Shown here: in pieces, positions 1-64,000 of the stretch | Numbering within the stretch: the first letter of the stretch is position 1 | Layout of the letters: each line of letters begins with the position of its first letter | From: Sphingobium sp. WTD-1 | GTDB taxonomy: Bacteria; Pseudomonadota; Alphaproteobacteria; Sphingomonadales; Sphingomonadaceae | Length of the DNA stretch: 64,000 nt | NCBI RefSeq assembly: GCF_030128825.1 | Contig: NZ_CP119127.1 | Span: 1,426,001 to 1,490,000, forward strand | Reading direction: 5' to 3' | The notes under the pieces: generated by a model | What the model saw: the letters and a program-made list of their open reading frames with translations, nothing else | Database searches by the model: none | Told to the model about the DNA's origin: nothing | Made by a program: the position numbers and the translations under genes

Positions 1-777
1 GCGAAAGTGACGATCTATGCCAGGGAGCAATTCCCCGACGTGCGATCGGCGCGGGCGACCGGCACCTGGTCGCCCGATTCACGGATCGCGATGGAGGGCG
101 GCGTGGATGCCGGCTTTGGCGATCGCTGGGAGGCGATGGCGCGGCGATCCTTCGCTTTCTATCAGGGGCTGCTCGGCCTGCCGGGCGATCCGGTGGAATG
201 GACCGACCGTTACATGCTGTCGGACGGTCTGGCCGTGGCGCCCGCCGTCCAGAGGGTGACGCCGGAGCGGCCCGATCGCTTCATCCGGCTGGAGGAGCGG
301 CTGCATGACATCATGCCGCGATCGGTCGAGCTGGAGCCGGGCACCCATCCCTTCCGCACCGAGCGGGCCCGGCGCAGCAGTTCGCTGACCTTCAATGTCG
401 CCGATCTCGCCCATCAACTGACCACGGATTTCCTGATCGGCGGCGGCCGCATCGTGCCGATGGAATTGCACGAACCCCAGGACGTGATGCGGCTGAAGCA
501 GAAGACAGTCATCAACTGCACCGGCTATGGCGCGCGGGCTTTGTGGCGGGACGAGAGCATCGTGCCGGTGCGCGGCCAGATCGCCTGGCTGATCCCGCAG
601 GCGGGCGCCACCTATGGCGTCTATCATGACAAGCTGGCGATGCTGGCGCGGCGCGACGGCATCGTGGTGCAGGAGGTCGGGGACGACGACTGGTTCGGTT
701 ATGGCGACGCCAACGAGACGCCCGACCGCGAAGCTGCCGAGGCGTCGGTGCGCAAGCTGGCGGGCTTCTGGAAATAG
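1..777 (+). CDS. FAD-dependent oxidoreductase, D-amino-acid-oxidase family (5' end outside the window)
   Basis: The frame is open from the first base, so the gene is truncated by the window edge. The missing part should hold the N-terminal GxGxxG FAD-binding fold. What remains is about 258 residues of a DAO-type fold. The stretch NCTGYGARALW matches the conserved second FAD-contact segment of D-amino acid and glycine oxidases, and it is followed by VPVRGQIAWL, which corresponds to the usual 'pvRGQ' strand. The family oxidises amines or amino acids to imines with H2O2 release. The substrate cannot be read from this fragment. The stop codon lies 31 bp before the end of the convergent flavoprotein gene. 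Confidence 0.75.
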   Translation, partial: AKVTIYAREQFPDVRSARATGTWSPDSRIAMEGGVDAGFGDRWEAMARRSFAFYQGLLGLPGDPVEWTDRYMLSDGLAVAPAVQRVTPERPDRFIRLEERLHDIMPRSVELEPGTHPFRTERARRSSSLTFNVADLAHQLTTDFLIGGGRIVPMELHEPQDVMRLKQKTVINCTGYGARALWRDESIVPVRGQIAWLIPQAGATYGVYHDKLAMLARRDGIVVQEVGDDDWFGYGDANETPDREAAEASVRKLAGFWK

Positions 778-807
778 CGCGCCGCCGTCCAGCCCCGTCC
801 CCGCCTG

Positions 808-1701
808 TCAGGCGAAGGCCAGCGACTGGTGCGCGCCGACCCCGGCCTTGACGCCCGAGGCAGAGGCAAAGGTCGCATTATGCATGGGGGAGGTGGCGTC
901 GCCGGCGGCATAGACGCCGAGCACCGAGGTCAGGCCCCAGGCGTCGATGCTGATGAAGGGGCCGGTCGGGCCATCCTCCAGCGCGCAGCCGAGCTGGACC
1001 GCGACATCGCTGCTGAGCTGCGTTCTGGGAGCGGTGAAGACGGCGGCGATTTCTATCGTCCGGCCGTCGGCCAGTTGCACGGCGCTCAGCGCGGGCGCGT
1101 CGCCGATCAGCGCGACGACGGGCACCCGCTCGATCGCGACGCCGCGCGCTTCCAGCCGGGCGCGTTCGGCATCGTCCGGCTCATACTGGCCCTGGGTGAA
1201 ATAAGTGGATGGCCCCCAGTCGGGGATCAGCGCGGCCTGATGCGCGGACATCGGGTGGTTGGCGATGATGCCGAGCGGATGGTCGCGCACTTCATAGCCA
1301 TGGCAATAGGGACAGTGCAGCACGGTCTCGCCCCAGCGTTCGGCCATGCCGGGGATCGGCGGCAGCTCGTCGGTCACGCCGGTTGCCAATATCAGCCGCC
1401 GGGCCAGTCGGGTTTCGCCGCTGGCCAGGGTCAGGGCGAAGCCGTCGCTGGTCTTGGTGGCATGGCGCACTTCGCCGGCCAGCATCCGCGCGGTGGGATA
1501 GGCAAGCAACTGGCGTTCGGCATCGCGGATGATGGCGCGGGGCGTGCGGCCATCCTGCCCCAGGAAGCCATGGGCAGCGTCGGCAAAGCGGTTCCGCGGC
1601 AGGCCGGCATCAATCAGCAGCACATCCTGCCGCGCGCGGGCGAGCTGCATCGCCGCCGACTGGCCGGCAAAGCTGCCGCCGATCACGATCACGTCATGCA
1701 T
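808..1701 (-). CDS. Thioredoxin-reductase-like FAD/dithiol oxidoreductase
   Basis: This is a 297-residue flavoprotein. The N-terminus VIVIGGSFAG is the FAD-binding Rossmann motif, residues 130-133 form a CPYC redox pair within CPYCHGYE, and YAAGDA near 264-269 is the second FAD motif. The region where thioredoxin reductases carry their NADPH GxGxxA motif (about 143-156) is degenerate. CxxC followed by HGYE resembles GliT/HlmI-type dithiol oxidases more than classical TrxB (CATC-D), so an O2-dependent thiol oxidase is a possible alternative. I chose the ATG at 1701 because AGGAAG precedes it by a good distance; an upstream ATG at 1716 would overlap that site. It is divergent from an Rrf2 regulator that probably controls it. 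Confidence 0.75.
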   Translation of the reverse strand: MHDVIVIGGSFAGQSAAMQLARARQDVLLIDAGLPRNRFADAAHGFLGQDGRTPRAIIRDAERQLLAYPTARMLAGEVRHATKTSDGFALTLASGETRLARRLILATGVTDELPPIPGMAERWGETVLHCPYCHGYEVRDHPLGIIANHPMSAHQAALIPDWGPSTYFTQGQYEPDDAERARLEARGVAIERVPVVALIGDAPALSAVQLADGRTIEIAAVFTAPRTQLSSDVAVQLGCALEDGPTGPFISIDAWGLTSVLGVYAAGDATSPMHNATFASASGVKAGVGAHQSLAFA

Positions 1702-1736
1702 GGGTCTTCCTTTCAATGGCTGCGTCGAATCACGAT

Positions 1737-1788
1737 ACTTGATAAGTTACATAATCGCGCCTCGCGCATTTGCAACAAATGATGTTGC
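1737..1788. promoter_or_regulatory. Candidate operator region between flavoprotein and Rrf2 genes
   Basis: Two inverted repeats lie in the 119-bp divergent gap. One is ACTT-GAT-AAGT at 1737-1747 and the other is GCAAC-N7-GTTGC at 1772-1788. Rrf2 regulators bind short dyads and commonly repress their neighbours, so either could be the operator. The assignment rests on position and symmetry only. Confidence 0.4.
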
Positions 1789-1820
1789 GTGATAGGCGGG
1801 CGGGAAAGGAGACGCCTGCG

Positions 1821-2285
1821 ATGCAGCTGGATGCGCGCCTGTCGAGAATGCTGCATATCCTGATCCATATGGATCGACTGGACGGCCCGATGACGTCGGA
1901 GCTGGCGGCGCAGATGCTGCGTACCAATCCGGTGGTGGTGCGACGGACCATGGCGGGCCTGCGCGACGCAGGCTATGTTCGCTCGGAAAAGGGGCATGGC
2001 GGCGGCTGGACCCTGGCCCGTCCGCTCGACGCGATCCGCATCCTCGACATTTATCGCGCGGTGGGCGAGCCGCGGATCTTCTCGATCGGGCCGGCCGATC
2101 CCGATCCGCAATGCCTGGTCGAACAGGCGGTCAACGCCTCCATGGCGGCCGCGATGCAGGAGGCGGAGGCGATGCTGATCGCCCGGCTGGGGCAGGTGAC
2201 GCTGGCGCAGATCGCGGCGGATTTCGACCAGCGTTACGCTGCGCTGCTGGCGACCGGGGCGATCGAGCCGCTGACCGGCCATTGA
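1821..2285 (+). CDS. Rrf2-family transcriptional regulator
   Basis: The protein has 154 residues, the usual Rrf2 size. It has an N-terminal winged helix: MTSELAAQML is the first helix of the HTH, VVVRRTMAGLRDAGYV is the recognition segment, and the wing is EKGHGGGWTLARP. It has a single cysteine (Cys98, DPDPQCLVEQ) and not the three clustered cysteines of Fe-S Rrf2 proteins such as IscR and NsrR, so thiol oxidation is the likelier signal. The ATG at 1821 is preceded by GAAAGGAG at 1804-1811; an in-frame upstream extension to 1770 lacks such a site. It is divergent from the CxxC flavoprotein, a common redox-responsive pairing. Confidence 0.88.
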   Translation: MQLDARLSRMLHILIHMDRLDGPMTSELAAQMLRTNPVVVRRTMAGLRDAGYVRSEKGHGGGWTLARPLDAIRILDIYRAVGEPRIFSIGPADPDPQCLVEQAVNASMAAAMQEAEAMLIARLGQVTLAQIAADFDQRYAALLATGAIEPLTGH

Positions 2286-2331
2286 GCCAAGCGGCTTGCC
2301 AACCGCCTGTGGCGCGGCCATCAGGCGGGGC

Positions 2332-5300
2332 ATGCAATGGCAATTCTGGATCGACCGCGGCGGCACCTTTACCGATGTGGTGGCACGCGACCCGCAAGGG
2401 GTTCTTCACACCGCCAAGCTGCTGTCGAGCGACCCCGAGCGCTATGCCGACGCGGCGGTCGAGGCGATCCGGCGGCTGACCGGCGCGGGCGACGGGCCGA
2501 TCCCGCCCTGCACGCTGCGGATCGGCACGACCATCGCCACCAATGCGCTGCTGGAGCGCAAGGGCGAGCCGGTGCTGCTGGCGATCACGAAGGGATTCCG
2601 CGACGCCATCCGCATCGGCTATCAGGACCGGCCGGACCTGTTCGCGCGGCGGATCGACCTGCCACCGCCGCTCCATACCGATGTCGTGGAGATGGGCGAG
2701 CGGCTGATGCAGGATGGCACCATCCTGACGCCGCTGGACGAGGCGGCGGCGCAGGCGGCGTTGCAGCGCGGCTATGATGCCGGGCTGCGCGCGGTCGCGA
2801 TCGTGCTGATGCACGGCTATCGCTATCCCGCCCATGAGCAGGCGCTGGCGCGGATCGCCCGGCAGATCGGCTTTACCCAGATATCGGTCAGCCATGAGGT
2901 TGCGCCGCTCATAAAGCTGGTCGGGCGGGGCGATACGGTGCTGGCCGACGCCTATCTCTCGCCGGTGCTGCGCGCCTATGTCGACGGGCTGGGCGATGCG
3001 CTGGGCGAGGACGCCGACATGCTGTTCATGCAGTCCAATGGCGGGCTGACGCGGGGCGACCTGTTCCGCGGCAAGGATGCGGTATTGTCCGGCCCGGCCG
3101 GCGGCATCGTCGGCCTGGCCCGCACCGCCGAGCAGGCGGGGTTCGGCGAGGTGATCGGTTTCGACATGGGCGGCACGTCGACCGACGTGTCCCATTATGC
3201 CGGCAGCTATGAACGCGACAATGAGGCGCGGGTGGCGGGCGTGCGGCTGCGTGCGCCGATGATGCGCATCCACACCATCGCGGCGGGCGGCGGCTCCATC
3301 TGTTCGGTAGTCGACGGGCGTTTTCGCGTCGGGCCTGAATCGGCCGGCGCGGTGCCGGGGCCGGCCTGCTACCGGCGCGGCGGGCCACTGACCATCACCG
3401 ACTGCAATGTCATGCTGGGCAAGGTGCAGCCTGATTTCTTCCCCAGCCTGTTCGGCCCCAATGGCAACCAGCCGCTGGACCGGGACGCGGTCGAGGCGCG
3501 CTTTGCCGACATTTGTGCGCAGGTGGAGGCGCAGACCGGCCGGGTGATGACCGCGCAGGAAGCGGCGCAGGGTTTCATCGCCGTCGCCGTCGCCAGCATG
3601 GCCAATGCGATCAAGCGCATCTCGGTCGCGCGCGGTCATGATGTCGCGCGCTATACGCTGGCGAGCTTTGGCGGGGCGGGCGGGCAGCATGCCTGTCTGG
3701 TCGCCGACGCATTGGGCATGGACCGGGTGATGATCCATCCGCTGGGCGGCGTCCTGTCTGCCTATGGCATGGGCCTGGCCGACCGGCGCGCGGTGCGCGA
3801 GCGGACGCTGGCACTGCCGCTGGACGATGCGGGCGCCGACGCGCTGGTGGCCGCGATCGCAGACTTGGCGGAGCAGGCGCGCGCCGACCTGCCCGAGGCA
3901 GAGCGGAGCGAGACGGTTCTGCGGCTGCGCTATGATGGCACCGACAGCCTGTTCGACGTGATGCTGGGCGATCGGGCGGCGATGCTGGCCGATTTCGAGG
4001 CACAATATCAGGCGCGCTTCGGCTATGGCGGCACCGGCACCATATTGGTCGACATGGTGCGGGTCGAGGCGATCGCGCCGACCGCCGAGGATATGGGCAA
4101 GGTGGCGACCATCGCGACCCAGAAGGCCGCGCCGCTGGCGCAGGTGATGCTGGCGGGCGCGCAGGCACCGGTGTTCGACCGGGCGGGGCTGACGCTGGAC
4201 AGCATCGTCGATGGCCCGGCGCTGATCAGCGATCCGGTGTCGACCACGGTGGTCGAGCCGGGCTGGCGCGCGCGGCTCGATGCGATCGGCAATCTGGTGC
4301 TGACCCGTCATGCGCCGCGCCCGGCGCCCGCCGCCGATGACGGCACCGCCGTCGATCCGGTCCGGCTGGAGGTGATGGGCGGCCTGTTCATGGCGATCGC
4401 CGAGGAAATGGGGGCCGCGCTCCAGCACAGCGCCTCCTCCGTCAATATTCGCGAGCGGCTGGATTTCTCCTGCGCCCTGTTCGATGCGATCGGCAATCTG
4501 GTGGCCAATGCGCCGCATATGCCGGTTCACCTCGGCAGCATGGGGGAAAGCATCCGCGCGGTCATGCGCCGGCGCGGGATCGGCGCCGATGGCCGGGCGA
4601 TCGACGGGCGCGGCATGCTGCCGGGTGACGTCTATGCGCTCAATGCGCCCTATGATGGCGGCACCCACCTGCCCGACGTGACGGTGGTGATGCCGGTGTT
4701 CGTCGACGGGGCGGCGCACGCGCCCGCCTTCTATGTCGCGGCGCGCGGCCATCATGCCGATATTGGCGGCATCTCGCCTGGCTCCATGCCGCCCGACAGC
4801 CGCAGCATCGAGGAAGAGGGCATCGTCCTCGATAATGTGCTGGTGGTGGATCAGGGGCGCTTCCTGGAGGGCGATCTGCGGACGCTGCTGGGCGCCGGCC
4901 GCTGGCCCTCGCGCAATATCGACCAGAATATCGCCGACCTGTCCGCCCAGATCGCCGCCTGCGCCAAGGGCGCGGCCGAACTGCAGCGGATCAGTGGCGA
5001 TTATGGCGCCGATGTCGTGGCCGCCTATATGGGCCATGTGCAGGATCAGGCCGAGGCAGCGGTGCGCCGGCTGATCGATCGCCTGTCCGACGGGCACTAT
5101 CGCTATGCGATGGACAATGGCGCACAGGTGGTCGTCAGCGTGACGATCGACCGCGCGGCGCGCGGCGCGACGGTGGATTTCACCGGCACGTCGGACCAGC
5201 TGCCGGGCAATTTCAACGCGCCTTTGTCGGTCGCGCGGGCGGCCTTGCTCTATGTCGTGCGGACGCTGGTGGATGAAGCGGTGCCGATGAATGACGGCTG

Positions 5301-5913
5301 CCTCAAGCCCATGACTCTGGTGGTGCCGGAGGGATCGCTGCTGCGGCCGCTTTATCCAGCGGCGGTGGTCGCCGGCAATGTCGAGACCAGCCAGGTCGTC
5401 ACCGACGCTTTGTTTGGCGCGCTGGGCGTGATGGCGGGCGCGCAGGGGACGATGAACAATTTCACCTTCGGCAATGCGCGCCACCAATATTATGAGACGA
5501 TCTCCGGCGGATCGGGCGCCGGGCCGGATTTCGATGGCGCCGATGTGGTGCAGACCCACATGACCAACAGCCGCCTGACTGACCCCGAAATATTGGAAAG
5601 CCGCTTCCCCGTGTTGCTGGAGGAATTTTCGATTCGGGCCGGATCGGGCGGCGCGGGCGCGCATCATGGCGGCAATGGCGGGCTGCGCCGTATTCGCTTC
5701 CTGGAGGATATGACCGCCGGCATCCTGGCCAACCGGCGCAGCGTGCCGCCGTTCGGGCTGGAGGGTGGCGCACCCGGCGGCCTGGGGCGCAACTGGGTCG
5801 AGCGTGGCGATGGCCGGGTCGAGACGCTGGGCGCGACCGGATCGGCGCAGATGGCGCCGGGCGACGTCTTCGTGATCGAGACGCCGGGCGGTGGCGGATT
5901 CGGCAAGGGCTGA
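2332..5913 (+). CDS. 5-oxoprolinase-type fused hydantoinase A/B protein
   Basis: This 1193-residue protein fuses two subunits. Residues 1 to about 660 are HyuA-like: [12 protein letters not shown] is the first phosphate loop of the actin-like ATPase and [12 protein letters not shown] is the second. From about residue 670 ([12 protein letters not shown]) it is HyuB-like, with [11 protein letters not shown] and RGHHADIGG. The fused architecture and length fit ATP-dependent 5-oxoprolinase, which opens 5-oxo-L-proline to glutamate in glutathione turnover. Related enzymes act on hydantoins or N-methylhydantoin, and acetone carboxylases share the folds. I start at the ATG at 2332, immediately before WQFWIDRGG. 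The gene probably stands alone; the next gene is convergent. Confidence 0.88.
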
Positions 5914-5962
5914 TCCGCCGCCGTCCGCATTTAATGAACGGAGGCCGGGAAGGCGGGATGCT

Positions 5963-6721
5963 CTAGTCCCGCCAGCTCCTGTCGGTGCAGTCGATCAGGC
6001 GGACCATCGCCTGGAAATCGGGCACGCCGACGCCGACCGGCAATTGCACGCCGGCGAGATCGCGCTGATGCACGGCGATGACATCGGCCGGGATCTCCAC
6101 CGGCGTGCCAGCGGCGCAGGCGGCGACCTGAATCTCGCAGGCGCGCTGGAGCATCCATTGCATCAGAAAGGCTTCGGGCAGGCTCTTGGCCATCACCAGC
6201 GTGCCATGGTTGCGCAACATCATGATTCGCCGCTCGCCCAGGTTGGCGATCAGCCTTTCCCCTTCCTCCGGCCGGATCGTGACGCCTTCAAATTCATGAT
6301 AGGCGATCCGCCCGGCAAAGGCGGCGGCATAGAAATTGATCGGCCGCAGCCCTTCCTGCGTGGCGCTGACGGCCATGCCCGCCGTCGTATGGGTGTGGAT
6401 GATGCAATGGGCGTCGGCCAGGTGGCGGTGGAACACGCTATGCTGGGTGAAGCCGGCGCGATTGACCGGATAGGGGCTGCCGTCCAGCACATGGCCGTCA
6501 ATGTCGATCTTGACCAGGTTGGATGCCGTCACCTCGCTGTAGAGCAGGCCGAACGGGTTGATGAGGAAGGCGTCTTCCTCATCGGGCACGCGCAGGGTGA
6601 TGTGATTGTAGATCAGTTCCGACCAGCCGAAATGGTCGAAGATGCGGTAGCAGGCGGCGAGCTGCTGGCGCGCCTCCCATTCGGCAGGCGACATGTCGGG
6701 CTGTCTGGCGGCACTTGCCAT
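5963..6721 (-). CDS. Class II aldolase/adducin family protein
   Basis: A 252-residue cytoplasmic protein of the class II (zinc) aldolase fold. The metal site is visible as HTHT in CIIHTHTTAGMAV, with a third histidine in RNHGTLVM. The family includes fuculose- and ribulose-phosphate aldolases and decarboxylases of similar folds. This longer form with an N-terminal extension (DMSPAEWEARQQLAACYRI) is common in proteobacterial degradation gene sets and usually lacks a defined substrate. Start: AGGAGG abuts the ATG at 6727 with no spacing but sits about 6 nt before the ATG at 6721, so 6721 is preferred. It converges on the oxoprolinase gene. Confidence 0.85.
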   Translation of the reverse strand: MASAARQPDMSPAEWEARQQLAACYRIFDHFGWSELIYNHITLRVPDEEDAFLINPFGLLYSEVTASNLVKIDIDGHVLDGSPYPVNRAGFTQHSVFHRHLADAHCIIHTHTTAGMAVSATQEGLRPINFYAAAFAGRIAYHEFEGVTIRPEEGERLIANLGERRIMMLRNHGTLVMAKSLPEAFLMQWMLQRACEIQVAACAAGTPVEIPADVIAVHQRDLAGVQLPVGVGVPDFQAMVRLIDCTDRSWRD

Positions 6722-6954
6722 GGCCATCCTCCTTTATATTATGGGCGCCACTATCCTCCGCTCGACGCATTCTGTCGAGGGAAAGGGCGTGAAAGCCCTG
6801 CAGGGGTTGAATTTGCCCGACTCTGCTGGTAGGGCGCGCCCCACATGCCTCAGGGTGACCTGTGGCGACTCACGGATTTTTATATTCGGTCGGCCCGTCG
6901 GGAGGGTTTCATTCCTGGCGATCCGCCCGTTTTCGATTGGAGATTGACGGACTT

Positions 6955-7161
6955 ATGCAGATCATCGTTCGCGACAACAATGTCGACCAGGCCCTCCGCG
7001 CGCTCAAGAAGAAGCTGCAGCGTGAAGGCGTGTATCGCGAAATGAAGCTGCGTCGTCACTACGAGAAGCCCTCGGAAAAGCGTGCGCGCGAAAAGGCGGC
7101 TGCTGTCCGCCGCGCCCGCAAGCTGGAGCGCAAGCGCGCCGAGCGCGACGGCGTCCGTTAA
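6955..7161 (+). CDS. rpsU: 30S ribosomal protein S21
   Basis: A 68-residue, strongly basic protein with the S21 signature: the N-terminus [20 protein letters not shown], then [16 protein letters not shown] and a Lys/Arg-rich tail. It binds the platform of the small subunit near the anti-Shine-Dalgarno sequence and helps translation initiation. The length and start match alphaproteobacterial S21. It is monocistronic here, followed by a hairpin at 7174-7202. Confidence 0.97.
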
Positions 7162-7173
7162 GGACTGCCGATA

Positions 7174-7202
7174 TCAGGACGGCCGGTTCGCGGTCGTCCT
7201 GA
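7174..7202 (+). terminator. Probable rpsU terminator
   Basis: An 8-bp perfect outer stem (TCAGGACG paired with CGTCCTGA) encloses a GC-rich inner loop and is followed by CTCTTTG. It begins 12 bp after the rpsU stop. The U-tract is short, so termination may be partial. Confidence 0.55.
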
Positions 7203-7244
7203 CTCTTTGCTGATTTCCCGTTCTTCACTGCGAGGCGTTCGCCC

Positions 7245-7826
7245 ATGTCCACGACGGCTGTCCCCCTTCGTCCTATCGCCAAGGGGTCGCTGACGCGACT
7301 CTGGATCGGCGTCGCCGCGATCGCGCTGGCGGCCGGTGGCCTGGCCTGGGCAGGGCAGCAGGGCGTGGCGGCTTCGCCGGCCGCCTTCCTGACGCAGAAC
7401 GCCCATGCCAAGGGCGTGGTCACGACCGAGTCGGGCCTGCAGTACCAGGTGCTGGAGGAAGGCAGCGGGCCGAGCCCGACGACCGCCGACGTTGCGCTGG
7501 TGGGCTATAAGGGCACGCTGCTCGACGGCACCGTGTTCGACGAGAATCCGCAGACGCCGATGCCGGTCGATGGCGTGGTGCCGGGCTTCTCCGAAGGCCT
7601 GCAGAAGATGAAGAAGGGCGGCAAATATCGCCTGTGGATCCCGCCGCAGCTTGGCTATGGCGAACAGGCCGCCGGCCCGATCCCGGCCAATTCGGTGCTG
7701 GTGTTCGATGTCCAGCTGCACGACTTCAAGTCGCGCGCGGAAATTATGCAGATGCAGCAGCGGATGCAGCAGATGCAGGGTGGCATGCCGCAGGGCGCCG
7801 TTCCGCAGGGCGCGCCCGGCAACTGA
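7245..7826 (+). CDS. FKBP-type peptidyl-prolyl cis-trans isomerase
   Basis: A 193-residue protein. It begins with a short basic segment and a hydrophobic helix (about 17-36, LWIGVAAIALAAGGLAWAG), which serves as a signal or membrane anchor, so it probably acts in the periplasm. The FKBP domain spans about 60-165: ESGLQYQVLEEG, VALVGYKGTLLDGTVFD, VPGFSEGLQKMKKGGKY, WIPPQLGYG and IPANSVLVFDVQL are the canonical strands, including the active-site Tyr/Phe/Asp/Trp positions. The C-terminal tail is rich in Gln, Met and Pro and probably disordered. It catalyses prolyl isomerisation during protein folding. Confidence 0.92.
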   Translation: MSTTAVPLRPIAKGSLTRLWIGVAAIALAAGGLAWAGQQGVAASPAAFLTQNAHAKGVVTTESGLQYQVLEEGSGPSPTTADVALVGYKGTLLDGTVFDENPQTPMPVDGVVPGFSEGLQKMKKGGKYRLWIPPQLGYGEQAAGPIPANSVLVFDVQLHDFKSRAEIMQMQQRMQQMQGGMPQGAVPQGAPGN

Positions 7827-7848
7827 TCCGATCGATCCGAGAGTAGAG

Positions 7849-7877
7849 AAGGGCCTGGTTTCCAGGCCCTTTTTCTT
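7849..7877 (+). terminator. Rho-independent terminator of the FKBP gene
   Basis: A perfect 10-bp stem, AAGGGCCTGG-TTT-CCAGGCCCTT, is followed by TTTTCTTT. It lies 22 bp after the stop codon and just before the end of the convergent gene at 7884. Confidence 0.9.
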
Positions 7878-7883
7878 TGGGGG

Positions 7884-8210
7884 TTAGAGGCTTGCCTGAT
7901 CGCCGGGCGCCGATGGCGGAAAGGCGAGGCCCTCGGCATTGCCAACCTTCTCCTCGCCGGTGAACAGGCGGTCGAGTCGTGCCTTCACGTCGCGCCGATA
8001 CTCGACGCAGGACACCGAACGCGGCGCGCCGATGTCGATATCGTCGGCGATCGCCGACTTGATACGTTCCAGCGCGTCATTGTCGAGGATGCCGGCCCGA
8101 TGCAGTTCCCGGCAGAGCTGGACCATTCCGGCGGCGGTCGCCTGGGCCCGCATGCCGACATTGGTCAGTTCGAAATGCAGCTTCTTCTGCTGCTCCATAG
8201 CCACGGTCAT
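7884..8210 (-). CDS. Hypothetical protein, 108 residues
   Basis: I do not recognise the family. It is a soluble, mostly helical, acidic-to-neutral protein beginning MTVAMEQQKKLHFELTNVGM, with one cysteine in SVSCVEYRRDVKARLDRLF. GGAGAG lies about 6 nt before the ATG at 8210, which supports the start. No signal peptide or membrane helix is apparent. It follows the AI-2E-type permease gene on the same strand after 66 bp and could be transcribed with it. Codon use resembles that of its neighbours, so it is probably a real gene. Confidence 0.65.
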   Translation of the reverse strand: MTVAMEQQKKLHFELTNVGMRAQATAAGMVQLCRELHRAGILDNDALERIKSAIADDIDIGAPRSVSCVEYRRDVKARLDRLFTGEEKVGNAEGLAFPPSAPGDQASL

Positions 8211-8276
8211 GCCATTCTCTCCTTTCGCTTTAGGATAGAAGCGCAGGAGCGATCGTTACGTTCCGGGAAGCATTCG

Positions 8277-9377
8277 TCAATCGCCGTTTTTATCGTCGCT
8301 TTTCAGGATGGTCTGCCCTGCCAGAGCCTTGGACCGTTCCTCCAGATAGACCTTGATCATCGCGACGATCGGATCGGCCAGGAACAGGCCCATGATGCCG
8401 AACAGCGCACCCAGCAGGATCTGCGCCGCGAGCACCAGCGCGGGCGCCAGATCGGTCGCGCGCTTCGCCACCATCGGCACGATCAGATAGCCGTCGATGA
8501 TCTGCACCGCCATGTAGACGCCAAAGGCATAGAGGCCGGTATGGGTGCCGCCGGAAAAGCCGACGAGGATGATCAGCACGCCCGAGATGATCGCGCCGAT
8601 ATTGGGCAGGAAGGCGAGCAGGCCGGTGAGGATGCCGAGCAGACCCGCCATCGGCACGCCGCCCGCCCACAGCAGCAGCCATACGCCCACGCCCTCCACC
8701 GCCATGCCGATCAGCCGGCCGAACATCAGACGGCGCAGGGTGAAGGCCATCTTGTCGGCGACGGTGTAGAAATGGGCGCGCTTGTCCATCGGCAGCATCC
8801 AGGCGACGCCGCGCTCGTACAGCTTGGGTTCGACCGCGATGAAGATGGCCAGCACCAGCATCATGACGCCGCTGGTGATCGCGCCGACGGCCGTGCCGAC
8901 GGCGGCGGTGACCCGGCCCATGGAACTCATCGCCTGCTGGGCCAGGCTTTTCAAATCTTCGGGGGTGGTGGTGATGCCCAGTTGCTGCATCCAGCCGCCG
9001 GCACGTTCCACCTGCGCCTCGACGATGGTGCGCATCGATTGCGCCTGCTCCGCCAGGCTGGAGCCGGTGAGGTAGAAGGTATAGGCGAGGAAGGCGACGA
9101 CTGCGAGCAGGACGATCGTCAGGCGCCAGCCCCGGCCGATCGGCAGCACGCGGCCGAGCAGGCGGGTGCCGCCATCCATCATGGTGGTGAAGACCAGTGC
9201 GCCCAGGATCAGCATGATCGGCTGGGCCAGCAGCACGATCAGGGCGATGCCGATCGCCATCGCGAACCAGACGCCCGCACGCTTGATCTCATGCTGGACC
9301 AGCGGGCTGCGCAATTCGCTGGGGCCGGGTTGCTCGATATGCTGCTGCTGCGCGTCGCTCAAACCCGGAACCCCCAA
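8277..9377 (-). CDS. AI-2E family transporter (PerM-like permease)
   Basis: A 366-residue polytopic inner-membrane protein with hydrophobic segments near 38-75, 85-110, 170-195, 235-300 and 315-345, the AI-2E/PerM pattern. The C-terminal region has GLLAFLPNIGAIISGVLII (family signature PxxG) and GLFLADPIVAMIKVYLEE. Characterised members export autoinducer-2 or act in ion/proton antiport; the substrate here is unknown. No ATG fits: the frame can start with TTG at 9377 or at 9362, both near a GGGGG tract, so the first few residues are uncertain. It is 14 bp downstream of lepB on the same strand. Confidence 0.85.
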   Translation of the reverse strand: MGVPGLSDAQQQHIEQPGPSELRSPLVQHEIKRAGVWFAMAIGIALIVLLAQPIMLILGALVFTTMMDGGTRLLGRVLPIGRGWRLTIVLLAVVAFLAYTFYLTGSSLAEQAQSMRTIVEAQVERAGGWMQQLGITTTPEDLKSLAQQAMSSMGRVTAAVGTAVGAITSGVMMLVLAIFIAVEPKLYERGVAWMLPMDKRAHFYTVADKMAFTLRRLMFGRLIGMAVEGVGVWLLLWAGGVPMAGLLGILTGLLAFLPNIGAIISGVLIILVGFSGGTHTGLYAFGVYMAVQIIDGYLIVPMVAKRATDLAPALVLAAQILLGALFGIMGLFLADPIVAMIKVYLEERSKALAGQTILKSDDKNGD

Positions 9378-9391
9378 TCAATGGCTGTGGA

Positions 9392-10291
9392 CTATTTCGC
9401 TCCGGTAACGCTTTGCGGACGCAGGCTGTTCCCGGCGCGGCCGCCACGGAAGGCATGGAGCCAACTGAGCGGATTCCAGCTCGAATCGCCATCCAGGCTG
9501 AAGGTGATGAATTCGGCGCGACCGCCGATCGCTTCCCACGGCACCGGGCCGCCCAGGCCATTTTCCTCCAGCGGGGCACGGCTGTCGGCGCTGTTGTCGC
9601 GATTGTCGCCCATCAGGAAGACATGGTCGGCGGGCACGCGGACCGGGCCATACCAGTCGAGCGCGCTCGGCCCCATGTCGATCGTGACATAGGTCTTGCC
9701 GTTGGGCAGCACTTCCTGTCGCACCGGCAGTTCGCACCAGCTCTTGCCCGCCTTGTCGGTCACCAGCGCGCCGGGGAACTGCATCGGCGGGCAGGGGGCG
9801 TTGCCGTCGACCGCTATGCGCAGGGGCTTCAGCACCTTCTGCGGCACCGGCACGCCGTTCAGGATCACCTGACCGCCGCGCACCTCGACAATGTCGCCGG
9901 GCAAGCCGATGACGCGCTTGATATAATCCTCGCGCCGGTTCTGGGGCGAGACGATGACGATGTCGCCACGTTCGGGCAGATGGCCCAGGATGCGCCCCTT
10001 CAGGAAGGGCAGCGGATGGAAGCTGGGGCTGACATAGGACCAGCCATAGGGGAATTTGCTGACCACCAGCCGATCGCCCTTCAGCAGCACCGGCATCATT
10101 GATTCCGACGGGATGTAGAAGGGCTTGGCGACGAAGCTGTGGAAGGCCAGCACGGCGAGGATGAGCAGCACGATGCTCTTCACCTCATGCCACCAATTCA
10201 CCCCGCTGTTGCCGGCCTCCTTGTCGTCGGCTGCCGTTTCGGGCGCGGCGGGGGGCAGGGGGTCGGTTTGGGTCATGTCGACTGCCGTCAT
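9392..10291 (-). CDS. lepB: Signal peptidase I
   Basis: A 299-residue leader peptidase. One transmembrane helix (about 38-55, VKSIVLLILAVLAFHSFV) is preceded by an acidic, Pro-rich cytoplasmic tail. The catalytic dyad is Ser64 in IPSESMMPVLL and Lys125 in EDYIKRVIGLPGD. Box E is HVFLMGDNRDNSADSR. It removes signal peptides from exported proteins at the periplasmic face. I start at the ATG at 10291, which leaves 35 bp after acpS; another ATG lies at 10276, and neither has a strong ribosome-binding site, so translation may be coupled to acpS. It is part of the minus-strand run pyrE-pdxJ-acpS-lepB. Confidence 0.95.
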   Translation of the reverse strand: MTAVDMTQTDPLPPAAPETAADDKEAGNSGVNWWHEVKSIVLLILAVLAFHSFVAKPFYIPSESMMPVLLKGDRLVVSKFPYGWSYVSPSFHPLPFLKGRILGHLPERGDIVIVSPQNRREDYIKRVIGLPGDIVEVRGGQVILNGVPVPQKVLKPLRIAVDGNAPCPPMQFPGALVTDKAGKSWCELPVRQEVLPNGKTYVTIDMGPSALDWYGPVRVPADHVFLMGDNRDNSADSRAPLEENGLGGPVPWEAIGGRAEFITFSLDGDSSWNPLSWLHAFRGGRAGNSLRPQSVTGAK

Positions 10292-10326
10292 GGAAGGGCT
10301 ATGCTCGGATGGGGAGGGCGGCCCGC

Positions 10327-10728
10327 TCAAAGCGGCAGCGCCTCGATGATGACGAAGGCCTGCGCCCATGGATGATCGTCCGTGAGCGTCAGGTGAATGA
10401 CCGGCTTGTAGCCCGCCGGCACCATCGATGCCAGCCGCTGTGCCGCGCCGCCGGTCAGCGCCAGCGTGGGCGCGCCGCTGGGCGCGTTGACGACGCCGAT
10501 ATCCTTCATGAAGACGCCGGCCTTGAAGCCGGTGCCGACTGCCTTGGAAAAGGCCTCCTTGGCGGCGAAACGCTTGGCCAGCGTGCCGGCTTTCGTAAAC
10601 GGCCGGCGTTCCGCCTTGGCCTGTTCGACATCGGTGAAGACGCGCTGGACGAACCGGTCCCCGAAGCGGTCGAGCGAATTCTGGATCCGCTCGATATTGC
10701 AGAGATCGGAGCCGAGGCCGATGATCAA
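10327..10728 (-). CDS. acpS: Holo-[acyl-carrier-protein] synthase
   Basis: A 133-residue AcpS-type phosphopantetheinyl transferase that moves 4'-phosphopantetheine from CoA to acyl carrier protein. Asp8 in [14 protein letters not shown] and Glu58 in [12 protein letters not shown] are the Mg2+/CoA ligands of the family. The start codon is TTG at 10728, which overlaps the TGA of pdxJ by four bases (TTGA). No ATG is available near the conserved IIGLGSD start, so TTG is very likely right and implies translational coupling. The operon pdxJ-acpS-lepB is conserved in many alphaproteobacteria. Confidence 0.95.
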
Positions 10729-11456
10729 CGCGCTAGGTCCATCTGGCGGCGCATTTCGCGGATGCTGGCTTCCAGCCCGCCGAAGATCGCCTCGCCGATC
10801 AGGAAATGGCCGATATTGAGTTCGGCGATCTGCGGGATGGCGGCGATCGGCGCGACATTGTCGAAGGTGAGGCCATGGCCGGCATGCGGCTCGATGCCGT
10901 TCTTGGCGGCGAGCGCGGCGGCGTCGGCAATGCGGCGCAGCTCGGCCGCGCGGGCCTCGCCGGTCAGATGGGCATAGGCGCCGGTGTGAAATTCGACCAC
11001 GGGCGCGCCAAGCTGGATCGCGGCCTCGATCTGGGCGGCGTCCGCCTCGATGAACAGGCTGACGCGGATGCCCGCTTCATTGAGGGCGCCGACGATCGGG
11101 CGCAGCACCGCGATCTGGCCGGCGGCGTCGAGGCCGCCCTCGGTCGTGCGCTCCTCGCGCTTTTCCGGCACGATACAGGCGGCATGCGGCTTGTGCTTCA
11201 GGGCGATGCCCAGCATTTCCTGCGTCGCCGCCATTTCCAGGTTCAGCGGCACGTCGAGCGCCGCCATCAGCATCGCGATATCCTCGTCGCGAATATGGCG
11301 GCGATCCTCGCGCAGATGCGCGGTGATGCCGCTGGCGCCGGCCTTCACCGCCAGCAGCGCGGCCTTGACCGGATCGGGATGCTCGCCGCCCCGCGCGTTG
11401 CGGATCGTCGCCACATGGTCGATATTGACCCCCAGGCGCAGCGGAACGGCGGCCAT
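10725..11456 (-). CDS. pdxJ: Pyridoxine 5'-phosphate synthase
   Basis: A 243-residue TIM-barrel enzyme that condenses 1-deoxy-D-xylulose 5-phosphate with 3-amino-2-oxopropyl phosphate, the last ring-forming step of the DXP-dependent vitamin B6 route. Diagnostic segments are [50 protein letters not shown] and [10 protein letters not shown]. The ATG at 11456 lies one base after the pyrE stop, fixing the start and indicating one transcript with pyrE. Confidence 0.97.
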
Positions 11457-11457
11457 C

Positions 11458-12039
11458 TTACTGCTTCCGGCTGCCGGGCTTGATCGCCGGCACCGCTTCC
11501 AGTTCGGGCGGCAGCTGATCGGCGTCATAGACCGGGAAATTGATGCTCACGAGCGGGTAGAAGGGGACGCCCAGGTCCACTTCGCCGGCCGAACGATCGA
11601 CCAGCGCCACTTCGGCGACGACGATGCCGCCTTCGCGCTCGACCGCCTCGATCGCCTGGCGCGACGACAGGCCGGTGGTGACGACGTCTTCCACCATCAG
11701 CACTTTCTGCCCCGGCGATATGGCAAAGCCGCGGCGCAGTTCGAACACGCCCTCGGGCCGTTCCAGGAACACCGCATCCTTGTCGAGCGCGCGGCCGACT
11801 TCATGGCCGATGATCAGGCCGCCCATGGCGGGCGACACGACCAGGTCGATCTCCTGGCGCAGCTCGCGCGGCAGCTGCTGCACGGTGGCGCGGGCCAGCT
11901 TGCCGGCGCGCTCGGCATTCATCAGCACGCGGGCGCACTGCAGGTAATTGGCGCTGCGGCGGCCCGACGACAGGATGAAATGTCCTTCGAGCAGCGCACC
12001 CGCTGCCCGGAATTCTGCCAATACTTCTTCGTCGGTCAT
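11458..12039 (-). CDS. pyrE: Orotate phosphoribosyltransferase
   Basis: A 193-residue type I phosphoribosyltransferase converting orotate and PRPP to OMP in de novo pyrimidine synthesis. The PRPP-binding loop is [11 protein letters not shown] (about 113-123). Other family segments are [16 protein letters not shown] and [19 protein letters not shown]. The ATG at 12039 gives the normal family length; a longer in-frame reading upstream is low-complexity and lacks homologous features. It appears to be the first gene of the minus-strand run. Confidence 0.95.
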
Positions 12040-12323
12040 TCCGCCCTGTTCCACTATTCCGTTGCGGGAGGTCGCGCAAAAACGGCGCCCGGCCCGCCCA
12101 TATCGCACGGGCATGACATGCCCATGATCGCGCACCTGTGCGCGAGGTGCGAGATAGGCGGGAGCGGGGGGCGTTGCAACAGCGAAGAAAATCTGGTCCA
12201 CCATGACTTGAGGCGGAAAAATTCCGTGCCTATAAGCCGCGACAGACCGAACGGGCGGCAACGACGTGAAAAGCGGACGTTGATCGTTGCAGCGGCAACA
12301 AGGGGTTAGGGGTAGATGAGGCT
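12040..12323. other. Divergent intergenic region pyrE/coxB
   Basis: These 284 bp hold the outward promoters of the pyrE and cox operons. Apart from the promoter listed at 12208-12236 I see no gene, strong hairpin or operator-like dyad. Confidence 0.5.
12208..12236 (+). promoter_or_regulatory. Probable sigma-70-type promoter of the cox operon
   Basis: TTGAGG (12208-12213) and TATAAG (12231-12236) are separated by exactly 17 bp, 88 bp upstream of the coxB ATG. This is the best match to the housekeeping consensus in the divergent region. Confidence 0.6.
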
Positions 12324-15025
<2,702 letters not shown>

Positions 15026-15036
15026 TCGCCATGCGG

Positions 15037-15058
15037 GTGCCCGGCCTAGGTCGGGCAC
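15037..15058 (+). other. Small hairpin between coxA and ctaB
   Basis: GTGCCCG-N8-CGGGCAC lies 11 bp after the coxA stop with no U-tract. It could stabilise the coxBA message or attenuate expression of the assembly genes; there is no direct evidence. Confidence 0.35.
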
Positions 15059-15157
15059 TCCGTCCCCCTGCGGCGGGGCAGATGGGTAGGACCGTCTGTC
15101 CATTTGCCGGAATCGGTCAGGGCCTGTATGGGGCGCCGGCTGATCGAAGAGGAGTTT

Positions 15158-16078
15158 ATGGCCAGTTCGCCGCTTTCGTCCGGGGCTAATGCCTCCGTCC
15201 TGCCCGCCCATTGGCGCGATTTCGTCGCGCTGACCAAGCCGCGGGTGATGACGCTTGTGGTGTTCACGGGCCTGTGCGGGCTGCTCGCCGCGCCCGGCCA
15301 TATCCATCCGGTGCTGGGCTTCACCGCGATTCTCTGCATCGCGCTGGGCGCCGGCGCGGCCGCCGCGCTCAACCAGTGGTGGGAAGCCGATATCGACGCA
15401 AAGATGAAGCGCACCGCCAGCCGGCCGCTGCCTGCCGGGCGGATGGAGCGGCAGACCGCGCTGCATTTCGGCGTCGGCCTGTCCTTCTTCTCGGTGATCC
15501 TGATGGGGATGGCGACCAACTGGCTCGCCGCCGCGGTGCTCACCGTCTCGATCCTCTTCTATGTCTTCATCTATACGATCTGGCTGAAGCCCCGGACGGC
15601 GCAGAATATCGTCATCGGCGGTGCCGCCGGCGCCTTCCCGCCGGTGATCGGCTGGGCGGCGGTGACGGGCGACATCACGGCGCTGCCGATTGCCCTGTTC
15701 ATGCTGATCTTCTTCTGGACGCCGCCCCATTTCTGGGCGCTCGCGCTGTTCGTGAAGACCGATTATGCCGCCGCCGGCATTCCGATGCTGCCGGTCGTTT
15801 CGGGCGAGGTCGTGACCCGGCGCCAGATCCTCTTCTACACCTTCATCATGGCGGTTGCGGCGCTGGCCCCGGTCGCGCTGCACCTGACCGGCGTGATTTA
15901 TGGCACCGCCGCGCTGGTCGGCACCGCGATCTTTGCCGCCATGGCCTTCCAGGTCTATCTGCGCCGTGAGAGCGATCCCGCGCGCATGGCGCCGGAAAAG
16001 CGTCTGTTCAAATATTCGATCCTCTATCTCTTCCTCCTGTTCGGGGCAGTGGTCATCGACCGCTGGCTGCTGGCATGA
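15158..16078 (+). CDS. ctaB: Protoheme IX farnesyltransferase (heme O synthase)
   Basis: A 306-residue UbiA-family prenyltransferase with about nine membrane helices. It adds a farnesyl group to heme b to make heme o, the precursor of heme a. The prenyl-diphosphate/Mg2+ motif is [15 protein letters not shown] followed by SRPLP, and a second polar loop is [18 protein letters not shown]. [18 protein letters not shown] is the canonical first segment. The ATG at 15158 follows GAGGAG at 15148-15153; in-frame upstream ATGs lack the site. The stop overlaps the next ATG (ATGA). Confidence 0.95.
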
Positions 16079-16212
16079 GTCCGGAAGATCAGGATCAGGT
16101 GCGCGCGCGGCAAAAGTCTCGCGCACTGGTGACCGGGCTGTTGCTCGGCTTCCTCGCCATCCTCTTCTTCGCCATCACTTTGGCGAAGATCGGCGCGAGC
16201 CATAATATCTGA
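16075..16212 (+). CDS. Small CoxF-like membrane protein of the cox operon
   Basis: A 45-residue protein that is easily missed. It starts at the ATG overlapping the ctaB stop (16075-16078) and its TGA overlaps the ctaG ATG by one base, so it is tightly coupled on both sides. The sequence has a charged N-terminus ([16 protein letters not shown]) and a single transmembrane helix (about 18-38, [20 protein letters not shown]). A tiny one-helix protein at this position between heme O synthase and CtaG is typical of alphaproteobacterial cox operons and is often called CoxF. Its exact role in oxidase assembly is not settled. Confidence 0.85.
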
Positions 16213-16787
16213 TGGCGTCGCTCCCGCCCTCGCCCTTTGACCGCGACCGCCGCAACCGGCGGACGCTGGTGGCGATGGCGGGCATCGGCCTGGCGATGCT
16301 TGCCCTCGGCTTCGCCTCGGTCCCGCTCTATCGCATCTTCTGCCAGACGACCGGTTTCGGCGGCACGACCCAGCGCGCGGCGGCCGATGTGAAGCTGACC
16401 CCGGTGGCCGGGCGGACCATGTCGATCCGCTTCGATTCCAATGTCCAGCCCGGCATGCCCTGGGAATTTCGGCCCGAACATCGCACCGACACGGTGACGG
16501 TGGGCGCCCGCGACATGGCGATTTTCATCGCCAAGAACCTGTCCGACAAGCCGGTGACCGGCACGGCCAGCTTCAACGTCACGCCGACCCAGGCCGGTGC
16601 CTATTTCACCAAGATCCAGTGTTTCTGCTTCACCCAGCAGACGCTGCAACCCGGTGAGGAAGTGCGCATGCCGGTAATCTATTATGTCGATCCCAAGATA
16701 TTGCAGGATCCCGACAACAAGGACACGCAGCAGATTACGCTCAGCTATACCTTCTACCCTGTTGAGCAGGGGAAGCAGCCAAGCTAA
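16212..16787 (+). CDS. ctaG: Cytochrome c oxidase assembly protein CtaG/Cox11
   Basis: A 191-residue copper chaperone that inserts CuB into subunit I. It has a basic N-terminus, one transmembrane helix (about 19-40, LVAMAGIGLAMLALGFASVPLY) and a periplasmic Ig-like domain. The Cu(I)-binding CFCF motif is in KIQCFCFTQQTLQPGE. YRIFCQTTGFGGTTQ carries a further conserved Cys. PVIYYVDPKI matches the family end. The length is typical. Confidence 0.96.
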   Translation: MASLPPSPFDRDRRNRRTLVAMAGIGLAMLALGFASVPLYRIFCQTTGFGGTTQRAAADVKLTPVAGRTMSIRFDSNVQPGMPWEFRPEHRTDTVTVGARDMAIFIAKNLSDKPVTGTASFNVTPTQAGAYFTKIQCFCFTQQTLQPGEEVRMPVIYYVDPKILQDPDNKDTQQITLSYTFYPVEQGKQPS

Positions 16788-16830
16788 GCATATAACGATA
16801 AACGCGATAAGACAGGGAAGAGAGAGCATC

Positions 16831-17661
16831 ATGGCAGGCGCCAAGAACCACGATTATCATATCCTTCCGCCCAGCATCTGGCCGCTGTTCGGTTCGATGT
16901 CGGCGCTGGTGATGGCGATGGGCGCAATCATGTGGATGCATCCCGATGCCATGCCGGCCGGTGGTGGCTGGATCTTCCTGATCGGTGTGGCCGGTGTCCT
17001 CTTCACCATGTTCAGTTGGTGGAGCAATGTGATTGCGGAGGCGCATGCCGGCGACCATACGCCGGTGGTCCAGCTCCATCTGCGCTATGGCATGATCCTG
17101 TTCATCGCGTCGGAAGTGATGTTCTTCGTCGGCTGGTTCTGGGCCTTTTTCGACTTCTCCCTCTTCCCCAGCGAACTGGCGCCGATCGAGGGCATGTTCC
17201 CCTCCAAGGGCATCGAGGTGATGAACGCGTTCGAGCTGCCCTTGCTCAACACGCTGATCCTGCTCTGCTCGGGCACCACCGTCACCTGGGCGCATCATGC
17301 GCTGATCCACGGCGATCGCGAAGGGCTGAAGAAGGGCCTGTGGTGTACGGTGATCCTGGGTGCGCTGTTCAGCTGCATCCAGGCCTATGAATATATGCAT
17401 GCGCCGTTCCCGTTCGGCGGTTCGCCCTATAGCTCGGCCTTCTACATGGCGACCGGCTTCCATGGCTTCCACGTGCTGGTCGGCACCATCTTCCTGGTGG
17501 TGAACCTGGTCCGCGCCTATAAGGGCGACTTCACCCCGCGCCAGCATTTCGGCTTTGAAGCGGCCGCCTGGTACTGGCATTTCGTTGACGTGGTGTGGCT
17601 GTTCTTGTTCGCTGCCATCTATGTCTGGGGCGGCTGGGGCGCGCCGATCCACGGCGGCTGA
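16831..17661 (+). CDS. coxC: Cytochrome c oxidase subunit III
   Basis: A 276-residue protein with seven membrane helices that stabilises the catalytic core and supports proton uptake. Typical segments are HDYHILPPSIWPLFGS, RYGMILFIASEVMFFVGWFW (acidic residue within the helix), AFYMATGFHGFHVLVG and WYWHFVDVVWLFLF. The ATG at 16831 is preceded by AGGGAAGAGAG. It follows ctaG after 43 bp and precedes a DUF983 gene after 10 bp. Confidence 0.97.
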   Translation: MAGAKNHDYHILPPSIWPLFGSMSALVMAMGAIMWMHPDAMPAGGGWIFLIGVAGVLFTMFSWWSNVIAEAHAGDHTPVVQLHLRYGMILFIASEVMFFVGWFWAFFDFSLFPSELAPIEGMFPSKGIEVMNAFELPLLNTLILLCSGTTVTWAHHALIHGDREGLKKGLWCTVILGALFSCIQAYEYMHAPFPFGGSPYSSAFYMATGFHGFHVLVGTIFLVVNLVRAYKGDFTPRQHFGFEAAAWYWHFVDVVWLFLFAAIYVWGGWGAPIHGG

Positions 17662-17671
17662 TGATTCAAGC

Positions 17672-18055
17672 ATGACGGCGAAGGCGACAGGCATGGACCT
17701 GCTTGCGGCCTCCGCCCGCGGCCTTTGCCCCCGTTGCAGCGCACCGACCCTGTTCGAAGGGCCGGTGCGTTTTGCGTCGGCCTGTCGCCAGTGCGGGCTG
17801 GACTATGGTCAATATAATGTCGGCGACGGGCCGGCGGCTTTCCTGACGCTGATCATCGGCGCGGTCATGGTCGCGCTGGCGCTGACCCTGGAACTGACGG
17901 TCCATCCGCCGCTATGGCTGCACCTGCTGCTCTGGGCGCCGCTGACCGCCGGCGCGGTGGTCGGCAGCCTGCGCGTCGCCAAGGGCGCGCTGCTGACGGT
18001 CGAATATCGCAAAAATGCCCGCGAGGGGCGGGTGGTGGAGAAGAAGGACGCATGA
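17672..18055 (+). CDS. DUF983 family zinc-ribbon membrane protein
   Basis: A 127-residue protein. Two CxxC pairs (CPRCSAPTLF and CRQCGLDY) form a small N-terminal zinc-ribbon-like domain. Two transmembrane helices follow (about 56-80 and 85-107). DUF983 genes sit with cox assembly genes in many alphaproteobacteria, so a role in oxidase assembly is likely but unproven. A second ATG at 17693 could be the true start. The stop codon overlaps the next gene (ATGA). Confidence 0.85.
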   Translation: MTAKATGMDLLAASARGLCPRCSAPTLFEGPVRFASACRQCGLDYGQYNVGDGPAAFLTLIIGAVMVALALTLELTVHPPLWLHLLLWAPLTAGAVVGSLRVAKGALLTVEYRKNAREGRVVEKKDA

Positions 18056-18693
18056 GCGGACGGCGCATCCCGATTGTCCCGACCCTGCTGGTCTGTGTCG
18101 CGATCGCCGTCATGATCGCGCTCGGCATCTGGCAGTTGCAGCGCCGGGGCGAGAAGGAATCGATGCTGGCGCTGGCCGCCAGCAATGTGTCGCGCCCGGC
18201 CGTCGCCTTCCCCAAAATGCCGCCGGTGCCCGATGAACTTCTGTTCCGCCCATCCTCGGTCCATTGCCTGCGCGTCGTCGGCTGGCAGGTGGAGGCGGGG
18301 CGCGCCGCCGACGGATCGACCGGCTATCGCCATATCGCCCAATGCACGACCGGCGCTGAAGGACCGGGCGCGCTGGTCGCGGTCGGCGTCGGCCAGAAGC
18401 CCGATGAAAAGCCGGCCTGGACCGGCGGACAGGTCGACGGCTGGATTTCGCAGGAACCCGATCATCGCTCGCTGATCGCGCGGGCAGGGGGCAAGACCAT
18501 GCCACTGCGGCCGATGCTGATCGCGCGCGCCGCACCGCCGGGCCTGAAACCCATGGCGCCGCCCAGCACCGCCGACGTGCCCAACAATCATCTCGCCTAT
18601 GCGGTGCAATGGTTCATTTTTGCCGCGCTGGCGGCAATAATCTATCTGCTTGTCCTGCGTCGGCGCAATGCGGAGCCGCCAAGGCCGTCGTAA
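18052..18693 (+). CDS. SURF1 family cytochrome oxidase assembly protein
   Basis: A 213-residue Surf1/Shy1-type inner-membrane protein thought to help place heme a in subunit I. It has one N-terminal helix (about 7-24) ending in GIWQLQRRGEKE, the conserved SURF1 segment, a periplasmic domain, and a C-terminal helix (about 185-203) preceded by NNHLAYAVQWFIFA, the family signature. It is translationally coupled to DUF983 by a 4-bp overlap. Confidence 0.93.
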   Translation: MSGRRIPIVPTLLVCVAIAVMIALGIWQLQRRGEKESMLALAASNVSRPAVAFPKMPPVPDELLFRPSSVHCLRVVGWQVEAGRAADGSTGYRHIAQCTTGAEGPGALVAVGVGQKPDEKPAWTGGQVDGWISQEPDHRSLIARAGGKTMPLRPMLIARAAPPGLKPMAPPSTADVPNNHLAYAVQWFIFAALAAIIYLLVLRRRNAEPPRPS

Positions 18694-18737
18694 AGACTTG
18701 CCCCGGCGCGCCCGCGTCGCTACCGCGCTTTCCCATT

Positions 18738-20138
18738 ATGCAATATGTCAGCACCAGGGGCAGCGCACCGGCGCTCGGTTTTGAAGATGTCACGCTGGCG
18801 GGCCTGGCGTCCGACGGCGGGCTTTATGTGCCGGAGAGCTGGCCGCAATTTTCCGCTGCCGACATTCGTGCCCTCGCCGGCCTGTCCTATGTCGAAACCG
18901 CCGTGCGCGTCATGGCGCCGTTCGTCGCCGGCTCGCTGAGCGAAGAGGAACTGCGTGACCTTTGCACTGCTGCCTATGGCCGGTTCAGCCATGACGCGGT
19001 GACGCCGCTGGTGCAGCTCGACAATCGCCACTGGATGCTGGAACTGTTCCATGGTCCCACCCTGGCGTTCAAGGATGTCGCGCTCCAGCTGCTCGGCCAG
19101 CTGTTCGAGCGCTTCCTGTCGCGCCGCGACGATCATCTGACCATCGTCGGCGCCACATCGGGCGACACCGGTTCGGCCGCGATCGACGCGGTCGCCGGCC
19201 GCGAGAAGGTCGACATCTTCATGCTGCACCCCGAGGGCCGGGTGTCCGACGTGCAGCGCCGCCAGATGACCACGGTGCTGGCGCCCAATGTCTACAACAT
19301 CGCGATCGACGGCAGCTTCGACGATGCGCAGGCGCTGGTGAAGCGCATGTTCAACGACGCGGACTTCAAGGCGCGCTTCAACCTGTCGGCGGTGAACAGC
19401 ATCAACTGGGCGCGGCTGATGGCGCAGGTCGTCTATTATTTCTACGCCGCCGTGCGGCTGGGCGCGCCTGATCGCCCGATCGCCTTCTCGGTGCCGACCG
19501 GCAATTTCGGCGATGTCTTCGCCGGCTATGTCGCGTCGAAAATGGGCCTGCCGGTCGCCAGGCTGGTGGTCGCCACCAACGTCAACGACATATTGCACCG
19601 CGCCCTGTCGGAGGGCGACTATAGCCAGGGCCAGGTCGTGCCGACCGCGACGCCCAGCATGGACATTCAGGTCAGCTCCAATTTCGAGCGGCTGCTGTTC
19701 GATGCCGGCGGTCGTGACGGCGTTGCGCTCGCCCAGCAGATGCAGGGTTTCGAGGCGAGCAAGGCGATGCGCCTCACCAATGCCCAGCGTGAGGGCGCGG
19801 CGAACCTGTTCACCTCCGCCCGGATCGATGCCGATGGCATGACCATGGCGATGCGCTGGGCGTTCGACGCCGCCGGGCAGGTGATCGACCCGCACAGCGC
19901 CATTGGCCTGGCCGCCGCGCGCGAGGCGGACATCGACCCGTCGATCCCGGTGGTGACGCTGGCGACCGCCCATGCCGCCAAGTTCCGCGACGCGGTGGAG
20001 CGGGCGACCGGCACGCGGCCGCCGCTGCCCGCGCGGGTCGGCGACCTGTTCGCGCGCGAGGAAAGCTATGCCAAGCTGCCCGGCACGTTCGAGGCGGTGA
20101 CCGCCTATGTCGCGGAGCGGGCGACGCCGCGCGGCTGA
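18738..20138 (+). CDS. thrC: Threonine synthase
   Basis: A 466-residue PLP enzyme converting O-phosphohomoserine to threonine. The start MQYVSTRGSAPALGFEDV is typical. Lys112 in FHGPTLAFKDVALQLL is the Schiff-base lysine. GATSGDTGSAAIDA is the phosphate-binding loop and FSVPTGNFGDVFAG the active-site strand. It lies 44 bp after the SURF1 gene, and linkage of thrC to surf1 is common in sphingomonads. It is probably read partly from the cox transcript. Confidence 0.97.
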   Translation: MQYVSTRGSAPALGFEDVTLAGLASDGGLYVPESWPQFSAADIRALAGLSYVETAVRVMAPFVAGSLSEEELRDLCTAAYGRFSHDAVTPLVQLDNRHWMLELFHGPTLAFKDVALQLLGQLFERFLSRRDDHLTIVGATSGDTGSAAIDAVAGREKVDIFMLHPEGRVSDVQRRQMTTVLAPNVYNIAIDGSFDDAQALVKRMFNDADFKARFNLSAVNSINWARLMAQVVYYFYAAVRLGAPDRPIAFSVPTGNFGDVFAGYVASKMGLPVARLVVATNVNDILHRALSEGDYSQGQVVPTATPSMDIQVSSNFERLLFDAGGRDGVALAQQMQGFEASKAMRLTNAQREGAANLFTSARIDADGMTMAMRWAFDAAGQVIDPHSAIGLAAAREADIDPSIPVVTLATAHAAKFRDAVERATGTRPPLPARVGDLFAREESYAKLPGTFEAVTAYVAERATPRG

Positions 20139-20191
20139 TCGCGGGTTGATCCCCTCTCGACAGGAGCGGCGCAAGAGACGATGAGGCCGGA

Positions 20192-21061
20192 ATGGAACTC
20201 AAGACTCTCATCGGCGAACCCTGGTCCGACTATGGCCTGATCGACTCGGGCAACGGCCGCAAGCTCGAACGCTATGGCCGTTTCCGCTTCATCCGGCCCG
20301 AACCGCAGGCGATGTGGGCGCCGGCGACCGAAGACTGGCGCGCCGACGGCGAATTCATTCCCGGCTCTGACGAGGATGGCGGCGGCCGCTGGTATTATGA
20401 CAAGCCGGTGCCGGCCGAAGGCTGGCCGCTGCACTGGAAGGAAGTGACCTTCCAGTCGAGCTGCACCCCCTTCCGCCATCTCGGCTTCTTCCCCGACATG
20501 GCGCCGGTGTGGGACTTCATGCGCGCCAGCACGGCCGACAAGCCCGAGGCCGAGGTGATGAACCTGTTCGGCTATACCGGCGTCGGCACGCTGGGCATGT
20601 CGGCGGCCGGAGCGCGCATGGTCCATGTCGATGCGTCGAAGAAATCGGTGGCGCAGGCGCGGGCGAACGCCGACCTGTCGGGCATGGGCGACCGGCCGAT
20701 CCGCTGGATCGTCGAGGATGCGGCCAAGTTCGTCGCGCGCGAAGTGCGGCGCGGCCGCCGCTATGACGGCATATTGCTCGACCCGCCCAAATATGGCCGC
20801 GGCCCCGACGGCGAAGTGTGGCGGCTGGAAGAGGATCTGCCGGGCCTCATCGCCAACTGCCGCCAGTTGCTCGACGCCGACAGCCGCTTCCTGTTCCTCA
20901 CCGTCTATGCGGTGCGCATGTCGGCGCTGGCGATCGGCGAATTGCTGCGCCAGGCCTTTGCCGACCTGCCCGGCGAGGTGGAAGCGGGCGAACTGACCGT
21001 GCGCGAGGAAGCCCGCGGCCTGCTGCTCCCCACGGCCATCTGGGCACGCTGGAAGCGGTAA
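20192..21061 (+). CDS. Class I SAM-dependent methyltransferase (RlmI/RlmK-like)
   Basis: A 289-residue Rossmann methyltransferase. MNLFGYTGVGTLGMSAAGA is SAM motif I with the NLFxYTG form of the RlmI/RlmKL rRNA cytosine/guanine methyltransferases. VHVDASKKSVAQARANA is motif II, and LLDPPKYGRGPDGEVW is the DPPK catalytic motif IV. The N-terminal PUA domain of E. coli RlmI is absent; the first 110 residues form another small domain. An rRNA substrate is likely but not certain. It lies 53 bp after thrC. Confidence 0.82.
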   Translation: MELKTLIGEPWSDYGLIDSGNGRKLERYGRFRFIRPEPQAMWAPATEDWRADGEFIPGSDEDGGGRWYYDKPVPAEGWPLHWKEVTFQSSCTPFRHLGFFPDMAPVWDFMRASTADKPEAEVMNLFGYTGVGTLGMSAAGARMVHVDASKKSVAQARANADLSGMGDRPIRWIVEDAAKFVAREVRRGRRYDGILLDPPKYGRGPDGEVWRLEEDLPGLIANCRQLLDADSRFLFLTVYAVRMSALAIGELLRQAFADLPGEVEAGELTVREEARGLLLPTAIWARWKR

Positions 21062-21077
21062 ACAGAACGACCACTTA

Positions 21078-21107
21078 AAGCCCTCTCCCGTTTACGGGAG
21101 AGGGCTT
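21078..21107. terminator. Bidirectional terminator
   Basis: A perfect 13-bp stem AAGCCCTCTCCCG-TTTA-CGGGAGAGGGCTT sits between the convergent methyltransferase and glutaminyl cyclase genes. It is a strong hairpin but lacks a long U-tract on either side. Confidence 0.75.
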
Positions 21108-21125
21108 ATAGGCGGGATCGTCGTC

Positions 21126-21872
21126 CTATTTCCCGACCTTGATCTCGAACAGCTTGGGCCAGTTCTTGCCGGTGATGAAGACGCGGTCGTTCTTGGCGTC
21201 ATAGGCGATGCCGTTGGCGACGGCTTCGCTGTCGGTGACGCCGGCCTGCTTGCGCAGCGGGGCGACGTCGATCCAGTCGATCACGCCGCCGCTGCGCGGG
21301 TCGATCCGGGCGATCTTCGTGTCGTACCAGACATTGGCCCAGATCTCGCCCCTGACCCATTCCAGCTCGTTCAGCCGATCGACCGCGCGGCCGTTCCAGG
21401 TGACGGTGATGCGGCGCTGTTCGCCCAGCGTCTCGGGATCGAGGAAGCGCAGTTGCGCGCTGCCGTCGCTCATGATGATCGACCGGCCATCCTGGGTCAG
21501 GCCCCAGCCTTCGCCTTCATAGCGGAAGGTGGAGAGGGGCGAGAAATCGTCCAGTTTCCAGACGAAGCCCTGGCGGTGGCGCCAGGTCAGGCTGACCAGC
21601 TTGCCGCCCCAGTTGACGATGCCCTCGCCGAAATAGGGCTGCTCGACCACGCGGCGCTGCTCGACCTTGCCGGTCTTGAGCGTGACCTTGCGAATTTCCG
21701 ACTGGCCTCCCAGGCCGGTGCTCTCATAGAGCGCGCCGTCGAGGTAGAAGAGGCCCTCGGTAAAGGCCGCCGGATCATGCGGATAGGCCTTGACGAGTGT
21801 CCAGGGCGTTTCCGCCCGAGCCGGCATGGTCAGGGTGAGGGCGCAGGCGAGCGCCAGCAGCCAAGCCCTCAT
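21126..21872 (-). CDS. Glutaminyl-peptide cyclotransferase (plant/bacterial type)
   Basis: A 248-residue exported protein. A cleavable signal peptide (MRAWLLALACALTLTMPARA) precedes a five-bladed beta-propeller of the papaya-type glutaminyl cyclase family, which cyclises N-terminal Gln to pyroglutamate. Diagnostic segments are FTEGLFYLDGALYESTG, YEGEGWGLTQDG, LNELEWVRGEIWANVW, ANGIAYDAKNDRVFITGKNW. It is coupled to the upstream ygfZ gene by ATGA and probably works on periplasmic proteins. Confidence 0.93.
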   Translation of the reverse strand: MRAWLLALACALTLTMPARAETPWTLVKAYPHDPAAFTEGLFYLDGALYESTGLGGQSEIRKVTLKTGKVEQRRVVEQPYFGEGIVNWGGKLVSLTWRHRQGFVWKLDDFSPLSTFRYEGEGWGLTQDGRSIIMSDGSAQLRFLDPETLGEQRRITVTWNGRAVDRLNELEWVRGEIWANVWYDTKIARIDPRSGGVIDWIDVAPLRKQAGVTDSEAVANGIAYDAKNDRVFITGKNWPKLFEIKVGK

Positions 21873-22606
21873 TCGGCGGCCTGCGCGGCGATCGCGGTGG
21901 CGAGCCAGGCGGGCAGGGTGGCGGGGGCGATCGCCTCCACCCGTTGCAGTTCGATCGACAGGTTGAGGTCGCGCAGGGCGGCGCGCTGGCGCTTCTCGTC
22001 GGCCTGCTCCAGCGGCACCGCGACCAGCCGCCGGTTCACCTTGTTGCGATAATGCATGCGCGCGGTATTTTCCTGGCCGACATAGCAGCCCTTGTCATAA
22101 TCGACGCCGTGCAGTTCCTCGGCATTGGTTTCCAGCCACAGCGTCTGGTCCTGCCCCAGTTCCGCCGCGCCTTCGAACACACCGAGCGACAGCCGATGCG
22201 CGCGGAACGCGGCGGAGGCGTCGCCATCGCTCGCCGGCGCCAGCCAGCGGGCGCCAAGCTCGGGCAGGCGCGGGTCGCGGGGTTTGTCGGCCGCATCGAT
22301 CGCCCAATGCACCGCCAGCGACTCGTCGCGGACGATCACCACCTTGCGCCGCAACCGGTAGAGGGTCAGCCGCTTGGCCAGCGCATCGGCTTGCGCCGCC
22401 TCGCAATCGATCAATATATCGCCGTCGTCGCCCCACAGGATGAAGTCGAACAGCGCCTTGCCCTGCGGCGTCAGCAGCGCGGTCCAGCGCGCTTCGCCGT
22501 CTTTCAGCGTCAGCACGTCGCGGGTCAGCAGCCCCTGCAGGAAGGGACGCGCCTCTTCGCCGGAAATGCGCAGCACCGCGCGGTCGGTAAGGGTGGTATC
22601 GGTCAT
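21869..22606 (-). CDS. ygfZ: Folate-binding protein YgfZ (IbaG57-type Fe-S cluster factor)
   Basis: A 245-residue GcvT-fold protein that uses tetrahydrofolate to support Fe-S cluster assembly or repair. The family signature K-GC-YxGQE is present at 172-179 (KGCYVGQE), including the conserved Cys174. The N-terminal half has FLQGLLTRDV and WTALLTPQGKALFDF. The reading frame continues far upstream over pyrC, but that extension is antisense shadow; the ATG at 22606 gives the family start. It is divergent from pyrC with a 69-bp gap. Confidence 0.93.
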   Translation of the reverse strand: MTDTTLTDRAVLRISGEEARPFLQGLLTRDVLTLKDGEARWTALLTPQGKALFDFILWGDDGDILIDCEAAQADALAKRLTLYRLRRKVVIVRDESLAVHWAIDAADKPRDPRLPELGARWLAPASDGDASAAFRAHRLSLGVFEGAAELGQDQTLWLETNAEELHGVDYDKGCYVGQENTARMHYRNKVNRRLVAVPLEQADEKRQRAALRDLNLSIELQRVEAIAPATLPAWLATAIAAQAAE

Positions 22607-22675
22607 CGGCTTTAGGTAGGACGGCGGCACGACTTCGCCAAGCCGTTCGCGCGAACAGCAGACAGGAATATCGCC

Positions 22676-24007
22676 ATGACCCAGACCTTCGACATGATCC
22701 TCAAGAACGGCACCGTCCATACGCCGGGCGGCGCGGAGCAGGTGGATGTGGGCGTGCGCGGCGGCAAGATCGTCGCCATCGGCACCGGCCTGGGCGATGC
22801 GGGCGAAGTGATCGACTGCACCGGCCTCGACGTGCTGCCCGGCTGCATCGACAGCCAGGTGCATTTCCGCGAGCCGGGGCTGGAATATAAGGAAGATCTG
22901 GAATCGGGCAGCCGCGCCGCGGTGCTGGGCGGCGTCACCGCCGTGTTCGAAATGCCCAACACCAATCCCAATACCGACACCGCCGAGCGGGTGCATGACA
23001 AGCTGAAGCGCGCCCATCATCGCATGTGGTGCGACCATGCCTTCTATGTCGGCGCGACGGCGGAAAATGCCGAGCAGTTGAAGGAACTGGAGCGGATCCC
23101 CGGCACCTCGGGCGTCAAGATCTTCATGGGCGCATCGACCGGCAGCCTGCTGGTGGACGATGACAATGCGCTGGCTCGCGTGCTGGCGTCGGGCACCCGC
23201 CGCGTCGCCATCCATGCCGAGGACGAGACGCGGATGAACGCGCGCAAGGATTACCGGGTCGAGGGCGATCCCTCGTCCCACCCCGTCTGGCGCGACGATG
23301 AAAGCGCGATGATCGCGACCAAGCGGATCATCGCGCTCGCCCGCAAGGCGCGTCGCCGCATCCACATCCTGCACGTCACCACCCCGGCGGAGCTGGAATA
23401 TATCGGCCAGAACAAGGATGTCGCGACCTGCGAAGTCACGCCGCAGCATCTGACCCTGGCCGGCGAGGACGCCTATCCGCGGCTGGGCACCTATGCCCAG
23501 ATGAACCCGCCGATCCGCAGCGCGGCGCATCGCGACGGCCTGTGGTTCTGGCTCAACCAGGGCGTGCCCGACGTGCTCGGCAGCGACCATGCGCCGCACA
23601 CGATCGAGGAAAAGGCGAAGACCTATCCCGCCTCGCCCAGCGGCATGCCGGGCGTGCAGACGCTGGTGCCGCTGCTGCTCAACCATGTCGCCGAAGGGCG
23701 GCTGACGCTGCGCCGCTTCATCGAACTGACCTCGTCGGGGCCGCAGCGCGTGTTCGGCCTGACCTGCAAGGGCCGCATCGCGCTCGGCTATGACGCCGAC
23801 TTCACCGTGGTCGACCTCAAGAAGAAATGGACCGTCGGCAAGGACTGGCTGGCCTCGCGCTGCGACTGGTCGCCGTTCGACGGCATGGACCTGACCGGCA
23901 AGGCGGTCGGCACCATCATCCGCGGCAACCGCGTGATGTGGGAAGACAGCCTGGCCAATCAGGCGGTCGGCGAGCCGGTCCGTTTCGAGGCGACCGAATT
24001 CAACTGA
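22676..24007 (+). CDS. pyrC: Dihydroorotase, class I (AllB-like amidohydrolase fold)
   Basis: A 443-residue cyclic amidohydrolase. DSQVHFREPGLEYKED is the dihydroorotase HxH metal motif with the FREPG signature. MPNTNPNT binds substrate, GVKIFMGAS carries the lysine position that is carboxylated in this superfamily, HILHVTTPAE gives metal histidines, and VLGSDHAPH contains the catalytic Asp. It closes N-carbamoyl-aspartate to dihydroorotate in pyrimidine synthesis. Allantoinase is the nearest alternative, but the DSQVHFREPG context favours dihydroorotase. It is not next to pyrB. Confidence 0.88.
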   Translation: MTQTFDMILKNGTVHTPGGAEQVDVGVRGGKIVAIGTGLGDAGEVIDCTGLDVLPGCIDSQVHFREPGLEYKEDLESGSRAAVLGGVTAVFEMPNTNPNTDTAERVHDKLKRAHHRMWCDHAFYVGATAENAEQLKELERIPGTSGVKIFMGASTGSLLVDDDNALARVLASGTRRVAIHAEDETRMNARKDYRVEGDPSSHPVWRDDESAMIATKRIIALARKARRRIHILHVTTPAELEYIGQNKDVATCEVTPQHLTLAGEDAYPRLGTYAQMNPPIRSAAHRDGLWFWLNQGVPDVLGSDHAPHTIEEKAKTYPASPSGMPGVQTLVPLLLNHVAEGRLTLRRFIELTSSGPQRVFGLTCKGRIALGYDADFTVVDLKKKWTVGKDWLASRCDWSPFDGMDLTGKAVGTIIRGNRVMWEDSLANQAVGEPVRFEATEFN

Positions 24008-24018
24008 TCGGGATCAGG

Positions 24019-24034
24019 CCGTCGCCACCGACGG
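24019..24034 (+). terminator. Weak hairpin after pyrC
   Basis: CCGTCG-CCAC-CGACGG starts 11 bp after the pyrC stop. It is followed by a second imperfect C-tract/G-tract stem at about 24042-24068. Neither has a U-run, so their role in termination is doubtful. Confidence 0.4.
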
Positions 24035-24085
24035 CTTGCAGCCCCCTCCCGCCTGCGAGAGGGGGGGGAGATAACGATCAAATAG

Positions 24086-24154
24086 CGTCATTGCGAGCGC
24101 AGCGAAGCAATCCATCCCGCGCCGGTGGATTGCTTCGCTACGCTAGCAATGACG
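24086..24154. repeat. REP-like palindromic repeat
   Basis: Two 29-bp arms beginning CGTCATTGCGAGCGCAGCG match in inverted orientation at 27 of 29 positions around an 11-bp loop. The CGTCATTGCGAGC...GAAGCAATCC core is a widespread interspersed repeat in proteobacterial intergenic DNA. It lies in the gap between pyrC and an orphan gene. Confidence 0.85.
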
Positions 24155-24237
24155 ATGTCGGATTTTTACGGCTAACGACCATTTGACGCCATTCTCTATC
24201 TGCCTCAGGATCGCCGAAACCAGACGTTGGGGCTAGA

Positions 24238-24603
24238 ATGCTTAAGAAGGACGACATTGAGCATCCCGTACCTTTGGAACGGCGTGCCGCCTTTCATGCT
24301 ATCGCTGACGCATTTGTTGCTGGAGATTTTGCTCTGCAAACCCATGTAATCGAAGGGGTTTCGCCAACTGAACAATCGACTGCTCAATTCATCGCGGACA
24401 GCATATCTGCTTACGGCGATCCCATCGCCCCTCTGAACCCAACGACATGGGATAGGGCGGTTTATCGTTGGATGGGCGGGTATTGGCAATTTCTCGTCGA
24501 TCTCACGACCGAAGCCGAAAATGTTAGCGACCTGACGGTTCACGCGATCTTACGGGATAGTGACAATGCGCGAATTGAGGTGCAGTCGGTGCATGTCCCT
24601 TAA
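24238..24603 (+). CDS. Hypothetical protein, 121 residues
   Basis: I do not recognise the family. It is a soluble acidic protein starting MLKKDDIEHPVPLERRAAF, with a central NPTTWDRAVYRWMGGYWQFLVDLTTEAE and a C-terminal beta-rich end (LTVHAILRDSDNARIEVQSVHVP) that looks like an intact domain boundary. Its G+C content and codon use are visibly lower than its neighbours, and it is flanked by REP-like and gene-free DNA, which suggests acquisition by transfer. The ribosome-binding site is weak. Confidence 0.6.
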   Translation: MLKKDDIEHPVPLERRAAFHAIADAFVAGDFALQTHVIEGVSPTEQSTAQFIADSISAYGDPIAPLNPTTWDRAVYRWMGGYWQFLVDLTTEAENVSDLTVHAILRDSDNARIEVQSVHVP

Positions 24604-25057
24604 GGGATAGGCCACGCCCGAAACCGGCCATTCCGCTCCCCACCCAATTCCGCCATCCCAGCGAAGACGGGGATCTCACTTCTTGTGATCTCTGCGAACG
24701 GCAGGGGATGTCATTGATGGGCACATGCCGCTAGCCGGCATGGCGCGATAGGGCGGCGCCCCCCTCAACACCCTCTGTCCTACAGCAGGTTGCCGATATA
24801 AACTTCCGGTCGGCTCCTTGAGATCGTCAACCCATTCTGTTTCCGCCGGTTTTTCCGGCCCGGCGCAAATTCCATATCGCGCACATGCGCAAACTTCCAA
24901 ATGTTTCGCAGCCAACGCTTTGAAAAGTCTGGCGGTGATCCGATCGAATCATCGCCAAAGGGCGCCAATTTTCATCCCTCTGGTCAAGTTTGCGCACGAT
25001 GAGGCTGCGCTTTTGCGCCCTTGACGTCGGGACGAAGCCGCCGGAGCGGCGCTGTTT
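24604..25057. other. Gene-poor region
   Basis: About 450 bp without a convincing gene. Near 24651-24678 there is half of a second interspersed-repeat type (CATCCCAGCGAAGACGGGGA). Short minus-strand frames between 24676 and 24968 show no family features and overlap each other. The composition is more A+T-rich than average, consistent with an old insertion or decayed gene. Confidence 0.5.
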
Positions 25058-25438
25058 TCAGCGGACCTTGAAGCTGTATGTGCCGCTGACCGGCTGATGA
25101 TCGTTGCCCATCACCGTCCATCGAAGATCATAGCTGCCGGTCGGCAGGGCGCGGGGCAGGGTGATGACCAGCCCCTTGCCATCGGCGGCCGCGGCGGTGG
25201 TGAAGCCCTTGATCGGCATCGGCGGATGATCGGCCATGCCCGGCATGCCGGTCATGGTGAGGGTGATGCTGCTATGATCGGCCTGCAGCGCCTCGGAAAA
25301 GCCCAGGGTCAGCCGGGTCGGCTTGGCGACGCTGGCATTGGCGGCGGGGCTGGCCGCAACGAGCTGCGGCCTGGCGAAGGCGCCGCCGGGCAGGGCGGTC
25401 AGCACAAGGGCAGTAGCGATCAGGGGCAGGCGAGGCAT
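25058..25438 (-). CDS. copC: CopC-domain copper resistance protein
   Basis: A 126-residue periplasmic cupredoxin-like protein with a signal peptide (about 1-22, ending GGAFA). The CopC fold is visible in LVAASPAANASVAKPTRLTLGFSEAL and QPVSGTYSFKV. The metal sites are atypical. The mature N-terminus would be Arg (RPQL) where CopC has His1, and the usual DGH is DHQ (113-115). In contrast there is a Met/His cluster at 62-74 (MTGMPGMADHPPM), suited to Cu(I). The ATG at 25438 follows CGGAGAC. It is divergent from the anti-sigma/sensor/sigma operon. Confidence 0.85.
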   Translation of the reverse strand: MPRLPLIATALVLTALPGGAFARPQLVAASPAANASVAKPTRLTLGFSEALQADHSSITLTMTGMPGMADHPPMPIKGFTTAAAADGKGLVITLPRALPTGSYDLRWTVMGNDHQPVSGTYSFKVR

Positions 25439-25473
25439 GGATGTCTCCGGAAAAATGCGCGTCTTGCAGGGGA

Positions 25474-25546
25474 ATACGCATTGTCCTGTCGCATCCCTCA
25501 CCCCTCACGCTATTTTGTGCGAGGGATGGGCCGGCCGGATGCGTAT
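25474..25546. promoter_or_regulatory. Face-to-face bipartite promoter/operator elements between copC and the ECF sigma operon
   Basis: The plus strand reads ATACGCAT (25474-25481), N10, CATCCCTC (25492-25499). The minus strand reads the identical ATACGCAT (25546-25539), N10, CATCCCTC (25528-25521). The two copies are exactly symmetric about 25510 and point toward each other. AATAC to CCCTC is separated by about 17 bp, the usual ECF -35/-10 spacing, so each copy could be a promoter read by the neighbouring ECF sigma factor, one for copC and one for the sigma operon. A dyad operator is the alternative. Confidence 0.6.
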
Positions 25547-25574
25547 CGTCAGGCAGGACATGAAGGACGGGACG

Positions 25575-25835
25575 ATGGACGATCTGGATGACATGCTGGC
25601 CGGGCTGCGCGATGCGCCGGCGACGGCACGCTTCGACGGGCTGGAGGCGGCGGTGATGCAGGGGCTGGACCGCCGCCGCGAACGCAGCGTCGCGCGGCGT
25701 AGCCTGATGCTGGCCGGGGTGATGGCGATCGGCATCGGCTGGATCGGCAGCACTGTGCCCGCGCAGCCGGCACAGGCGGCGCCCGCACTGATCGGCATGT
25801 CCGACTATGCGCCCTCGCGCCTGCTGGAGCGATAA
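25575..25835 (+). CDS. CnrY-like small membrane anti-sigma protein
   Basis: An 86-residue protein with a cytoplasmic N-terminus (MDDLDDMLAGLRDAPATARF...), a single transmembrane helix (about 42-60, SLMLAGVMAIGIGWIGSTV) and a short periplasmic tail. Size, topology and position directly before a CnrX-like sensor and an ECF sigma gene match CnrY/NccY, where the N-terminal helix binds and silences the sigma factor. Sequence similarity itself is weak, as usual for this family. An alternative ATG lies at 25560; AAGGA about 7 nt before 25575 favours the latter. Confidence 0.7.
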   Translation: MDDLDDMLAGLRDAPATARFDGLEAAVMQGLDRRRERSVARRSLMLAGVMAIGIGWIGSTVPAQPAQAAPALIGMSDYAPSRLLER

Positions 25836-25837
25836 GG

Positions 25838-26272
25838 ATGGGCAAACGTTACTGGCTGGTGGCGCTGGTCGCCTTTGCCGCGGCGCTGGCCGCCGTGCTG
25901 GTGGCGCGCACCTGGCTCGCGCCCGCGCCGCCGGTGGAGAATGAGGTCCATGCCCTGCTGCATGAGCGGCTGACCCTGGACGCCGGCCAGAAGCAGCGCA
26001 TCGCCGATCTGGAAGCCGCCTTCGCCCGGCGCAAGGCGGCGCTCGACGCGGAAATGCGCGCCGACAATCAGCGGCTGGCCGCGGCGATCGCCGCCGAACA
26101 TGGCTATGGCCCGCGCGTCGCCCAGGCAGTCGACCGGTCGCACCAGGCAATGGGCGAATTGCAGAAGGAAACATTGAAGCACATCTTCGCGATGCGCGGC
26201 GTGCTGCGCCCCGATCAGGCCGCGCTGTTCGACGCGGCGGTGGTCAAGGCGCTGACCCAGCCTGTCGGGTGA
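25838..26272 (+). CDS. CnrX-like periplasmic heavy-metal sensor
   Basis: A 144-residue membrane-anchored sensor: one N-terminal helix (about 6-23), then a periplasmic all-helical CnrX/Spy-type hairpin. The five metal ligands I recall for Cupriavidus CnrX (His42, His46, Glu63, His119, Met123) are all present with a constant offset of four: His38, His42, Glu59, His115, Met119. Metal binding in this family releases the sigma factor from the Y protein. It starts 2 bp after the Y-like gene and overlaps the sigma gene. The ligand set suggests Ni/Co-type coordination although the downstream targets are copper genes. Confidence 0.82.
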   Translation: MGKRYWLVALVAFAAALAAVLVARTWLAPAPPVENEVHALLHERLTLDAGQKQRIADLEAAFARRKAALDAEMRADNQRLAAAIAAEHGYGPRVAQAVDRSHQAMGELQKETLKHIFAMRGVLRPDQAALFDAAVVKALTQPVG

Positions 26273-26844
26273 TAGCCGACGATCCCGATGATGCCACGCT
26301 GGCGGCGCAGGCGCTGGCCGGGCGGCAGGCCGCCTATGGCGCGCTGATGCGGCGGCACCGCGATGCCGTCTATCGGCTGGCGCGCGGCCATGTCGGCGAT
26401 GCCGACGCGGCGATGGACATCGTGCAGGAAAGCTTCGTCGCCGCCTTTGCCTCGCTTGCCCGCTATGACGGGCGTCGGCCCTTTCGCGGCTGGATCGCGC
26501 GGATCACGATCAACAAATGCCATGACTGGGCCCGCCGTCGTGCCGTCCGCCGCTTCTTCAGCTTCGCCCGGCCGATCGAGGACGCCGCCCATGTCGCCGA
26601 CGTGGCGCCCGATCCCGAACAGGCGGCCCAGTCCCGCGCCGGCGTTGCCCGGATCGAGGCGGCGGTGGTGGCGCTGCCGGTGGCGCTGCGCGAGGTGGTT
26701 TTGCTGCGCGGGATCGAGGGCATGAGCCAGGCCGAGGTCGCGCAGATATTGGGCGTCACCGAAAAGGCGGTGGAAACCCGCCTCTACCGCGCCCGCCGGC
26801 AATTGCAGGAGATGTTGAGGGAAAGCGACGCGGCGCGCGTATAG
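26269..26844 (+). CDS. ECF-type RNA polymerase sigma factor (CnrH-like)
   Basis: A 191-residue ECF sigma factor. Region 2 includes AYGALMRRHRDAVYRLARGH, DADAAMDIVQESFVAAF and PFRGWIARITINKCHDWARR. Region 4 is VALREVVLLRGIEGMSQAEVAQILG followed by the recognition helix VTEKAVETRLYRARR. The start is GTG at 26269, overlapping the TGA of the sensor gene, so the two are coupled. It should transcribe its own operon including copAB and perhaps copC from the bipartite elements at 25474-25546. Confidence 0.9.
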   Translation: MIADDPDDATLAAQALAGRQAAYGALMRRHRDAVYRLARGHVGDADAAMDIVQESFVAAFASLARYDGRRPFRGWIARITINKCHDWARRRAVRRFFSFARPIEDAAHVADVAPDPEQAAQSRAGVARIEAAVVALPVALREVVLLRGIEGMSQAEVAQILGVTEKAVETRLYRARRQLQEMLRESDAARV

Positions 26845-26850
26845 AGCAGC

Positions 26851-28590
26851 ATGACCGATCTGCCGTCCCTCCCTCTCGACCGTCGCAGCCTGATCCGGGG
26901 CGGCGCCGCGCTTGCACTGGCGCAGGCCTTGCCCGGCTGGGCCGCCACCGGCACGCAGGACGCGGCGCAGGGCGCGCTGTCGGGCGAGACGATCGCGCTC
27001 AGCATCGGCGACGGGCATTTTGCGACCGGCGGCAGATCGGCCCATGCGATCAGCGTCAATGGCGGCACACCCGCGCCGCTCATCCGCCTGCGCGAAGGGC
27101 AGGATGTCAACATCGCCGTCACTAACCGGCTGAAGGAAGATAGCTCGATCCACTGGCACGGGCTGATCCTGCCCTTCCAGATGGATGGCGTGCCGGGCAT
27201 CAGCTTCCCCGGTATCATGCCGGGCGAAACCTTCACCTATCGCTTCCCGGTGCGGCAGGCGGGCACCTATTGGTATCATAGCCATTCGGGCATGCAGGAG
27301 GCGATGGGCCTTTACGGGCCGATCATCATCGATCCCGCCGGCGCCGATCCGGTGGCCTATGACCGGGAGCATGTGATCCTGCTCGCCGACTGGAGCCCGG
27401 TCCATCCGCACAGGCTGCTGCAAAGGCTCAAGCAGATGGGCGGCTATTACAACATGCAGCGCCAGACGCTGGCCGGGTTGCTGGCGGGAAAGGATCAGGC
27501 CCTCAAGGACCGGATCGACTGGGGCGCGATGCGCATGGACCCGACCGATATTTCCGACGTCACCGGCGCGACCTACAGCTATCTGGTGAACGGCATGGGC
27601 ACGGCCGAGAACTGGACCGGCCTGTTCGCGCCGGGCGAGCGGGTGCGGCTGCGCATCATCAACGCGTCGGCGATGACCAATTTCAATGTTCGCCTGCCCG
27701 GCCTGCCGATGACCGTCGTCCAGTGCGACGGGCAGGATGTCCAGCCGGTCGAGACCGACGAGTTCCAGATCGGCATTGCCGAAACCTATGACGTGATCGT
27801 CCAGCCCGGCGAGGCGAAGCCCTATGCCCTGATTGCCGAGGCGATCGATCGGTCGGGCCTGGTCCGCGCCACCTTGGCGCCGCAGCTCGGCATGGTCGCG
27901 CCGGTGCCGGATCGGCGCGCCCGGCCGCTGCTGGGCATGAAGGACATGGGCATGGACATGGGCGGCATGGACATGGGTCACGGTGGCGTGATCGACCTCA
28001 GCCAGCCGGCCAATGAAAGCATGTCCGGCCACGCCATGAAGATGCGCGACAAGTCGGTCGCGCCGGGCGTGAAAATGGGGCCGGGCGTCGCCACCCTGTC
28101 GCCGATGCCGGCCGATCGCACCGCCGACCGGCCGACGGGGCTGGAGCATGTCGACCATCGCGTGCTGACCTATGCCGATCTGCGGTCGCTGACACCGAAC
28201 ACGGACCTGCGCACGCCGACCCGATCGCTCGACATCCACCTGACCGCGAACATGGAACGATACATGTGGTCGTTCGATGGGGTGAAGCTGTCGGAAGGGG
28301 CGGAGCCGATCGCCTTCCGGCATATGGAGCGGGTGCGTGTGACCCTGATCAACGACACGATGATGCCGCATCCCATCCATCTGCACGGCCATTTCTTTGA
28401 ACTGGTGACCGGCGAGGCGGCGCATAATCCGCGCAAGCATACGGTGAATGTGCTGCCCGGCGGCAAGCTGAGTTTCGACCTTACCGCCGATGCGCTGGGC
28501 GACTGGGCGTTCCACTGTCACATGCTGATGCACATGCATGCCGGGATGATGCGGGTCGTGACGGTCCGCCACGGGGAGGACGCTGCATGA
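26851..28590 (+). CDS. copA: CopA-type multicopper oxidase (copper resistance protein A)
   Basis: A 579-residue periplasmic multicopper oxidase. Arg11-Arg12 in LDRRSLIRGG and the following hydrophobic stretch form a Tat signal. Copper motifs are HWHG (101-104), HSHSG (143-147), HPIHLHG (from 507) and HCHMLMHMHAGM (from 555), giving the type 1 and trinuclear sites. A Met-rich loop near 368-382 (KDMGMDMGGMDMGHGG) and a second at about 391-402 fit Cu(I) binding. It probably oxidises Cu(I) to less toxic Cu(II). It lies 6 bp after the sigma gene and overlaps copB by 4 bp. Confidence 0.95.
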   Translation: MTDLPSLPLDRRSLIRGGAALALAQALPGWAATGTQDAAQGALSGETIALSIGDGHFATGGRSAHAISVNGGTPAPLIRLREGQDVNIAVTNRLKEDSSIHWHGLILPFQMDGVPGISFPGIMPGETFTYRFPVRQAGTYWYHSHSGMQEAMGLYGPIIIDPAGADPVAYDREHVILLADWSPVHPHRLLQRLKQMGGYYNMQRQTLAGLLAGKDQALKDRIDWGAMRMDPTDISDVTGATYSYLVNGMGTAENWTGLFAPGERVRLRIINASAMTNFNVRLPGLPMTVVQCDGQDVQPVETDEFQIGIAETYDVIVQPGEAKPYALIAEAIDRSGLVRATLAPQLGMVAPVPDRRARPLLGMKDMGMDMGGMDMGHGGVIDLSQPANESMSGHAMKMRDKSVAPGVKMGPGVATLSPMPADRTADRPTGLEHVDHRVLTYADLRSLTPNTDLRTPTRSLDIHLTANMERYMWSFDGVKLSEGAEPIAFRHMERVRVTLINDTMMPHPIHLHGHFFELVTGEAAHNPRKHTVNVLPGGKLSFDLTADALGDWAFHCHMLMHMHAGMMRVVTVRHGEDAA

Positions 28591-29474
28591 AGGCGCTCGC
28601 ATTCCTTCTGCTCGCCGCCGCCGCGCCGGTGCAGGCCCAGACGATGGTCCCCCAAATGGACCATAGCCAGATTGACCACAGCCAGATGGATCATGGGGCA
28701 ATGGGCCATGAGATGTCGGCTACCGACGCAGCGATCCCGCAAGGCACGCTGCCGCCAGTGCCGACCGACCATGCCGCCGACGCGCTCTATGACCCGGCCG
28801 CCATGGCCCGCGCCCGCGCGGCGATGACCGCGGAAGGGGGCGGCATGACCTATTCGCAATGGATGCTCGATCGGCTGGAATATCGCGCCGGCAAGGGCGC
28901 GGACGGCTATGCCTGGGAGGGCGAGGGCTGGATCGGCGGCGACATCAACCGCTTCGCGGTCAAGAGCGAGGGCGAGGGGGCGTTCGGCGGATCGCTCGAA
29001 CGGGCCGAGGTGCAGGCGCTCTACAGCCGGGCGATCGACCCCTGGTTCAACCTGCAGGCGGGCGTGCGGCAGGATTTCGGCGAAGGGCCGGACCGCAGCT
29101 ATGCGGTAATCGGCATCGACGGCCTGGCGCCCTACTGGTTCGAAGTCGGGGTCGAAGCCTTCCTGTCGACCAGGGGCGACGCCCATCTGCGGCTGGAGGC
29201 GAGCTATGACCAGCGTATCACCCAGCGGCTGATCCTGCAGCCCGCCGCCGAGTTCAATCTGGCGGCGCAGGATGTGCCCGAACTGGGGATCGGCGCCGGC
29301 CCGTCCGACATCGAGCTGGGGCTGCGGCTGCGCTACGAGATTGCCCGCGAGTTCGCGCCCTATGTCGGCGTCAATTGGGAGCGCAAGCTGGGCGACACGG
29401 CCGACCATGCCCGTGCCGCCGGCGACAAGCCGTCGGCCACCAGGCTGGTGATCGGCCTGCGCGCCTGGTTTTGA
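28587..29474 (+). CDS. copB: Copper resistance protein B (outer-membrane)
   Basis: A 295-residue protein with a signal peptide (about 1-18) and a Met/Asp/His repeat region at about 22-42 (QMDHSQIDHSQMDHGAMGH), a copper-binding tract typical of CopB. The C-terminal 200 residues form a beta-barrel ending in LVIGLRAWF with a terminal Phe, as in outer-membrane proteins. It binds or stores copper at the outer membrane together with CopA. Translationally coupled to copA. Confidence 0.92.
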   Translation: MKALAFLLLAAAAPVQAQTMVPQMDHSQIDHSQMDHGAMGHEMSATDAAIPQGTLPPVPTDHAADALYDPAAMARARAAMTAEGGGMTYSQWMLDRLEYRAGKGADGYAWEGEGWIGGDINRFAVKSEGEGAFGGSLERAEVQALYSRAIDPWFNLQAGVRQDFGEGPDRSYAVIGIDGLAPYWFEVGVEAFLSTRGDAHLRLEASYDQRITQRLILQPAAEFNLAAQDVPELGIGAGPSDIELGLRLRYEIAREFAPYVGVNWERKLGDTADHARAAGDKPSATRLVIGLRAWF

Positions 29475-29550
29475 GAGGCGCTTGCAGGTCGCCTGATATT
29501 CGATTATCGATCCCGCCGATCCCGCGCCGCACGGCATGGGATCATGATCG

Positions 29551-29781
29551 CGCCGGTGTCCCGAAAGGGGCTTAATAGGGAATGCGGTGCGGATGGCCCT
29601 CTCATGCAGGGTGTCGTCCAAATCCGCAGCTGTCCCTGCAACTGTAAGCGGTGAGCGCGATGTACATGTGCGGACGGCAGAATGCCCGATCCGCCAGCCA
29701 CTGGGCCGGACGCTAAATCCTGCGAGGCCTGGGAAGGCCGTGCATCAAGCGATGACCCGTGAGCCAGGAGACCTGCCGGCG
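29551..29781 (+). ncRNA. Cobalamin (adenosylcobalamin) riboswitch
   Basis: CGCCGG at 29551-29556 pairs with CCGGCG at 29776-29781 as P1. The core GGGAATGCGGTGCGGA, then CAGCTGTCCCTGCAACTGTA with AGCGG after it, and the B12 box GTGAGCCAGGAGACCTGCC (29760-29778) match the cobalamin class. The following 200 bp to the TonB receptor ATG hold the expression platform, GC-rich with several possible hairpins. Bound B12 should switch off the cobalt/cobalamin uptake genes downstream. Confidence 0.93.
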
Positions 29782-29984
29782 TCTGGTCGCTCTTGCCTTG
29801 GTCCAGGGGATGGCCGCGGCACGGTACCTTCCGTCTGAGCGACGAACGAGCGGCTGGGGCCGCTGCGACGACGCGCGTCGGTTGCCCTTGGGCGCCCGGC
29901 CGGCGCGTGTGTCGGACGTTCGCGCGCGTGCCGCTCGTGAAGGTTGCCCCCGCCCGTCGAACGCGGCGCCGGATGGGGGAATAA

Positions 29985-31973
29985 ATGAAGTCCATTATCG
30001 TTTCGCGGGCCGCACTGGCCTTGTCCTTGTGCCTCGCATCGCCGGCTCTGGCCGATGAAGGGGAGGGCGACAGCATCGTCGTCACCGGCACCAGCCTGGA
30101 AGAGACGCTGCCGCAGCAGCTGTCGCGCTATGGCCATGCGATCGAGATCGTCACCGATACGCAGATCCGCGATGCCGCGGCGATCGACACCGCCCGCGCG
30201 CTCGAAGCGGTGCCGGGCCTGTTCATCCGGTCGCAGTCCGGGCCGTTCAGCTATGTCGACATCGCGCTGCAGGGATCGCGCGCCAAGGATGTGCTGTGGA
30301 CGATGGACGGCATCCGCCTCAACAACCGCCTCTATGGCGGCACGTCGCCCAATGACACCATGGCCGCCAGCATGATCGAGCGGATCGAGGTGCTGAAAGG
30401 GGGCGAAAGCCTGTTCTACGGCACCCAGGCGGCGGCCGGCGTCATCAATGTCGTCACCCGCGATTTCAGCGACGATCTGGGCGGCCAGGTCAATGCCAGC
30501 CTCGACAGTTTTGCCGGCACCAGCCTGGACGCCTATCTGCGCGGCGCGATCGGCCAGCATCGCTTCGTGGTCTGGGGCAATCGCAGCCAGTCGGACGGCT
30601 ATCGCCCCTATGACGTGATGCAGCCGAGCGCCACCGATCGCGCGCGCGGCTATGATCTCTGGTCGGCGGGCATCAAATATCAATATGATATCGCGCCGGA
30701 CCTGCGCCTCAACGCGCTCTACCAGCACACCAAGGCCGATCTCGACAATATCAGCGCGACGCGGACCAAGGAGAGCCGCAACGACCGCAACGAGGAAGTG
30801 GCCAGCCTGCGCCTCGACTATACCGGCGAGGATGGCGTGCAATTCTTCCTCAAGGGCTATTTCCACGACTGGAAGACCGCCTATGTCCAGATCCGCAATC
30901 CCATTCCGGCGGGGCCGCCACAGGTCATCTACCCGGCCGGCACCTTCTGGGGCTATCAGGATTATGGCGGCAGCGCGGTGGTGCAGCTCAACATGCTGCG
31001 CGGCATCGACACGCTGATCGGCTATGATTTCCAGAGCTTCAACGGCCGCGACGACGTCCTGCTGATCGCGCCGACCGATGAACAGGTCCATGCCGGCATC
31101 TTCCAGTTGCGCACCAATGACGAATTGTCGAGCAAGGGGCGGATCGCGGCGGGCCTGCGCTACAACAAGGCGAAGGGATCGGAAAAGACGATCTGGAACG
31201 TCTCGGGTCGCTATGATGTCAGCGACGCGCTGTTCGTGGAGGCCAATGGCGGCACCTCCTTCGTGCTGCCCGACGCCTCGCAGCTTTATGGCAATGATCC
31301 CTGTTGCGAGGTCGGCAACCCGAACCTGAAGCCGGAGGAAAGCCTGAACCTCAACGCCGCGCTGGGCGGTGCGCTCGCCGGCGGTGCGATCCGCTGGAAA
31401 GCGACCTATTTCAACCGGCGCATCACCGACCTGATCGACACGACCTATGATGATCCGGCCTTTCCCGACGGCACCTATATCAACGTTCGCGACAAGGTGC
31501 GGGCCGAAGGCGCCGAGCTGGAGCTGAATGCGGACCTGAGCGGCGGCTGGGGCCTGTCGGCCAGCTACACCTATTCGCGCGTCCGAAATCAGGGCAGTTC
31601 GGTGCAGCGGGATCGCAATCCGGAGCAATATGGCCGCGCCGCGATCGTCTATGCGCCGCAGACCGGCCGCTTCGGCGCCAATCTGTCGGCCAATTGGGTG
31701 GGTGATGTCTGGTCGACCGCATCGGGCTTTGGCCGGATGAACTATGGCAATTATGCCGTGGTCGATGCGGGCGCCCATCTGTGGCTGGATCAGGCGCGGC
31801 GCAACCGGTTCGGCGTCAATGTCGAGAATCTGTTCGACCGCGACTACGCCTCCACCGGCTATCGTTCGGCGGTCAGCGATGCAGGAGTACTGGACGGCAG
31901 CAACAGCCGCTTCCTCTACTTCTACCGGGGCGTGCCGCGCACGCTGCGGGTCAGCTATGGCCTGAGCTTCTGA
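29985..31973 (+). CDS. TonB-dependent outer-membrane receptor (B12-regulated, BtuB-like)
   Basis: A 662-residue receptor. Signal peptide about 1-23 (MKSIIVSRAALALSLCLASP), TonB box DSIVVTG near 29-35, plug domain to about 150 (ALEAVPGLFIRSQSGPFSYVDIALQG, MIERIEVLKGG, GVINVVTRD), then a 22-strand barrel ending RTLRVSYGLSF with terminal Phe. A cobalamin riboswitch in its leader and a cobalt permease downstream point to uptake of cobalamin, a corrinoid or a cobalt chelate. TonB and ExbB/D are encoded elsewhere. Confidence 0.92.
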   Translation: MKSIIVSRAALALSLCLASPALADEGEGDSIVVTGTSLEETLPQQLSRYGHAIEIVTDTQIRDAAAIDTARALEAVPGLFIRSQSGPFSYVDIALQGSRAKDVLWTMDGIRLNNRLYGGTSPNDTMAASMIERIEVLKGGESLFYGTQAAAGVINVVTRDFSDDLGGQVNASLDSFAGTSLDAYLRGAIGQHRFVVWGNRSQSDGYRPYDVMQPSATDRARGYDLWSAGIKYQYDIAPDLRLNALYQHTKADLDNISATRTKESRNDRNEEVASLRLDYTGEDGVQFFLKGYFHDWKTAYVQIRNPIPAGPPQVIYPAGTFWGYQDYGGSAVVQLNMLRGIDTLIGYDFQSFNGRDDVLLIAPTDEQVHAGIFQLRTNDELSSKGRIAAGLRYNKAKGSEKTIWNVSGRYDVSDALFVEANGGTSFVLPDASQLYGNDPCCEVGNPNLKPEESLNLNAALGGALAGGAIRWKATYFNRRITDLIDTTYDDPAFPDGTYINVRDKVRAEGAELELNADLSGGWGLSASYTYSRVRNQGSSVQRDRNPEQYGRAAIVYAPQTGRFGANLSANWVGDVWSTASGFGRMNYGNYAVVDAGAHLWLDQARRNRFGVNVENLFDRDYASTGYRSAVSDAGVLDGSNSRFLYFYRGVPRTLRVSYGLSF

Positions 31974-31975
31974 CC

Positions 31976-33475
31976 ATGTTGCGGACGGTCCTCCTGTTGC
32001 ATCGCTGGCTGGGCATCATCATCGGCGCTGTCATGACGCTGTGGTGCCTGTCCGGCTTCGTGATGCTCTATGTCGACTATCCGCGCCTGACACCGGCCGC
32101 GCAGCTTGGGGGGCTCACGCCCCTCACGCTGTCGCCGGGGCAGGCGGGGACATTGCCCGACACCATGATGCTGTCCGCCGCCCGGATCGAGATGATGGCG
32201 GGGCGGCCCGTATTGCGGGTGACGCCGGCGCTCGATCCGACGCGGACCATCCCGCAGATGCGGGTGTCCGTCGGCACCCATGACTGGGCGTCGGGGAAAC
32301 CGGTCGAGCAGGTCGATCCGCAAAATATCCACAGGATCGCGAGCGAATTCGGCCGCAACAGCGCCATTGCCGGCCCGCCGGAGCGGATCGCGCAGACGGA
32401 GATGGATCAGTGGACGGTCCAGACCTTCCGCCGCAACGCGCCGCTCTACCGTGTCGATTATGCCGATGCGGCCGGGACACAGGCCTATGTCTCGGGCAAG
32501 AGCGGGGAGGTGGTGCAACTGATCACCCGCTTCCAGCGCTTCTGGGGCTGGCTTGGCGCGGTGCCGCACTGGCTCTATCCCACGATCCTGCGGCAGGATG
32601 GCGCGCTGTGGAGCCAGGTCGTCATCTGGACCTCGCTGATCGGCTGCTTCCTGACCATCACCGGCCTGTGGGTCGGCATCGCCCGGCTGCGCCGCCGCCG
32701 CGACGGAAGCATCGGATCGCCCTATCGCGGCCTGTGGTGGTGGCATCATATGGCCGGGCTGTTCTTCGGCATAGTGACGCTGACCTGGGTGGCGAGCGGG
32801 CTGCTGTCGATGAACCCCTGGGGCCTGCTGGACAGCGAGGCGATGATGACGGAGCGCCAGCGGCTGAACGGTGACTTCGCTTGGGGCGATGCGCGCCGGG
32901 CGATCGCGGCGCTGCCCGCCCTGCCGCAAAGCACCGTCCGGCTGGAGGCGGTGCCCTTTGCCGGTGCCGTCCATCTGGTGGCGATCGATCGGGCTGGCAA
33001 GGCACAGCGATTCGACGCTGCTGGCCGGCCTGCCGCTTTGTCCGAAGCGGGCCTGCGCGCCGCGCTCCATGACGGTCCCGCGATTGGCTCGATCGAGCTG
33101 CTGCGGCAGGAAGACGCTTATTATTATGGTCACAAGGCCAGCGTCGCCTTGCCGGTGTGGCGTGTCATCCTGGCCGATGAGCAGGCGACACGCCTCTATG
33201 TCGACCCGGCATCGGGCCGCCTGATCCGCGCCTTCGACCGCAATGGCCGCGCCTTCCGCTGGCTGCAGGACGGGCTGCACCGGCTCGACTTCCCGCTGCT
33301 GCGCACCCGCCCCTGGTGGGACATCATCGTCCTGCCGCTGCTCGCCATGGTCACGTTGGTCTGCGGCACCGGCACATGGATGGGCCTTTCCAAGCTGCGG
33401 CGTGATCTGCGCCGCGTCCGCAATCGCCGGCGGCGCGCCTGCGCCGTGCGGCCCCTGATCGGAGAAACCGCATGA
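31976..33475 (+). CDS. PepSY-domain membrane protein
   Basis: A 499-residue inner-membrane protein of the PepSY-associated TM family: helix at about 5-35 (LHRWLGIIIGAVMTLWCLSGFVMLY), PepSY repeats in the periplasmic loops, helices near 220-240, 265-290 and 455-475 (WWDIIVLPLLAMVTLVCG). Many members work beside TonB receptors as reductases of imported metal chelates. The start lies 2 bp after the receptor stop, and its end overlaps the permease gene (ATGA), so it belongs to the B12-regulated operon. Reduction of cobalt or cobalamin on entry is inference. Confidence 0.85.
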   Translation: MLRTVLLLHRWLGIIIGAVMTLWCLSGFVMLYVDYPRLTPAAQLGGLTPLTLSPGQAGTLPDTMMLSAARIEMMAGRPVLRVTPALDPTRTIPQMRVSVGTHDWASGKPVEQVDPQNIHRIASEFGRNSAIAGPPERIAQTEMDQWTVQTFRRNAPLYRVDYADAAGTQAYVSGKSGEVVQLITRFQRFWGWLGAVPHWLYPTILRQDGALWSQVVIWTSLIGCFLTITGLWVGIARLRRRRDGSIGSPYRGLWWWHHMAGLFFGIVTLTWVASGLLSMNPWGLLDSEAMMTERQRLNGDFAWGDARRAIAALPALPQSTVRLEAVPFAGAVHLVAIDRAGKAQRFDAAGRPAALSEAGLRAALHDGPAIGSIELLRQEDAYYYGHKASVALPVWRVILADEQATRLYVDPASGRLIRAFDRNGRAFRWLQDGLHRLDFPLLRTRPWWDIIVLPLLAMVTLVCGTGTWMGLSKLRRDLRRVRNRRRRACAVRPLIGETA

Positions 33476-34524
33476 CCGCCACCCCTTTGCAGGCGTCGCT
33501 TCGGCGACGCAGCATGCCGCTGATCGCGGCGCTCGTCCTTGCCAATCTGGCCGTCTGGGGCTGGGCCTTCGCCCTGTTCGGCGACCGACCGGTGATGATG
33601 GGCACGGCCCTGCTCGCCTGGGGCCTTGGCCTGCGCCATGCGGTCGATGCCGATCATATCGCCGCGATCGACAATGTGACGCGCAAGCTGATGCAGGATG
33701 GGCAGCGGCCGCTGACCGTGGGCCTGTGGTTCGCGATCGGCCATAGCGCGATCGTGCTGATCGCCGCGCTGGGCCTCGCCTATGCGGTCAGTGCGCTGGC
33801 CGGGCTGGAGCGGTTCCGCGCTGCCGGCGGCGTGGTGGCGACGCTGATCTCCGCCACCTTCCTGTTCGCCATCGCGATCATGAACCTCGTGATCCTGCGC
33901 CAGGTCTGGGTCACCTTCCGCCGGGTGCAGGCGGGCGGCAGCTATGTCGAGGCGGATCTCGACATGCTGACCGGCGGGCGCGGGCCGTTGTCGCGCCTGT
34001 TCCGCCCGGTCTTCCGCCTGATCTCGCGCCCCTGGCAGATGGCGCCGCTCGGCTTCCTCTTTGGCCTGGGCTTCGACACCGCGACCGAAGTGGCGATATT
34101 GGGCCTGTCCGCCGCGCAGGCGAGCGACGGCTTTGCGCTCGGCCCGGTGCTGGTGCTGCCCTTGCTGTTCGCCGCGGGCATGGCGCTGGTCGATACGGTC
34201 GACGGCATGCTGATGATGGGCGCCTATCAATGGGCGTTCGTGAAGCCGCTGCGCAAGCTCTACTACAACATCGTCATCACCGCCTTGTCGGCGGCGGTGG
34301 CGATCGGCATCGGCACGATCGAGACGCTGGCGCTGCTCGGCGACAAGCTGGGGCTAAGCGGCGGCATCTGGGACGTCGCCGCCACGCTCGGCGAGCATTT
34401 CAATGATCTGGGCTTCGCGATCATCGGCCTGTTCATCGCCTGCTGGATCGCCAGCGCGCTCTTCTATCGCTGGAAGGGCTATGACGCGATCGAACTGGCG
34501 CCGGCCGGGGAGGTGCGGGCTTAG
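33472..34524 (+). CDS. NiCoT-family nickel/cobalt permease
   Basis: A 350-residue, eight-helix permease. The family signature RHAVDADHI is at 55-63. LGFDTATEVAIL and LLFAAGMALVDTVDG are the second and third conserved NiCoT segments. It imports Co2+ or Ni2+ driven by the proton motive force. Location in a cobalamin-riboswitch operon favours cobalt for B12 synthesis. Coupled to the PepSY gene by a 4-bp overlap; the operon ends here. Confidence 0.95.
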   Translation: MTATPLQASLRRRSMPLIAALVLANLAVWGWAFALFGDRPVMMGTALLAWGLGLRHAVDADHIAAIDNVTRKLMQDGQRPLTVGLWFAIGHSAIVLIAALGLAYAVSALAGLERFRAAGGVVATLISATFLFAIAIMNLVILRQVWVTFRRVQAGGSYVEADLDMLTGGRGPLSRLFRPVFRLISRPWQMAPLGFLFGLGFDTATEVAILGLSAAQASDGFALGPVLVLPLLFAAGMALVDTVDGMLMMGAYQWAFVKPLRKLYYNIVITALSAAVAIGIGTIETLALLGDKLGLSGGIWDVAATLGEHFNDLGFAIIGLFIACWIASALFYRWKGYDAIELAPAGEVRA

Positions 34525-34530
34525 CCTGAA

Positions 34531-34595
34531 CCGTTCGCTTTGAGCCTGTCGAGAAGCCTATGGGCAGCGTTTCTCGACAAGCTCGAAACGAACGG
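34531..34595. repeat. REP-like inverted repeat
   Basis: CCGTTCG...GAGCCTGTCGAGAA at the left is repeated in inverted order at the right (TTCTCGACAAGCTC...CGAACGG) around a 15-bp loop. The 'GAGCCTGTCGAG' core is a common interspersed repeat of sphingomonads. It sits between the convergent permease and SDR genes and may also end transcription. Confidence 0.8.
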
Positions 34596-34615
34596 ATGTG
34601 GATGGTTGGTTCGGC

Positions 34616-35362
34616 TCAGCCTTCGCGCGCGACCTGGAAGCCGGCGAAGGACTGGCTGACCGGCATCAGTTCCAGCGTGTTGATGTTGAGATGCGCGGGC
34701 TGGTTCGCGACCCAGAGCAGGGTGGCGGCGATATCCTCCGCGGTCATCGGATTGGCATTGCCATAGAGGGTGTCGGACGCCTGCTGGCTGCCGGTGCGGA
34801 CCAGGGTGAATTCGGTTTCGACCATCCCCGGCTCGATCGAGGTGACGCGCACGCCGGTGCCGTGCAGGTCCGACCGCAGGCCGAGCGAAAATTGGCGCAC
34901 GAACGCCTTGGTGCCGCCATAGACATTGCCGCCGGTGTAGGGATAGGTCGCCGCCACCGAACTCAGATTGATGATCCCGCCCTTGCGCGCGACCAGGCCG
35001 GGCAACAGCTTGTGGGTGACGGTGACGAGGCCGGTGATGTTGGTTTCGATCATCTGCTGCCACTGGGCGAGGTCGGCCGACTGGGCCGGCGCGGTGCCGA
35101 GCGCCAGGCCGGCATTGTTGACCAGCATGTCGATCGAGCGGAAAGCTTCGGGCAGGCTGGCCAGCGCCGCATCGATCGCGGCTTCGTCGCGCATGTCGAA
35201 CACCAGTGGGCAGAAGGCCTCACCGATTTCGGCGGCCAGCTTTTCCAGCCGATCGGCGCGGCGGCCGGTGCCGATCACCTGCCAGCCATCGGCGGCAAAG
35301 GCGCGGACGGCGGCTTCGCCGATGCCGGCGGTCGCGCCGGTGATGAGGACGGTCTTGGTCAT
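34616..35362 (-). CDS. SDR-family NADP-dependent oxidoreductase (YdfG-like)
   Basis: A 248-residue classical short-chain dehydrogenase. TGATAGIGEA is the cofactor loop, with GRR afterwards favouring NADP(H). NNAG is at about 85, the catalytic Ser is in INLSSVAATYP and Tyr-x-x-x-Lys is YGGTKAF. GLRSDLHGTGVRVTSIEPGMVETEF is typical of the YdfG/serine-3-dehydrogenase group, which oxidises 3-hydroxy acids and reduces malonic semialdehyde. The substrate here is not determined. Confidence 0.9.
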   Translation of the reverse strand: MTKTVLITGATAGIGEAAVRAFAADGWQVIGTGRRADRLEKLAAEIGEAFCPLVFDMRDEAAIDAALASLPEAFRSIDMLVNNAGLALGTAPAQSADLAQWQQMIETNITGLVTVTHKLLPGLVARKGGIINLSSVAATYPYTGGNVYGGTKAFVRQFSLGLRSDLHGTGVRVTSIEPGMVETEFTLVRTGSQQASDTLYGNANPMTAEDIAATLLWVANQPAHLNINTLELMPVSQSFAGFQVAREG

Positions 35363-35401
35363 GGGGCGCTCCTGTCTTTTGTCGTCAGCCCCATAGCGTG
35401 G

Positions 35402-36808
35402 TCAGGCGCCTCCGCCCAGCGCCTTCACCAGCGCGACGCTGGCGCGCATCCGCTGGGTCTGGGCGATCAGCACCGCGCGCTGGGCGTCGAGCGCATCGGT
35501 CTGGGCCGTCACCACCTCCAGATAATCCGACGCGCCGTCGCGATAGCGGGTCAGCGCCAGATCGCTGGTGCGCTGGGCAGCATCGGCGGCGCTGCGCTGG
35601 TGGCCGATCTGGTCGGACAGGTGATGATTGGCGGCAACCGCATCCTCGACCTGGCGAAAGGCGGTGAGCACCGTGTCGCGATAGCCGGCGGCCAGTTCCT
35701 CATATTCGGCGCGCGACATCTTCACCTGTGCGCGGCGCTTGCCGCCGTCGAACAGGTTGAGCAGCGCCGATGCCGGACCCAGGCCCCAGAAGCTGTTGGG
35801 TGTGCTGAACAGGTCGCCATGGGTGGTTTCCCACCCTCCGGTCAGGCCCAGCGTCAGCGTCGGGAAGAAGGCCGCCTTGGCGACGCCGATCCGCGCATTG
35901 GCGGCGAACATGCGCCGCTCGGCCGCTGCGATGTCGGGGCGGCGCTCCAGCAGTTGCGAGGGCGCGCCGGTCGGCACGTCCGGCGCGGCAAGCGGCTGGG
36001 TGCGGGCGGCGACGCTGAAGTCCGACGCGATCGCGCCGACCAGCGCGGCGATCTCATGCTCGGTCGCGGCGCGTTCATTGGCGATGGCGGAGATGTCCGC
36101 CTTCGCATTGTCCAGCACCGTCTTGGCGCGATTGACGTCGATGCCCGACGACACGCCGCCCTTGTGGCGCCGGTCGGTCAGGTCATAGGCCTTGCCGAAC
36201 GCTTCGACCGTCAGGTGCAGCAGTTCCGCCTGTGCATCGAGCCCGCGCAGCCGCGCATAGGCGTCGGCGACGGCGGCCTGCAGGCTGAGCCGGGCGGAGG
36301 CGAGATCGGCATTGCTGGCATCGGCGTCGGCGCGCGCCGCCTTCACGCTGTTGCGGATGCGGCCCCAAAGGTCGAGTTCATAGTCGAGGCTGCCACCCAC
36401 GACATAGTCATTATAGGTGACGGCGTTGCCATTGCCCTGGAATCGGTTGCCCGACACGCGGCGCCGGCCGGCATCGGCGCCGGCACTGACCTGCGGGAAC
36501 AGGTCGGCATTTTCCACCCGCGCGGCGGCGCGCGCCTGGTCATAGCGGGCGAGCGCCGCGGCCAAAGTCGGGCTGGCCTGTTCGGCGCGGGTTTCCAGGT
36601 CATTGAGGATGGGATCGTTGAACGCCTCCCACCAATTGCCGCGCGGCGTCGCGTCGGCCGGCTGGGCGGCGGTCCAGCCCGCCACTTCCTTGTAGGCGGC
36701 GGGGGCGCTGGTCTGGGGCGGCTGATAGGCCGGCGCCATCGAGCAGCCGGCCAGCAAGGCCGCCGCCAATGTCACGCCCGCGCCGCCGATCCGGCGGTCA
36801 GCGCGCAT
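35402..36808 (-). CDS. Outer-membrane efflux lipoprotein (NodT/OprM type)
   Basis: A 468-residue TolC-family channel. The signal peptide ends in lipobox LLAGCS, so the mature protein is acylated at Cys. Long coiled-coil helices carry the repeated OEP segments (ASARLSLQAAVADAYARLRGLDAQ, ALTRYRDGASDYLEVVTAQ). It forms the outer-membrane exit of the RND pump encoded just upstream. I prefer the ATG at 36808: GGAAAGGG lies about 9 nt before it, while a GTG at 36817 would sit too close. It overlaps the adaptor gene by 11 bp. Confidence 0.93.
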   Translation of the reverse strand: MRADRRIGGAGVTLAAALLAGCSMAPAYQPPQTSAPAAYKEVAGWTAAQPADATPRGNWWEAFNDPILNDLETRAEQASPTLAAALARYDQARAAARVENADLFPQVSAGADAGRRRVSGNRFQGNGNAVTYNDYVVGGSLDYELDLWGRIRNSVKAARADADASNADLASARLSLQAAVADAYARLRGLDAQAELLHLTVEAFGKAYDLTDRRHKGGVSSGIDVNRAKTVLDNAKADISAIANERAATEHEIAALVGAIASDFSVAARTQPLAAPDVPTGAPSQLLERRPDIAAAERRMFAANARIGVAKAAFFPTLTLGLTGGWETTHGDLFSTPNSFWGLGPASALLNLFDGGKRRAQVKMSRAEYEELAAGYRDTVLTAFRQVEDAVAANHHLSDQIGHQRSAADAAQRTSDLALTRYRDGASDYLEVVTAQTDALDAQRAVLIAQTQRMRASVALVKALGGGA

Positions 36809-38003
36809 GCGTCGCACCCTTTCCGCCGGCGGGCGCCGACGCCTGCACCTTCACCATGTCACCGGTGCGGATCGCGTCGGGCGGGGTGTCGACGATCCGG
36901 TCATTGGGGCTGACGCCGCTGGCGATCTGCACCGTGGCGCCCTCGTCGCGCGAAATGGCGACCGACTTCATAGTGACGCGATTGTCTGCGCCCACCACGG
37001 CGACGCTGGGGCCATCATTGCTGTAGAGGATCGCGCTGCCCGGCAGGGTCATGCCATTGCCCTGGCCGGCGCCGACCTTGAAGCTGACCTGGGCGAAGGC
37101 ACCTGGCTTCAATGCGCCGTCGGGATTTTCCGCCTGCAACTGGACCAGCACGGCGCCCGACTGCGCATCGACCGCACCCGAACTGCTGGTCAGGGTCGCG
37201 TTGAAGCTGCGGCCGGGATATTCGGGCAGGGTCAGGGTCGCGCCCATGCCGGGACGCACCGACGCGGAATAGCCCTGCGGCACGCGGACATAGATGCGCA
37301 TGCGATGGACGTCGGACACGGTGAAGAGCGGCTGGGCGGCGGCATTGCCGGACACCACCAGCGCGCCGATCTGGGCCGATCGGCTGGTGACGACGCCGTC
37401 GAACGGCGCGGCGAGGCGGGTGAAGCCCTGCTGGGCCTTCAGTCGCTTGACGTTGGCGAGCGCCGCGTTGGAGACGGCGGTGCGGGCGGCGAGGTCGCCG
37501 GCCTTTTCATCGGCTTCCTGCCGCGAGACGGCATCCTGCGCCAGCATCGCGCTCCAGCGCTTCGATGTGGTTTCGGCGAGGCGCTGGTTGGCCAGCGCGG
37601 TCTGATAATCGGCCTGGGCGGCGGCGACCTGCTGGTCGAGGTCGGGCGCGTCGAGCACGGCGAGCGGCTGGCCCGCGCGTACCCGGTCGCCGATGTCAGC
37701 CAGCCAGCGGCGGACATAGCCATTGGTGCGGGCATAGATGGCGGCGCTGTTATAGGCCTGCACATTACCGGGCAGGACCAGGTCATTGCCCTCGCCATTC
37801 ATCGTTGGCTTCACCACCGCGACGGTCGGCACCGATGCGTCGGCGGCGGTTTCGCGCAGTTCGTTGGTCGCGCTGATGCGCGAGGCGACGCCCACGCCGA
37901 CCACGGCGAGCGCGACCACCGCCGCGCCGATGCCGATCTTCTTCAGCGTGCCGCTGTCGGGGCCGGCCTGCTCGGGATTTTCGATGCTGTTATGGTCAGA
38001 CAT
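36798..38003 (-). CDS. RND efflux periplasmic adaptor (membrane fusion protein)
   Basis: A 401-residue HlyD/AcrA-type adaptor with an N-terminal membrane helix (about 24-42) and no lipobox. Lipoyl half-motifs flank a coiled-coil: GYVRRWLADIGDRVRAGQPLAVLDAPDLDQQ and FDGVVTSRSAQIGALV. Beta-barrel and membrane-proximal domains follow (VRVPQGYSASVRPGMGATLT). It bridges the RND pump and the outer-membrane channel. The gene overlaps both neighbours. Confidence 0.94.
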   Translation of the reverse strand: MSDHNSIENPEQAGPDSGTLKKIGIGAAVVALAVVGVGVASRISATNELRETAADASVPTVAVVKPTMNGEGNDLVLPGNVQAYNSAAIYARTNGYVRRWLADIGDRVRAGQPLAVLDAPDLDQQVAAAQADYQTALANQRLAETTSKRWSAMLAQDAVSRQEADEKAGDLAARTAVSNAALANVKRLKAQQGFTRLAAPFDGVVTSRSAQIGALVVSGNAAAQPLFTVSDVHRMRIYVRVPQGYSASVRPGMGATLTLPEYPGRSFNATLTSSSGAVDAQSGAVLVQLQAENPDGALKPGAFAQVSFKVGAGQGNGMTLPGSAILYSNDGPSVAVVGADNRVTMKSVAISRDEGATVQIASGVSPNDRIVDTPPDAIRTGDMVKVQASAPAGGKGATHAR

Positions 38004-41000
38004 GGCTCGGCTGCATTTCCATGTTGTTGGCCTTCGCAGCCTTGCGGCCGTGGACGAAGGCGAAGACGGTGGGGACAAAGAAGAGGGTGGCGATGGTGGC
38101 GCAGATCAGGCCGCCGACGACGGCACGGCCCAGCGGGGCATTCTGCTCGCCGCCTTCGCCCATGCCCAGGGCCATGGGGCCCATGCCGATGATCATGGCG
38201 AGCGCGGTCATCAGCACCGGGCGGAAGCGGACCATGCCGGCTTCCAGTGCAGCCTTGGTCGCGTCGCCCAGTTCGGCGAGCCGTTCGCGGGCGAAGCTGA
38301 CGACCAGGATCGAGTTGGCCGTCGCCACGCCCATGCACATGATCGCGCCGGTCAGCGCCGGCACCGACAAAGTGGTGCCGGTCATGAACAGCATCCAGAT
38401 GATGCCGGCCAGCGCCGCGGGCAGGGCGGTGATGATGACGAACGGATCGACCCAGCTCTGGAAGTTGACGACGATCAGCAGATAGATGAGCACGATCGCG
38501 CCGGCGAGGCCGAAGCCAAGGCCCGAGAAGGCGGTGTTCATCGTCGCATATTGGCCGCGAATGGTGATGGTGGCGCCCTTGGGCTCCTCCGCCTTCAGCG
38601 ACTTGATCGCCCGGTCGATGTCGCCCGCCACCGCGCCCAGGTCACGGCCCTGCGTGGTCGCGAAGATGTCGAGCACCGGTGCGATATTATAGTGCGACAC
38701 GACCGGCACGGTGTTGGAGCGGACGATGGTGGCAAGGCCGCCCAGCGGCTGAACCGCGCTGGCGCCCGCACCCGACACCGGGACGTTGGACAGGTCGCTC
38801 ATCGACCCGACCAGATATTCGGGCGCCTGCGCGACGACCGGATATTGGACGCCATTCTGCGGGTTCACGAAGAAGACAGGCGCGGTTTGCGAGGTGCCGG
38901 CCAGCGAACTGGCAAGGCTGGTGGTCACGTCGCGTTCGGTGAGGCCATATTGACCGACGCGCGAGCGATCGACATCGACGTCCAGCTGCGGCGCACGGCC
39001 GGGCTGTTGGATGCGGGCGTCGGCCAGGCCGGGAATGCTCGTGATCTTCGCCAGCAGCTTCTGCGCATAGGCGCGGTTCGCCTCGGCATCCTTGCCCGCG
39101 ATCTGGATATCGATCGGCGCGGGGGCGCCGAAGTTCAGGATCTGGCTGGTGATGTCGGCGGGCAGGAAGGCGAAGGTCGTGCCGGGGAAGCGGCGCGGCA
39201 GTTCGCGGCGCAGCTGAGAGACGAACTCGTCGGTCGGACGATGACCCTTGTTGAGCGCGATCAGCATGTCGCCGTCCTGCGGACCGATGGTGCCGCTATT
39301 GTTGTAGACGGTGTTGATGGAGCTGACTGGCAGGCCGATATTGTCGGTAATCGATCCCAGCTGGTCGGCCGGGATGATCTTGCGCACTTCGCGTCCGATC
39401 TGGTCGAAGCGGGCGGCCGTATCCTCGATCCGGGCGCCGACCGGCACGCGGATATGCATGGCGATCTGGCCGGAATCGACCGAAGGGAAGAAGTTGCTGC
39501 CCAGGAACGGCAGCAGGCCGAAGGACAGGACAACGACCGCCATGAAGCCGATCAGGAAGGGCTTGCGGGCGTTGAGGGCGCGGTGAAGCATCCCGACATA
39601 CCCGGTGCGCACCTTCTCGAACCGATATTCGAAGCCACGCTGGAAGCGGACGAACGGGTTCTTCGACGTTGCCGTGCCGGCCAGATGCTCGTCCTCGTCA
39701 CCGACATGGTGGGGTTTCAGCAGATACATCGCCATGGTCGGCACCAGCGTGCGCGACAGGATGAAGGACGCGATCATCGCGAACACCACTGACAGCGCCA
39801 TCGGCACGAACAGGAAGCCGGCGACGCCGGGCAGGAAGAACATCGGCACGAACACGATGCAGATGCAGAGCAGCGAGACGAAGGCCGGCGTCACGATCTG
39901 TGCCGCGCCGTCCAGGATCGCCTCGATCACGCCCTTGCCCTGCTCCAGGTGCCAGTTGATATTCTCGATCGTCACGGTCGCGTCGTCGACCAGGATGCCG
40001 ACCGCCAGCGCGAGGCCGCCCAGCGTCATGACGTTGAGGGTCTGGCCGAACATTGCCAGCGCCGCGATCGCCGCCAGAATGGCGAGCGGAATCGACAGCG
40101 CGATGATGACGGTCGAGCGCCAGCTGCCCAGGAACAGCAGGATCATCAGCGAGGTGAGGGCGGCGGCGATCGCGCCTTCATGGATGACGCCCTCGACCGC
40201 GGCCTTCACGAACAGCGACTGGTCGCCGATCGGCAGGATCTTGAGCGTGTCGGGCAGGGTAGCCGAAATCTTCGGCAGCGCCTGCTTCACGCCGTCGACG
40301 ATGGCGAGGGTAGAGGTGCTGCCATTTTTCAGCACGGTCAGCAGTGCCGAACGGCTGCCTTCCACATGGACGATATTCTGCTGCGGACCGGCGCCGTCGC
40401 GGACATAGGCGACGTCGCGCATGTAGATGGTCGCGCCGTTCACCACCTTGACCGGCAGGTCGTTGAGAGCGGCGATCGATTCCGGCGCGTTGTTCAGGCG
40501 GACGCTATATTGGGTCGCGCCGATCTTGACGAAGCCGGCCGGGTTGATCTGGTTCTGCGCGGCGATGGCGTTGCCGACATCCTGTGCCGACAGCCCCTTG
40601 GACTGGAGCGCCAGCGGATTGAGGTCGATCTGCACCTGGCGCTGCTTGCCGCCCGAGGGGAAGGGCATGGCGAGGCCGGGGATGGTCACCAGCTGCGGCC
40701 GGATCTGGTTCTGGCCAAGGTCGAACAATTGCTGTTCCGACAGGCCCTTGCCCGACAAAGCGAGCTGCAGGATCGGCACCGTCGACGCGCTATAGTTCAG
40801 GATCAGCGGCGGGGTGACGCCCGGTGGCATCTGGCGCAGCACGGTTTGCGAGATCGACGTCACCTGCGCAGTGGCGGTGCGGATGTCGGCGCCGGGCTGG
40901 AAATAGATCTTGATGACGCCAATGCCCTGCAGCGACTGGCTTTCAATATGTTCGATGTCGTTGACCGTGGTGGTCAGCACGCGCTCATAGGGGCCGACGA

Positions 41001-41190
41001 TGCGGCCCGACATGTCCTCGGGCGACAGGCCGGCATATTGGAAGGCGACCGCGATCACCGGGATGCGGATATTGGGGAACATGTCGACCGGGGTACGCGC
41101 GGCGGACAGGATGCCCACGATCGCGATCAGGATCGCCATGACAATGAAGGTCAGCGGGCGATGCAGGGCAACCTTGACGATACCGATCAT
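37996..41190 (-). CDS. RND-family efflux permease (HAE1/AcrB-like)
   Basis: A 1064-residue inner-membrane pump with 12 helices and two large periplasmic loops. The N-terminus MIGIVKVALHRPLTFIVMAI and PVDMFPNIRIPVIAV are typical. The proton-relay Asp pair is in LAVGILVDDATVTIEN. The second half repeats the architecture. Overall it resembles multidrug (HAE1) transporters and not heavy-metal (CusA) ones, so it probably exports organic toxicants or solvents. It is the first gene of the operon and is divergent from a LysR gene. Confidence 0.94.
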   Translation of the reverse strand: MIGIVKVALHRPLTFIVMAILIAIVGILSAARTPVDMFPNIRIPVIAVAFQYAGLSPEDMSGRIVGPYERVLTTTVNDIEHIESQSLQGIGVIKIYFQPGADIRTATAQVTSISQTVLRQMPPGVTPPLILNYSASTVPILQLALSGKGLSEQQLFDLGQNQIRPQLVTIPGLAMPFPSGGKQRQVQIDLNPLALQSKGLSAQDVGNAIAAQNQINPAGFVKIGATQYSVRLNNAPESIAALNDLPVKVVNGATIYMRDVAYVRDGAGPQQNIVHVEGSRSALLTVLKNGSTSTLAIVDGVKQALPKISATLPDTLKILPIGDQSLFVKAAVEGVIHEGAIAAALTSLMILLFLGSWRSTVIIALSIPLAILAAIAALAMFGQTLNVMTLGGLALAVGILVDDATVTIENINWHLEQGKGVIEAILDGAAQIVTPAFVSLLCICIVFVPMFFLPGVAGFLFVPMALSVVFAMIASFILSRTLVPTMAMYLLKPHHVGDEDEHLAGTATSKNPFVRFQRGFEYRFEKVRTGYVGMLHRALNARKPFLIGFMAVVVLSFGLLPFLGSNFFPSVDSGQIAMHIRVPVGARIEDTAARFDQIGREVRKIIPADQLGSITDNIGLPVSSINTVYNNSGTIGPQDGDMLIALNKGHRPTDEFVSQLRRELPRRFPGTTFAFLPADITSQILNFGAPAPIDIQIAGKDAEANRAYAQKLLAKITSIPGLADARIQQPGRAPQLDVDVDRSRVGQYGLTERDVTTSLASSLAGTSQTAPVFFVNPQNGVQYPVVAQAPEYLVGSMSDLSNVPVSGAGASAVQPLGGLATIVRSNTVPVVSHYNIAPVLDIFATTQGRDLGAVAGDIDRAIKSLKAEEPKGATITIRGQYATMNTAFSGLGFGLAGAIVLIYLLIVVNFQSWVDPFVIITALPAALAGIIWMLFMTGTTLSVPALTGAIMCMGVATANSILVVSFARERLAELGDATKAALEAGMVRFRPVLMTALAMIIGMGPMALGMGEGGEQNAPLGRAVVGGLICATIATLFFVPTVFAFVHGRKAAKANNMEMQPSHV

Positions 41191-41519
41191 TCACGACTCC
41201 CGGCGCATCTCCCGGCGGAACGATGCCGGGGTGCGAAAATTTGGCGCCTCTCCAGAAGGAATGCCCTTATTTTACGGGTTCTGCAGCCGGGTTGCCAGAG
41301 CGGCATGGCGGCATGAGCCTATGAACGGCATTCATGAATGTGACGGCAATCCGCTGGTCGGCCGCAATATGGCACGCGCAGCGGGATCGGGGGCGAATCC
41401 GCGCACAATGCCATGGGACGATGAGGACCACCGCCACATCCGCGATGGGCCATGCGCCCTTGGACATTCTGCGTCTAATATATAATATGGCATGATCGAT
41501 ATTTCTGACGAATGGATCA
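41191..41519. other. Divergent intergenic region RND/LysR
   Basis: These 329 bp hold the promoters of both operons. I see a perfect 10-bp palindrome ATTCATGAAT at 41330-41339, a possible regulator site, and the promoter listed at 41460-41488. No small gene is evident. Confidence 0.45.
41460..41488 (+). promoter_or_regulatory. Probable promoter of the LysR gene
   Basis: TTGGAC (41460-41465) and TAATAT (41483-41488) are 17 bp apart, ending 31 bp before the ATG. This is one of the closest matches to the housekeeping consensus in the window and implies a short leader. Confidence 0.65.
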
Positions 41520-42428
41520 ATGGATCTCCGCCATCTCCGCTATTTCCTGACTGTTGCCGAGGAAATGCATTTCGGCCGCGCCGCGCTGCGCCTCGGCATA
41601 TCGCAACCGCCGCTCAGCCAGCAGATCAGGGCGCTGGAGGAGGAACTGGGCGTGCGCCTGTTCGACCGCACCAGCCGCCGTGTCCGCCTGACCGAAGCGG
41701 GGCGCTTGTTCGAGCCGGAGGCGCGGGCGACATTGGTGCAGGCGGATCGCGCCAGCCAGACCGCGCGCCGGGCGCAGCGTGGCGAGATCGGCCATCTGGG
41801 GCTGGGCTTCACCGCCTCCGGCCCGTTCGTGCCGCAGATCGCCAGCGCCCTCTATCGCTTTCGCCAGACCTATCCGCAGGTCGAACTGATCCTGCGTGAA
41901 CAGGGGCGCGACGAGCAGATCGAGAATGTACGCAACCATCAGCTCGACATCGGCCTGGTGCGAGACTTCCTGCCGCCGGTGCTGCCCGAGGACATGGTGT
42001 CGCACTGCCTGTTGACCGAGGATATGCTGCTGGCGTTGCGCGACGATCATCCGCTCGCGCTGCGGACGGAGGATCCCAGCATCACCGATCTCGCCGGCGA
42101 GCCGCTGGTCCTCTATGGCGCGCCCAATGGTGCGGGCTTTACCGAGCATTTCTTCGCCCAGTGCGAGGCGGCGGGCTTCGTGCCGCGGATCGCGCATGAG
42201 GCGCGCAGCCTGGCGACCTTGCTGGGCCTCGTCTCCGCCGGGTTCGGCCCGACCGTGATCGCGCGGTCGATGGCGCGGCTGCATGTCGACAATGTCGTCA
42301 ACCGCCGCTTCACCTCGCCGGTGACCAGTTCGCTATGGCTGATCCACCATCGCACCCTGTCGCCGCCGGCCGAGGCGTTTCGCGCGACCGTGCTGGAGGA
42401 TCAACCGCCCCAGATCGTCTCGGCATAG
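41520..42428 (+). CDS. LysR-family transcriptional regulator
   Basis: A 302-residue LTTR. The winged helix-turn-helix occupies 1-60 (MDLRHLRYFLTVAEEMHFGR, LGISQPPLSQQIRALEEELG, LFDRTSRRVRLTEAG), and the rest is a periplasmic-binding-protein-like effector domain. It is divergent from the RND efflux operon and is probably its regulator, a frequent arrangement. Its 3' end overlaps the convergent M19 gene by 28 bp. Confidence 0.93.
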   Translation: MDLRHLRYFLTVAEEMHFGRAALRLGISQPPLSQQIRALEEELGVRLFDRTSRRVRLTEAGRLFEPEARATLVQADRASQTARRAQRGEIGHLGLGFTASGPFVPQIASALYRFRQTYPQVELILREQGRDEQIENVRNHQLDIGLVRDFLPPVLPEDMVSHCLLTEDMLLALRDDHPLALRTEDPSITDLAGEPLVLYGAPNGAGFTEHFFAQCEAAGFVPRIAHEARSLATLLGLVSAGFGPTVIARSMARLHVDNVVNRRFTSPVTSSLWLIHHRTLSPPAEAFRATVLEDQPPQIVSA

Positions 42429-43525
42429 GTCAGGAAATTGCCGCCCAATATCTTCTCGATCCGGGCCGTCGAATAGCCCTTGGCGCGCAGCAGTCCGGCG
42501 AGCTTGCGGAACTGGTCCGGGCCGCGCAGGTCGACGACGAAGGGATAGGTGTCGGGCCGTTCGCCCTTGGCGCTGATGCCGGCGGCCTGGCGCGCGGCGA
42601 TTTCCTTCGCCAGCACCGCCTCATAGGCCTTGAGATCGTCGATCTGCGTCACCGTGCCGTCGGTGCCGATGCCGACATGATCCTCGCCGCACAGATTTAC
42701 CGCATGGTCGATATGGGCCACGACATGCTCGGCGCGGGCATGACCGGACATGTCGAGGAAGGGCATGAAATAGATGCCGACGAAGCCGCCGCGATCGGCG
42801 ACCAGCTTCAATTCCGCGTCGGTCTTGTTGCGCGGCAGGTTGGTGACGGCGCGGCAACCGGTATGGTTGATCGAGATCGGCTGTTTCGAGATACGTGCTG
42901 CCTCCAGGCAGGTCTGCTCGCCGCTGTGCGACAGGTCGACCATCACCCGCTGGGCATTGCAGCGCGCGACAACCTCGCGCCCGAACGGGGCCAGGCCGCG
43001 ATTGGCCGGCGCCATCGATCCGTCGCCCAGTTGGTTGGCGGGGTTGTAGGTCAGCTGGAAGATGCGCACGCCCAGGTTTGCGAAAATGTCGACCCGGTTG
43101 GCATCCTGACCCATCATCGCGCCATTCTGGAAGCCATAGATCAGGCCGATCTTGCCCTCCGCCTTGGCACGGCGAATGTCGGCGGCGGTCAGGATCTTCA
43201 TCAGGTCGCGGCTGTTTGCGCGCACCTGTGCATCGGTCTCGGCGACTTCGCGCACGCTTTGCTCGAACGGGTCGTCCGATCCGGAGACATAGCCGAGGGT
43301 GATGTTGACGGCGGTGAGGCCCGACGCATGGGCTTCGGCCAGCACGCGCGGGCTGAACTGCGGCACCAGCGAGTCGGCCGGCTGGTTGGGGTCGCCGAGG
43401 CCGCCGAGCGCATTGATGACGATCATGTCCTTGATCGGGTCGGCATCCACGCCTGCCGCGCGTGCGCCGCTCGCCGCCAGCATCGCGGCCGACACGCCCA
43501 TGAAATTGCGCCGATCCAGCTTCAT
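42401..43525 (-). CDS. Membrane dipeptidase-like protein (peptidase M19 family) with altered metal site
   Basis: A 374-residue exported protein. The N-terminus KLDRRNFMGVSAAMLAASGARA is a Tat-type signal. The fold is renal-dipeptidase-like (M19), with conserved second-site histidines in VDLSHSGEQT and SINHTGCRAV. The first metal motif, normally H-x-D, is replaced by INALGGL, and the bridging Glu of the IEGG-type loop is Gln in YGFQNGA. Catalysis by the usual binuclear zinc site is therefore doubtful unless this subfamily uses a different site. It is coupled by ATGA to the downstream-acting amidohydrolase group. Confidence 0.82.
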   Translation of the reverse strand: MKLDRRNFMGVSAAMLAASGARAAGVDADPIKDMIVINALGGLGDPNQPADSLVPQFSPRVLAEAHASGLTAVNITLGYVSGSDDPFEQSVREVAETDAQVRANSRDLMKILTAADIRRAKAEGKIGLIYGFQNGAMMGQDANRVDIFANLGVRIFQLTYNPANQLGDGSMAPANRGLAPFGREVVARCNAQRVMVDLSHSGEQTCLEAARISKQPISINHTGCRAVTNLPRNKTDAELKLVADRGGFVGIYFMPFLDMSGHARAEHVVAHIDHAVNLCGEDHVGIGTDGTVTQIDDLKAYEAVLAKEIAARQAAGISAKGERPDTYPFVVDLRGPDQFRKLAGLLRAKGYSTARIEKILGGNFLTYAETIWGG

Positions 43526-44889
43526 TCGTCGTCCCCCATCTCGTCCTTGGTCACCGGTACATAGGCGGTGCGGGCATAGGCCTTGCCGCGCTTCACTACC
43601 GTCTCGATCGTCTGGATATTGGTGATGTCGGCGATCGGGTCGCCTTTCAGCACCACGAAATTGGCGAGCTTGCCCGGTTCGATCGAACCCATTTCCTTGC
43701 CCTGCCCGGCCGCCTGCGCGCCGACCAGCGTGGCGGACCGGATCACCTCGACCGGGGGCATGCCGACATTGCGGGCAAGGAAGAGCAGTTCCTCATGGAC
43801 GGCAGGCCACTGGTCCTCGACCTCGCCGACGAAATCGGTGCCGGTGGAGATGGGAACGCCCATCTTCCACGCCTGCCGGGTGAGGCGGGTGGTGAGGTCG
43901 CCGGTGCAGCGCAGCGGCTTCGCCTTGGGATCGGCCTTGCGCTTGGCCTCATATTTCACGAACAGCGCGCCGGTCGCGTCGAGGATCGTGCCCTGTTTCA
44001 GCATCGCACGGAAAAGGTCGGCCATCACCGGATCATCATCGCCCGGCGCCAGCAGATTTTCATGCACCGGGGTGCGGTCTTCATAGGCTGCCAGCATCAC
44101 CGGCTCGCGCTGATAGGCGAGATAGCAGACATGGCTGATCGCGTCCGGCCCGGCGGCGATCACATCGGCCGGGCGGGTGGGAAAGACCGAACTATGCGCC
44201 CAGACCAGCATATGCTGGCGATGGGCGGCGGCGGTCACCGCCTTCACCTGGCGCGGGGTGAGGTCGGCATAGACCTTGATCGCGCTGGCCGACGTGCCGC
44301 GCGCCAGGGTGATCGCTTCCTTGAGGTTGGTCCTGTCGTCGATCGCCTGCATCCAGGGTGCGGTGCCCGGCGTCACCCCCTGGCTGGCGGCGGCGACGCG
44401 CGGATCGGCGAAGAAAGGCCGGCCGGCCATGATCGCGGTATAATAGATGTCGGGTGCGGCGATCTCCGCCATGCGCGCCTCGCGCGCCAGTTCGCCGACC
44501 GATCGCAGATCGTCGGCCATATCGCGCACCGCCGTCACCCCGCCATAGAGATTGCGGCGCAGCATCGCCTTGGCCTGCACGACGTTGGGCGGGGTTGCCA
44601 TATGGACATGGCTGTCGATCAGGCCGGGGATGACATAGCGGCCGGCCAGATCGACCTGCTTCGCGCCGGCGATATCGGCGGCGGGCAGGCTGCCATGCGG
44701 CGCCAGTGCAACGATCCGATCGCCGCGCACCAGCATGTCCTGATTGCCGCGCGGCGCGGCGCCGGTGCCGTCGATGATGGTGGCACCGCTATAGAGTATC
44801 GCCTCCTCGGCCGGCTGGGGCGGCTGGGCAAAAGCGGCGAAGGGCAGGGCGCAGGCGATCAGGGCGGCAAGGCGGGCGGTGTACATCAT
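43522..44889 (-). CDS. Amidohydrolase family protein (exported)
   Basis: A 455-residue metal-dependent hydrolase with a signal peptide (about 1-21). Metal ligands are HVH in LIDSHVHMATPP, Lys in SAIKVYADLT, His in LVWAHSS and AISHVCY, and Asp in ISTGTDFVG. It resembles the imidazolonepropionase/Xaa-Pro dipeptidase-like amidohydrolases of sphingomonads. The substrate is unknown; its position between a dipeptidase and an acylase suggests peptides or amides. Confidence 0.88.
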   Translation of the reverse strand: MMYTARLAALIACALPFAAFAQPPQPAEEAILYSGATIIDGTGAAPRGNQDMLVRGDRIVALAPHGSLPAADIAGAKQVDLAGRYVIPGLIDSHVHMATPPNVVQAKAMLRRNLYGGVTAVRDMADDLRSVGELAREARMAEIAAPDIYYTAIMAGRPFFADPRVAAASQGVTPGTAPWMQAIDDRTNLKEAITLARGTSASAIKVYADLTPRQVKAVTAAAHRQHMLVWAHSSVFPTRPADVIAAGPDAISHVCYLAYQREPVMLAAYEDRTPVHENLLAPGDDDPVMADLFRAMLKQGTILDATGALFVKYEAKRKADPKAKPLRCTGDLTTRLTRQAWKMGVPISTGTDFVGEVEDQWPAVHEELLFLARNVGMPPVEVIRSATLVGAQAAGQGKEMGSIEPGKLANFVVLKGDPIADITNIQTIETVVKRGKAYARTAYVPVTKDEMGDDE

Positions 44890-44895
44890 CTGTCC

Positions 44896-47058
44896 TTATT
44901 CGCCGGGCCGATAGGTGCGCACGGCATGGGCCTTTATGTCTTCGGGGTAGAAATAGACCGGGCGCAGATCGCCCTTGGCATAGAGGTCGACCTGATCGGC
45001 GAAATGGGGCGAGTGGGGATCGCCGCTCTCGCCGCCAGCGCTGACCGCGCGGGCGACGACCTTCGGCCCGAACTCGACCGCCGCGACGAAGCTGTTGCCC
45101 TTGGTGCCATAATAGCGCTTGGTTCCCGGATAGCGCGTCGCGCCGAACGCCGCGAGCGATCCCCATTGCGACGAGGCGAAGGGGATGGGCGTGCTGGGCT
45201 TGGCGTCGTCGAACGTCTGGACGATCGCGCCGTCATTGCGCTGATACCGGTTGATCTCGCCCCAGGGCACGGCAATGCTACCGAAATCGGCGGTCAGCCG
45301 CTCGACCGCCTCGCGCAGCGCCGCCAGCTTCTGCGCGTCGGTCGCGCGGGTCGCCATATAGTCGATGGTCGACAGGCCCGCTTCCTTCGCCGCCGGGGCC
45401 ACCGCCTTCCATAGCGCCTCGCCCCAGAAGACCGCGAGCGAGGTCTGGGTCGAGGTCAGGCTCCATTTATAATCCCAGCCGCGCAGGCTCTGCACCGCAT
45501 CGGCCAGCGCCGGATCGGGCGCCTTGTCCTGCGCCGCGATCAGGCCCGGAACCAGTCGGGCAAAGCCGGTCATATAGGGATCATAGGCAGCGCCGATCAG
45601 GCTATCGAGGGTAAAATGCGCATTGGCCGAGAGCACGATCTGGGCATGAGGGCCGCGCGGATTTTCACCGGCCTGATCCATGTAGCGGGGAAAGACCTCG
45701 CGCTTGGGGCTGTCCGCACCGGCCGCCGTCCAGGGCCAGTTATTGGTGTTCATCGCCCAGCCGCCCTTCGGGTTCACCGCCTGGGGCAGGCTGGACAGGT
45801 CATGCAGGCCGCGCCAGTCGGTCGCCGGATCGCTGCCGTCCACCGGCTTCGTATAGTCGAAGCGATCGTCGCGGATCGGCACGAATTGCGGGTGGAGATA
45901 GGCGATCTCGCCCTTGTCGTCGGCCAGCAGCGTGTTGTTGCTGCTGTTCGCCTTGTTCTCCGCGACCTTGAGGAAGCTCGCATAATCGCTGGTCTTGGTG
46001 CGCAGATAGCTTTGCTCCAGCGCCGGCACCGGCTTGTTCATCAGCGCGAAGGCGATCCACTTGTCGCCCTCGGTTCGCACGATCGGGCCATGATGGGTGG
46101 AATAGCCGGTGAAGGCGCGCTGGGCGAGCTTGCCGTCTGGCGTGCGGTAGGAAATGGCGATGGTCTTTTCCGTGACTGGACGCAATTCCTTGCCATAGCG
46201 GTAGAAGAGGCGATCGCCCTGCGGCACGATCGTCTCGGCAAATTCGTCGACATTGTCGATGCCGCTCGACGTGTGCATCCAGCCGATATGGCGGTTGAAG
46301 CCCTGATAGATGAAGAACTGGCCCCAAGTGACGGCGCCATAAGCGTCCAGCCCCTCGTCGCTGCTCATCTGCAGTTCGGATCGGAAGAAGAAGCTGGTGT
46401 GCGGGTTGATCATCAAAAGCGCATGACCGTCCTGCGTTCGGGATGGCGCGATGGCAAAGCCGTTCGATCCCTGCGGCTCGCGATAGGCAAGGCCCTGTTC
46501 CAGCATGGTGAGGGCAGCCGGCTTCTTCTCGTAAAAGGCCTGTAGCTGGGTCAGCGGCACCCGCTCGATATCGCCGCCGATGCTGCCTTCGGTGAAGCTC
46601 AAAGCCATCCACGGCTCGAACCGGGTGATGACCCGCGGCTTCACCATCGGATGGGTGGAGAGATAATAATTCAGGCCATCGGCCCAGGCCTGCATCAGCT
46701 TCTTGAGCCAGGCCGGGCTGCGGGCATAGTCGGCCTGCAACCGGGCGGGATCGATGAACAGGCGCTGGCGCAGATCCTGCCAGATCGCCTTCTCGCCCTC
46801 GGCTTCGGCGAGGCGGCCAAGATTGACCAGATAATTGGTCTCGATCCGGTTGAAGTCGTCTTCGGCCTGGGCATAGACCATGCCGAACACGGCATCGGCG
46901 TCGGTCGCGCCATGGACGTGGGCGATGCCCCACTGGTCGCGGGTGATGGTGACCTTGGCCGGCGAGAGCGCGGTCGGCGATTGGGCAAGGGCAGGGCAGG
47001 CGGCAAGAGCGACCAAGGCCCCCGCAAGGGAGGTGGCGCGCGGCAGGAATTTCGTCAT
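44896..47058 (-). CDS. Penicillin-acylase-family N-terminal nucleophile hydrolase
   Basis: A 720-residue periplasmic precursor: signal peptide about 1-25, alpha chain, spacer, then beta chain. Self-cleavage should occur before Ser198 in EPQGSNGFAIAP, which becomes the catalytic N-terminal Ser. Other family segments are VTITRDQWGIAHVHGATDADAVF (alpha chain start), NPHTSFF and LLADDKGEIAYLH. Family members cleave beta-lactams, acyl-homoserine lactones, aculeacin or other amides. It is transcribed toward the amidohydrolase and M19 genes, 6 bp before the former, and is divergent from a second amidohydrolase gene. Confidence 0.9.
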   Translation of the reverse strand: MTKFLPRATSLAGALVALAACPALAQSPTALSPAKVTITRDQWGIAHVHGATDADAVFGMVYAQAEDDFNRIETNYLVNLGRLAEAEGEKAIWQDLRQRLFIDPARLQADYARSPAWLKKLMQAWADGLNYYLSTHPMVKPRVITRFEPWMALSFTEGSIGGDIERVPLTQLQAFYEKKPAALTMLEQGLAYREPQGSNGFAIAPSRTQDGHALLMINPHTSFFFRSELQMSSDEGLDAYGAVTWGQFFIYQGFNRHIGWMHTSSGIDNVDEFAETIVPQGDRLFYRYGKELRPVTEKTIAISYRTPDGKLAQRAFTGYSTHHGPIVRTEGDKWIAFALMNKPVPALEQSYLRTKTSDYASFLKVAENKANSSNNTLLADDKGEIAYLHPQFVPIRDDRFDYTKPVDGSDPATDWRGLHDLSSLPQAVNPKGGWAMNTNNWPWTAAGADSPKREVFPRYMDQAGENPRGPHAQIVLSANAHFTLDSLIGAAYDPYMTGFARLVPGLIAAQDKAPDPALADAVQSLRGWDYKWSLTSTQTSLAVFWGEALWKAVAPAAKEAGLSTIDYMATRATDAQKLAALREAVERLTADFGSIAVPWGEINRYQRNDGAIVQTFDDAKPSTPIPFASSQWGSLAAFGATRYPGTKRYYGTKGNSFVAAVEFGPKVVARAVSAGGESGDPHSPHFADQVDLYAKGDLRPVYFYPEDIKAHAVRTYRPGE

Positions 47059-47124
47059 AGAGAGGGGGAGTAATGAAGGGGGCGGGACGGCGCAAGCAGC
47101 CTCCCGTCAAGGGGGATGATATCG

Positions 47125-48402
47125 ATGCACAGGCTTTTGATCCTGCTGGCCTTTCTGTTCGTCGCGCCGATGCCGGCCGGGGCGCAGGAGGCCGCGCCGA
47201 CGCTCTATCTGCTGCGCCCCGATGCCGTGTTCGACGGCGCGGCGTCGCATCGCGGATGGGCGGTGCTGGTGCGTGGCAACCGGATCGAGGCGGCGGGACC
47301 GGGGATCGCGGTGCCGTCCGGGGCAAGGGTGATCGACCTGCCCGGCAAGACGCTGGTCCCCGGCTTGATCGAGGGCCATTCGCACCTCTTCCTGCATCCC
47401 TATAACGAGACGAGCTGGGATGATCAGGTGCTGCACGAGCCGCTGGCGCTGCGCACCGTGCGGGCCACGGTGTCGGCGCGGGCGACGCTGATGGCGGGCT
47501 TCACCACCGTGCGCGATCTGGGCACCGAAGGGGCTGGCTATGCCGATGTCGGTCTCAAGCAGGCGATCGAGCAGGGTATCATCGCCGGGCCGCGCATGCT
47601 GGTGGCAACGCGCGCGCTGGTGGCACCGGGCGCTTATGGCCCGCGCGGGTTCGAGCCGGGCGTTGTCGTGCCGCTGGGCGCGGAGGAAGCTGGCGGTCCC
47701 GATCTGGTGACGGCGGTGCGGCGACAGATCGCGGCCGGCGCCGATGTCGTGAAACTTTATGCCGATTATCGCTGGGGCAAGGGCGAGCCGAGCCGGCCGA
47801 CCTTCACCCAAGCGGAAATGGCGGCGGCAGTGGAGGCGGCGCACAGCGCCGGGCGCAAGGTCGCGGCCCATGCCGCCACCGACGAAGGGATGCGCCGGGC
47901 GATCCTGGCCGGGGTCGACACGATCGAGCATGGCTATGAAGGCAGCGCCGCGACCTTCGCGCTGATGAAGGCACACAATGTCGGCTATTGCCCGACCCTC
48001 GCGGCATCCGACGCCACGGCGCGCTATCGCGGCTGGACCGGGGCGGAACCGGCGCCGGCGGCGGTGACGCAGGCGCGCCAGGCGCTCGATCGCGCGCGGG
48101 CGGCGGGTGTCGCCCTCTGCCTGGGCGGCGATGTCGGCGTGTTCGCCCATGGCGACAATGCCCGCGAGGCGGAGCTGATGGCCGCCGCCGGCATGGCGCC
48201 CCGCGACGTGCTGGTCGCGGCGACCAGCGGCAATGCGGCGCTGTTCGGTATCGCCGACCGGCTGGGCGCGGTGAAGCCGGGCCTGCTCGCCGATCTGGTC
48301 GCAGTCGAGGGCGATCCGACCCGCAGCATCGGCGCGCTGCGCCAGGTCGGCTTCGTGATGAAGGACGGCGTCATCTACAAGGGGCCGGGCGCGCAGCCAT
48401 GA
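47125..48402 (+). CDS. Amidohydrolase family protein (exported)
   Basis: A 425-residue metal-dependent hydrolase with a signal peptide (about 1-19, [17 protein letters not shown]). Ligand motifs are HSH in [10 protein letters not shown], Lys in [10 protein letters not shown], His in [11 protein letters not shown] and DTIEHGYEG, Asp in [12 protein letters not shown]. It is related to, but distinct from, the amidohydrolase at 43522-44889. The AGGGGG tract abuts an ATG at 47116 but is well spaced from the ATG at 47125, which I chose. Its stop overlaps the POT transporter ATG. Confidence 0.88.
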
Positions 48403-49724
48403 ACCAGGGCGATCGCGCTTTCCTGGGCCATCCGCGGGGCCTCGCCTATCTGCTGTTCACCGAAGCGTGGGAGCGTTTCTCCTATTATGGCATGCAGTCG
48501 CTGCTGGCCCTCTATCTGGTCAAGCATCTGCTGCAGCCGGGACAGGCCGACGGCCTGCTCTTCTTCGATGCCTTTCGCCAGCTTTATGGCGGGCTGGACG
48601 GCCAGCCGCTCGCCTCTGCCATTGTCGGCACCTATTTTGCCAGCGTCTATGTGACGCCGATCCTGGGCGGGCTGGTCGCGGACCGGCTGCTGGGCCGGCA
48701 TCGCACGGTGCTGCTGGGCGCGCTGACCATGATGGCGGGCCATTTCCTGATGGCGGTCGAGGTCGCCTTCCTGCCCGCGCTCGGCTTGCTGGTGCTGGGC
48801 AGTGGCCTGTTCAAGGGCAATCTCGCCAGCCAGATCGGCGCGCTCTATGGCAATGATGACCCGCGCCGCGACGGCGCGTTCCAGCTCTATTATCTGGGCA
48901 TCAATATCGGCCTGATCGCCGCGCCGCTGGTGATCGGCACGCTGGCGGAAACGCGCGGCTGGCATGTCGGCTTTGCCGTCGCCGGCGTCGGCATGGCGAT
49001 TGCCACGATCATCTATCTCGCCGGACGCCGGCATCTGCCGGCTGATGAGCGCGGACCACGATCGCAGGGGCGCATGCGCATGACCGGGCAGGATTTGCGC
49101 GGCCTGCTGGGCATCATCCTGCTGATCCCGCTGCTGGCGGCGGCGCTGTTGCCTAACAACCAGATATTCAACGCCTATCTGATCTGGGGCGACGCGCATC
49201 TGGAACTGACGTTGGGCGGGCTGCGCGTGCCGACCAGTTGGCTCATCACCCTCGACGCGGGGCTCGGCCTAGCCATGCTCGCCGGTCTGCCTTTCCTTTA
49301 TCGCCTTTATGCGCGCTACCGGCCCGAGCCTGGCGATCTTGCCAAGCTGACGATCGGGTCGCTCTTTGCGACCGGAGGCATGCTCTGCCTGGCACTGGGA
49401 TCGGCGCTGGCGGGGGCGGACGGCAGGACGGGGCTGGGCTGGGCGATCGCCTTCCATCTGCTCAACGGCATCGGTTTTGCCCATATATTGCCGGTCAGCC
49501 TGGCGCTGTTCACTCGCGCCGCACCGCCGCGTCAGGCCGGGCTGGCGATCGGCCTCTATTATCTCGTCTTCTTCCTGGGCAATATCCTGGTCGGCTGGGT
49601 GGGGGGCTTCTACGCCCGCATGCCGGCCACTACCTTCTGGCTGCTGCATGCCGGGATTGCGGCGGGATGTGGCGCGATTTTCCTGATATTGACGCTACGG
49701 AAAGCAATTTTCCGGTCGGATTGA
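48399..49724 (+). CDS. Proton-dependent oligopeptide transporter (POT family)
   Basis: A 441-residue MFS protein with about 12-14 helices. [19 protein letters not shown] is the POT ExxERFxYYG motif, involved in proton coupling. [19 protein letters not shown] is the family MFS loop. [17 protein letters not shown] matches the second POT signature. It imports di- and tripeptides with protons. Coupled to the amidohydrolase gene by a 4-bp overlap, which supports a role in taking up products of the surrounding peptidases. Confidence 0.92.
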
Positions 49725-49823
49725 CGCTTTTTTCACGTTCGACCGATGCCTGGCCTCACACTGGCCATGCCATTCCCGATCCTGCGAGCGCGGGCATCCG
49801 ACGCGCGCCGACAGGAGGGAATG

Positions 49824-52013
49824 ATGACTGCCGATTTCGATCCCGCCGATTTTGACGGCGACAGCGCGCTCGATACCGACATGCCCGGTTTCGACATCGA
49901 TCCCAAGCTGCGGTCGGTGCGGCACCTGCCGCTGTTGGTGCAGGCCAGTGGCCGCTACAATTTCGTGCGCTCGCCGCGCTTCCCGATGCCGCGCGCGCTG
50001 CCCGGTGCGGTCGATCGCTTTGATGACGATATCAATGCGCTGACGCTCTACACGCGCGAGGAATTGCGGCTGGACGTCGATGGCCGCTATCCGCAGATGA
50101 CGGTCAGCGGCACGCGCGCCGGCCCGCTGGGGCCAGTCGTCAGCTGGGTTGCGGCGCTGACCCGGACCGGGGCCAATCATTATAGCGGCCAGATCTGGTT
50201 CAAGGATGGTCAGGTCGGCGCCATCCCCCATACCCAGATCAGCCTCAAGGTGACGAAGAGCCTGCTCGCCGCCCAGCGCAAGGTGGAGGCGACCTTCAGC
50301 GGCGGCGGCGCAGCGAGCTTCGTGCGCACTTATCAGTTCAGCTCTGCAAGCTTCCGTCCGGCCGAGTTCGAATATGACACGGTGGCCGGCGCGACCCGCG
50401 TGACGGAGATCGGCACGCACGATCATCCCAATCATCCCGCGACCATGGTCAGCGAGACGCTGAGCCTCGACACCGTCTATCGGCGGGCGGGGTTCAACGT
50501 CAGCGATGCGCCCGGCAATGGCGCCATCCCGCTCGGTGCGGCCGGCGCGGACCAGCGCTGGACCGACCAGGAAATGCATGACGCGATGCAGATCTACTGG
50601 TCGCGCTTCGCCGACAAGCCCCAATGGTCGCTGTGGGTGCTGTTCGCCTCGCTCCATGTGCAGGGCAGCAGCCTGGGCGGCATCATGTTCGACGATATCG
50701 GGTCGAACCATCGCCAGGGGACGGCGATCTTCACCGACGCCTTCATCGCCCATCCGCCGGCGGGCGATGCCGATCCCGACGCCTGGGTGCGGCGGATGCG
50801 CTTCTGGACGGCGGCGCATGAGGTCGGCCACGCCTTCAACCTGGCGCATAGCTGGCAGAAGGCGCTGGGCACGCCCTGGATTCCGCTGGCCGACGATCCC
50901 GAAGCGCGCAGCTTCATGAACTATCCCTATGCGGTGGCGGGCGGTCAGGCGGCCTTCTTTGCCGATTTCGACTTCCGCTTTTCCGATCCCGAACTGCTGT
51001 TCATGCGCCATGGCCCCGAACGCTTCGTGCAGATGGGCAATGCCGACTGGTTCGACCAGCATGGATTTTCGCAAGTGGCGATGGACCCCAATGAGGAGTT
51101 CGGTCTGACCCTGTCGGTCAATGCCCGCGACAATCGCCTGCCTTACCTGTTGCCGCCGGTGGTCGAGATGGCGCTGGTCAACCGTAGCGGCCGGCCCAAG
51201 CTGGCATCGGCGGCGCGCCTGTCGGAACGGGCAAGCCTGACTTTGATCATCAGCAAGGATGGTCGGCCCGCGCGCCAATGGTCGCCCTATTCGCGCCATT
51301 GCGGCGAGAGCCTGGAAATCATCCTGGGTCAGGGTGAGGCGCTCTATGACAGCGTGCTGGTCGGCGCCGGTCGCAATGGCTGGGACATGGCTGAACCGGG
51401 CCGTTACACCATCCAGGCGATGCTGGTCGTCGATGGCCGCGCCGTCATTTCCAACCCGCTGGAGGTGAAGGTGGAGCCGCCCGAAAACCGCGAGGAAGAG
51501 CGGCTGGCGCAGGATATCTTCACCCCGGAAGTCGGCCAGGTGCTGGCCGTCAACGGCACGCGCGGCGTCCAATCGGCGGTCGATGCGCTGCGGGCGGCGA
51601 TGCGGATGCGCCAGCATCCGCTCGCACGGCAGGCGGCGATCGCGCTCGCCGGCCCGCTGGCCGACGAATATAAGCTGCTGCAGGTGGATGAGCGGGCACG
51701 GCCCGGCGAAACCCCGGCCGCTGCCGCCCGCCGCATCGAGGTTTATGACGCCGATCTCAAGGAAGCACGCCACCTGCTGGCGATCGCGACCGAGGGTAGC
51801 GCCGATGCCGCCGTCAATGCCGTCGGCCATACCCGCTTCCTGCGCGAGGCGGGCAAGCTTGCCCTCGCACTGGATGGTGGAGTCGCCCCGGCGCTGCGCC
51901 AGGCGGGGCTGGGCTTCGACGCGGTGCGGGCAGGCGACGTCATCGGCGGCTTCAACCTGGGCCAGGACATGCAGCGCATGCTGGCCGCCAAGGCGAACGG
52001 CCTCAGTATCTGA
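49824..52013 (+). CDS. Metzincin-like zinc protease of the YcaO-TfuA locus
   Basis: A 729-residue protein without signal peptide or membrane helix. The zinc site HEVGHAFNLAH is at 332-342 (HExxHxxNxxH, Gly replaced by Asn compared with most metzincins). The segment SFMNYPYA about 35 residues later fits a metzincin Met-turn. The first 300 residues are beta-rich and unrecognised, and the last 170 are helical. Start: AGGAGGG at 49813-49819 is best spaced to the ATG at 49824. The gene precedes two small genes, ycaO and tfuA on the same strand, so it could process a modified peptide or act as the cargo or effector. Function is inference. Confidence 0.7.
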   Translation: MTADFDPADFDGDSALDTDMPGFDIDPKLRSVRHLPLLVQASGRYNFVRSPRFPMPRALPGAVDRFDDDINALTLYTREELRLDVDGRYPQMTVSGTRAGPLGPVVSWVAALTRTGANHYSGQIWFKDGQVGAIPHTQISLKVTKSLLAAQRKVEATFSGGGAASFVRTYQFSSASFRPAEFEYDTVAGATRVTEIGTHDHPNHPATMVSETLSLDTVYRRAGFNVSDAPGNGAIPLGAAGADQRWTDQEMHDAMQIYWSRFADKPQWSLWVLFASLHVQGSSLGGIMFDDIGSNHRQGTAIFTDAFIAHPPAGDADPDAWVRRMRFWTAAHEVGHAFNLAHSWQKALGTPWIPLADDPEARSFMNYPYAVAGGQAAFFADFDFRFSDPELLFMRHGPERFVQMGNADWFDQHGFSQVAMDPNEEFGLTLSVNARDNRLPYLLPPVVEMALVNRSGRPKLASAARLSERASLTLIISKDGRPARQWSPYSRHCGESLEIILGQGEALYDSVLVGAGRNGWDMAEPGRYTIQAMLVVDGRAVISNPLEVKVEPPENREEERLAQDIFTPEVGQVLAVNGTRGVQSAVDALRAAMRMRQHPLARQAAIALAGPLADEYKLLQVDERARPGETPAAAARRIEVYDADLKEARHLLAIATEGSADAAVNAVGHTRFLREAGKLALALDGGVAPALRQAGLGFDAVRAGDVIGGFNLGQDMQRMLAAKANGLSI

Positions 52014-52074
52014 TCCATGCGGGCGCATCGCCTGTCATGGCGGTGCGTCCCATCATTCCGAAAGGGGACCAACA

Positions 52075-52389
52075 ATGTCGGAATTTCGCAAAATCACAAT
52101 CGCACTCGAACAGGGATTCAAGGATGACAGCGTTCGTATCTCGATCGGCGACCGGCTGGTGCATTGGCTCGACCATGTGAAGACCCGCGCCAAGATCGGC
52201 GTCGCGCATACGCTGGAACTGACCCTGCCTGCCGGCAATGATCCGGTGCAGGTGGAATTGCCGAGCAAGGATGTGCGCATCTCGATCGAGCCGGGGATGG
52301 GTGAGGCATGCTATTGGGGCGTGTCGGTCAGCCCGAACGGTAAGGCCATGTATGTGAAGCGCTCAGTCGAGCCCTTCGCTTATGTCTGA
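52075..52389 (+). CDS. Small protein of unknown family, 104 residues (YcaO-TfuA locus)
   Basis: I do not recognise the family. The sequence alternates hydrophobic and charged residues in beta-strand fashion (FRKITIALEQGFKDDSVRIS, VAHTLELTLPAG, VQVELPSKDVRISIE), ending CYWGVSVSPNGKAMYVKRS then VEPFAYV. It has one cysteine (EACYWGV). There is no signal peptide or helix. AAAGGGGA at 52061-52068 precedes the ATG. It could be a substrate, a chaperone or a partner of the protease 61 bp upstream. Confidence 0.7.
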   Translation: MSEFRKITIALEQGFKDDSVRISIGDRLVHWLDHVKTRAKIGVAHTLELTLPAGNDPVQVELPSKDVRISIEPGMGEACYWGVSVSPNGKAMYVKRSVEPFAYV

Positions 52390-52540
52390 TATGCTCCGTG
52401 CGGCGTTGATAGGGTTTTCCCTCATTGTCCTCGCCCTGCTTGTCATTACGGTCCCGCAACCTACTTTGATCCATCACGAACTATGGGGGTATATATGGCT
52501 GAATCCTACGACACCGACGCCAATTATGTCATCAAGCTGA
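52382..52540 (+). CDS. Possible hydrophobic micro-ORF, 52 residues
   Basis: This frame opens at an ATG overlapping the end of the 104-residue gene and runs across the gap into the next gene. It encodes MSDMLRAALIGFSLIVLALL followed by VITVPQPTLIHH..., a plausible single membrane helix. It overlaps the 89-residue gene in another frame and has no clear ribosome-binding site, so it may be coincidental. Confidence 0.25.
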   Translation: MSDMLRAALIGFSLIVLALLVITVPQPTLIHHELWGYIWLNPTTPTPIMSSS

Positions 52541-52764
52541 CCGACCCGGCCGACCCGGCCAAGGTTGTTGGCTATGCCTTTGTCGAGCAGGTCCACTATC
52601 TGGCCGCCGACGATGACAGCGATGATGCCAAGGCCGCGATTGCCGGCGTGGCCGGCCTGTTCACCGACGGCCCGGTTCTGGATGCGGTCGCCCTGCCGGG
52701 GCAGCAGCGCGCTACCCGCGCCTATTTTGCCGAGATCGGGTCGGGCAAGGCCGACTTCGCCTGA
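52495..52764 (+). CDS. Small acidic protein, candidate YcaO-TfuA substrate (89 residues)
   Basis: I do not recognise the family. It begins MAESYDTDANYVIKLTDPAD and has an acidic middle (AADDDSDDAKAAIAGVAG) and an Ala/Gly-rich end (YFAEIGSGKADFA). It contains no cysteine, so heterocycle formation would need Ser or Thr, but backbone thioamidation would not need Cys. The ATG at 52495 is preceded at 5 bp by GGGGG; an ATG at 52483 would overlap that site. It ends 13 bp before ycaO. Position and size make it the best precursor candidate; no leader/core boundary is visible. Confidence 0.7.
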   Translation: MAESYDTDANYVIKLTDPADPAKVVGYAFVEQVHYLAADDDSDDAKAAIAGVAGLFTDGPVLDAVALPGQQRATRAYFAEIGSGKADFA

Positions 52765-52777
52765 GGCCGATCGCGCC

Positions 52778-53956
52778 ATGAAGATGTTCCGGCGCGGGGC
52801 GCATCGCTCCCGCCGTCCTGCCGACACCCTCGCACGGATCACGCCTGTGGCCCGTGCGCTGGGTGTCACGCGGCTGGCCGACGTGACCGGCCTTGACCGC
52901 ATCGGCATCCCCGTATTCCAGGCGGTCCGTCCCCTGTCACTGTCGCTGTCGGTGTCGCAGGGCAAGGGCGCCACGCCCGATGCCGCGCGCATCTCCGCGC
53001 TGATGGAAGCGATCGAGCTGCATCATGCCGAAACCTGTCCCGCCAGCAGCCATGGCATTGCGGAGGCCGGCGAAGCCCGGCTCTGGAGCCAGATGGCGCG
53101 GGCCGACAAGCAGGGCGCATCCTTCGATCCGGCCCGACCGCGCGGCTGGGTCGAGGCGATCGACCTGCTCAGCGGCCGGCCCATGCGGATACCCCATGGG
53201 CTGGTGACGATGGATTTCACCGTGCCGGCCGAACCTGATCTGTGGCCCAACAGCAATGGGCTGGCATCCGGCAATACCCCGGCCGAGGCGCGCTGTTCGG
53301 CGCTGTGCGAACTGATCGAGCGCGAGGATCATGCCCGCTGGCTGGAACAGGGACTGCGCGCGCGCCGGGCAAGCGCGATCGACCCGGACAGCATCAACGA
53401 CCGGCTGGGCCGCAGCCTGATCGCGCGGGTGCGGCGCGCGGGCCTGTCGCTGTCCTTGTGGGACATGACTGGTCAGATCGGCGCGGCGGTGATCGGCTGC
53501 GCCATCACGGAAGGGGGCGCGGCACGCAGCGTGCAATTGCCGCCGGCGATGGGGGCGGGATGCCATCCCGATGCCGGCGTTGCACTCGCCCGCGCCATTT
53601 GCGAGGCGGCACAGACCCGTGCCGCGCTGATCGCCGGCGCGCGCGACGATATCGATCCGGCGCGCTATCGCAATGCCGGGCAGCAACGGCAAGGCTTCCT
53701 GTTGGCGATGCTCGATTTCGCGCCGGCAACCCGACCCTGGTCGGCGGTGCCCTCCGTAGCGCATGACGGGGCGGAGGATGATCTGGCCTGGCTGCTCGAT
53801 CGCTGTGCGGCGGTAGGCGCGGGGCCGGTCGCCTGTCATGACCTGACCCGGCCCGACCTCGGCATCGATGTGGTGAAGCTGTTGGTGCCGGCCTTTGGCG
53901 ATCATGACCGGCCATCGCGCACAGGCACGATGCAAGCGGCGATGGAGCCGGCATGA
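52778..53956 (+). CDS. YcaO-domain ATP-dependent cyclodehydratase/thioamidation enzyme
   Basis: A 392-residue YcaO protein. The ATP/Mg2+-binding motifs are conserved: VSQGKGATPDAARISALMEA then IELHHAE at 59-85 (Glu77, Glu80), SNGLASGNTPAEARCSALCE then LIERED at 159-183, and GVALARAICEAAQTRAALIA at 267-286. YcaO proteins phosphorylate backbone amides to make azolines, amidines or thioamides. No partner E1-like/RRE or dehydrogenase gene is present, but tfuA follows directly (4-bp overlap), the pairing associated with thioamidation. The ATG at 52778 is used; 52784 is an alternative. Confidence 0.92.
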   Translation: MKMFRRGAHRSRRPADTLARITPVARALGVTRLADVTGLDRIGIPVFQAVRPLSLSLSVSQGKGATPDAARISALMEAIELHHAETCPASSHGIAEAGEARLWSQMARADKQGASFDPARPRGWVEAIDLLSGRPMRIPHGLVTMDFTVPAEPDLWPNSNGLASGNTPAEARCSALCELIEREDHARWLEQGLRARRASAIDPDSINDRLGRSLIARVRRAGLSLSLWDMTGQIGAAVIGCAITEGGAARSVQLPPAMGAGCHPDAGVALARAICEAAQTRAALIAGARDDIDPARYRNAGQQRQGFLLAMLDFAPATRPWSAVPSVAHDGAEDDLAWLLDRCAAVGAGPVACHDLTRPDLGIDVVKLLVPAFGDHDRPSRTGTMQAAMEPA

Positions 53957-54645
53957 GCAGGCATGCGATTGTCTTTGCCGGGCCGAGCCTGGGCGGTTCC
54001 GCGATGGCCTTGCCCGATGGCGTCGAGTTGCGCGGACCGGCGCGGCGCGGCGACATACTGCGTGCCGCGATCGAACGACCGGCCGCGATCGGCCTGATCG
54101 ACGGACTGTTCGAAACCACGCCATCGGTCTGGCACAAGGAAATCATCCAGGTGATGGCCGAGGGAATCGCCGTCTATGGTGCGGCCAGCCTGGGTGCATT
54201 GCGTGCGGCGGAACTGGCGCCGATCGGCATGGTCGGCATCGGGGCGATCGCGCAGGCTTACACGGCTGGGCAGATCGAGCGGGACGATGCGGTGATGGTC
54301 AGCCATGCGCCGCCAGAACTGGGACATCGCGCGATGACGCTGGCGCTGGTGGATGCCGAGCATGCGATCGAGCAGGCAGCGATGGAGGCAGGCGATCGTG
54401 CCCTGCTGCTGCGGCTGGCACGGCGGATGAATTTTCGCGATCGCAGTTGGGCGTTGATTGGCGAAACATTCTGTCAGGCGACGGGGCGCCATCTGCCGCC
54501 GATCGATCAGCGGTTAAGCCTCAAGCGCAAGGATGCGGAACTGTTACTGCGGACGATTGCGGGACCGGTGGCAGCGCCGCGTGTCGCGCCGCCGCCGCAA
54601 AGCTTCTTCCTGCGCAGCCTGCGCACGGAGATCAGCGCGGCGTGA
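53953..54645 (+). CDS. TfuA-like protein, YcaO partner
   Basis: A 230-residue protein with the TfuA core: HAIVFAGPSLG, then IGLIDGLFETTPSVWHKEII, AVYGAASLGALRAAEL, IGMVGIGAIAQAYTAG and IERDDAVMVSHA. In methanogen McrA modification and in thioamide RiPP clusters, TfuA partners YcaO and is thought to deliver or release sulfur; in trifolitoxin clusters it accompanies another YcaO. ATGA overlap with ycaO implies coupled translation and a complex. Its last 14 bp overlap the convergent regulator gene. Confidence 0.92.
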   Translation: MSRHAIVFAGPSLGGSAMALPDGVELRGPARRGDILRAAIERPAAIGLIDGLFETTPSVWHKEIIQVMAEGIAVYGAASLGALRAAELAPIGMVGIGAIAQAYTAGQIERDDAVMVSHAPPELGHRAMTLALVDAEHAIEQAAMEAGDRALLLRLARRMNFRDRSWALIGETFCQATGRHLPPIDQRLSLKRKDAELLLRTIAGPVAAPRVAPPPQSFFLRSLRTEISAA

Positions 54646-56653
54646 TGCGCAATCCGGCCTGTTCCAGCCCGGTCAGGAACAGGGTGCGTTCGGCCGGACC
54701 CTGCAGCGGCAGGAACTGGATCATAGTGTCGACCAGATCGGCGTCGCGGGCCGGGGTATCGCCCTGCCAAAGGCCGGCGAAACGTTGGCGCAATTCGTCG
54801 ATCACCGGGGCGGCCCGCTTCACGCCGCCCAGCATGCCCAGATTGGCACCCCGCACCGCCAGATAATGGATCGACCGGTTGCGGCCGATCTCGAACTGGG
54901 TTTCCGCCGCCTCATGCTCGCCCGACAGGGCGTAGAGCACTGCCAGATCGGAAAAATATTCGTCCGACGGAAAGGGGTTCAGCTCGAAGGCGCGGGCGAT
55001 CAGGCGCTGCGCTTCCTTCATCTCGCCCAGATGGACGAGGCCGAAGCCGATCTCGTTGATGCCATCGGCGTGAAAGGGCGTCAGGTCGAGCGCGGTCATG
55101 AAGCCCTGCATCGCCTGCTTCATGTCGCCGCGGCGCAAATAGCACCAGGCCAGGCGCGACTGCACGCCGCCATGGGTGGGTTCCAGCGCGACCGCGCGGG
55201 TGCAGAGGTCGAAGGCGCGGGCGCGCAGCGGCGCGGCGTCATGGCCCGCCATCAACTGCATGAAGTCGGTGTTGTAGAGGCGCGCCAGTTGCAGATAGGC
55301 GTTGGTCAGGCGCGGCTCCAGCAGGATCGCGCGTTCCAGCAGGTCGGCACCTTCCTGCACCTCGGCTAGGCTGGCGGCGGCCAATATCTTGGCGCGGGCG
55401 GTGAAATAGAGCGGATAGGCGTCCGACCCGCTGGGCACGCGTCCTTCCATCAGCTTGCCGACATCGCGTTCGACCACCGGCAGGATGGCGCCGGCGATCC
55501 GGGCGACCAGATCGTCGATCGCGGCGAGCAATTCGCCCTGGCGCACGGTCAACTGGCGCGTCCAGACCAGGAATCCGCTGTCGATCCGCGTCATGCGCAG
55601 GTTGATGCGCCAGCCATCGCCATCGGCACGGACCGACCCGTCCAGCGCGTAGCTGGCGATCGAGGCGGGGGCGGCCGCCTTCATCCGCTCGGCCGATGGC
55701 GCGTCGACCGACAGGATGCGCAGGTCGCGCATGCCGCCCAGGGCGGTCTGCAGATCGTCATGGCAGATGCTGGTGAGCAGGGCGCCGTCCGGGCCGCCAT
55801 CGCCGATCAAGCTGAACGGCGCGATCACCAGGATCGGTGGCTCGACATTGGCCCGCGGGATTGTTGCGATGGTCGGCGCGGCGGCCGCGCGCGGGGCGGG
55901 AGCGATGACCGATCCGACCGTCGTCAGTTCGCGCAGCAGCCTTTCGGTGTCGGGCGAGACGCGGGCATCCAGATCGCGTTGCAGTCCGGCCTCAAGCTGG
56001 CGATAGCGGCGGTGGAGCGCGACATGGTCGCCGGCCCTCTGGTCGAGCGCCATGCCGAGCCGGGCGATCCGTTCATCGCCGGTGTCGAGCCGCTGCAACT
56101 GGGTCAGGATTGCACGGCGTAGGTCGAGCAGATCGTCCTGGCCATTGCGCTCGACGGCGTGCAGCACATCCTGGACGATACGCTCGCGCCAGCGCTGCCG
56201 CTCGATCATCAGCCAGTCGTCGAAGCTGCGATCCAGCCCCTCCAGCCCGTCCAGTATCGCGCTGCCCGCGCCATCCAGGATACGGGCCAGTCCGGCCAGG
56301 TCGTTGGCGGCGGTGCAGGCCAGTATCTCGCCCAGGTCGCTGGAAAAGCCACCCTCTGCCAGATGCAGGTCACGCCGTTCGATATGGATGAGCGGGGCGG
56401 CTGGATGCGCGCGCAGGTCGCTCAGCGCTTGGCGCAGGCTGGCGCGGGCCTGCACCTCGCCCCGGTCGCTCCATAACAGGCCGACCAGCCGGTCGCGGCT
56501 GGCGCGGCGGTCTGGCTCCAGTGCGAGATGGGCGAGCAGGGCACAGGCCTTGCGGCTGCGCGGGCTATGGTCGCGCCCATCCGCCTCGTCGATCAGCCGA
56601 AAATCGCCGAGTAATCGTAAGCGAAACCGAAGCTCGCTAGCCGCTATCACCAT
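54632..56653 (-). CDS. BTAD/SARP-like transcriptional regulator with TPR repeats
   Basis: A 673-residue multidomain regulator. Residues about 8-95 form an OmpR-like winged helix (FRLRLLGDFRLIDE, KACALLAHLALEPDRRASRD, QARASLRQALSDLR). A BTAD-type helical domain follows to about 250, then a FlgO/TolB-N-like alpha/beta domain (ILVIAPFSLIG, SYALDGSVRADGDGWRINLR) and C-terminal TPRs (about 430-600). No transmembrane helix is obvious. AAGGGCGC precedes the ATG at 56653. It converges on tfuA and is the likely regulator of the YcaO-TfuA locus. Confidence 0.85.
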   Translation of the reverse strand: MVIAASELRFRLRLLGDFRLIDEADGRDHSPRSRKACALLAHLALEPDRRASRDRLVGLLWSDRGEVQARASLRQALSDLRAHPAAPLIHIERRDLHLAEGGFSSDLGEILACTAANDLAGLARILDGAGSAILDGLEGLDRSFDDWLMIERQRWRERIVQDVLHAVERNGQDDLLDLRRAILTQLQRLDTGDERIARLGMALDQRAGDHVALHRRYRQLEAGLQRDLDARVSPDTERLLRELTTVGSVIAPAPRAAAAPTIATIPRANVEPPILVIAPFSLIGDGGPDGALLTSICHDDLQTALGGMRDLRILSVDAPSAERMKAAAPASIASYALDGSVRADGDGWRINLRMTRIDSGFLVWTRQLTVRQGELLAAIDDLVARIAGAILPVVERDVGKLMEGRVPSGSDAYPLYFTARAKILAAASLAEVQEGADLLERAILLEPRLTNAYLQLARLYNTDFMQLMAGHDAAPLRARAFDLCTRAVALEPTHGGVQSRLAWCYLRRGDMKQAMQGFMTALDLTPFHADGINEIGFGLVHLGEMKEAQRLIARAFELNPFPSDEYFSDLAVLYALSGEHEAAETQFEIGRNRSIHYLAVRGANLGMLGGVKRAAPVIDELRQRFAGLWQGDTPARDADLVDTMIQFLPLQGPAERTLFLTGLEQAGLRITPR

Positions 56654-56772
56654 TGCGCCCTTTATTGCTGGCGACCCGTAGTGCCCGGCCGCCCGTCATC
56701 TGCCCTAACACAGCTTGCTGAACAGGGCGACGGTCCGTTTAGGCTGCGTCACGATCCAGGGCCATAGCCAAT

Positions 56773-58803
56773 TCAGCGGTCGAACAGCTTGATCTCCGCC
56801 AGCCGAATCGCTTTGCCCTGGGGCTGGCGCATGAGCACCCGCCACTGGCGCGCGGCGCGGCCCGCAAAGCGCAGGTCGGTCACGCCATTGGCGATCGGCG
56901 CGCCCTTGGGCGTCGCGACATCGCGCCATTGGCCATCAACCATGGCCTGAAGGCGATAGGATTGCGGCACGGCAAACTGCTTGCCGTCGGCGAAGAAGGC
57001 GAGTTCGGCGCGGCCGATGGACACGGGTTTGCCCAGGTCAATGGCATACCATTGGTTGGCCTCTCCCGGCGCGGAGGACCAGCCATTGGGCATTTCGGGG
57101 AAGAACCAGGTGCGTCCATCGATCGCGTCATGGACATTTTCAGGATCGCTGTTGCTCGACGCGCTGCCGATCGGGAACTGGCTGCGTACCAGTTGCACGG
57201 CGCGGTTGATCGGCCGGGCGACCGGCGCATTGGCGACGCGCGGCACCGGCAGCTCGATCCGGCCCAATGTCTCGCGCCGGGCGACTTCCTTGCCGTCGAC
57301 CTCGACCGACAGGCCCTTGCCCCGGCCATAATGGCTGCCGTCCGCGTCCCAGGTCACGGCGATGCGATGGCCATGATAGGGCACGTCCTGCGCCCGGAAC
57401 CAGGCCAGCGCCTGCGGATCGCCGGCGTCGGGCAGTAGCGGGTTCACCTCCAGCACGTCGTCGGCGCGGGGGCGGATGCCGACCAGCCCGCCCAGGATCA
57501 GGTCATTATAGCCCGAGTGGAAATAATGATGGCTGCGATCGAGGCCGACGATCGGCTTGCCGGTTTCGGGATGATAATCCTCCTCCAGGTCGAGCCGGTC
57601 GCCCTGATAGTGGAGCGCGGTATATTGGCGCAGCAGACGCATATAGTCGCTGCGGGTGACCGGCCCCTGCCGGCGGTGATGATCGAGCAGGTTGGCCATG
57701 GCGATCAGTACCTGGGTCGTTTGATAGGGCCAGATCGGGCCGTTCCACTGGCATTCCGGCGCGTCGCCCAGATAGCGATATTGCCGCATATAATATTCGT
57801 AATTGGCCTCGACCGTGCGCATGCCCGCCTTGCCGGCGAGCGAGGCGGGGTCGAGCAGGTGCGCCCAGGCGCCGGCATATTTCGCCTCGTCCGGGACCAG
57901 GTCGAACATCCAGGGGAGATAGCCGACCAGTTCACGATTGCGGATCGGATCCCAATAATTGACGTGCGGATTCTTGCGGCTTTGGTGCCGGTCGATGAAA
58001 TGGCCGAGCTTCTCGCTCCACAGGTCGGCCAGGACATGGTCCTTCAGTGCCTGCGCGCGGGCCTCATATTCCTGCGCCATTTCGGTGTCGCCGGCCATGG
58101 TCGCCATCTTCGCCAGCGCGCGGGCATTGGCATACATGTAACTGTTGACCGAGGGGCGGAAGGCGTCGCCGCCACGGAACCCGTCCTTGCCGCCCGAGGC
58201 GTCGATCGAGGAGACGGTATATTCGGTCGCGTCGAGCAAGGGCTCGACGAAATAGAGGCCCTTGTCGAAGTCGAACTTCTCGTCCCACAGGCGATAGATG
58301 TGGCGCATCACTGGCAGATGTTCGAGCACGCCCGCCTTGTCGCCATCGATCAGGTAACGGCCCCAGACCGAGTCCGCCATATAGTCGGTGAAGTGGCGGT
58401 CATTGCCGCCGCGATACATGAAGCGGATATAGTCGTCGGCAAAGCGCCGGTCGTTCAGCCATCGTCCTTCGGCCAGATGAAAGCCGGTCGCGTCGTTGAG
58501 GCTGGCATAGGGATGGCGCTGCCAGTCGACATCGTCGAAAAATTCGGTGGTGATATAGCCTTCTTCGCCCAGGTCGCGCTGATGGCCACGGTAGAGCTGC
58601 CAGCGATAATAATAGACGGCGTCGATCTTCGGATCGGCGGATTCGAAGAAGGGGATGCGATCCTGATACCAGGGTGCGTCATTGCCGAAGCGCTGCACCG
58701 CGATGGCATGGGTGTCGAGGCCGGCGGAGCGGGGAGGGGGAGAGACGGCGCCCATGCCGATCATGGCAGCCCCTGCCAGCAGAAGCATCCTCATCGCGCG
58801 CAT
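56773..58803 (-). CDS. (alpha/alpha)6-barrel glycoside hydrolase with C-terminal F5/8 type C domain
   Basis: A 676-residue exported enzyme with a signal peptide (about 5-25, MLLLAGAAMIGMGAVS). The main domain is of the six-hairpin MGH1-like glycosidase type: YYYRWQLYRGH, EGYITTEFFDDVDW, YVSSIDASGG-like loops, CQWNGPIWPYQTTQVLIAMA and HHYFHSGYNDLILGGL. The last 140 residues (from about 535) are a discoidin/F5-8C carbohydrate-binding domain ending AIRLAEIKLFD. The CAZy family cannot be fixed by eye. It follows the TonB receptor on the same strand and lies near two GH43 genes, so it probably trims arabinose-containing glycans. Confidence 0.82.
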   Translation of the reverse strand: MRAMRMLLLAGAAMIGMGAVSPPPRSAGLDTHAIAVQRFGNDAPWYQDRIPFFESADPKIDAVYYYRWQLYRGHQRDLGEEGYITTEFFDDVDWQRHPYASLNDATGFHLAEGRWLNDRRFADDYIRFMYRGGNDRHFTDYMADSVWGRYLIDGDKAGVLEHLPVMRHIYRLWDEKFDFDKGLYFVEPLLDATEYTVSSIDASGGKDGFRGGDAFRPSVNSYMYANARALAKMATMAGDTEMAQEYEARAQALKDHVLADLWSEKLGHFIDRHQSRKNPHVNYWDPIRNRELVGYLPWMFDLVPDEAKYAGAWAHLLDPASLAGKAGMRTVEANYEYYMRQYRYLGDAPECQWNGPIWPYQTTQVLIAMANLLDHHRRQGPVTRSDYMRLLRQYTALHYQGDRLDLEEDYHPETGKPIVGLDRSHHYFHSGYNDLILGGLVGIRPRADDVLEVNPLLPDAGDPQALAWFRAQDVPYHGHRIAVTWDADGSHYGRGKGLSVEVDGKEVARRETLGRIELPVPRVANAPVARPINRAVQLVRSQFPIGSASSNSDPENVHDAIDGRTWFFPEMPNGWSSAPGEANQWYAIDLGKPVSIGRAELAFFADGKQFAVPQSYRLQAMVDGQWRDVATPKGAPIANGVTDLRFAGRAARQWRVLMRQPQGKAIRLAEIKLFDR

Positions 58804-58832
58804 CGTCCGTCTCCCTGTATCCTGAAACAAAT

Positions 58833-58917
58833 ATGGCGGCCGTTCCGGGGAGTTGGAGAGGTTTCCCGGAACGACCGCCATGAAAATGGGGCGCAGCGAG
58901 GAGACGCCACGCCCCAT
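58833..58917 (-). terminator. Two tandem hairpins between the TonB receptor and glycosidase genes
   Basis: On the minus strand the first stem is ATGGGGCG with CGCCCCAT (58917-58886), followed by TTTTC. The second is a 17-bp stem with one mismatch (58881-58833; ATGGCGG...CCGCCAT), followed by ATTTGTTT. They would strongly reduce read-through into the glycosidase gene or protect the receptor mRNA 3' end, giving much higher receptor expression. Confidence 0.7.
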
Positions 58918-58924
58918 CGGGCAC

Positions 58925-61753
58925 TCAGTCAAACTTGAAACGGACACCCAGAGCGAAGGTCCGATCAATCAGCAGCGTGCTGGAGTTGAACTCCGTCGGA
59001 TTGCCGACATCGCCGAACTTGTAATAGTTCTGCTGCTTCGCCTTGGTGATGTTCACCGCGTCGAAAGTGACGCCGATATCGTCATTGACGTTCCAGGTCA
59101 GCTGGAAGTCCAGACTCTTTTCAGGCGCGCGCCACATGCCGATCGGGTTGGCGAAGGAGCGGCCTTCATTGTTGTTCAGGAACCCCTTGCGCCAGATGTA
59201 GGACAGCCGGGCACCGACCGGACCGCTGTCATAGGCCAGCGTGGCGTTATAGGACAGCTTCGACACGCCGAAGAAGGCCGACTTGGTGGTGCCGGTGATC
59301 TCACCTTCATTGTTGACGACCGGGATCGTCTGTTCGGAATCCAGGATCGTCGCGCTGCCGGTGAAGCCCAGGCCGTCGAGAATCGACGGCAGATAGGACG
59401 GGAAGTAGGTCAGGCCCAGTTCCACACCCTTGAGCGTGCCGTTCGAGGCGTTTTCCGGCCGGGTGATATTGAAATATTCGGTATAGGTTTCGTTGCGCGG
59501 CAGATAGTTGTTCGGGATGAACTCACGCACGGTCAGCGGCACGACCAGACCGTCGATCTTGCGACGGAAAGCGGTCGCATAGATGGCGCTGTTGCGTTCG
59601 AAATACCATTCGATCGCAAGGTCCATATTCTTCGAATGGGTCGCACGCAGATTGGCGTTGCCCGACGAACCCGAGCCGAAGCCGATGCGGGAGAGATCGC
59701 CCGTCAGCGCCAGATTGGGGTTGAGGTCGCCAAAGGCCGGACGGCGCAGCGTTTCGCCATAGTTGAAGCGGATACGCAGATTGTCGGTCAGATTATAGCG
59801 CGCGGTGAAGGACGGCAGGAACTTTTCCGAGCCGGTCGATACGGTGGTACGCGCGAAATTATTGCCGCGGTCGAAATAGTCATACAGCGTGTCGATCGCA
59901 ACGAAGCGCACGCCAGCCTGAAGCTGCAGCGGGCGGCCGAAGATTTCGACTTCGCCATCGGCCATGACATAGGCGGCCAGATTGGTTTCGTTGATGCCGA
60001 ACACATGGCCGAAAGTCATTTCGTCCGACAGCAACAGACCGGGGGCTACGGAACGATAGAGGCTGCGGACAGCATCCTTGTCCATGCTGCGCGGGTCAGC
60101 CAGCACCCAACTGGTGGGGATGTCGGCGCGTCCGTCGAAGAAGCCGCTGTTGGTGAAGGGGGTGCCCTGGCTGAAAGCCGCCAGCGTCATGCCCGGCAGG
60201 CCGCCGGCGCCCTGATCACGGACGTAGGAATCGGCGTTGCGATCATCGAAGCGGAAGCCGGCCTTGATGCGACGCAGGAAGCCTTCGTCCCACTTATATT
60301 CGCCGTCCAGCATCATGGTCAGGGCGCTGCCGGTGTTCTTGGTGCCGCTGTCGAACAGGTTGCCGACGGTCCACTGGCTTGCATCGGTCAGCACGCCCTG
60401 ATTGGCGAAGCTGTAGGCCGGCAGGCCGCCACCCGCGTTGAAATCGACGTCGATGTCGAGCGGGCCGCGATCGGTACGGATTGCGAAGAAGGAGGTTTCG
60501 TTCTTGCTGTCCTGATAGGCGATGTCGGCGACGATCTTGCCGCGCTCGCCCACGTTCCACTTGGCGTTCAGCGCATAGACGTAGCTGTCTGTCTTGTTGG
60601 TCGCCATGTCGCCGCTGTTGAAGCCGGCGACCGCGCCCATCTGGCGCGACTTGATGATGTTGGTGCCATCATAGAGTTCGAAGCTGTTGGCCACGTCGGC
60701 GGGCAGGTTGCCCCACCAGTCGGCGAAGCTGAAGTGCAGGCTGTTGAAGGTTTCCCCACGGAAGCCGGTGTAGAAGACTTCGGCGGTGTAGACCGAACTA
60801 TCATTGGGCGCCCACTGGAGCGCAGCGTTGACCGACGGACGCTCGCGCTTGCCGTAGAGGTCGGACGCGATGACGGCGTCACGCGACAGATAATAGGGCG
60901 TTTCGACGCCGTTGATGTTGAGTGTCGAACCCGGTGCGGTCGGCAGGCCGGCGTCGAGGCCCGGCGTCCAGTTTTCGTTGGTCGCGCCAGGGAAGATACG
61001 CTGCAGCGGGGTCAGGCCCGAACCTTCGGGCGGATTCTCGGTGGCGAAGGGCACCATGGCGCCGGCCTGGAGATTCTGGTTGCGATAATGGGCGCGGGTG
61101 TAGCTGCCGTTGATCAGGAAGCCGATGTCACCGATGCCGGTTTCCCAGCGATCGCTGACCAGCAGCGCGACGTTCGGATTGAACTTGTCCGCCAGTTCCG
61201 AATAGACGCCGCGCGCCAGGCCGGAAATGGTGAAGCCATCGAAGTCGAGCGGGCGACGGGTCTGGACGTCGATCTGGCCGGCAAGGCCGGTTTCGAGCTG
61301 GTCGGCCGAACGCGTCTTGTAGACATCGACCTGCTTCACGAGGTTGGCCGAGATGTCTTGCAGGGCGAAGGACGTGCCGGCTGCAGTGAAGATGTTGCGG
61401 CCGTTAAGAGTAGTCAACGGGTCGGTCAGGCCGCGAATGGTGATGGTTGCCGCTTCGCCGCCGGCGCGGTCGGTGACCTGGATACCGGTTACGCGCTGAA
61501 GCGCTTCGACGACATTATTGTCGGGCAATTTGCCAACGTCTTCGGACACGATCGAATCGACGATCTGGGTCGATTCCTTGCGGACGTTCAGGGCACCGAC
61601 GATCGACGCGCGCACGCCGGTGACGACGATATCTTCGGTCGGTGCTTCTTGCGCGATGGTCTGCGGAGCGGCGTCGGTCTGCGCGAAGGCGGCGCCCGAC
61701 AGGGTCAGCGCGACAAGCGACGCAGAACAGAGTGCGATCGGCCGGATAGCCAT
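58925..61753 (-). CDS. TonB-dependent receptor of the SusC/CirA carbohydrate-uptake type
   Basis: A 942-residue receptor. Signal peptide about 1-25 (ending GAAFA), TonB box EDIVVTGVRASI, then plug: ESTQIVDSIVSEDVGKLPDN is the hallmark of the large sphingomonad/Caulobacter glycan receptors, followed by VVEALQRVTGIQVTDR and ITIRGL. The barrel ends DRTFALGVRFKFD. GGGAGGA precedes the ATG at 61753. Adjacent arabinanase-type GH43 genes suggest arabino-oligosaccharides as ligand. Confidence 0.92.
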   Translation of the reverse strand: MAIRPIALCSASLVALTLSGAAFAQTDAAPQTIAQEAPTEDIVVTGVRASIVGALNVRKESTQIVDSIVSEDVGKLPDNNVVEALQRVTGIQVTDRAGGEAATITIRGLTDPLTTLNGRNIFTAAGTSFALQDISANLVKQVDVYKTRSADQLETGLAGQIDVQTRRPLDFDGFTISGLARGVYSELADKFNPNVALLVSDRWETGIGDIGFLINGSYTRAHYRNQNLQAGAMVPFATENPPEGSGLTPLQRIFPGATNENWTPGLDAGLPTAPGSTLNINGVETPYYLSRDAVIASDLYGKRERPSVNAALQWAPNDSSVYTAEVFYTGFRGETFNSLHFSFADWWGNLPADVANSFELYDGTNIIKSRQMGAVAGFNSGDMATNKTDSYVYALNAKWNVGERGKIVADIAYQDSKNETSFFAIRTDRGPLDIDVDFNAGGGLPAYSFANQGVLTDASQWTVGNLFDSGTKNTGSALTMMLDGEYKWDEGFLRRIKAGFRFDDRNADSYVRDQGAGGLPGMTLAAFSQGTPFTNSGFFDGRADIPTSWVLADPRSMDKDAVRSLYRSVAPGLLLSDEMTFGHVFGINETNLAAYVMADGEVEIFGRPLQLQAGVRFVAIDTLYDYFDRGNNFARTTVSTGSEKFLPSFTARYNLTDNLRIRFNYGETLRRPAFGDLNPNLALTGDLSRIGFGSGSSGNANLRATHSKNMDLAIEWYFERNSAIYATAFRRKIDGLVVPLTVREFIPNNYLPRNETYTEYFNITRPENASNGTLKGVELGLTYFPSYLPSILDGLGFTGSATILDSEQTIPVVNNEGEITGTTKSAFFGVSKLSYNATLAYDSGPVGARLSYIWRKGFLNNNEGRSFANPIGMWRAPEKSLDFQLTWNVNDDIGVTFDAVNITKAKQQNYYKFGDVGNPTEFNSSTLLIDRTFALGVRFKFD

Positions 61754-61942
61754 TTTCAAGTCCTCCCCAAGGGGCTGGCCCGTTGCCATGCCCACGAATT
61801 ACTCGGACTAATTATTTCCACATGCTGAGAAGCGCAAGTGAAATTTTGGGCCAGGGTTGCGCTACGTGGCACCCATGTTGCAAATTTGCCGCAGGGATTT
61901 TGGCCCGGTTTTTCGGGAGTTTCAGGCTATAAAAAGCCGAAA

Positions 61943-61985
61943 GGCCATGGGCTTGCGCGGCTTTTGGCGGCGCGAGCCCATGGCC
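61943..61985 (-). terminator. Terminator of the GH43 gene
   Basis: GGCCATGGGCT-t-GCGC pairs with GCGC-g-AGCCCATGGCC around an 11-bp loop. On the minus strand the stem is followed by TTTCGGCTTTTT, so it should end transcription 28 bp downstream of the GH43 stop. Confidence 0.8.
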
Positions 61986-62012
61986 CTATTTGTCAGACTC
62001 GGCGAGTCGCGG

Positions 62013-63446
62013 TCAGTCGGCGTACCATTGCGTGCGCGGATCCTTGCTGCGCGCAAGGCCGATGTGGCCGTCGATCGCGGCGAGATGCTTGCCGGCGACG
62101 GCGATGGTCGCGAAGCGCACCGTGCCCTGGGCCGCATCCTCGAACCGGACGAACTGGCTGCGCAGCGCGAAATCGGCGCTGCGATCATCCTTCATCAGGC
62201 TGACCGTGCCGTCCTTGGCCGCGACCAGATAATGGTCGGGCAGCAGGATCGGGGAGAGCATCACGCTCTTCGCGCCGGCGCGGCCGGGCGACTGGCGGAA
62301 CTGGGTCTGGGCGAGCGCGGGGTTGCCCGCGATCAGGTCGGTGCCCTGATGGGCCAGCAGCGCCTTGGGATCGGCAGCCGAGACGAACCGTTCCGGCATG
62401 GCGCCATTGCCCACGGGCACGCCGAAGTCCGGGGTGCCGTCGGCCTGGAAATAGAGGCGCTGGACGCGGGTGTGACGGTCGGGGTTGAACAGCGGGTCGC
62501 CCTGGATCGCCTCATAGTCGCGGCCATGATAGACGAGGATGTCGCGGCCCTTCTCGTCCACGGTGAAGCTGTTGTGGCCGGGGCCATAGACGCTGGTTTC
62601 GGTGCAGGTCTTGAATACCGGCTGGGGCGACTTGGTCCAGCTCTTGGGGTCGAGCAGGTCGGCATTCTCGTCCGCGGTCAGCATGCCCAGGCAATAGCGC
62701 GCGTCGGTGGCGCTGGCCGAATAGGTCATGAACAGGCGGCCGTTGCGATGCAGGACGGCGGGGGCTTCGGCCACCTTGTAGCCGCGCACTTCCCAGTCGA
62801 GCGTGGGCACGGTCAGGCGGGTCGCCTTGCCGGCCAGCTTCAGCGGGGATTCGAGCTTGGCGATGTAGAGATTGCTGTTGGTATTGATGCCCGGTTCCTT
62901 CTGGGCCCAGGCGAAATAGCGCACGCCCTTGTGGACGAAGCTGGTGGAATCGAGGTTGAAACTGTCCCAGGGGGCCTGGAACTCACCCAGCACGCTCCAT
63001 TTGCCGGTCATCGGATCGGCGCCGTCGCACACCACGGCATAGGTGCGGATGCGGAACACGTCGTCGCCGCCGCCGCTCGGGCCGGCAGCGAAATACATAT
63101 ACCATTTGCCGTCGATCTGGTGGAGTTCGGGCGCCCAGATGAAGCCGGAGCGTGGGCCGCTCGCCTCATGGCGCCACAGCACGGCTTCCTCGGCCGTGGC
63201 AAGGCCGGCCAGCGTCTTGGAACGGCGCAGCACCAGCCGGTCATATTCGGGCACCGATCCGGTCATGTAATAATAGCCGTCATCGTGCTGGAAGACCTGC
63301 GCGTCGGCGCGCTGCTTGACCAGCGGATTGACCGGAACCGGGGCGGCTATGGCCGGGGTGGCGGCGCCGGCACGGGCGGCGATCGGCGCGGCCGACAAGG
63401 CGGCTGTGCTGGCAAGGAAGCCACGGCGGGACAGGGCGAAATTCAT
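62013..63446 (-). CDS. GH43 family arabinosidase with C-terminal AbfB-like domain
   Basis: A 477-residue exported glycosidase. The N-terminus SRRGFLASTAALSAAPIAAR is a Tat signal. The five-bladed GH43 propeller has the catalytic base Asp in KQRADAQVFQHDDGYYYMTG, WAPELHQIDGKWYMYF, and the acid Glu in KVAEAPAVLHRNGRLFMTYS. The final 80 residues (LPDHYLVAAKDGTVSLMKDD...) look like an AbfB/CBM42 arabinose-binding trefoil. Likely alpha-L-arabinofuranosidase. AGGAGAG precedes the ATG at 63446. Confidence 0.9.
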   Translation of the reverse strand: MNFALSRRGFLASTAALSAAPIAARAGAATPAIAAPVPVNPLVKQRADAQVFQHDDGYYYMTGSVPEYDRLVLRRSKTLAGLATAEEAVLWRHEASGPRSGFIWAPELHQIDGKWYMYFAAGPSGGGDDVFRIRTYAVVCDGADPMTGKWSVLGEFQAPWDSFNLDSTSFVHKGVRYFAWAQKEPGINTNSNLYIAKLESPLKLAGKATRLTVPTLDWEVRGYKVAEAPAVLHRNGRLFMTYSASATDARYCLGMLTADENADLLDPKSWTKSPQPVFKTCTETSVYGPGHNSFTVDEKGRDILVYHGRDYEAIQGDPLFNPDRHTRVQRLYFQADGTPDFGVPVGNGAMPERFVSAADPKALLAHQGTDLIAGNPALAQTQFRQSPGRAGAKSVMLSPILLPDHYLVAAKDGTVSLMKDDRSADFALRSQFVRFEDAAQGTVRFATIAVAGKHLAAIDGHIGLARSKDPRTQWYAD

Positions 63447-63486
63447 TCTTCTCTCTCCTGATGCCGCGGCGGGACGCGGCGATGGA

Positions 63487-63530
63487 GCGTTTTCCAATCG
63501 GGTGGGATCACCCGATGGCTCGGAAAACGC
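63487..63530. other. Long hairpin between the two GH43 genes
   Basis: GCGTTTTCC (63487-63495) pairs with GGAAAACGC (63522-63530), and TCGGGTG (63498-63504) pairs with CACCCGA (63509-63515) inside it. There is no U-tract. It could be an mRNA-stabilising or attenuating structure, or a member of a repeat family. Confidence 0.5.
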
Positions 63531-63597
63531 GACAAACCAAAATCCTAGAGGAGCGAGCCGATGCAATCGGATCAGTGACTCTAGTCAGACAATTGGA

Positions 63598-64000
63598 TCA
63601 ATAATCGGCAACGGGCCAGCCGTCAGCCCCCCAGCGCACCGGGGCGATGCGCAGGGTGGGGGCGCCGTTCGCTTGCTTGTCATAGGCATGGTAGACGACA
63701 TAGTCCTTGCCATCCTTGTCATGCAGCCAGCCGGCATGGCCGGGGCCACGGAAACGCTGCTGTTCCTGCAGGTCGGCGCGCAGGAAGATGCTGCCGCCGC
63801 CTTCCATCAGCGGGCTGCCGTCCTTGCCCAGATAGGGGCCGGTGATCGCCTTCGAACGGCCGATAACGGTGTAATAGGTGCTGTTAACGCCCTTGCAGCA
63901 ATAGTCATAGCTGACCATCAGCCAATAATAGCCGCCATGGTCGACGATGAAGGGGGCCTCCACCGGAGCCGGGCCGCCGGCGGGGGCCGGGCGACGCGCG
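63598..64000 (-). CDS. GH43 endo-1,5-alpha-L-arabinanase-like protein (5' end outside the window)
   Basis: The C-terminal 134 residues of a GH43 enzyme; the frame stays open to the window edge, so the start lies beyond base 64000. VEAPFIVDHGGYYWLMVSYD holds the catalytic acid Glu, and YCCKGVNSTYYTVIGRSKAI, GPYLGKDG, GPGHAGWL and VVYHAYDKQANGAPTLRI match endo-arabinanases of the GH43_4/5 group. It would cut the arabinan backbone into oligosaccharides for the TonB receptor and arabinosidase encoded beside it. Confidence 0.88.
   Translation of the reverse strand, partial: ARRPAPAGGPAPVEAPFIVDHGGYYWLMVSYDYCCKGVNSTYYTVIGRSKAITGPYLGKDGSPLMEGGGSIFLRADLQEQQRFRGPGHAGWLHDKDGKDYVVYHAYDKQANGAPTLRIAPVRWGADGWPVADY

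Follow-up and report, generated by a model that had tools for sequence, protein, structure and literature searches.

A putative TfuA-type backbone-thioamidation locus with a candidate small-protein substrate and an associated regulator in Sphingobium sp. WTD-1

The thioamidated-RiPP clusters of TfuA-associated YcaO enzymes have been arranged into 613 gene-cluster families (Malit et al. 2021, PMC8120280), and the known products of TfuA clusters given in that paper all come from Actinobacteria, whereas the locus described here belongs to Sphingobium. The terms BTAD and Sphingo have no occurrence in its main text, and its supplement may contain such clusters. With the archaeal YcaO-TfuA system of McrA thioglycine, as presented in PMC5589413, our locus shares the best-scoring models, the best PDB relative and the overlap of the ycaO stop with the tfuA start; unlike that system it is bacterial, scores below the equivalog cut-offs and has small genes, a protease and a regulator of its own. 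The YcaO of E. coli, reported to act on uL16 (PMC13063428), is alike in being YcaO-type backbone thioamidation within Pseudomonadota, which for Sphingobium is putative; it is described there as working without a TfuA homologue, whereas the Sphingobium locus has TfuA. The same paper gives the O-to-S exchange as +15.977 Da, so close to the +15.995 of oxidation that a mass test of thioamidation calls for care.

The window, that is the whole stretch of 64,000 nucleotides of Sphingobium sp. WTD-1 that was analysed, had been given a sequence-only reading which reported a protease, two small genes (S1 and S2), ycaO, tfuA and a convergent regulator. This gene set, hereafter the cassette, was found at the ORF positions reported, with the 4-nt overlap of ycaO and tfuA, and the small genes indeed belong to no recognised family (none in Pfam or NCBIfam at E 0.1, none in PADLOC or PHROG at E 0.01, for S1 and for S2). 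The features are as follows.

48399..49724, + strand: POT-family oligopeptide:H+ symporter (Pfam PTR2 9.7e-38; TIGR00924), with its 3' part inside the putatively exchanged block
49824..52013, + strand: metzincin-like Zn-protease, 729 aa (HEVGHAFNLAH; sub-threshold Reprolysin; 29% relative beside ycaO in L072)
52075..52389, + strand: S1, 104 aa, without known family, dN/dS lowest among the cassette genes tested
52495..52764, + strand: S2, 89 aa, proposed thioamidation substrate, in the slot directly upstream of ycaO
52684..52761, + strand: C-terminal tail of S2, residues 64-89, ...QQRATRAYFAEIGSGKADFA, candidate modified region
52778..53956, + strand: YcaO, 392 aa (PF02624, 1.5e-66; nearest solved relative MJ1094)
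53953..54645, + strand: TfuA, 230 aa (PF07812, 6.8e-36; 4-nt overlap with ycaO)
54632..56653, - strand: winged-helix and TPR regulator, 3' end overlapping tfuA by 14 nt
48900..57000, no strand: high-divergence block with approximate borders, read as a unit exchange between Sphingobium lineages

The adjacent and co-oriented ycaO and tfuA, with PF02624 and PF07812 above cut-off, identify the enzyme as a TfuA-associated YcaO. The best model of YcaO is TIGR03266 (McrA thioglycine), at 201.7 bits below its equivalog cut-off of 365, and that of TfuA is NF033432, at 138.1 bits below its equivalog cut-off of 235.2; the best solved relative of TfuA is a TfuA-domain protein. The window YcaO retains each of the 33 columns whose conservation reaches at least 93% across 42 YcaO rows. 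It does not belong to the SagD-type TOMM/azole group (TIGR03604, 103.8 bits against a cut-off of 219.25) or to the uL16 type (NF040716, 34.2 bits against a cut-off of 700, with TfuA present). Among the Pfam-scanned genes of the block no E1-like/ocin-ThiF partner or dehydrogenase was found, and two ThiS-family matches are present in the genome, outside the locus. The lack of an E1-like partner, which the sequence-only reading had listed among the differences from known TOMM clusters, is no distinguishing mark of the locus, since it is usual for TfuA-associated YcaOs according to PMC4603692. Both YcaO trees were built from the 42 rows with L105 added and with seven omitted, namely the near copies L022 and L023 and five suspected by eye of frame or fragment faults (L037, L074, L076, L080 and L081); the second tree also omits the long branch L083. 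In these trees the Sphingobium YcaO falls outside the Sphingomicrobium clade.

Comparison of two Sphingobium lineages, L024 carrying the diverged copy, delimits a block of about 8 kb (~48.9-57.0 kb) with a median identity of 72.8% (range 64-88), against 93.3% in the left flank at 45.0-48.5 kb (one bin 81.6) and 94.6% in the right flank at 57.25-58.75 kb. All genes of the cassette are under purifying selection: dN/dS against L024 is lowest in S1 (0.086), followed by YcaO (0.159), the protease (0.170), the regulator (0.195), S2 (0.204) and TfuA (0.236). By this measure constraint is tighter on S1 than on S2, which speaks against S2 as the substrate. The cassette is not a chance array, because the block diverges jointly and constraint acts on its genes, S1 and S2 among them; we read the divergence as exchange of the block as a unit between Sphingobium lineages. 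The cassette is carried by 5 of the 94 genomes of the genus, and the amidohydrolase gene that adjoins the POT gene and overlaps it by 4 nt is confined (at 94% or more) to the same five, plus one genome at 66%, a distribution that does not tell the block apart from its neighbours; dS against L024 is 0.876 for the POT gene and 0.316 for the amidohydrolase. A defence or phage origin of the block found no support with PADLOC (no family matched by any of 7 proteins at E 0.01) and PHROG, and no megablast match to a plasmid copy was obtained among 72,556 plasmid records, from which records of very near genomes are possibly absent. No Rfam elements were found in 46000-60000, and promoter- and terminator-like sites were no more than at shuffle level. 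A membrane mini-ORF between S1 and S2 (52383 onward) was ruled out as a conserved gene by alignment, as it is not conserved in the L024 copy.

The neighbourhood comparison bore out the recurrence in other genera of both a small gene directly before ycaO and the tail-to-tail arrangement of tfuA and regulator. TfuA is present in 14 of the 396 Sphingomonadales genomes searched, and 11 of these 14 have the common layout of small gene (81-105 aa), ycaO, tfuA and regulator. A profile of the small-gene slot family matches 11 of the 396 genomes with one hit each, all 11 being TfuA genomes, and it located a previously unrecognised slot gene directly before ycaO in genome G348. S2, which ends 13 nt before ycaO, occupies this slot. 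The profile built without Sphingobium sequences misses S2 among the 1038 window ORFs, and profile-profile comparison of S2 with the slot proteins of other genera gave hhalign probabilities below 1%; S2 therefore shares the slot position, with ancestry in common not proven, and slot proteins vary greatly between genera. The AF2 models are of low confidence, with a mean pLDDT of 48.8 for S2 (E9-17 E20-28 H43-53 E61-68 and an unstructured tail, residues 68-89 below 50) and of 57.3 for the slot family (an N-terminal strand/helix region, the N-terminal half being the better-scored part, and a disordered tail), and in these models the strand order differs, E-E-H-E against E-E-E-H. Of the three thirds of S2, the tail has by a small margin the highest mean pairwise identity (0.78 against 0.73 and 0.69, 7 sequences). 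A tail motif [NQ]T, picked post hoc from 784 class pairs and reached by shuffles in 1 of 300, occurs in all tested members of four non-Sphingobium slot subfamilies and in the three L069-L071 proteins, with the Blastomonas-type hit P0032, whose tail is different, omitted from the count; S2 lacks it. It was seen later in the Polymorphobacter slot protein P0035 also.

Of 18 fetched Sphingomonadales loci, 14 have tfuA and the regulator overlapping tail to tail, by 11-98 nt, and two Polymorphobacter plasmid loci have a YcaO-TfuA fusion with a 41-nt overlap of the same kind. In all eight selected TfuA genomes the best genome-wide regulator match sits at the ycaO-tfuA locus, and some relatives of the regulator score as BTAD. 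A single change (91/88) accounts for the regulator label on the 35-row YcaO tree, where L066, L071 and L079, whose weaker matches lie away from tfuA, were counted as without the label, and L083 with no regulator match was not among the scored rows. Regulator-like proteins at E 1e-20 also occur in 14 of the 376 genomes outside the TfuA set, and in one non-TfuA genome, G372, the match (1.5e-45) outscores 8 of the 10 TfuA-locus matches.

The protease has no hydrophobic start as judged by eye, and its HEVGHAFNLAH with a downstream FMNY is what we take to be a metzincin-like zinc motif followed by a Met-turn-like motif; its Reprolysin matches fall under the Pfam cut-offs, and it has no match among solved structures. 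The distant relative adjoining ycaO in L072 is the only one at related loci of other genera. S1 was not found in the fetched ycaO-tfuA loci outside Sphingobium or in 239 other genomes of the class, and it is frame-broken in one of its five Sphingobium copies (L022). Against solved structures it hit five chains only, through short matches to beta-propeller motifs in which no stretch passed. The sequence-only reading had named homologous YcaO-TfuA pairs without the small genes and protease as a result against its cluster, and such pairs do occur without S1 and, except for L072, without the protease. The six-gene unit was therefore partly right: the pair, its own regulator and a small candidate-substrate gene hold, and S1 and the protease as fixed parts do not. 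As part of the best explanation, these two may be a Sphingobium-specific add-on.

Thioviridamide/thiovarsolin-type clusters likewise have an adjacent, coupled ycaO-tfuA, a nearby candidate small gene and no recognised E1-like partner; different from the thioviridamide type, the position of the slot protein is here kept across genera and the regulator and tfuA overlap at their 3' ends. The same kinds of genes, BTAD regulator, small ORF, YcaO and TfuA, stand on Rhizobium plasmids (R. phaseoli Brasil 5, R. etli CIAT 652 pA), whose regulators are 24% identical to the window regulator over 94-95% of length. In these loci, however, the regulator lies upstream on the same strand, no protease is annotated, and the small ORF of R. 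phaseoli (46 aa) has no visible likeness to S2.

We give about an even chance to the reading that the locus performs backbone thioamidation of the TfuA type on S2, with a regulator associated and with the protease and S1 as Sphingobium-specific additions. Against this reading count the missing sequence link between S2 and the slot family, the differing strand order of the two models, the lack of [NQ]T in S2, the tighter constraint on S1, the place of the Sphingobium YcaO outside the Sphingomicrobium clade and the regulator-like proteins of non-TfuA genomes. Using ATP, YcaO would activate one of the backbone amides in a small cytoplasmic protein, and TfuA would deliver sulfide from a ThiS-type thiocarboxylate carrier to give the thioamide. 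The substrate would most likely be S2, encoded immediately 5' of ycaO, its short strand/helix region serving as a built-in leader and its conserved flexible C-terminal tail being the modified part. The convergent regulator may control the gene set, and the signal-less protease, S1 and probably POT would process or handle the modified product.

S2 could instead be a recognition or adaptor protein, an RRE-like helper, with YcaO-TfuA modifying S1 or an ordinary cellular protein, which we consider somewhat unlikely. The strong constraint on S1 agrees with this division, as do the YcaO enzymes described on whole proteins (McrA in methanogens, uL16 in E. coli) and the slot proteins, modelled better in the N-terminal half and widely diverged between genera; the failure to find S1 in the loci and genomes searched outside Sphingobium, its broken frame in one copy and the conserved, predicted unstructured tail of S2, which suits a modified tail, argue against it. 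An ordinary antibiotic-type RiPP cluster, whose tail is cleaved, exported and active outside the cell, appears improbable, as the block shows no recognised exporter or immunity gene, POT family members are usually importers, and the S2 tail, far from being diversified, has slightly higher conservation than the remainder. In its favour are the protease, the relative of BTAD-type activators and the bioactive peptides described from actinobacterial TfuA-type clusters (PMC8120280, PMC6511847).

A thioamidated S2 tail freed by the protease, imported by POT and sensed by the TPR regulator would amount to RRNPP-like signalling. The RRNPP systems of Firmicutes combine a TPR regulator, usually with HTH, a small processed peptide and a peptide importer; the Sphingobium locus lies outside Firmicutes and has a winged helix with its TPR repeats. 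Candidate substrate, protease, oligopeptide symporter and TPR regulator do share one divergent block, and several genera have the regulator at their ycaO-tfuA locus. We nevertheless hold signalling to be very unlikely, since no export route is apparent, inspection by eye showed no POT beside the related loci in other genera, the sole protease relative is the distant one in L072, and the 4-nt POT/amidohydrolase overlap equally fits plain peptide nutrition. If it were true, the freed thioamide peptide would be protease-resistant and recovered from outside by POT, and the alphaproteobacterial layout of small protein, YcaO-TfuA and TPR regulator would represent intracellular thioamide sensors and not antibiotic clusters.

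The substrates of TfuA-associated YcaOs were stated as unknown in 2015 (PMC4603692). From this locus and its relatives a single candidate position for the substrate emerges, conserved across genera and paired with a recurring regulator, so that for proteobacterial TfuA-YcaO the question can be tested with a single knockout and a mass spectrum. Thioamidation of S2, if confirmed, would make it a conserved bacterial thioamide protein or peptide beyond the actinobacterial products. The gene set of this soil bacterium, which has a regulator of its own, probably swaps a backbone oxygen for sulfur in a tiny companion protein.

The six genes that the sequence-only reading had joined into a possible thioamidation or RiPP-like system were each confirmed as a genuine open reading frame, and they are listed here with the genes that flank them on both sides.

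44896-49724: penicillin amidase, amidohydrolase and POT symporter (the last at 48399-49724, + strand), flank on one side
49824-52013, + strand: protease
52075-52389, + strand: S1, small protein of 104 aa
52495-52764, + strand: S2, small protein of 89 aa, directly upstream of ycaO
52778-53956, + strand: YcaO
53953-54645, + strand: TfuA
54632-56653, - strand: regulator
56773-61795: MGH1-like glycosidase and TonB-receptor-like ORF (by eye), flank on the other side

YcaO and TfuA gave clear Pfam matches (PF02624, 1.5e-66; PF07812, 6.8e-36). The top-scoring models for the pair are McrA thioamidation models, yet the scores lie below the model cut-offs; among solved structures, the closest relatives are MJ1094 and a TfuA-domain protein. 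The window genome has one YcaO match above the family cut-off, one TfuA match and two ThiS-family matches. The protease carries the metzincin-like HEVGHAFNLAH with an FMNY turn, and its Pfam matches to Reprolysin are sub-threshold only; the metzincin motif has G where this sequence has N. In the regulator, Pfam detects TPR repeats and, below threshold, a winged helix; relatives of this regulator pass the cut-off for BTAD at two loci (L034, L084) and for Trans_reg_C at another (L028). At the limits used, neither S1 nor S2 had a family match in Pfam, NCBIfam, PADLOC or PHROGs. In the flank, the 4-nt overlap of the amidohydrolase and POT genes suggests coupled peptide use.

TfuA was found in 6 of the 94 Sphingobium genomes, and five of these six, the window genome counted, have the complete gene series that runs from the penicillin amidase through to the TonB receptor. 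Against the most diverged Sphingobium copy (L024), identity in 250-base bins has a median of 93.3% in the left flank (45.0-48.5 kb; one bin 81.6%), falls to 84.8 and 79.6% in border bins before 49 kb, has a median of 72.8% (range 64-88) across the block at 49-57 kb and of 94.6% in the right flank (57.25-58.75 kb), and the TonB-receptor-like gene beyond diverges again. Within that gene, 59000-61750 forms a second low-identity stretch (60-85%), apart from the main block. The dS values follow the same borders, being 0.81-1.40 across the POT-to-regulator genes, 0.32 in the amidohydrolase and 0.31 in the glycosidase. From this single pair of lineages the block is read as having been replaced as one unit; the greater part of the POT gene lies inside it. 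The dN/dS values of S1 (0.086) and S2 (0.204) are both within the range of the cassette enzymes. In one Sphingobium genome (L022, 11049-11359) S1 is frame-broken; S2, YcaO and TfuA each align there at full length.

Order-wide, TfuA was found in 14 of 396 genomes. Outside Sphingobium, a relative of the window regulator is convergent on tfuA at ten fetched loci (L025, L028-L036), from genera including Sphingomicrobium, Blastomonas and Parasphingorhabdus. A small ORF lies directly upstream of ycaO at all nine of these where that part was fetched; for the tenth (L034) it stands before ycaO on another contig from that genome. Of 18 fetched Sphingomonadales loci, 14 show a tail-to-tail tfuA/regulator overlap of 11-98 nt, and a regulator match is lacking at the other four, L021, L026, L027 and L037. 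Two Polymorphobacter plasmids carry a small gene, a YcaO-TfuA fusion and a convergent BTAD regulator with 38-39% identity to that of the window and a 41 nt overlap. At Polymorphobacter locus L114 (4413-6690), ycaO and tfuA form a single ORF, which is annotated as YcaO-like family protein and contains the TfuA match; ahead of it is the gene for a 117 aa protein whose tail is rich in glycine. The YcaO-TfuA core of the original proposal holds up; its extension to the protease and S1 was seen inside Sphingobium only.

The best genome-wide regulator match lay at the ycaO-tfuA locus in all eight TfuA genomes chosen for this test. When the best three candidates per genome were scored across the order, matches at 1e-20 were obtained in at least 24 of 376 genomes. 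In 10 of these the match is at a TfuA locus; of the 14 with a match elsewhere, nine match over the N-terminal part only and five over a long stretch. The TfuA genome G468, with 2.3e-24 among the chosen genomes, is absent from the order-wide list, and a match away from TfuA loci (G372, 1.5e-45) outscores every TfuA-locus match but the window's own and that of G348; the family is therefore enriched at TfuA loci, not exclusive to them. In a YcaO tree of 35 rows, a single branch (91/88; 90% of bootstraps) separates the 16 rows that have a winged-helix/BTAD-TPR regulator from all the others. In a 36-row tree that includes L083, the Sphingobium and Sphingomicrobium lineages stand apart, which makes recent transfer between the two unlikely.

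The gene directly upstream of ycaO was followed with a profile of its family (A6), at most the best 13 candidates per genome being scored. It matched 11 of 396 genomes, once apiece, all of them TfuA genomes. The alignment contained six of them (the window's, G207, G243, G257, G262, G468), for G187 a near copy of the protein was already in it, and in G301, G322 and G405, outside it, the gene was known beforehand, so that the informative results are G348, the sole wholly new genome, and the lack of matches outside TfuA genomes. The TfuA genomes G247, G320 and G444 have neither an A6 match nor a regulator match in the fetched stretch; a look-alike ORF was seen in G247 by eye only.

Whether S2 is the substrate we judge to be about an even chance. 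Its position, its coding constraint, the conservation of its tail (0.78 vs 0.73 and 0.69 for the other thirds) and the S2 and family models, both of low confidence, in which the N-terminal part is ordered and the tail loose, speak for it. Against it stand the profile of the other slot proteins, which did not recover S2, a profile comparison with S2 that also failed, and a strand order that differs between the two models. A MAFFT alignment is sensible by eye, as a visual impression and not a test.

Among 24 loci fetched from the wider class, other signalling proteins often adjoin ycaO-tfuA, by Pfam a guanylate cyclase/AAA/TPR protein at L067 and a BTAD regulator at L084; more proteins of cyclase-, FHA-, kinase- or cNMP-like type were recognised there by eye. 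At L072, from a different alphaproteobacterial family, a metzincin-like protein (2286-4571, oriented with ycaO on +; HEMGHTLGLRH, 29% identity to the window protease across 130 residues) and a small ORF (4583-4882) adjoin the pair. Rhizobium plasmids have the order BTAD regulator, YcaO, TfuA, one annotated with a 46 aa small ORF between. At L115 (Rhizobium daejeonense) a gene annotated as agmatine deiminase family follows tfuA (3342-4508), and at L066, L067, L079 and L083 a 417-440 aa protein without Pfam family, alike by eye, directly follows it. The 74 aa proteins upstream of ycaO at L069, L070 and L071 (IKWG..YYVP...QTGEGIGSACYL.DLSAI; two share 64 and 69% identity with the third) are possibly another slot-protein subfamily.

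An earlier description of the layout was not found in the TfuA/YcaO literature, represented largely by titles (thioamidation, regulator, BTAD, Sphingomonad and trifolitoxin angles) and by parts of PMC4603692, PMC5589413, PMC6511847, PMC8939145 and PMC13063428. Malit et al. (PMC8120280) counted 613 TfuA cluster families; BTAD and Sphingo are both absent from the main text, to which the comparison extended, so the present clusters may stand in the tables of its supplement. The cassette is real, is under selection and has its own regulator gene, and, subject to what that supplement may hold, it is a previously undescribed variation on TfuA-type YcaO systems.
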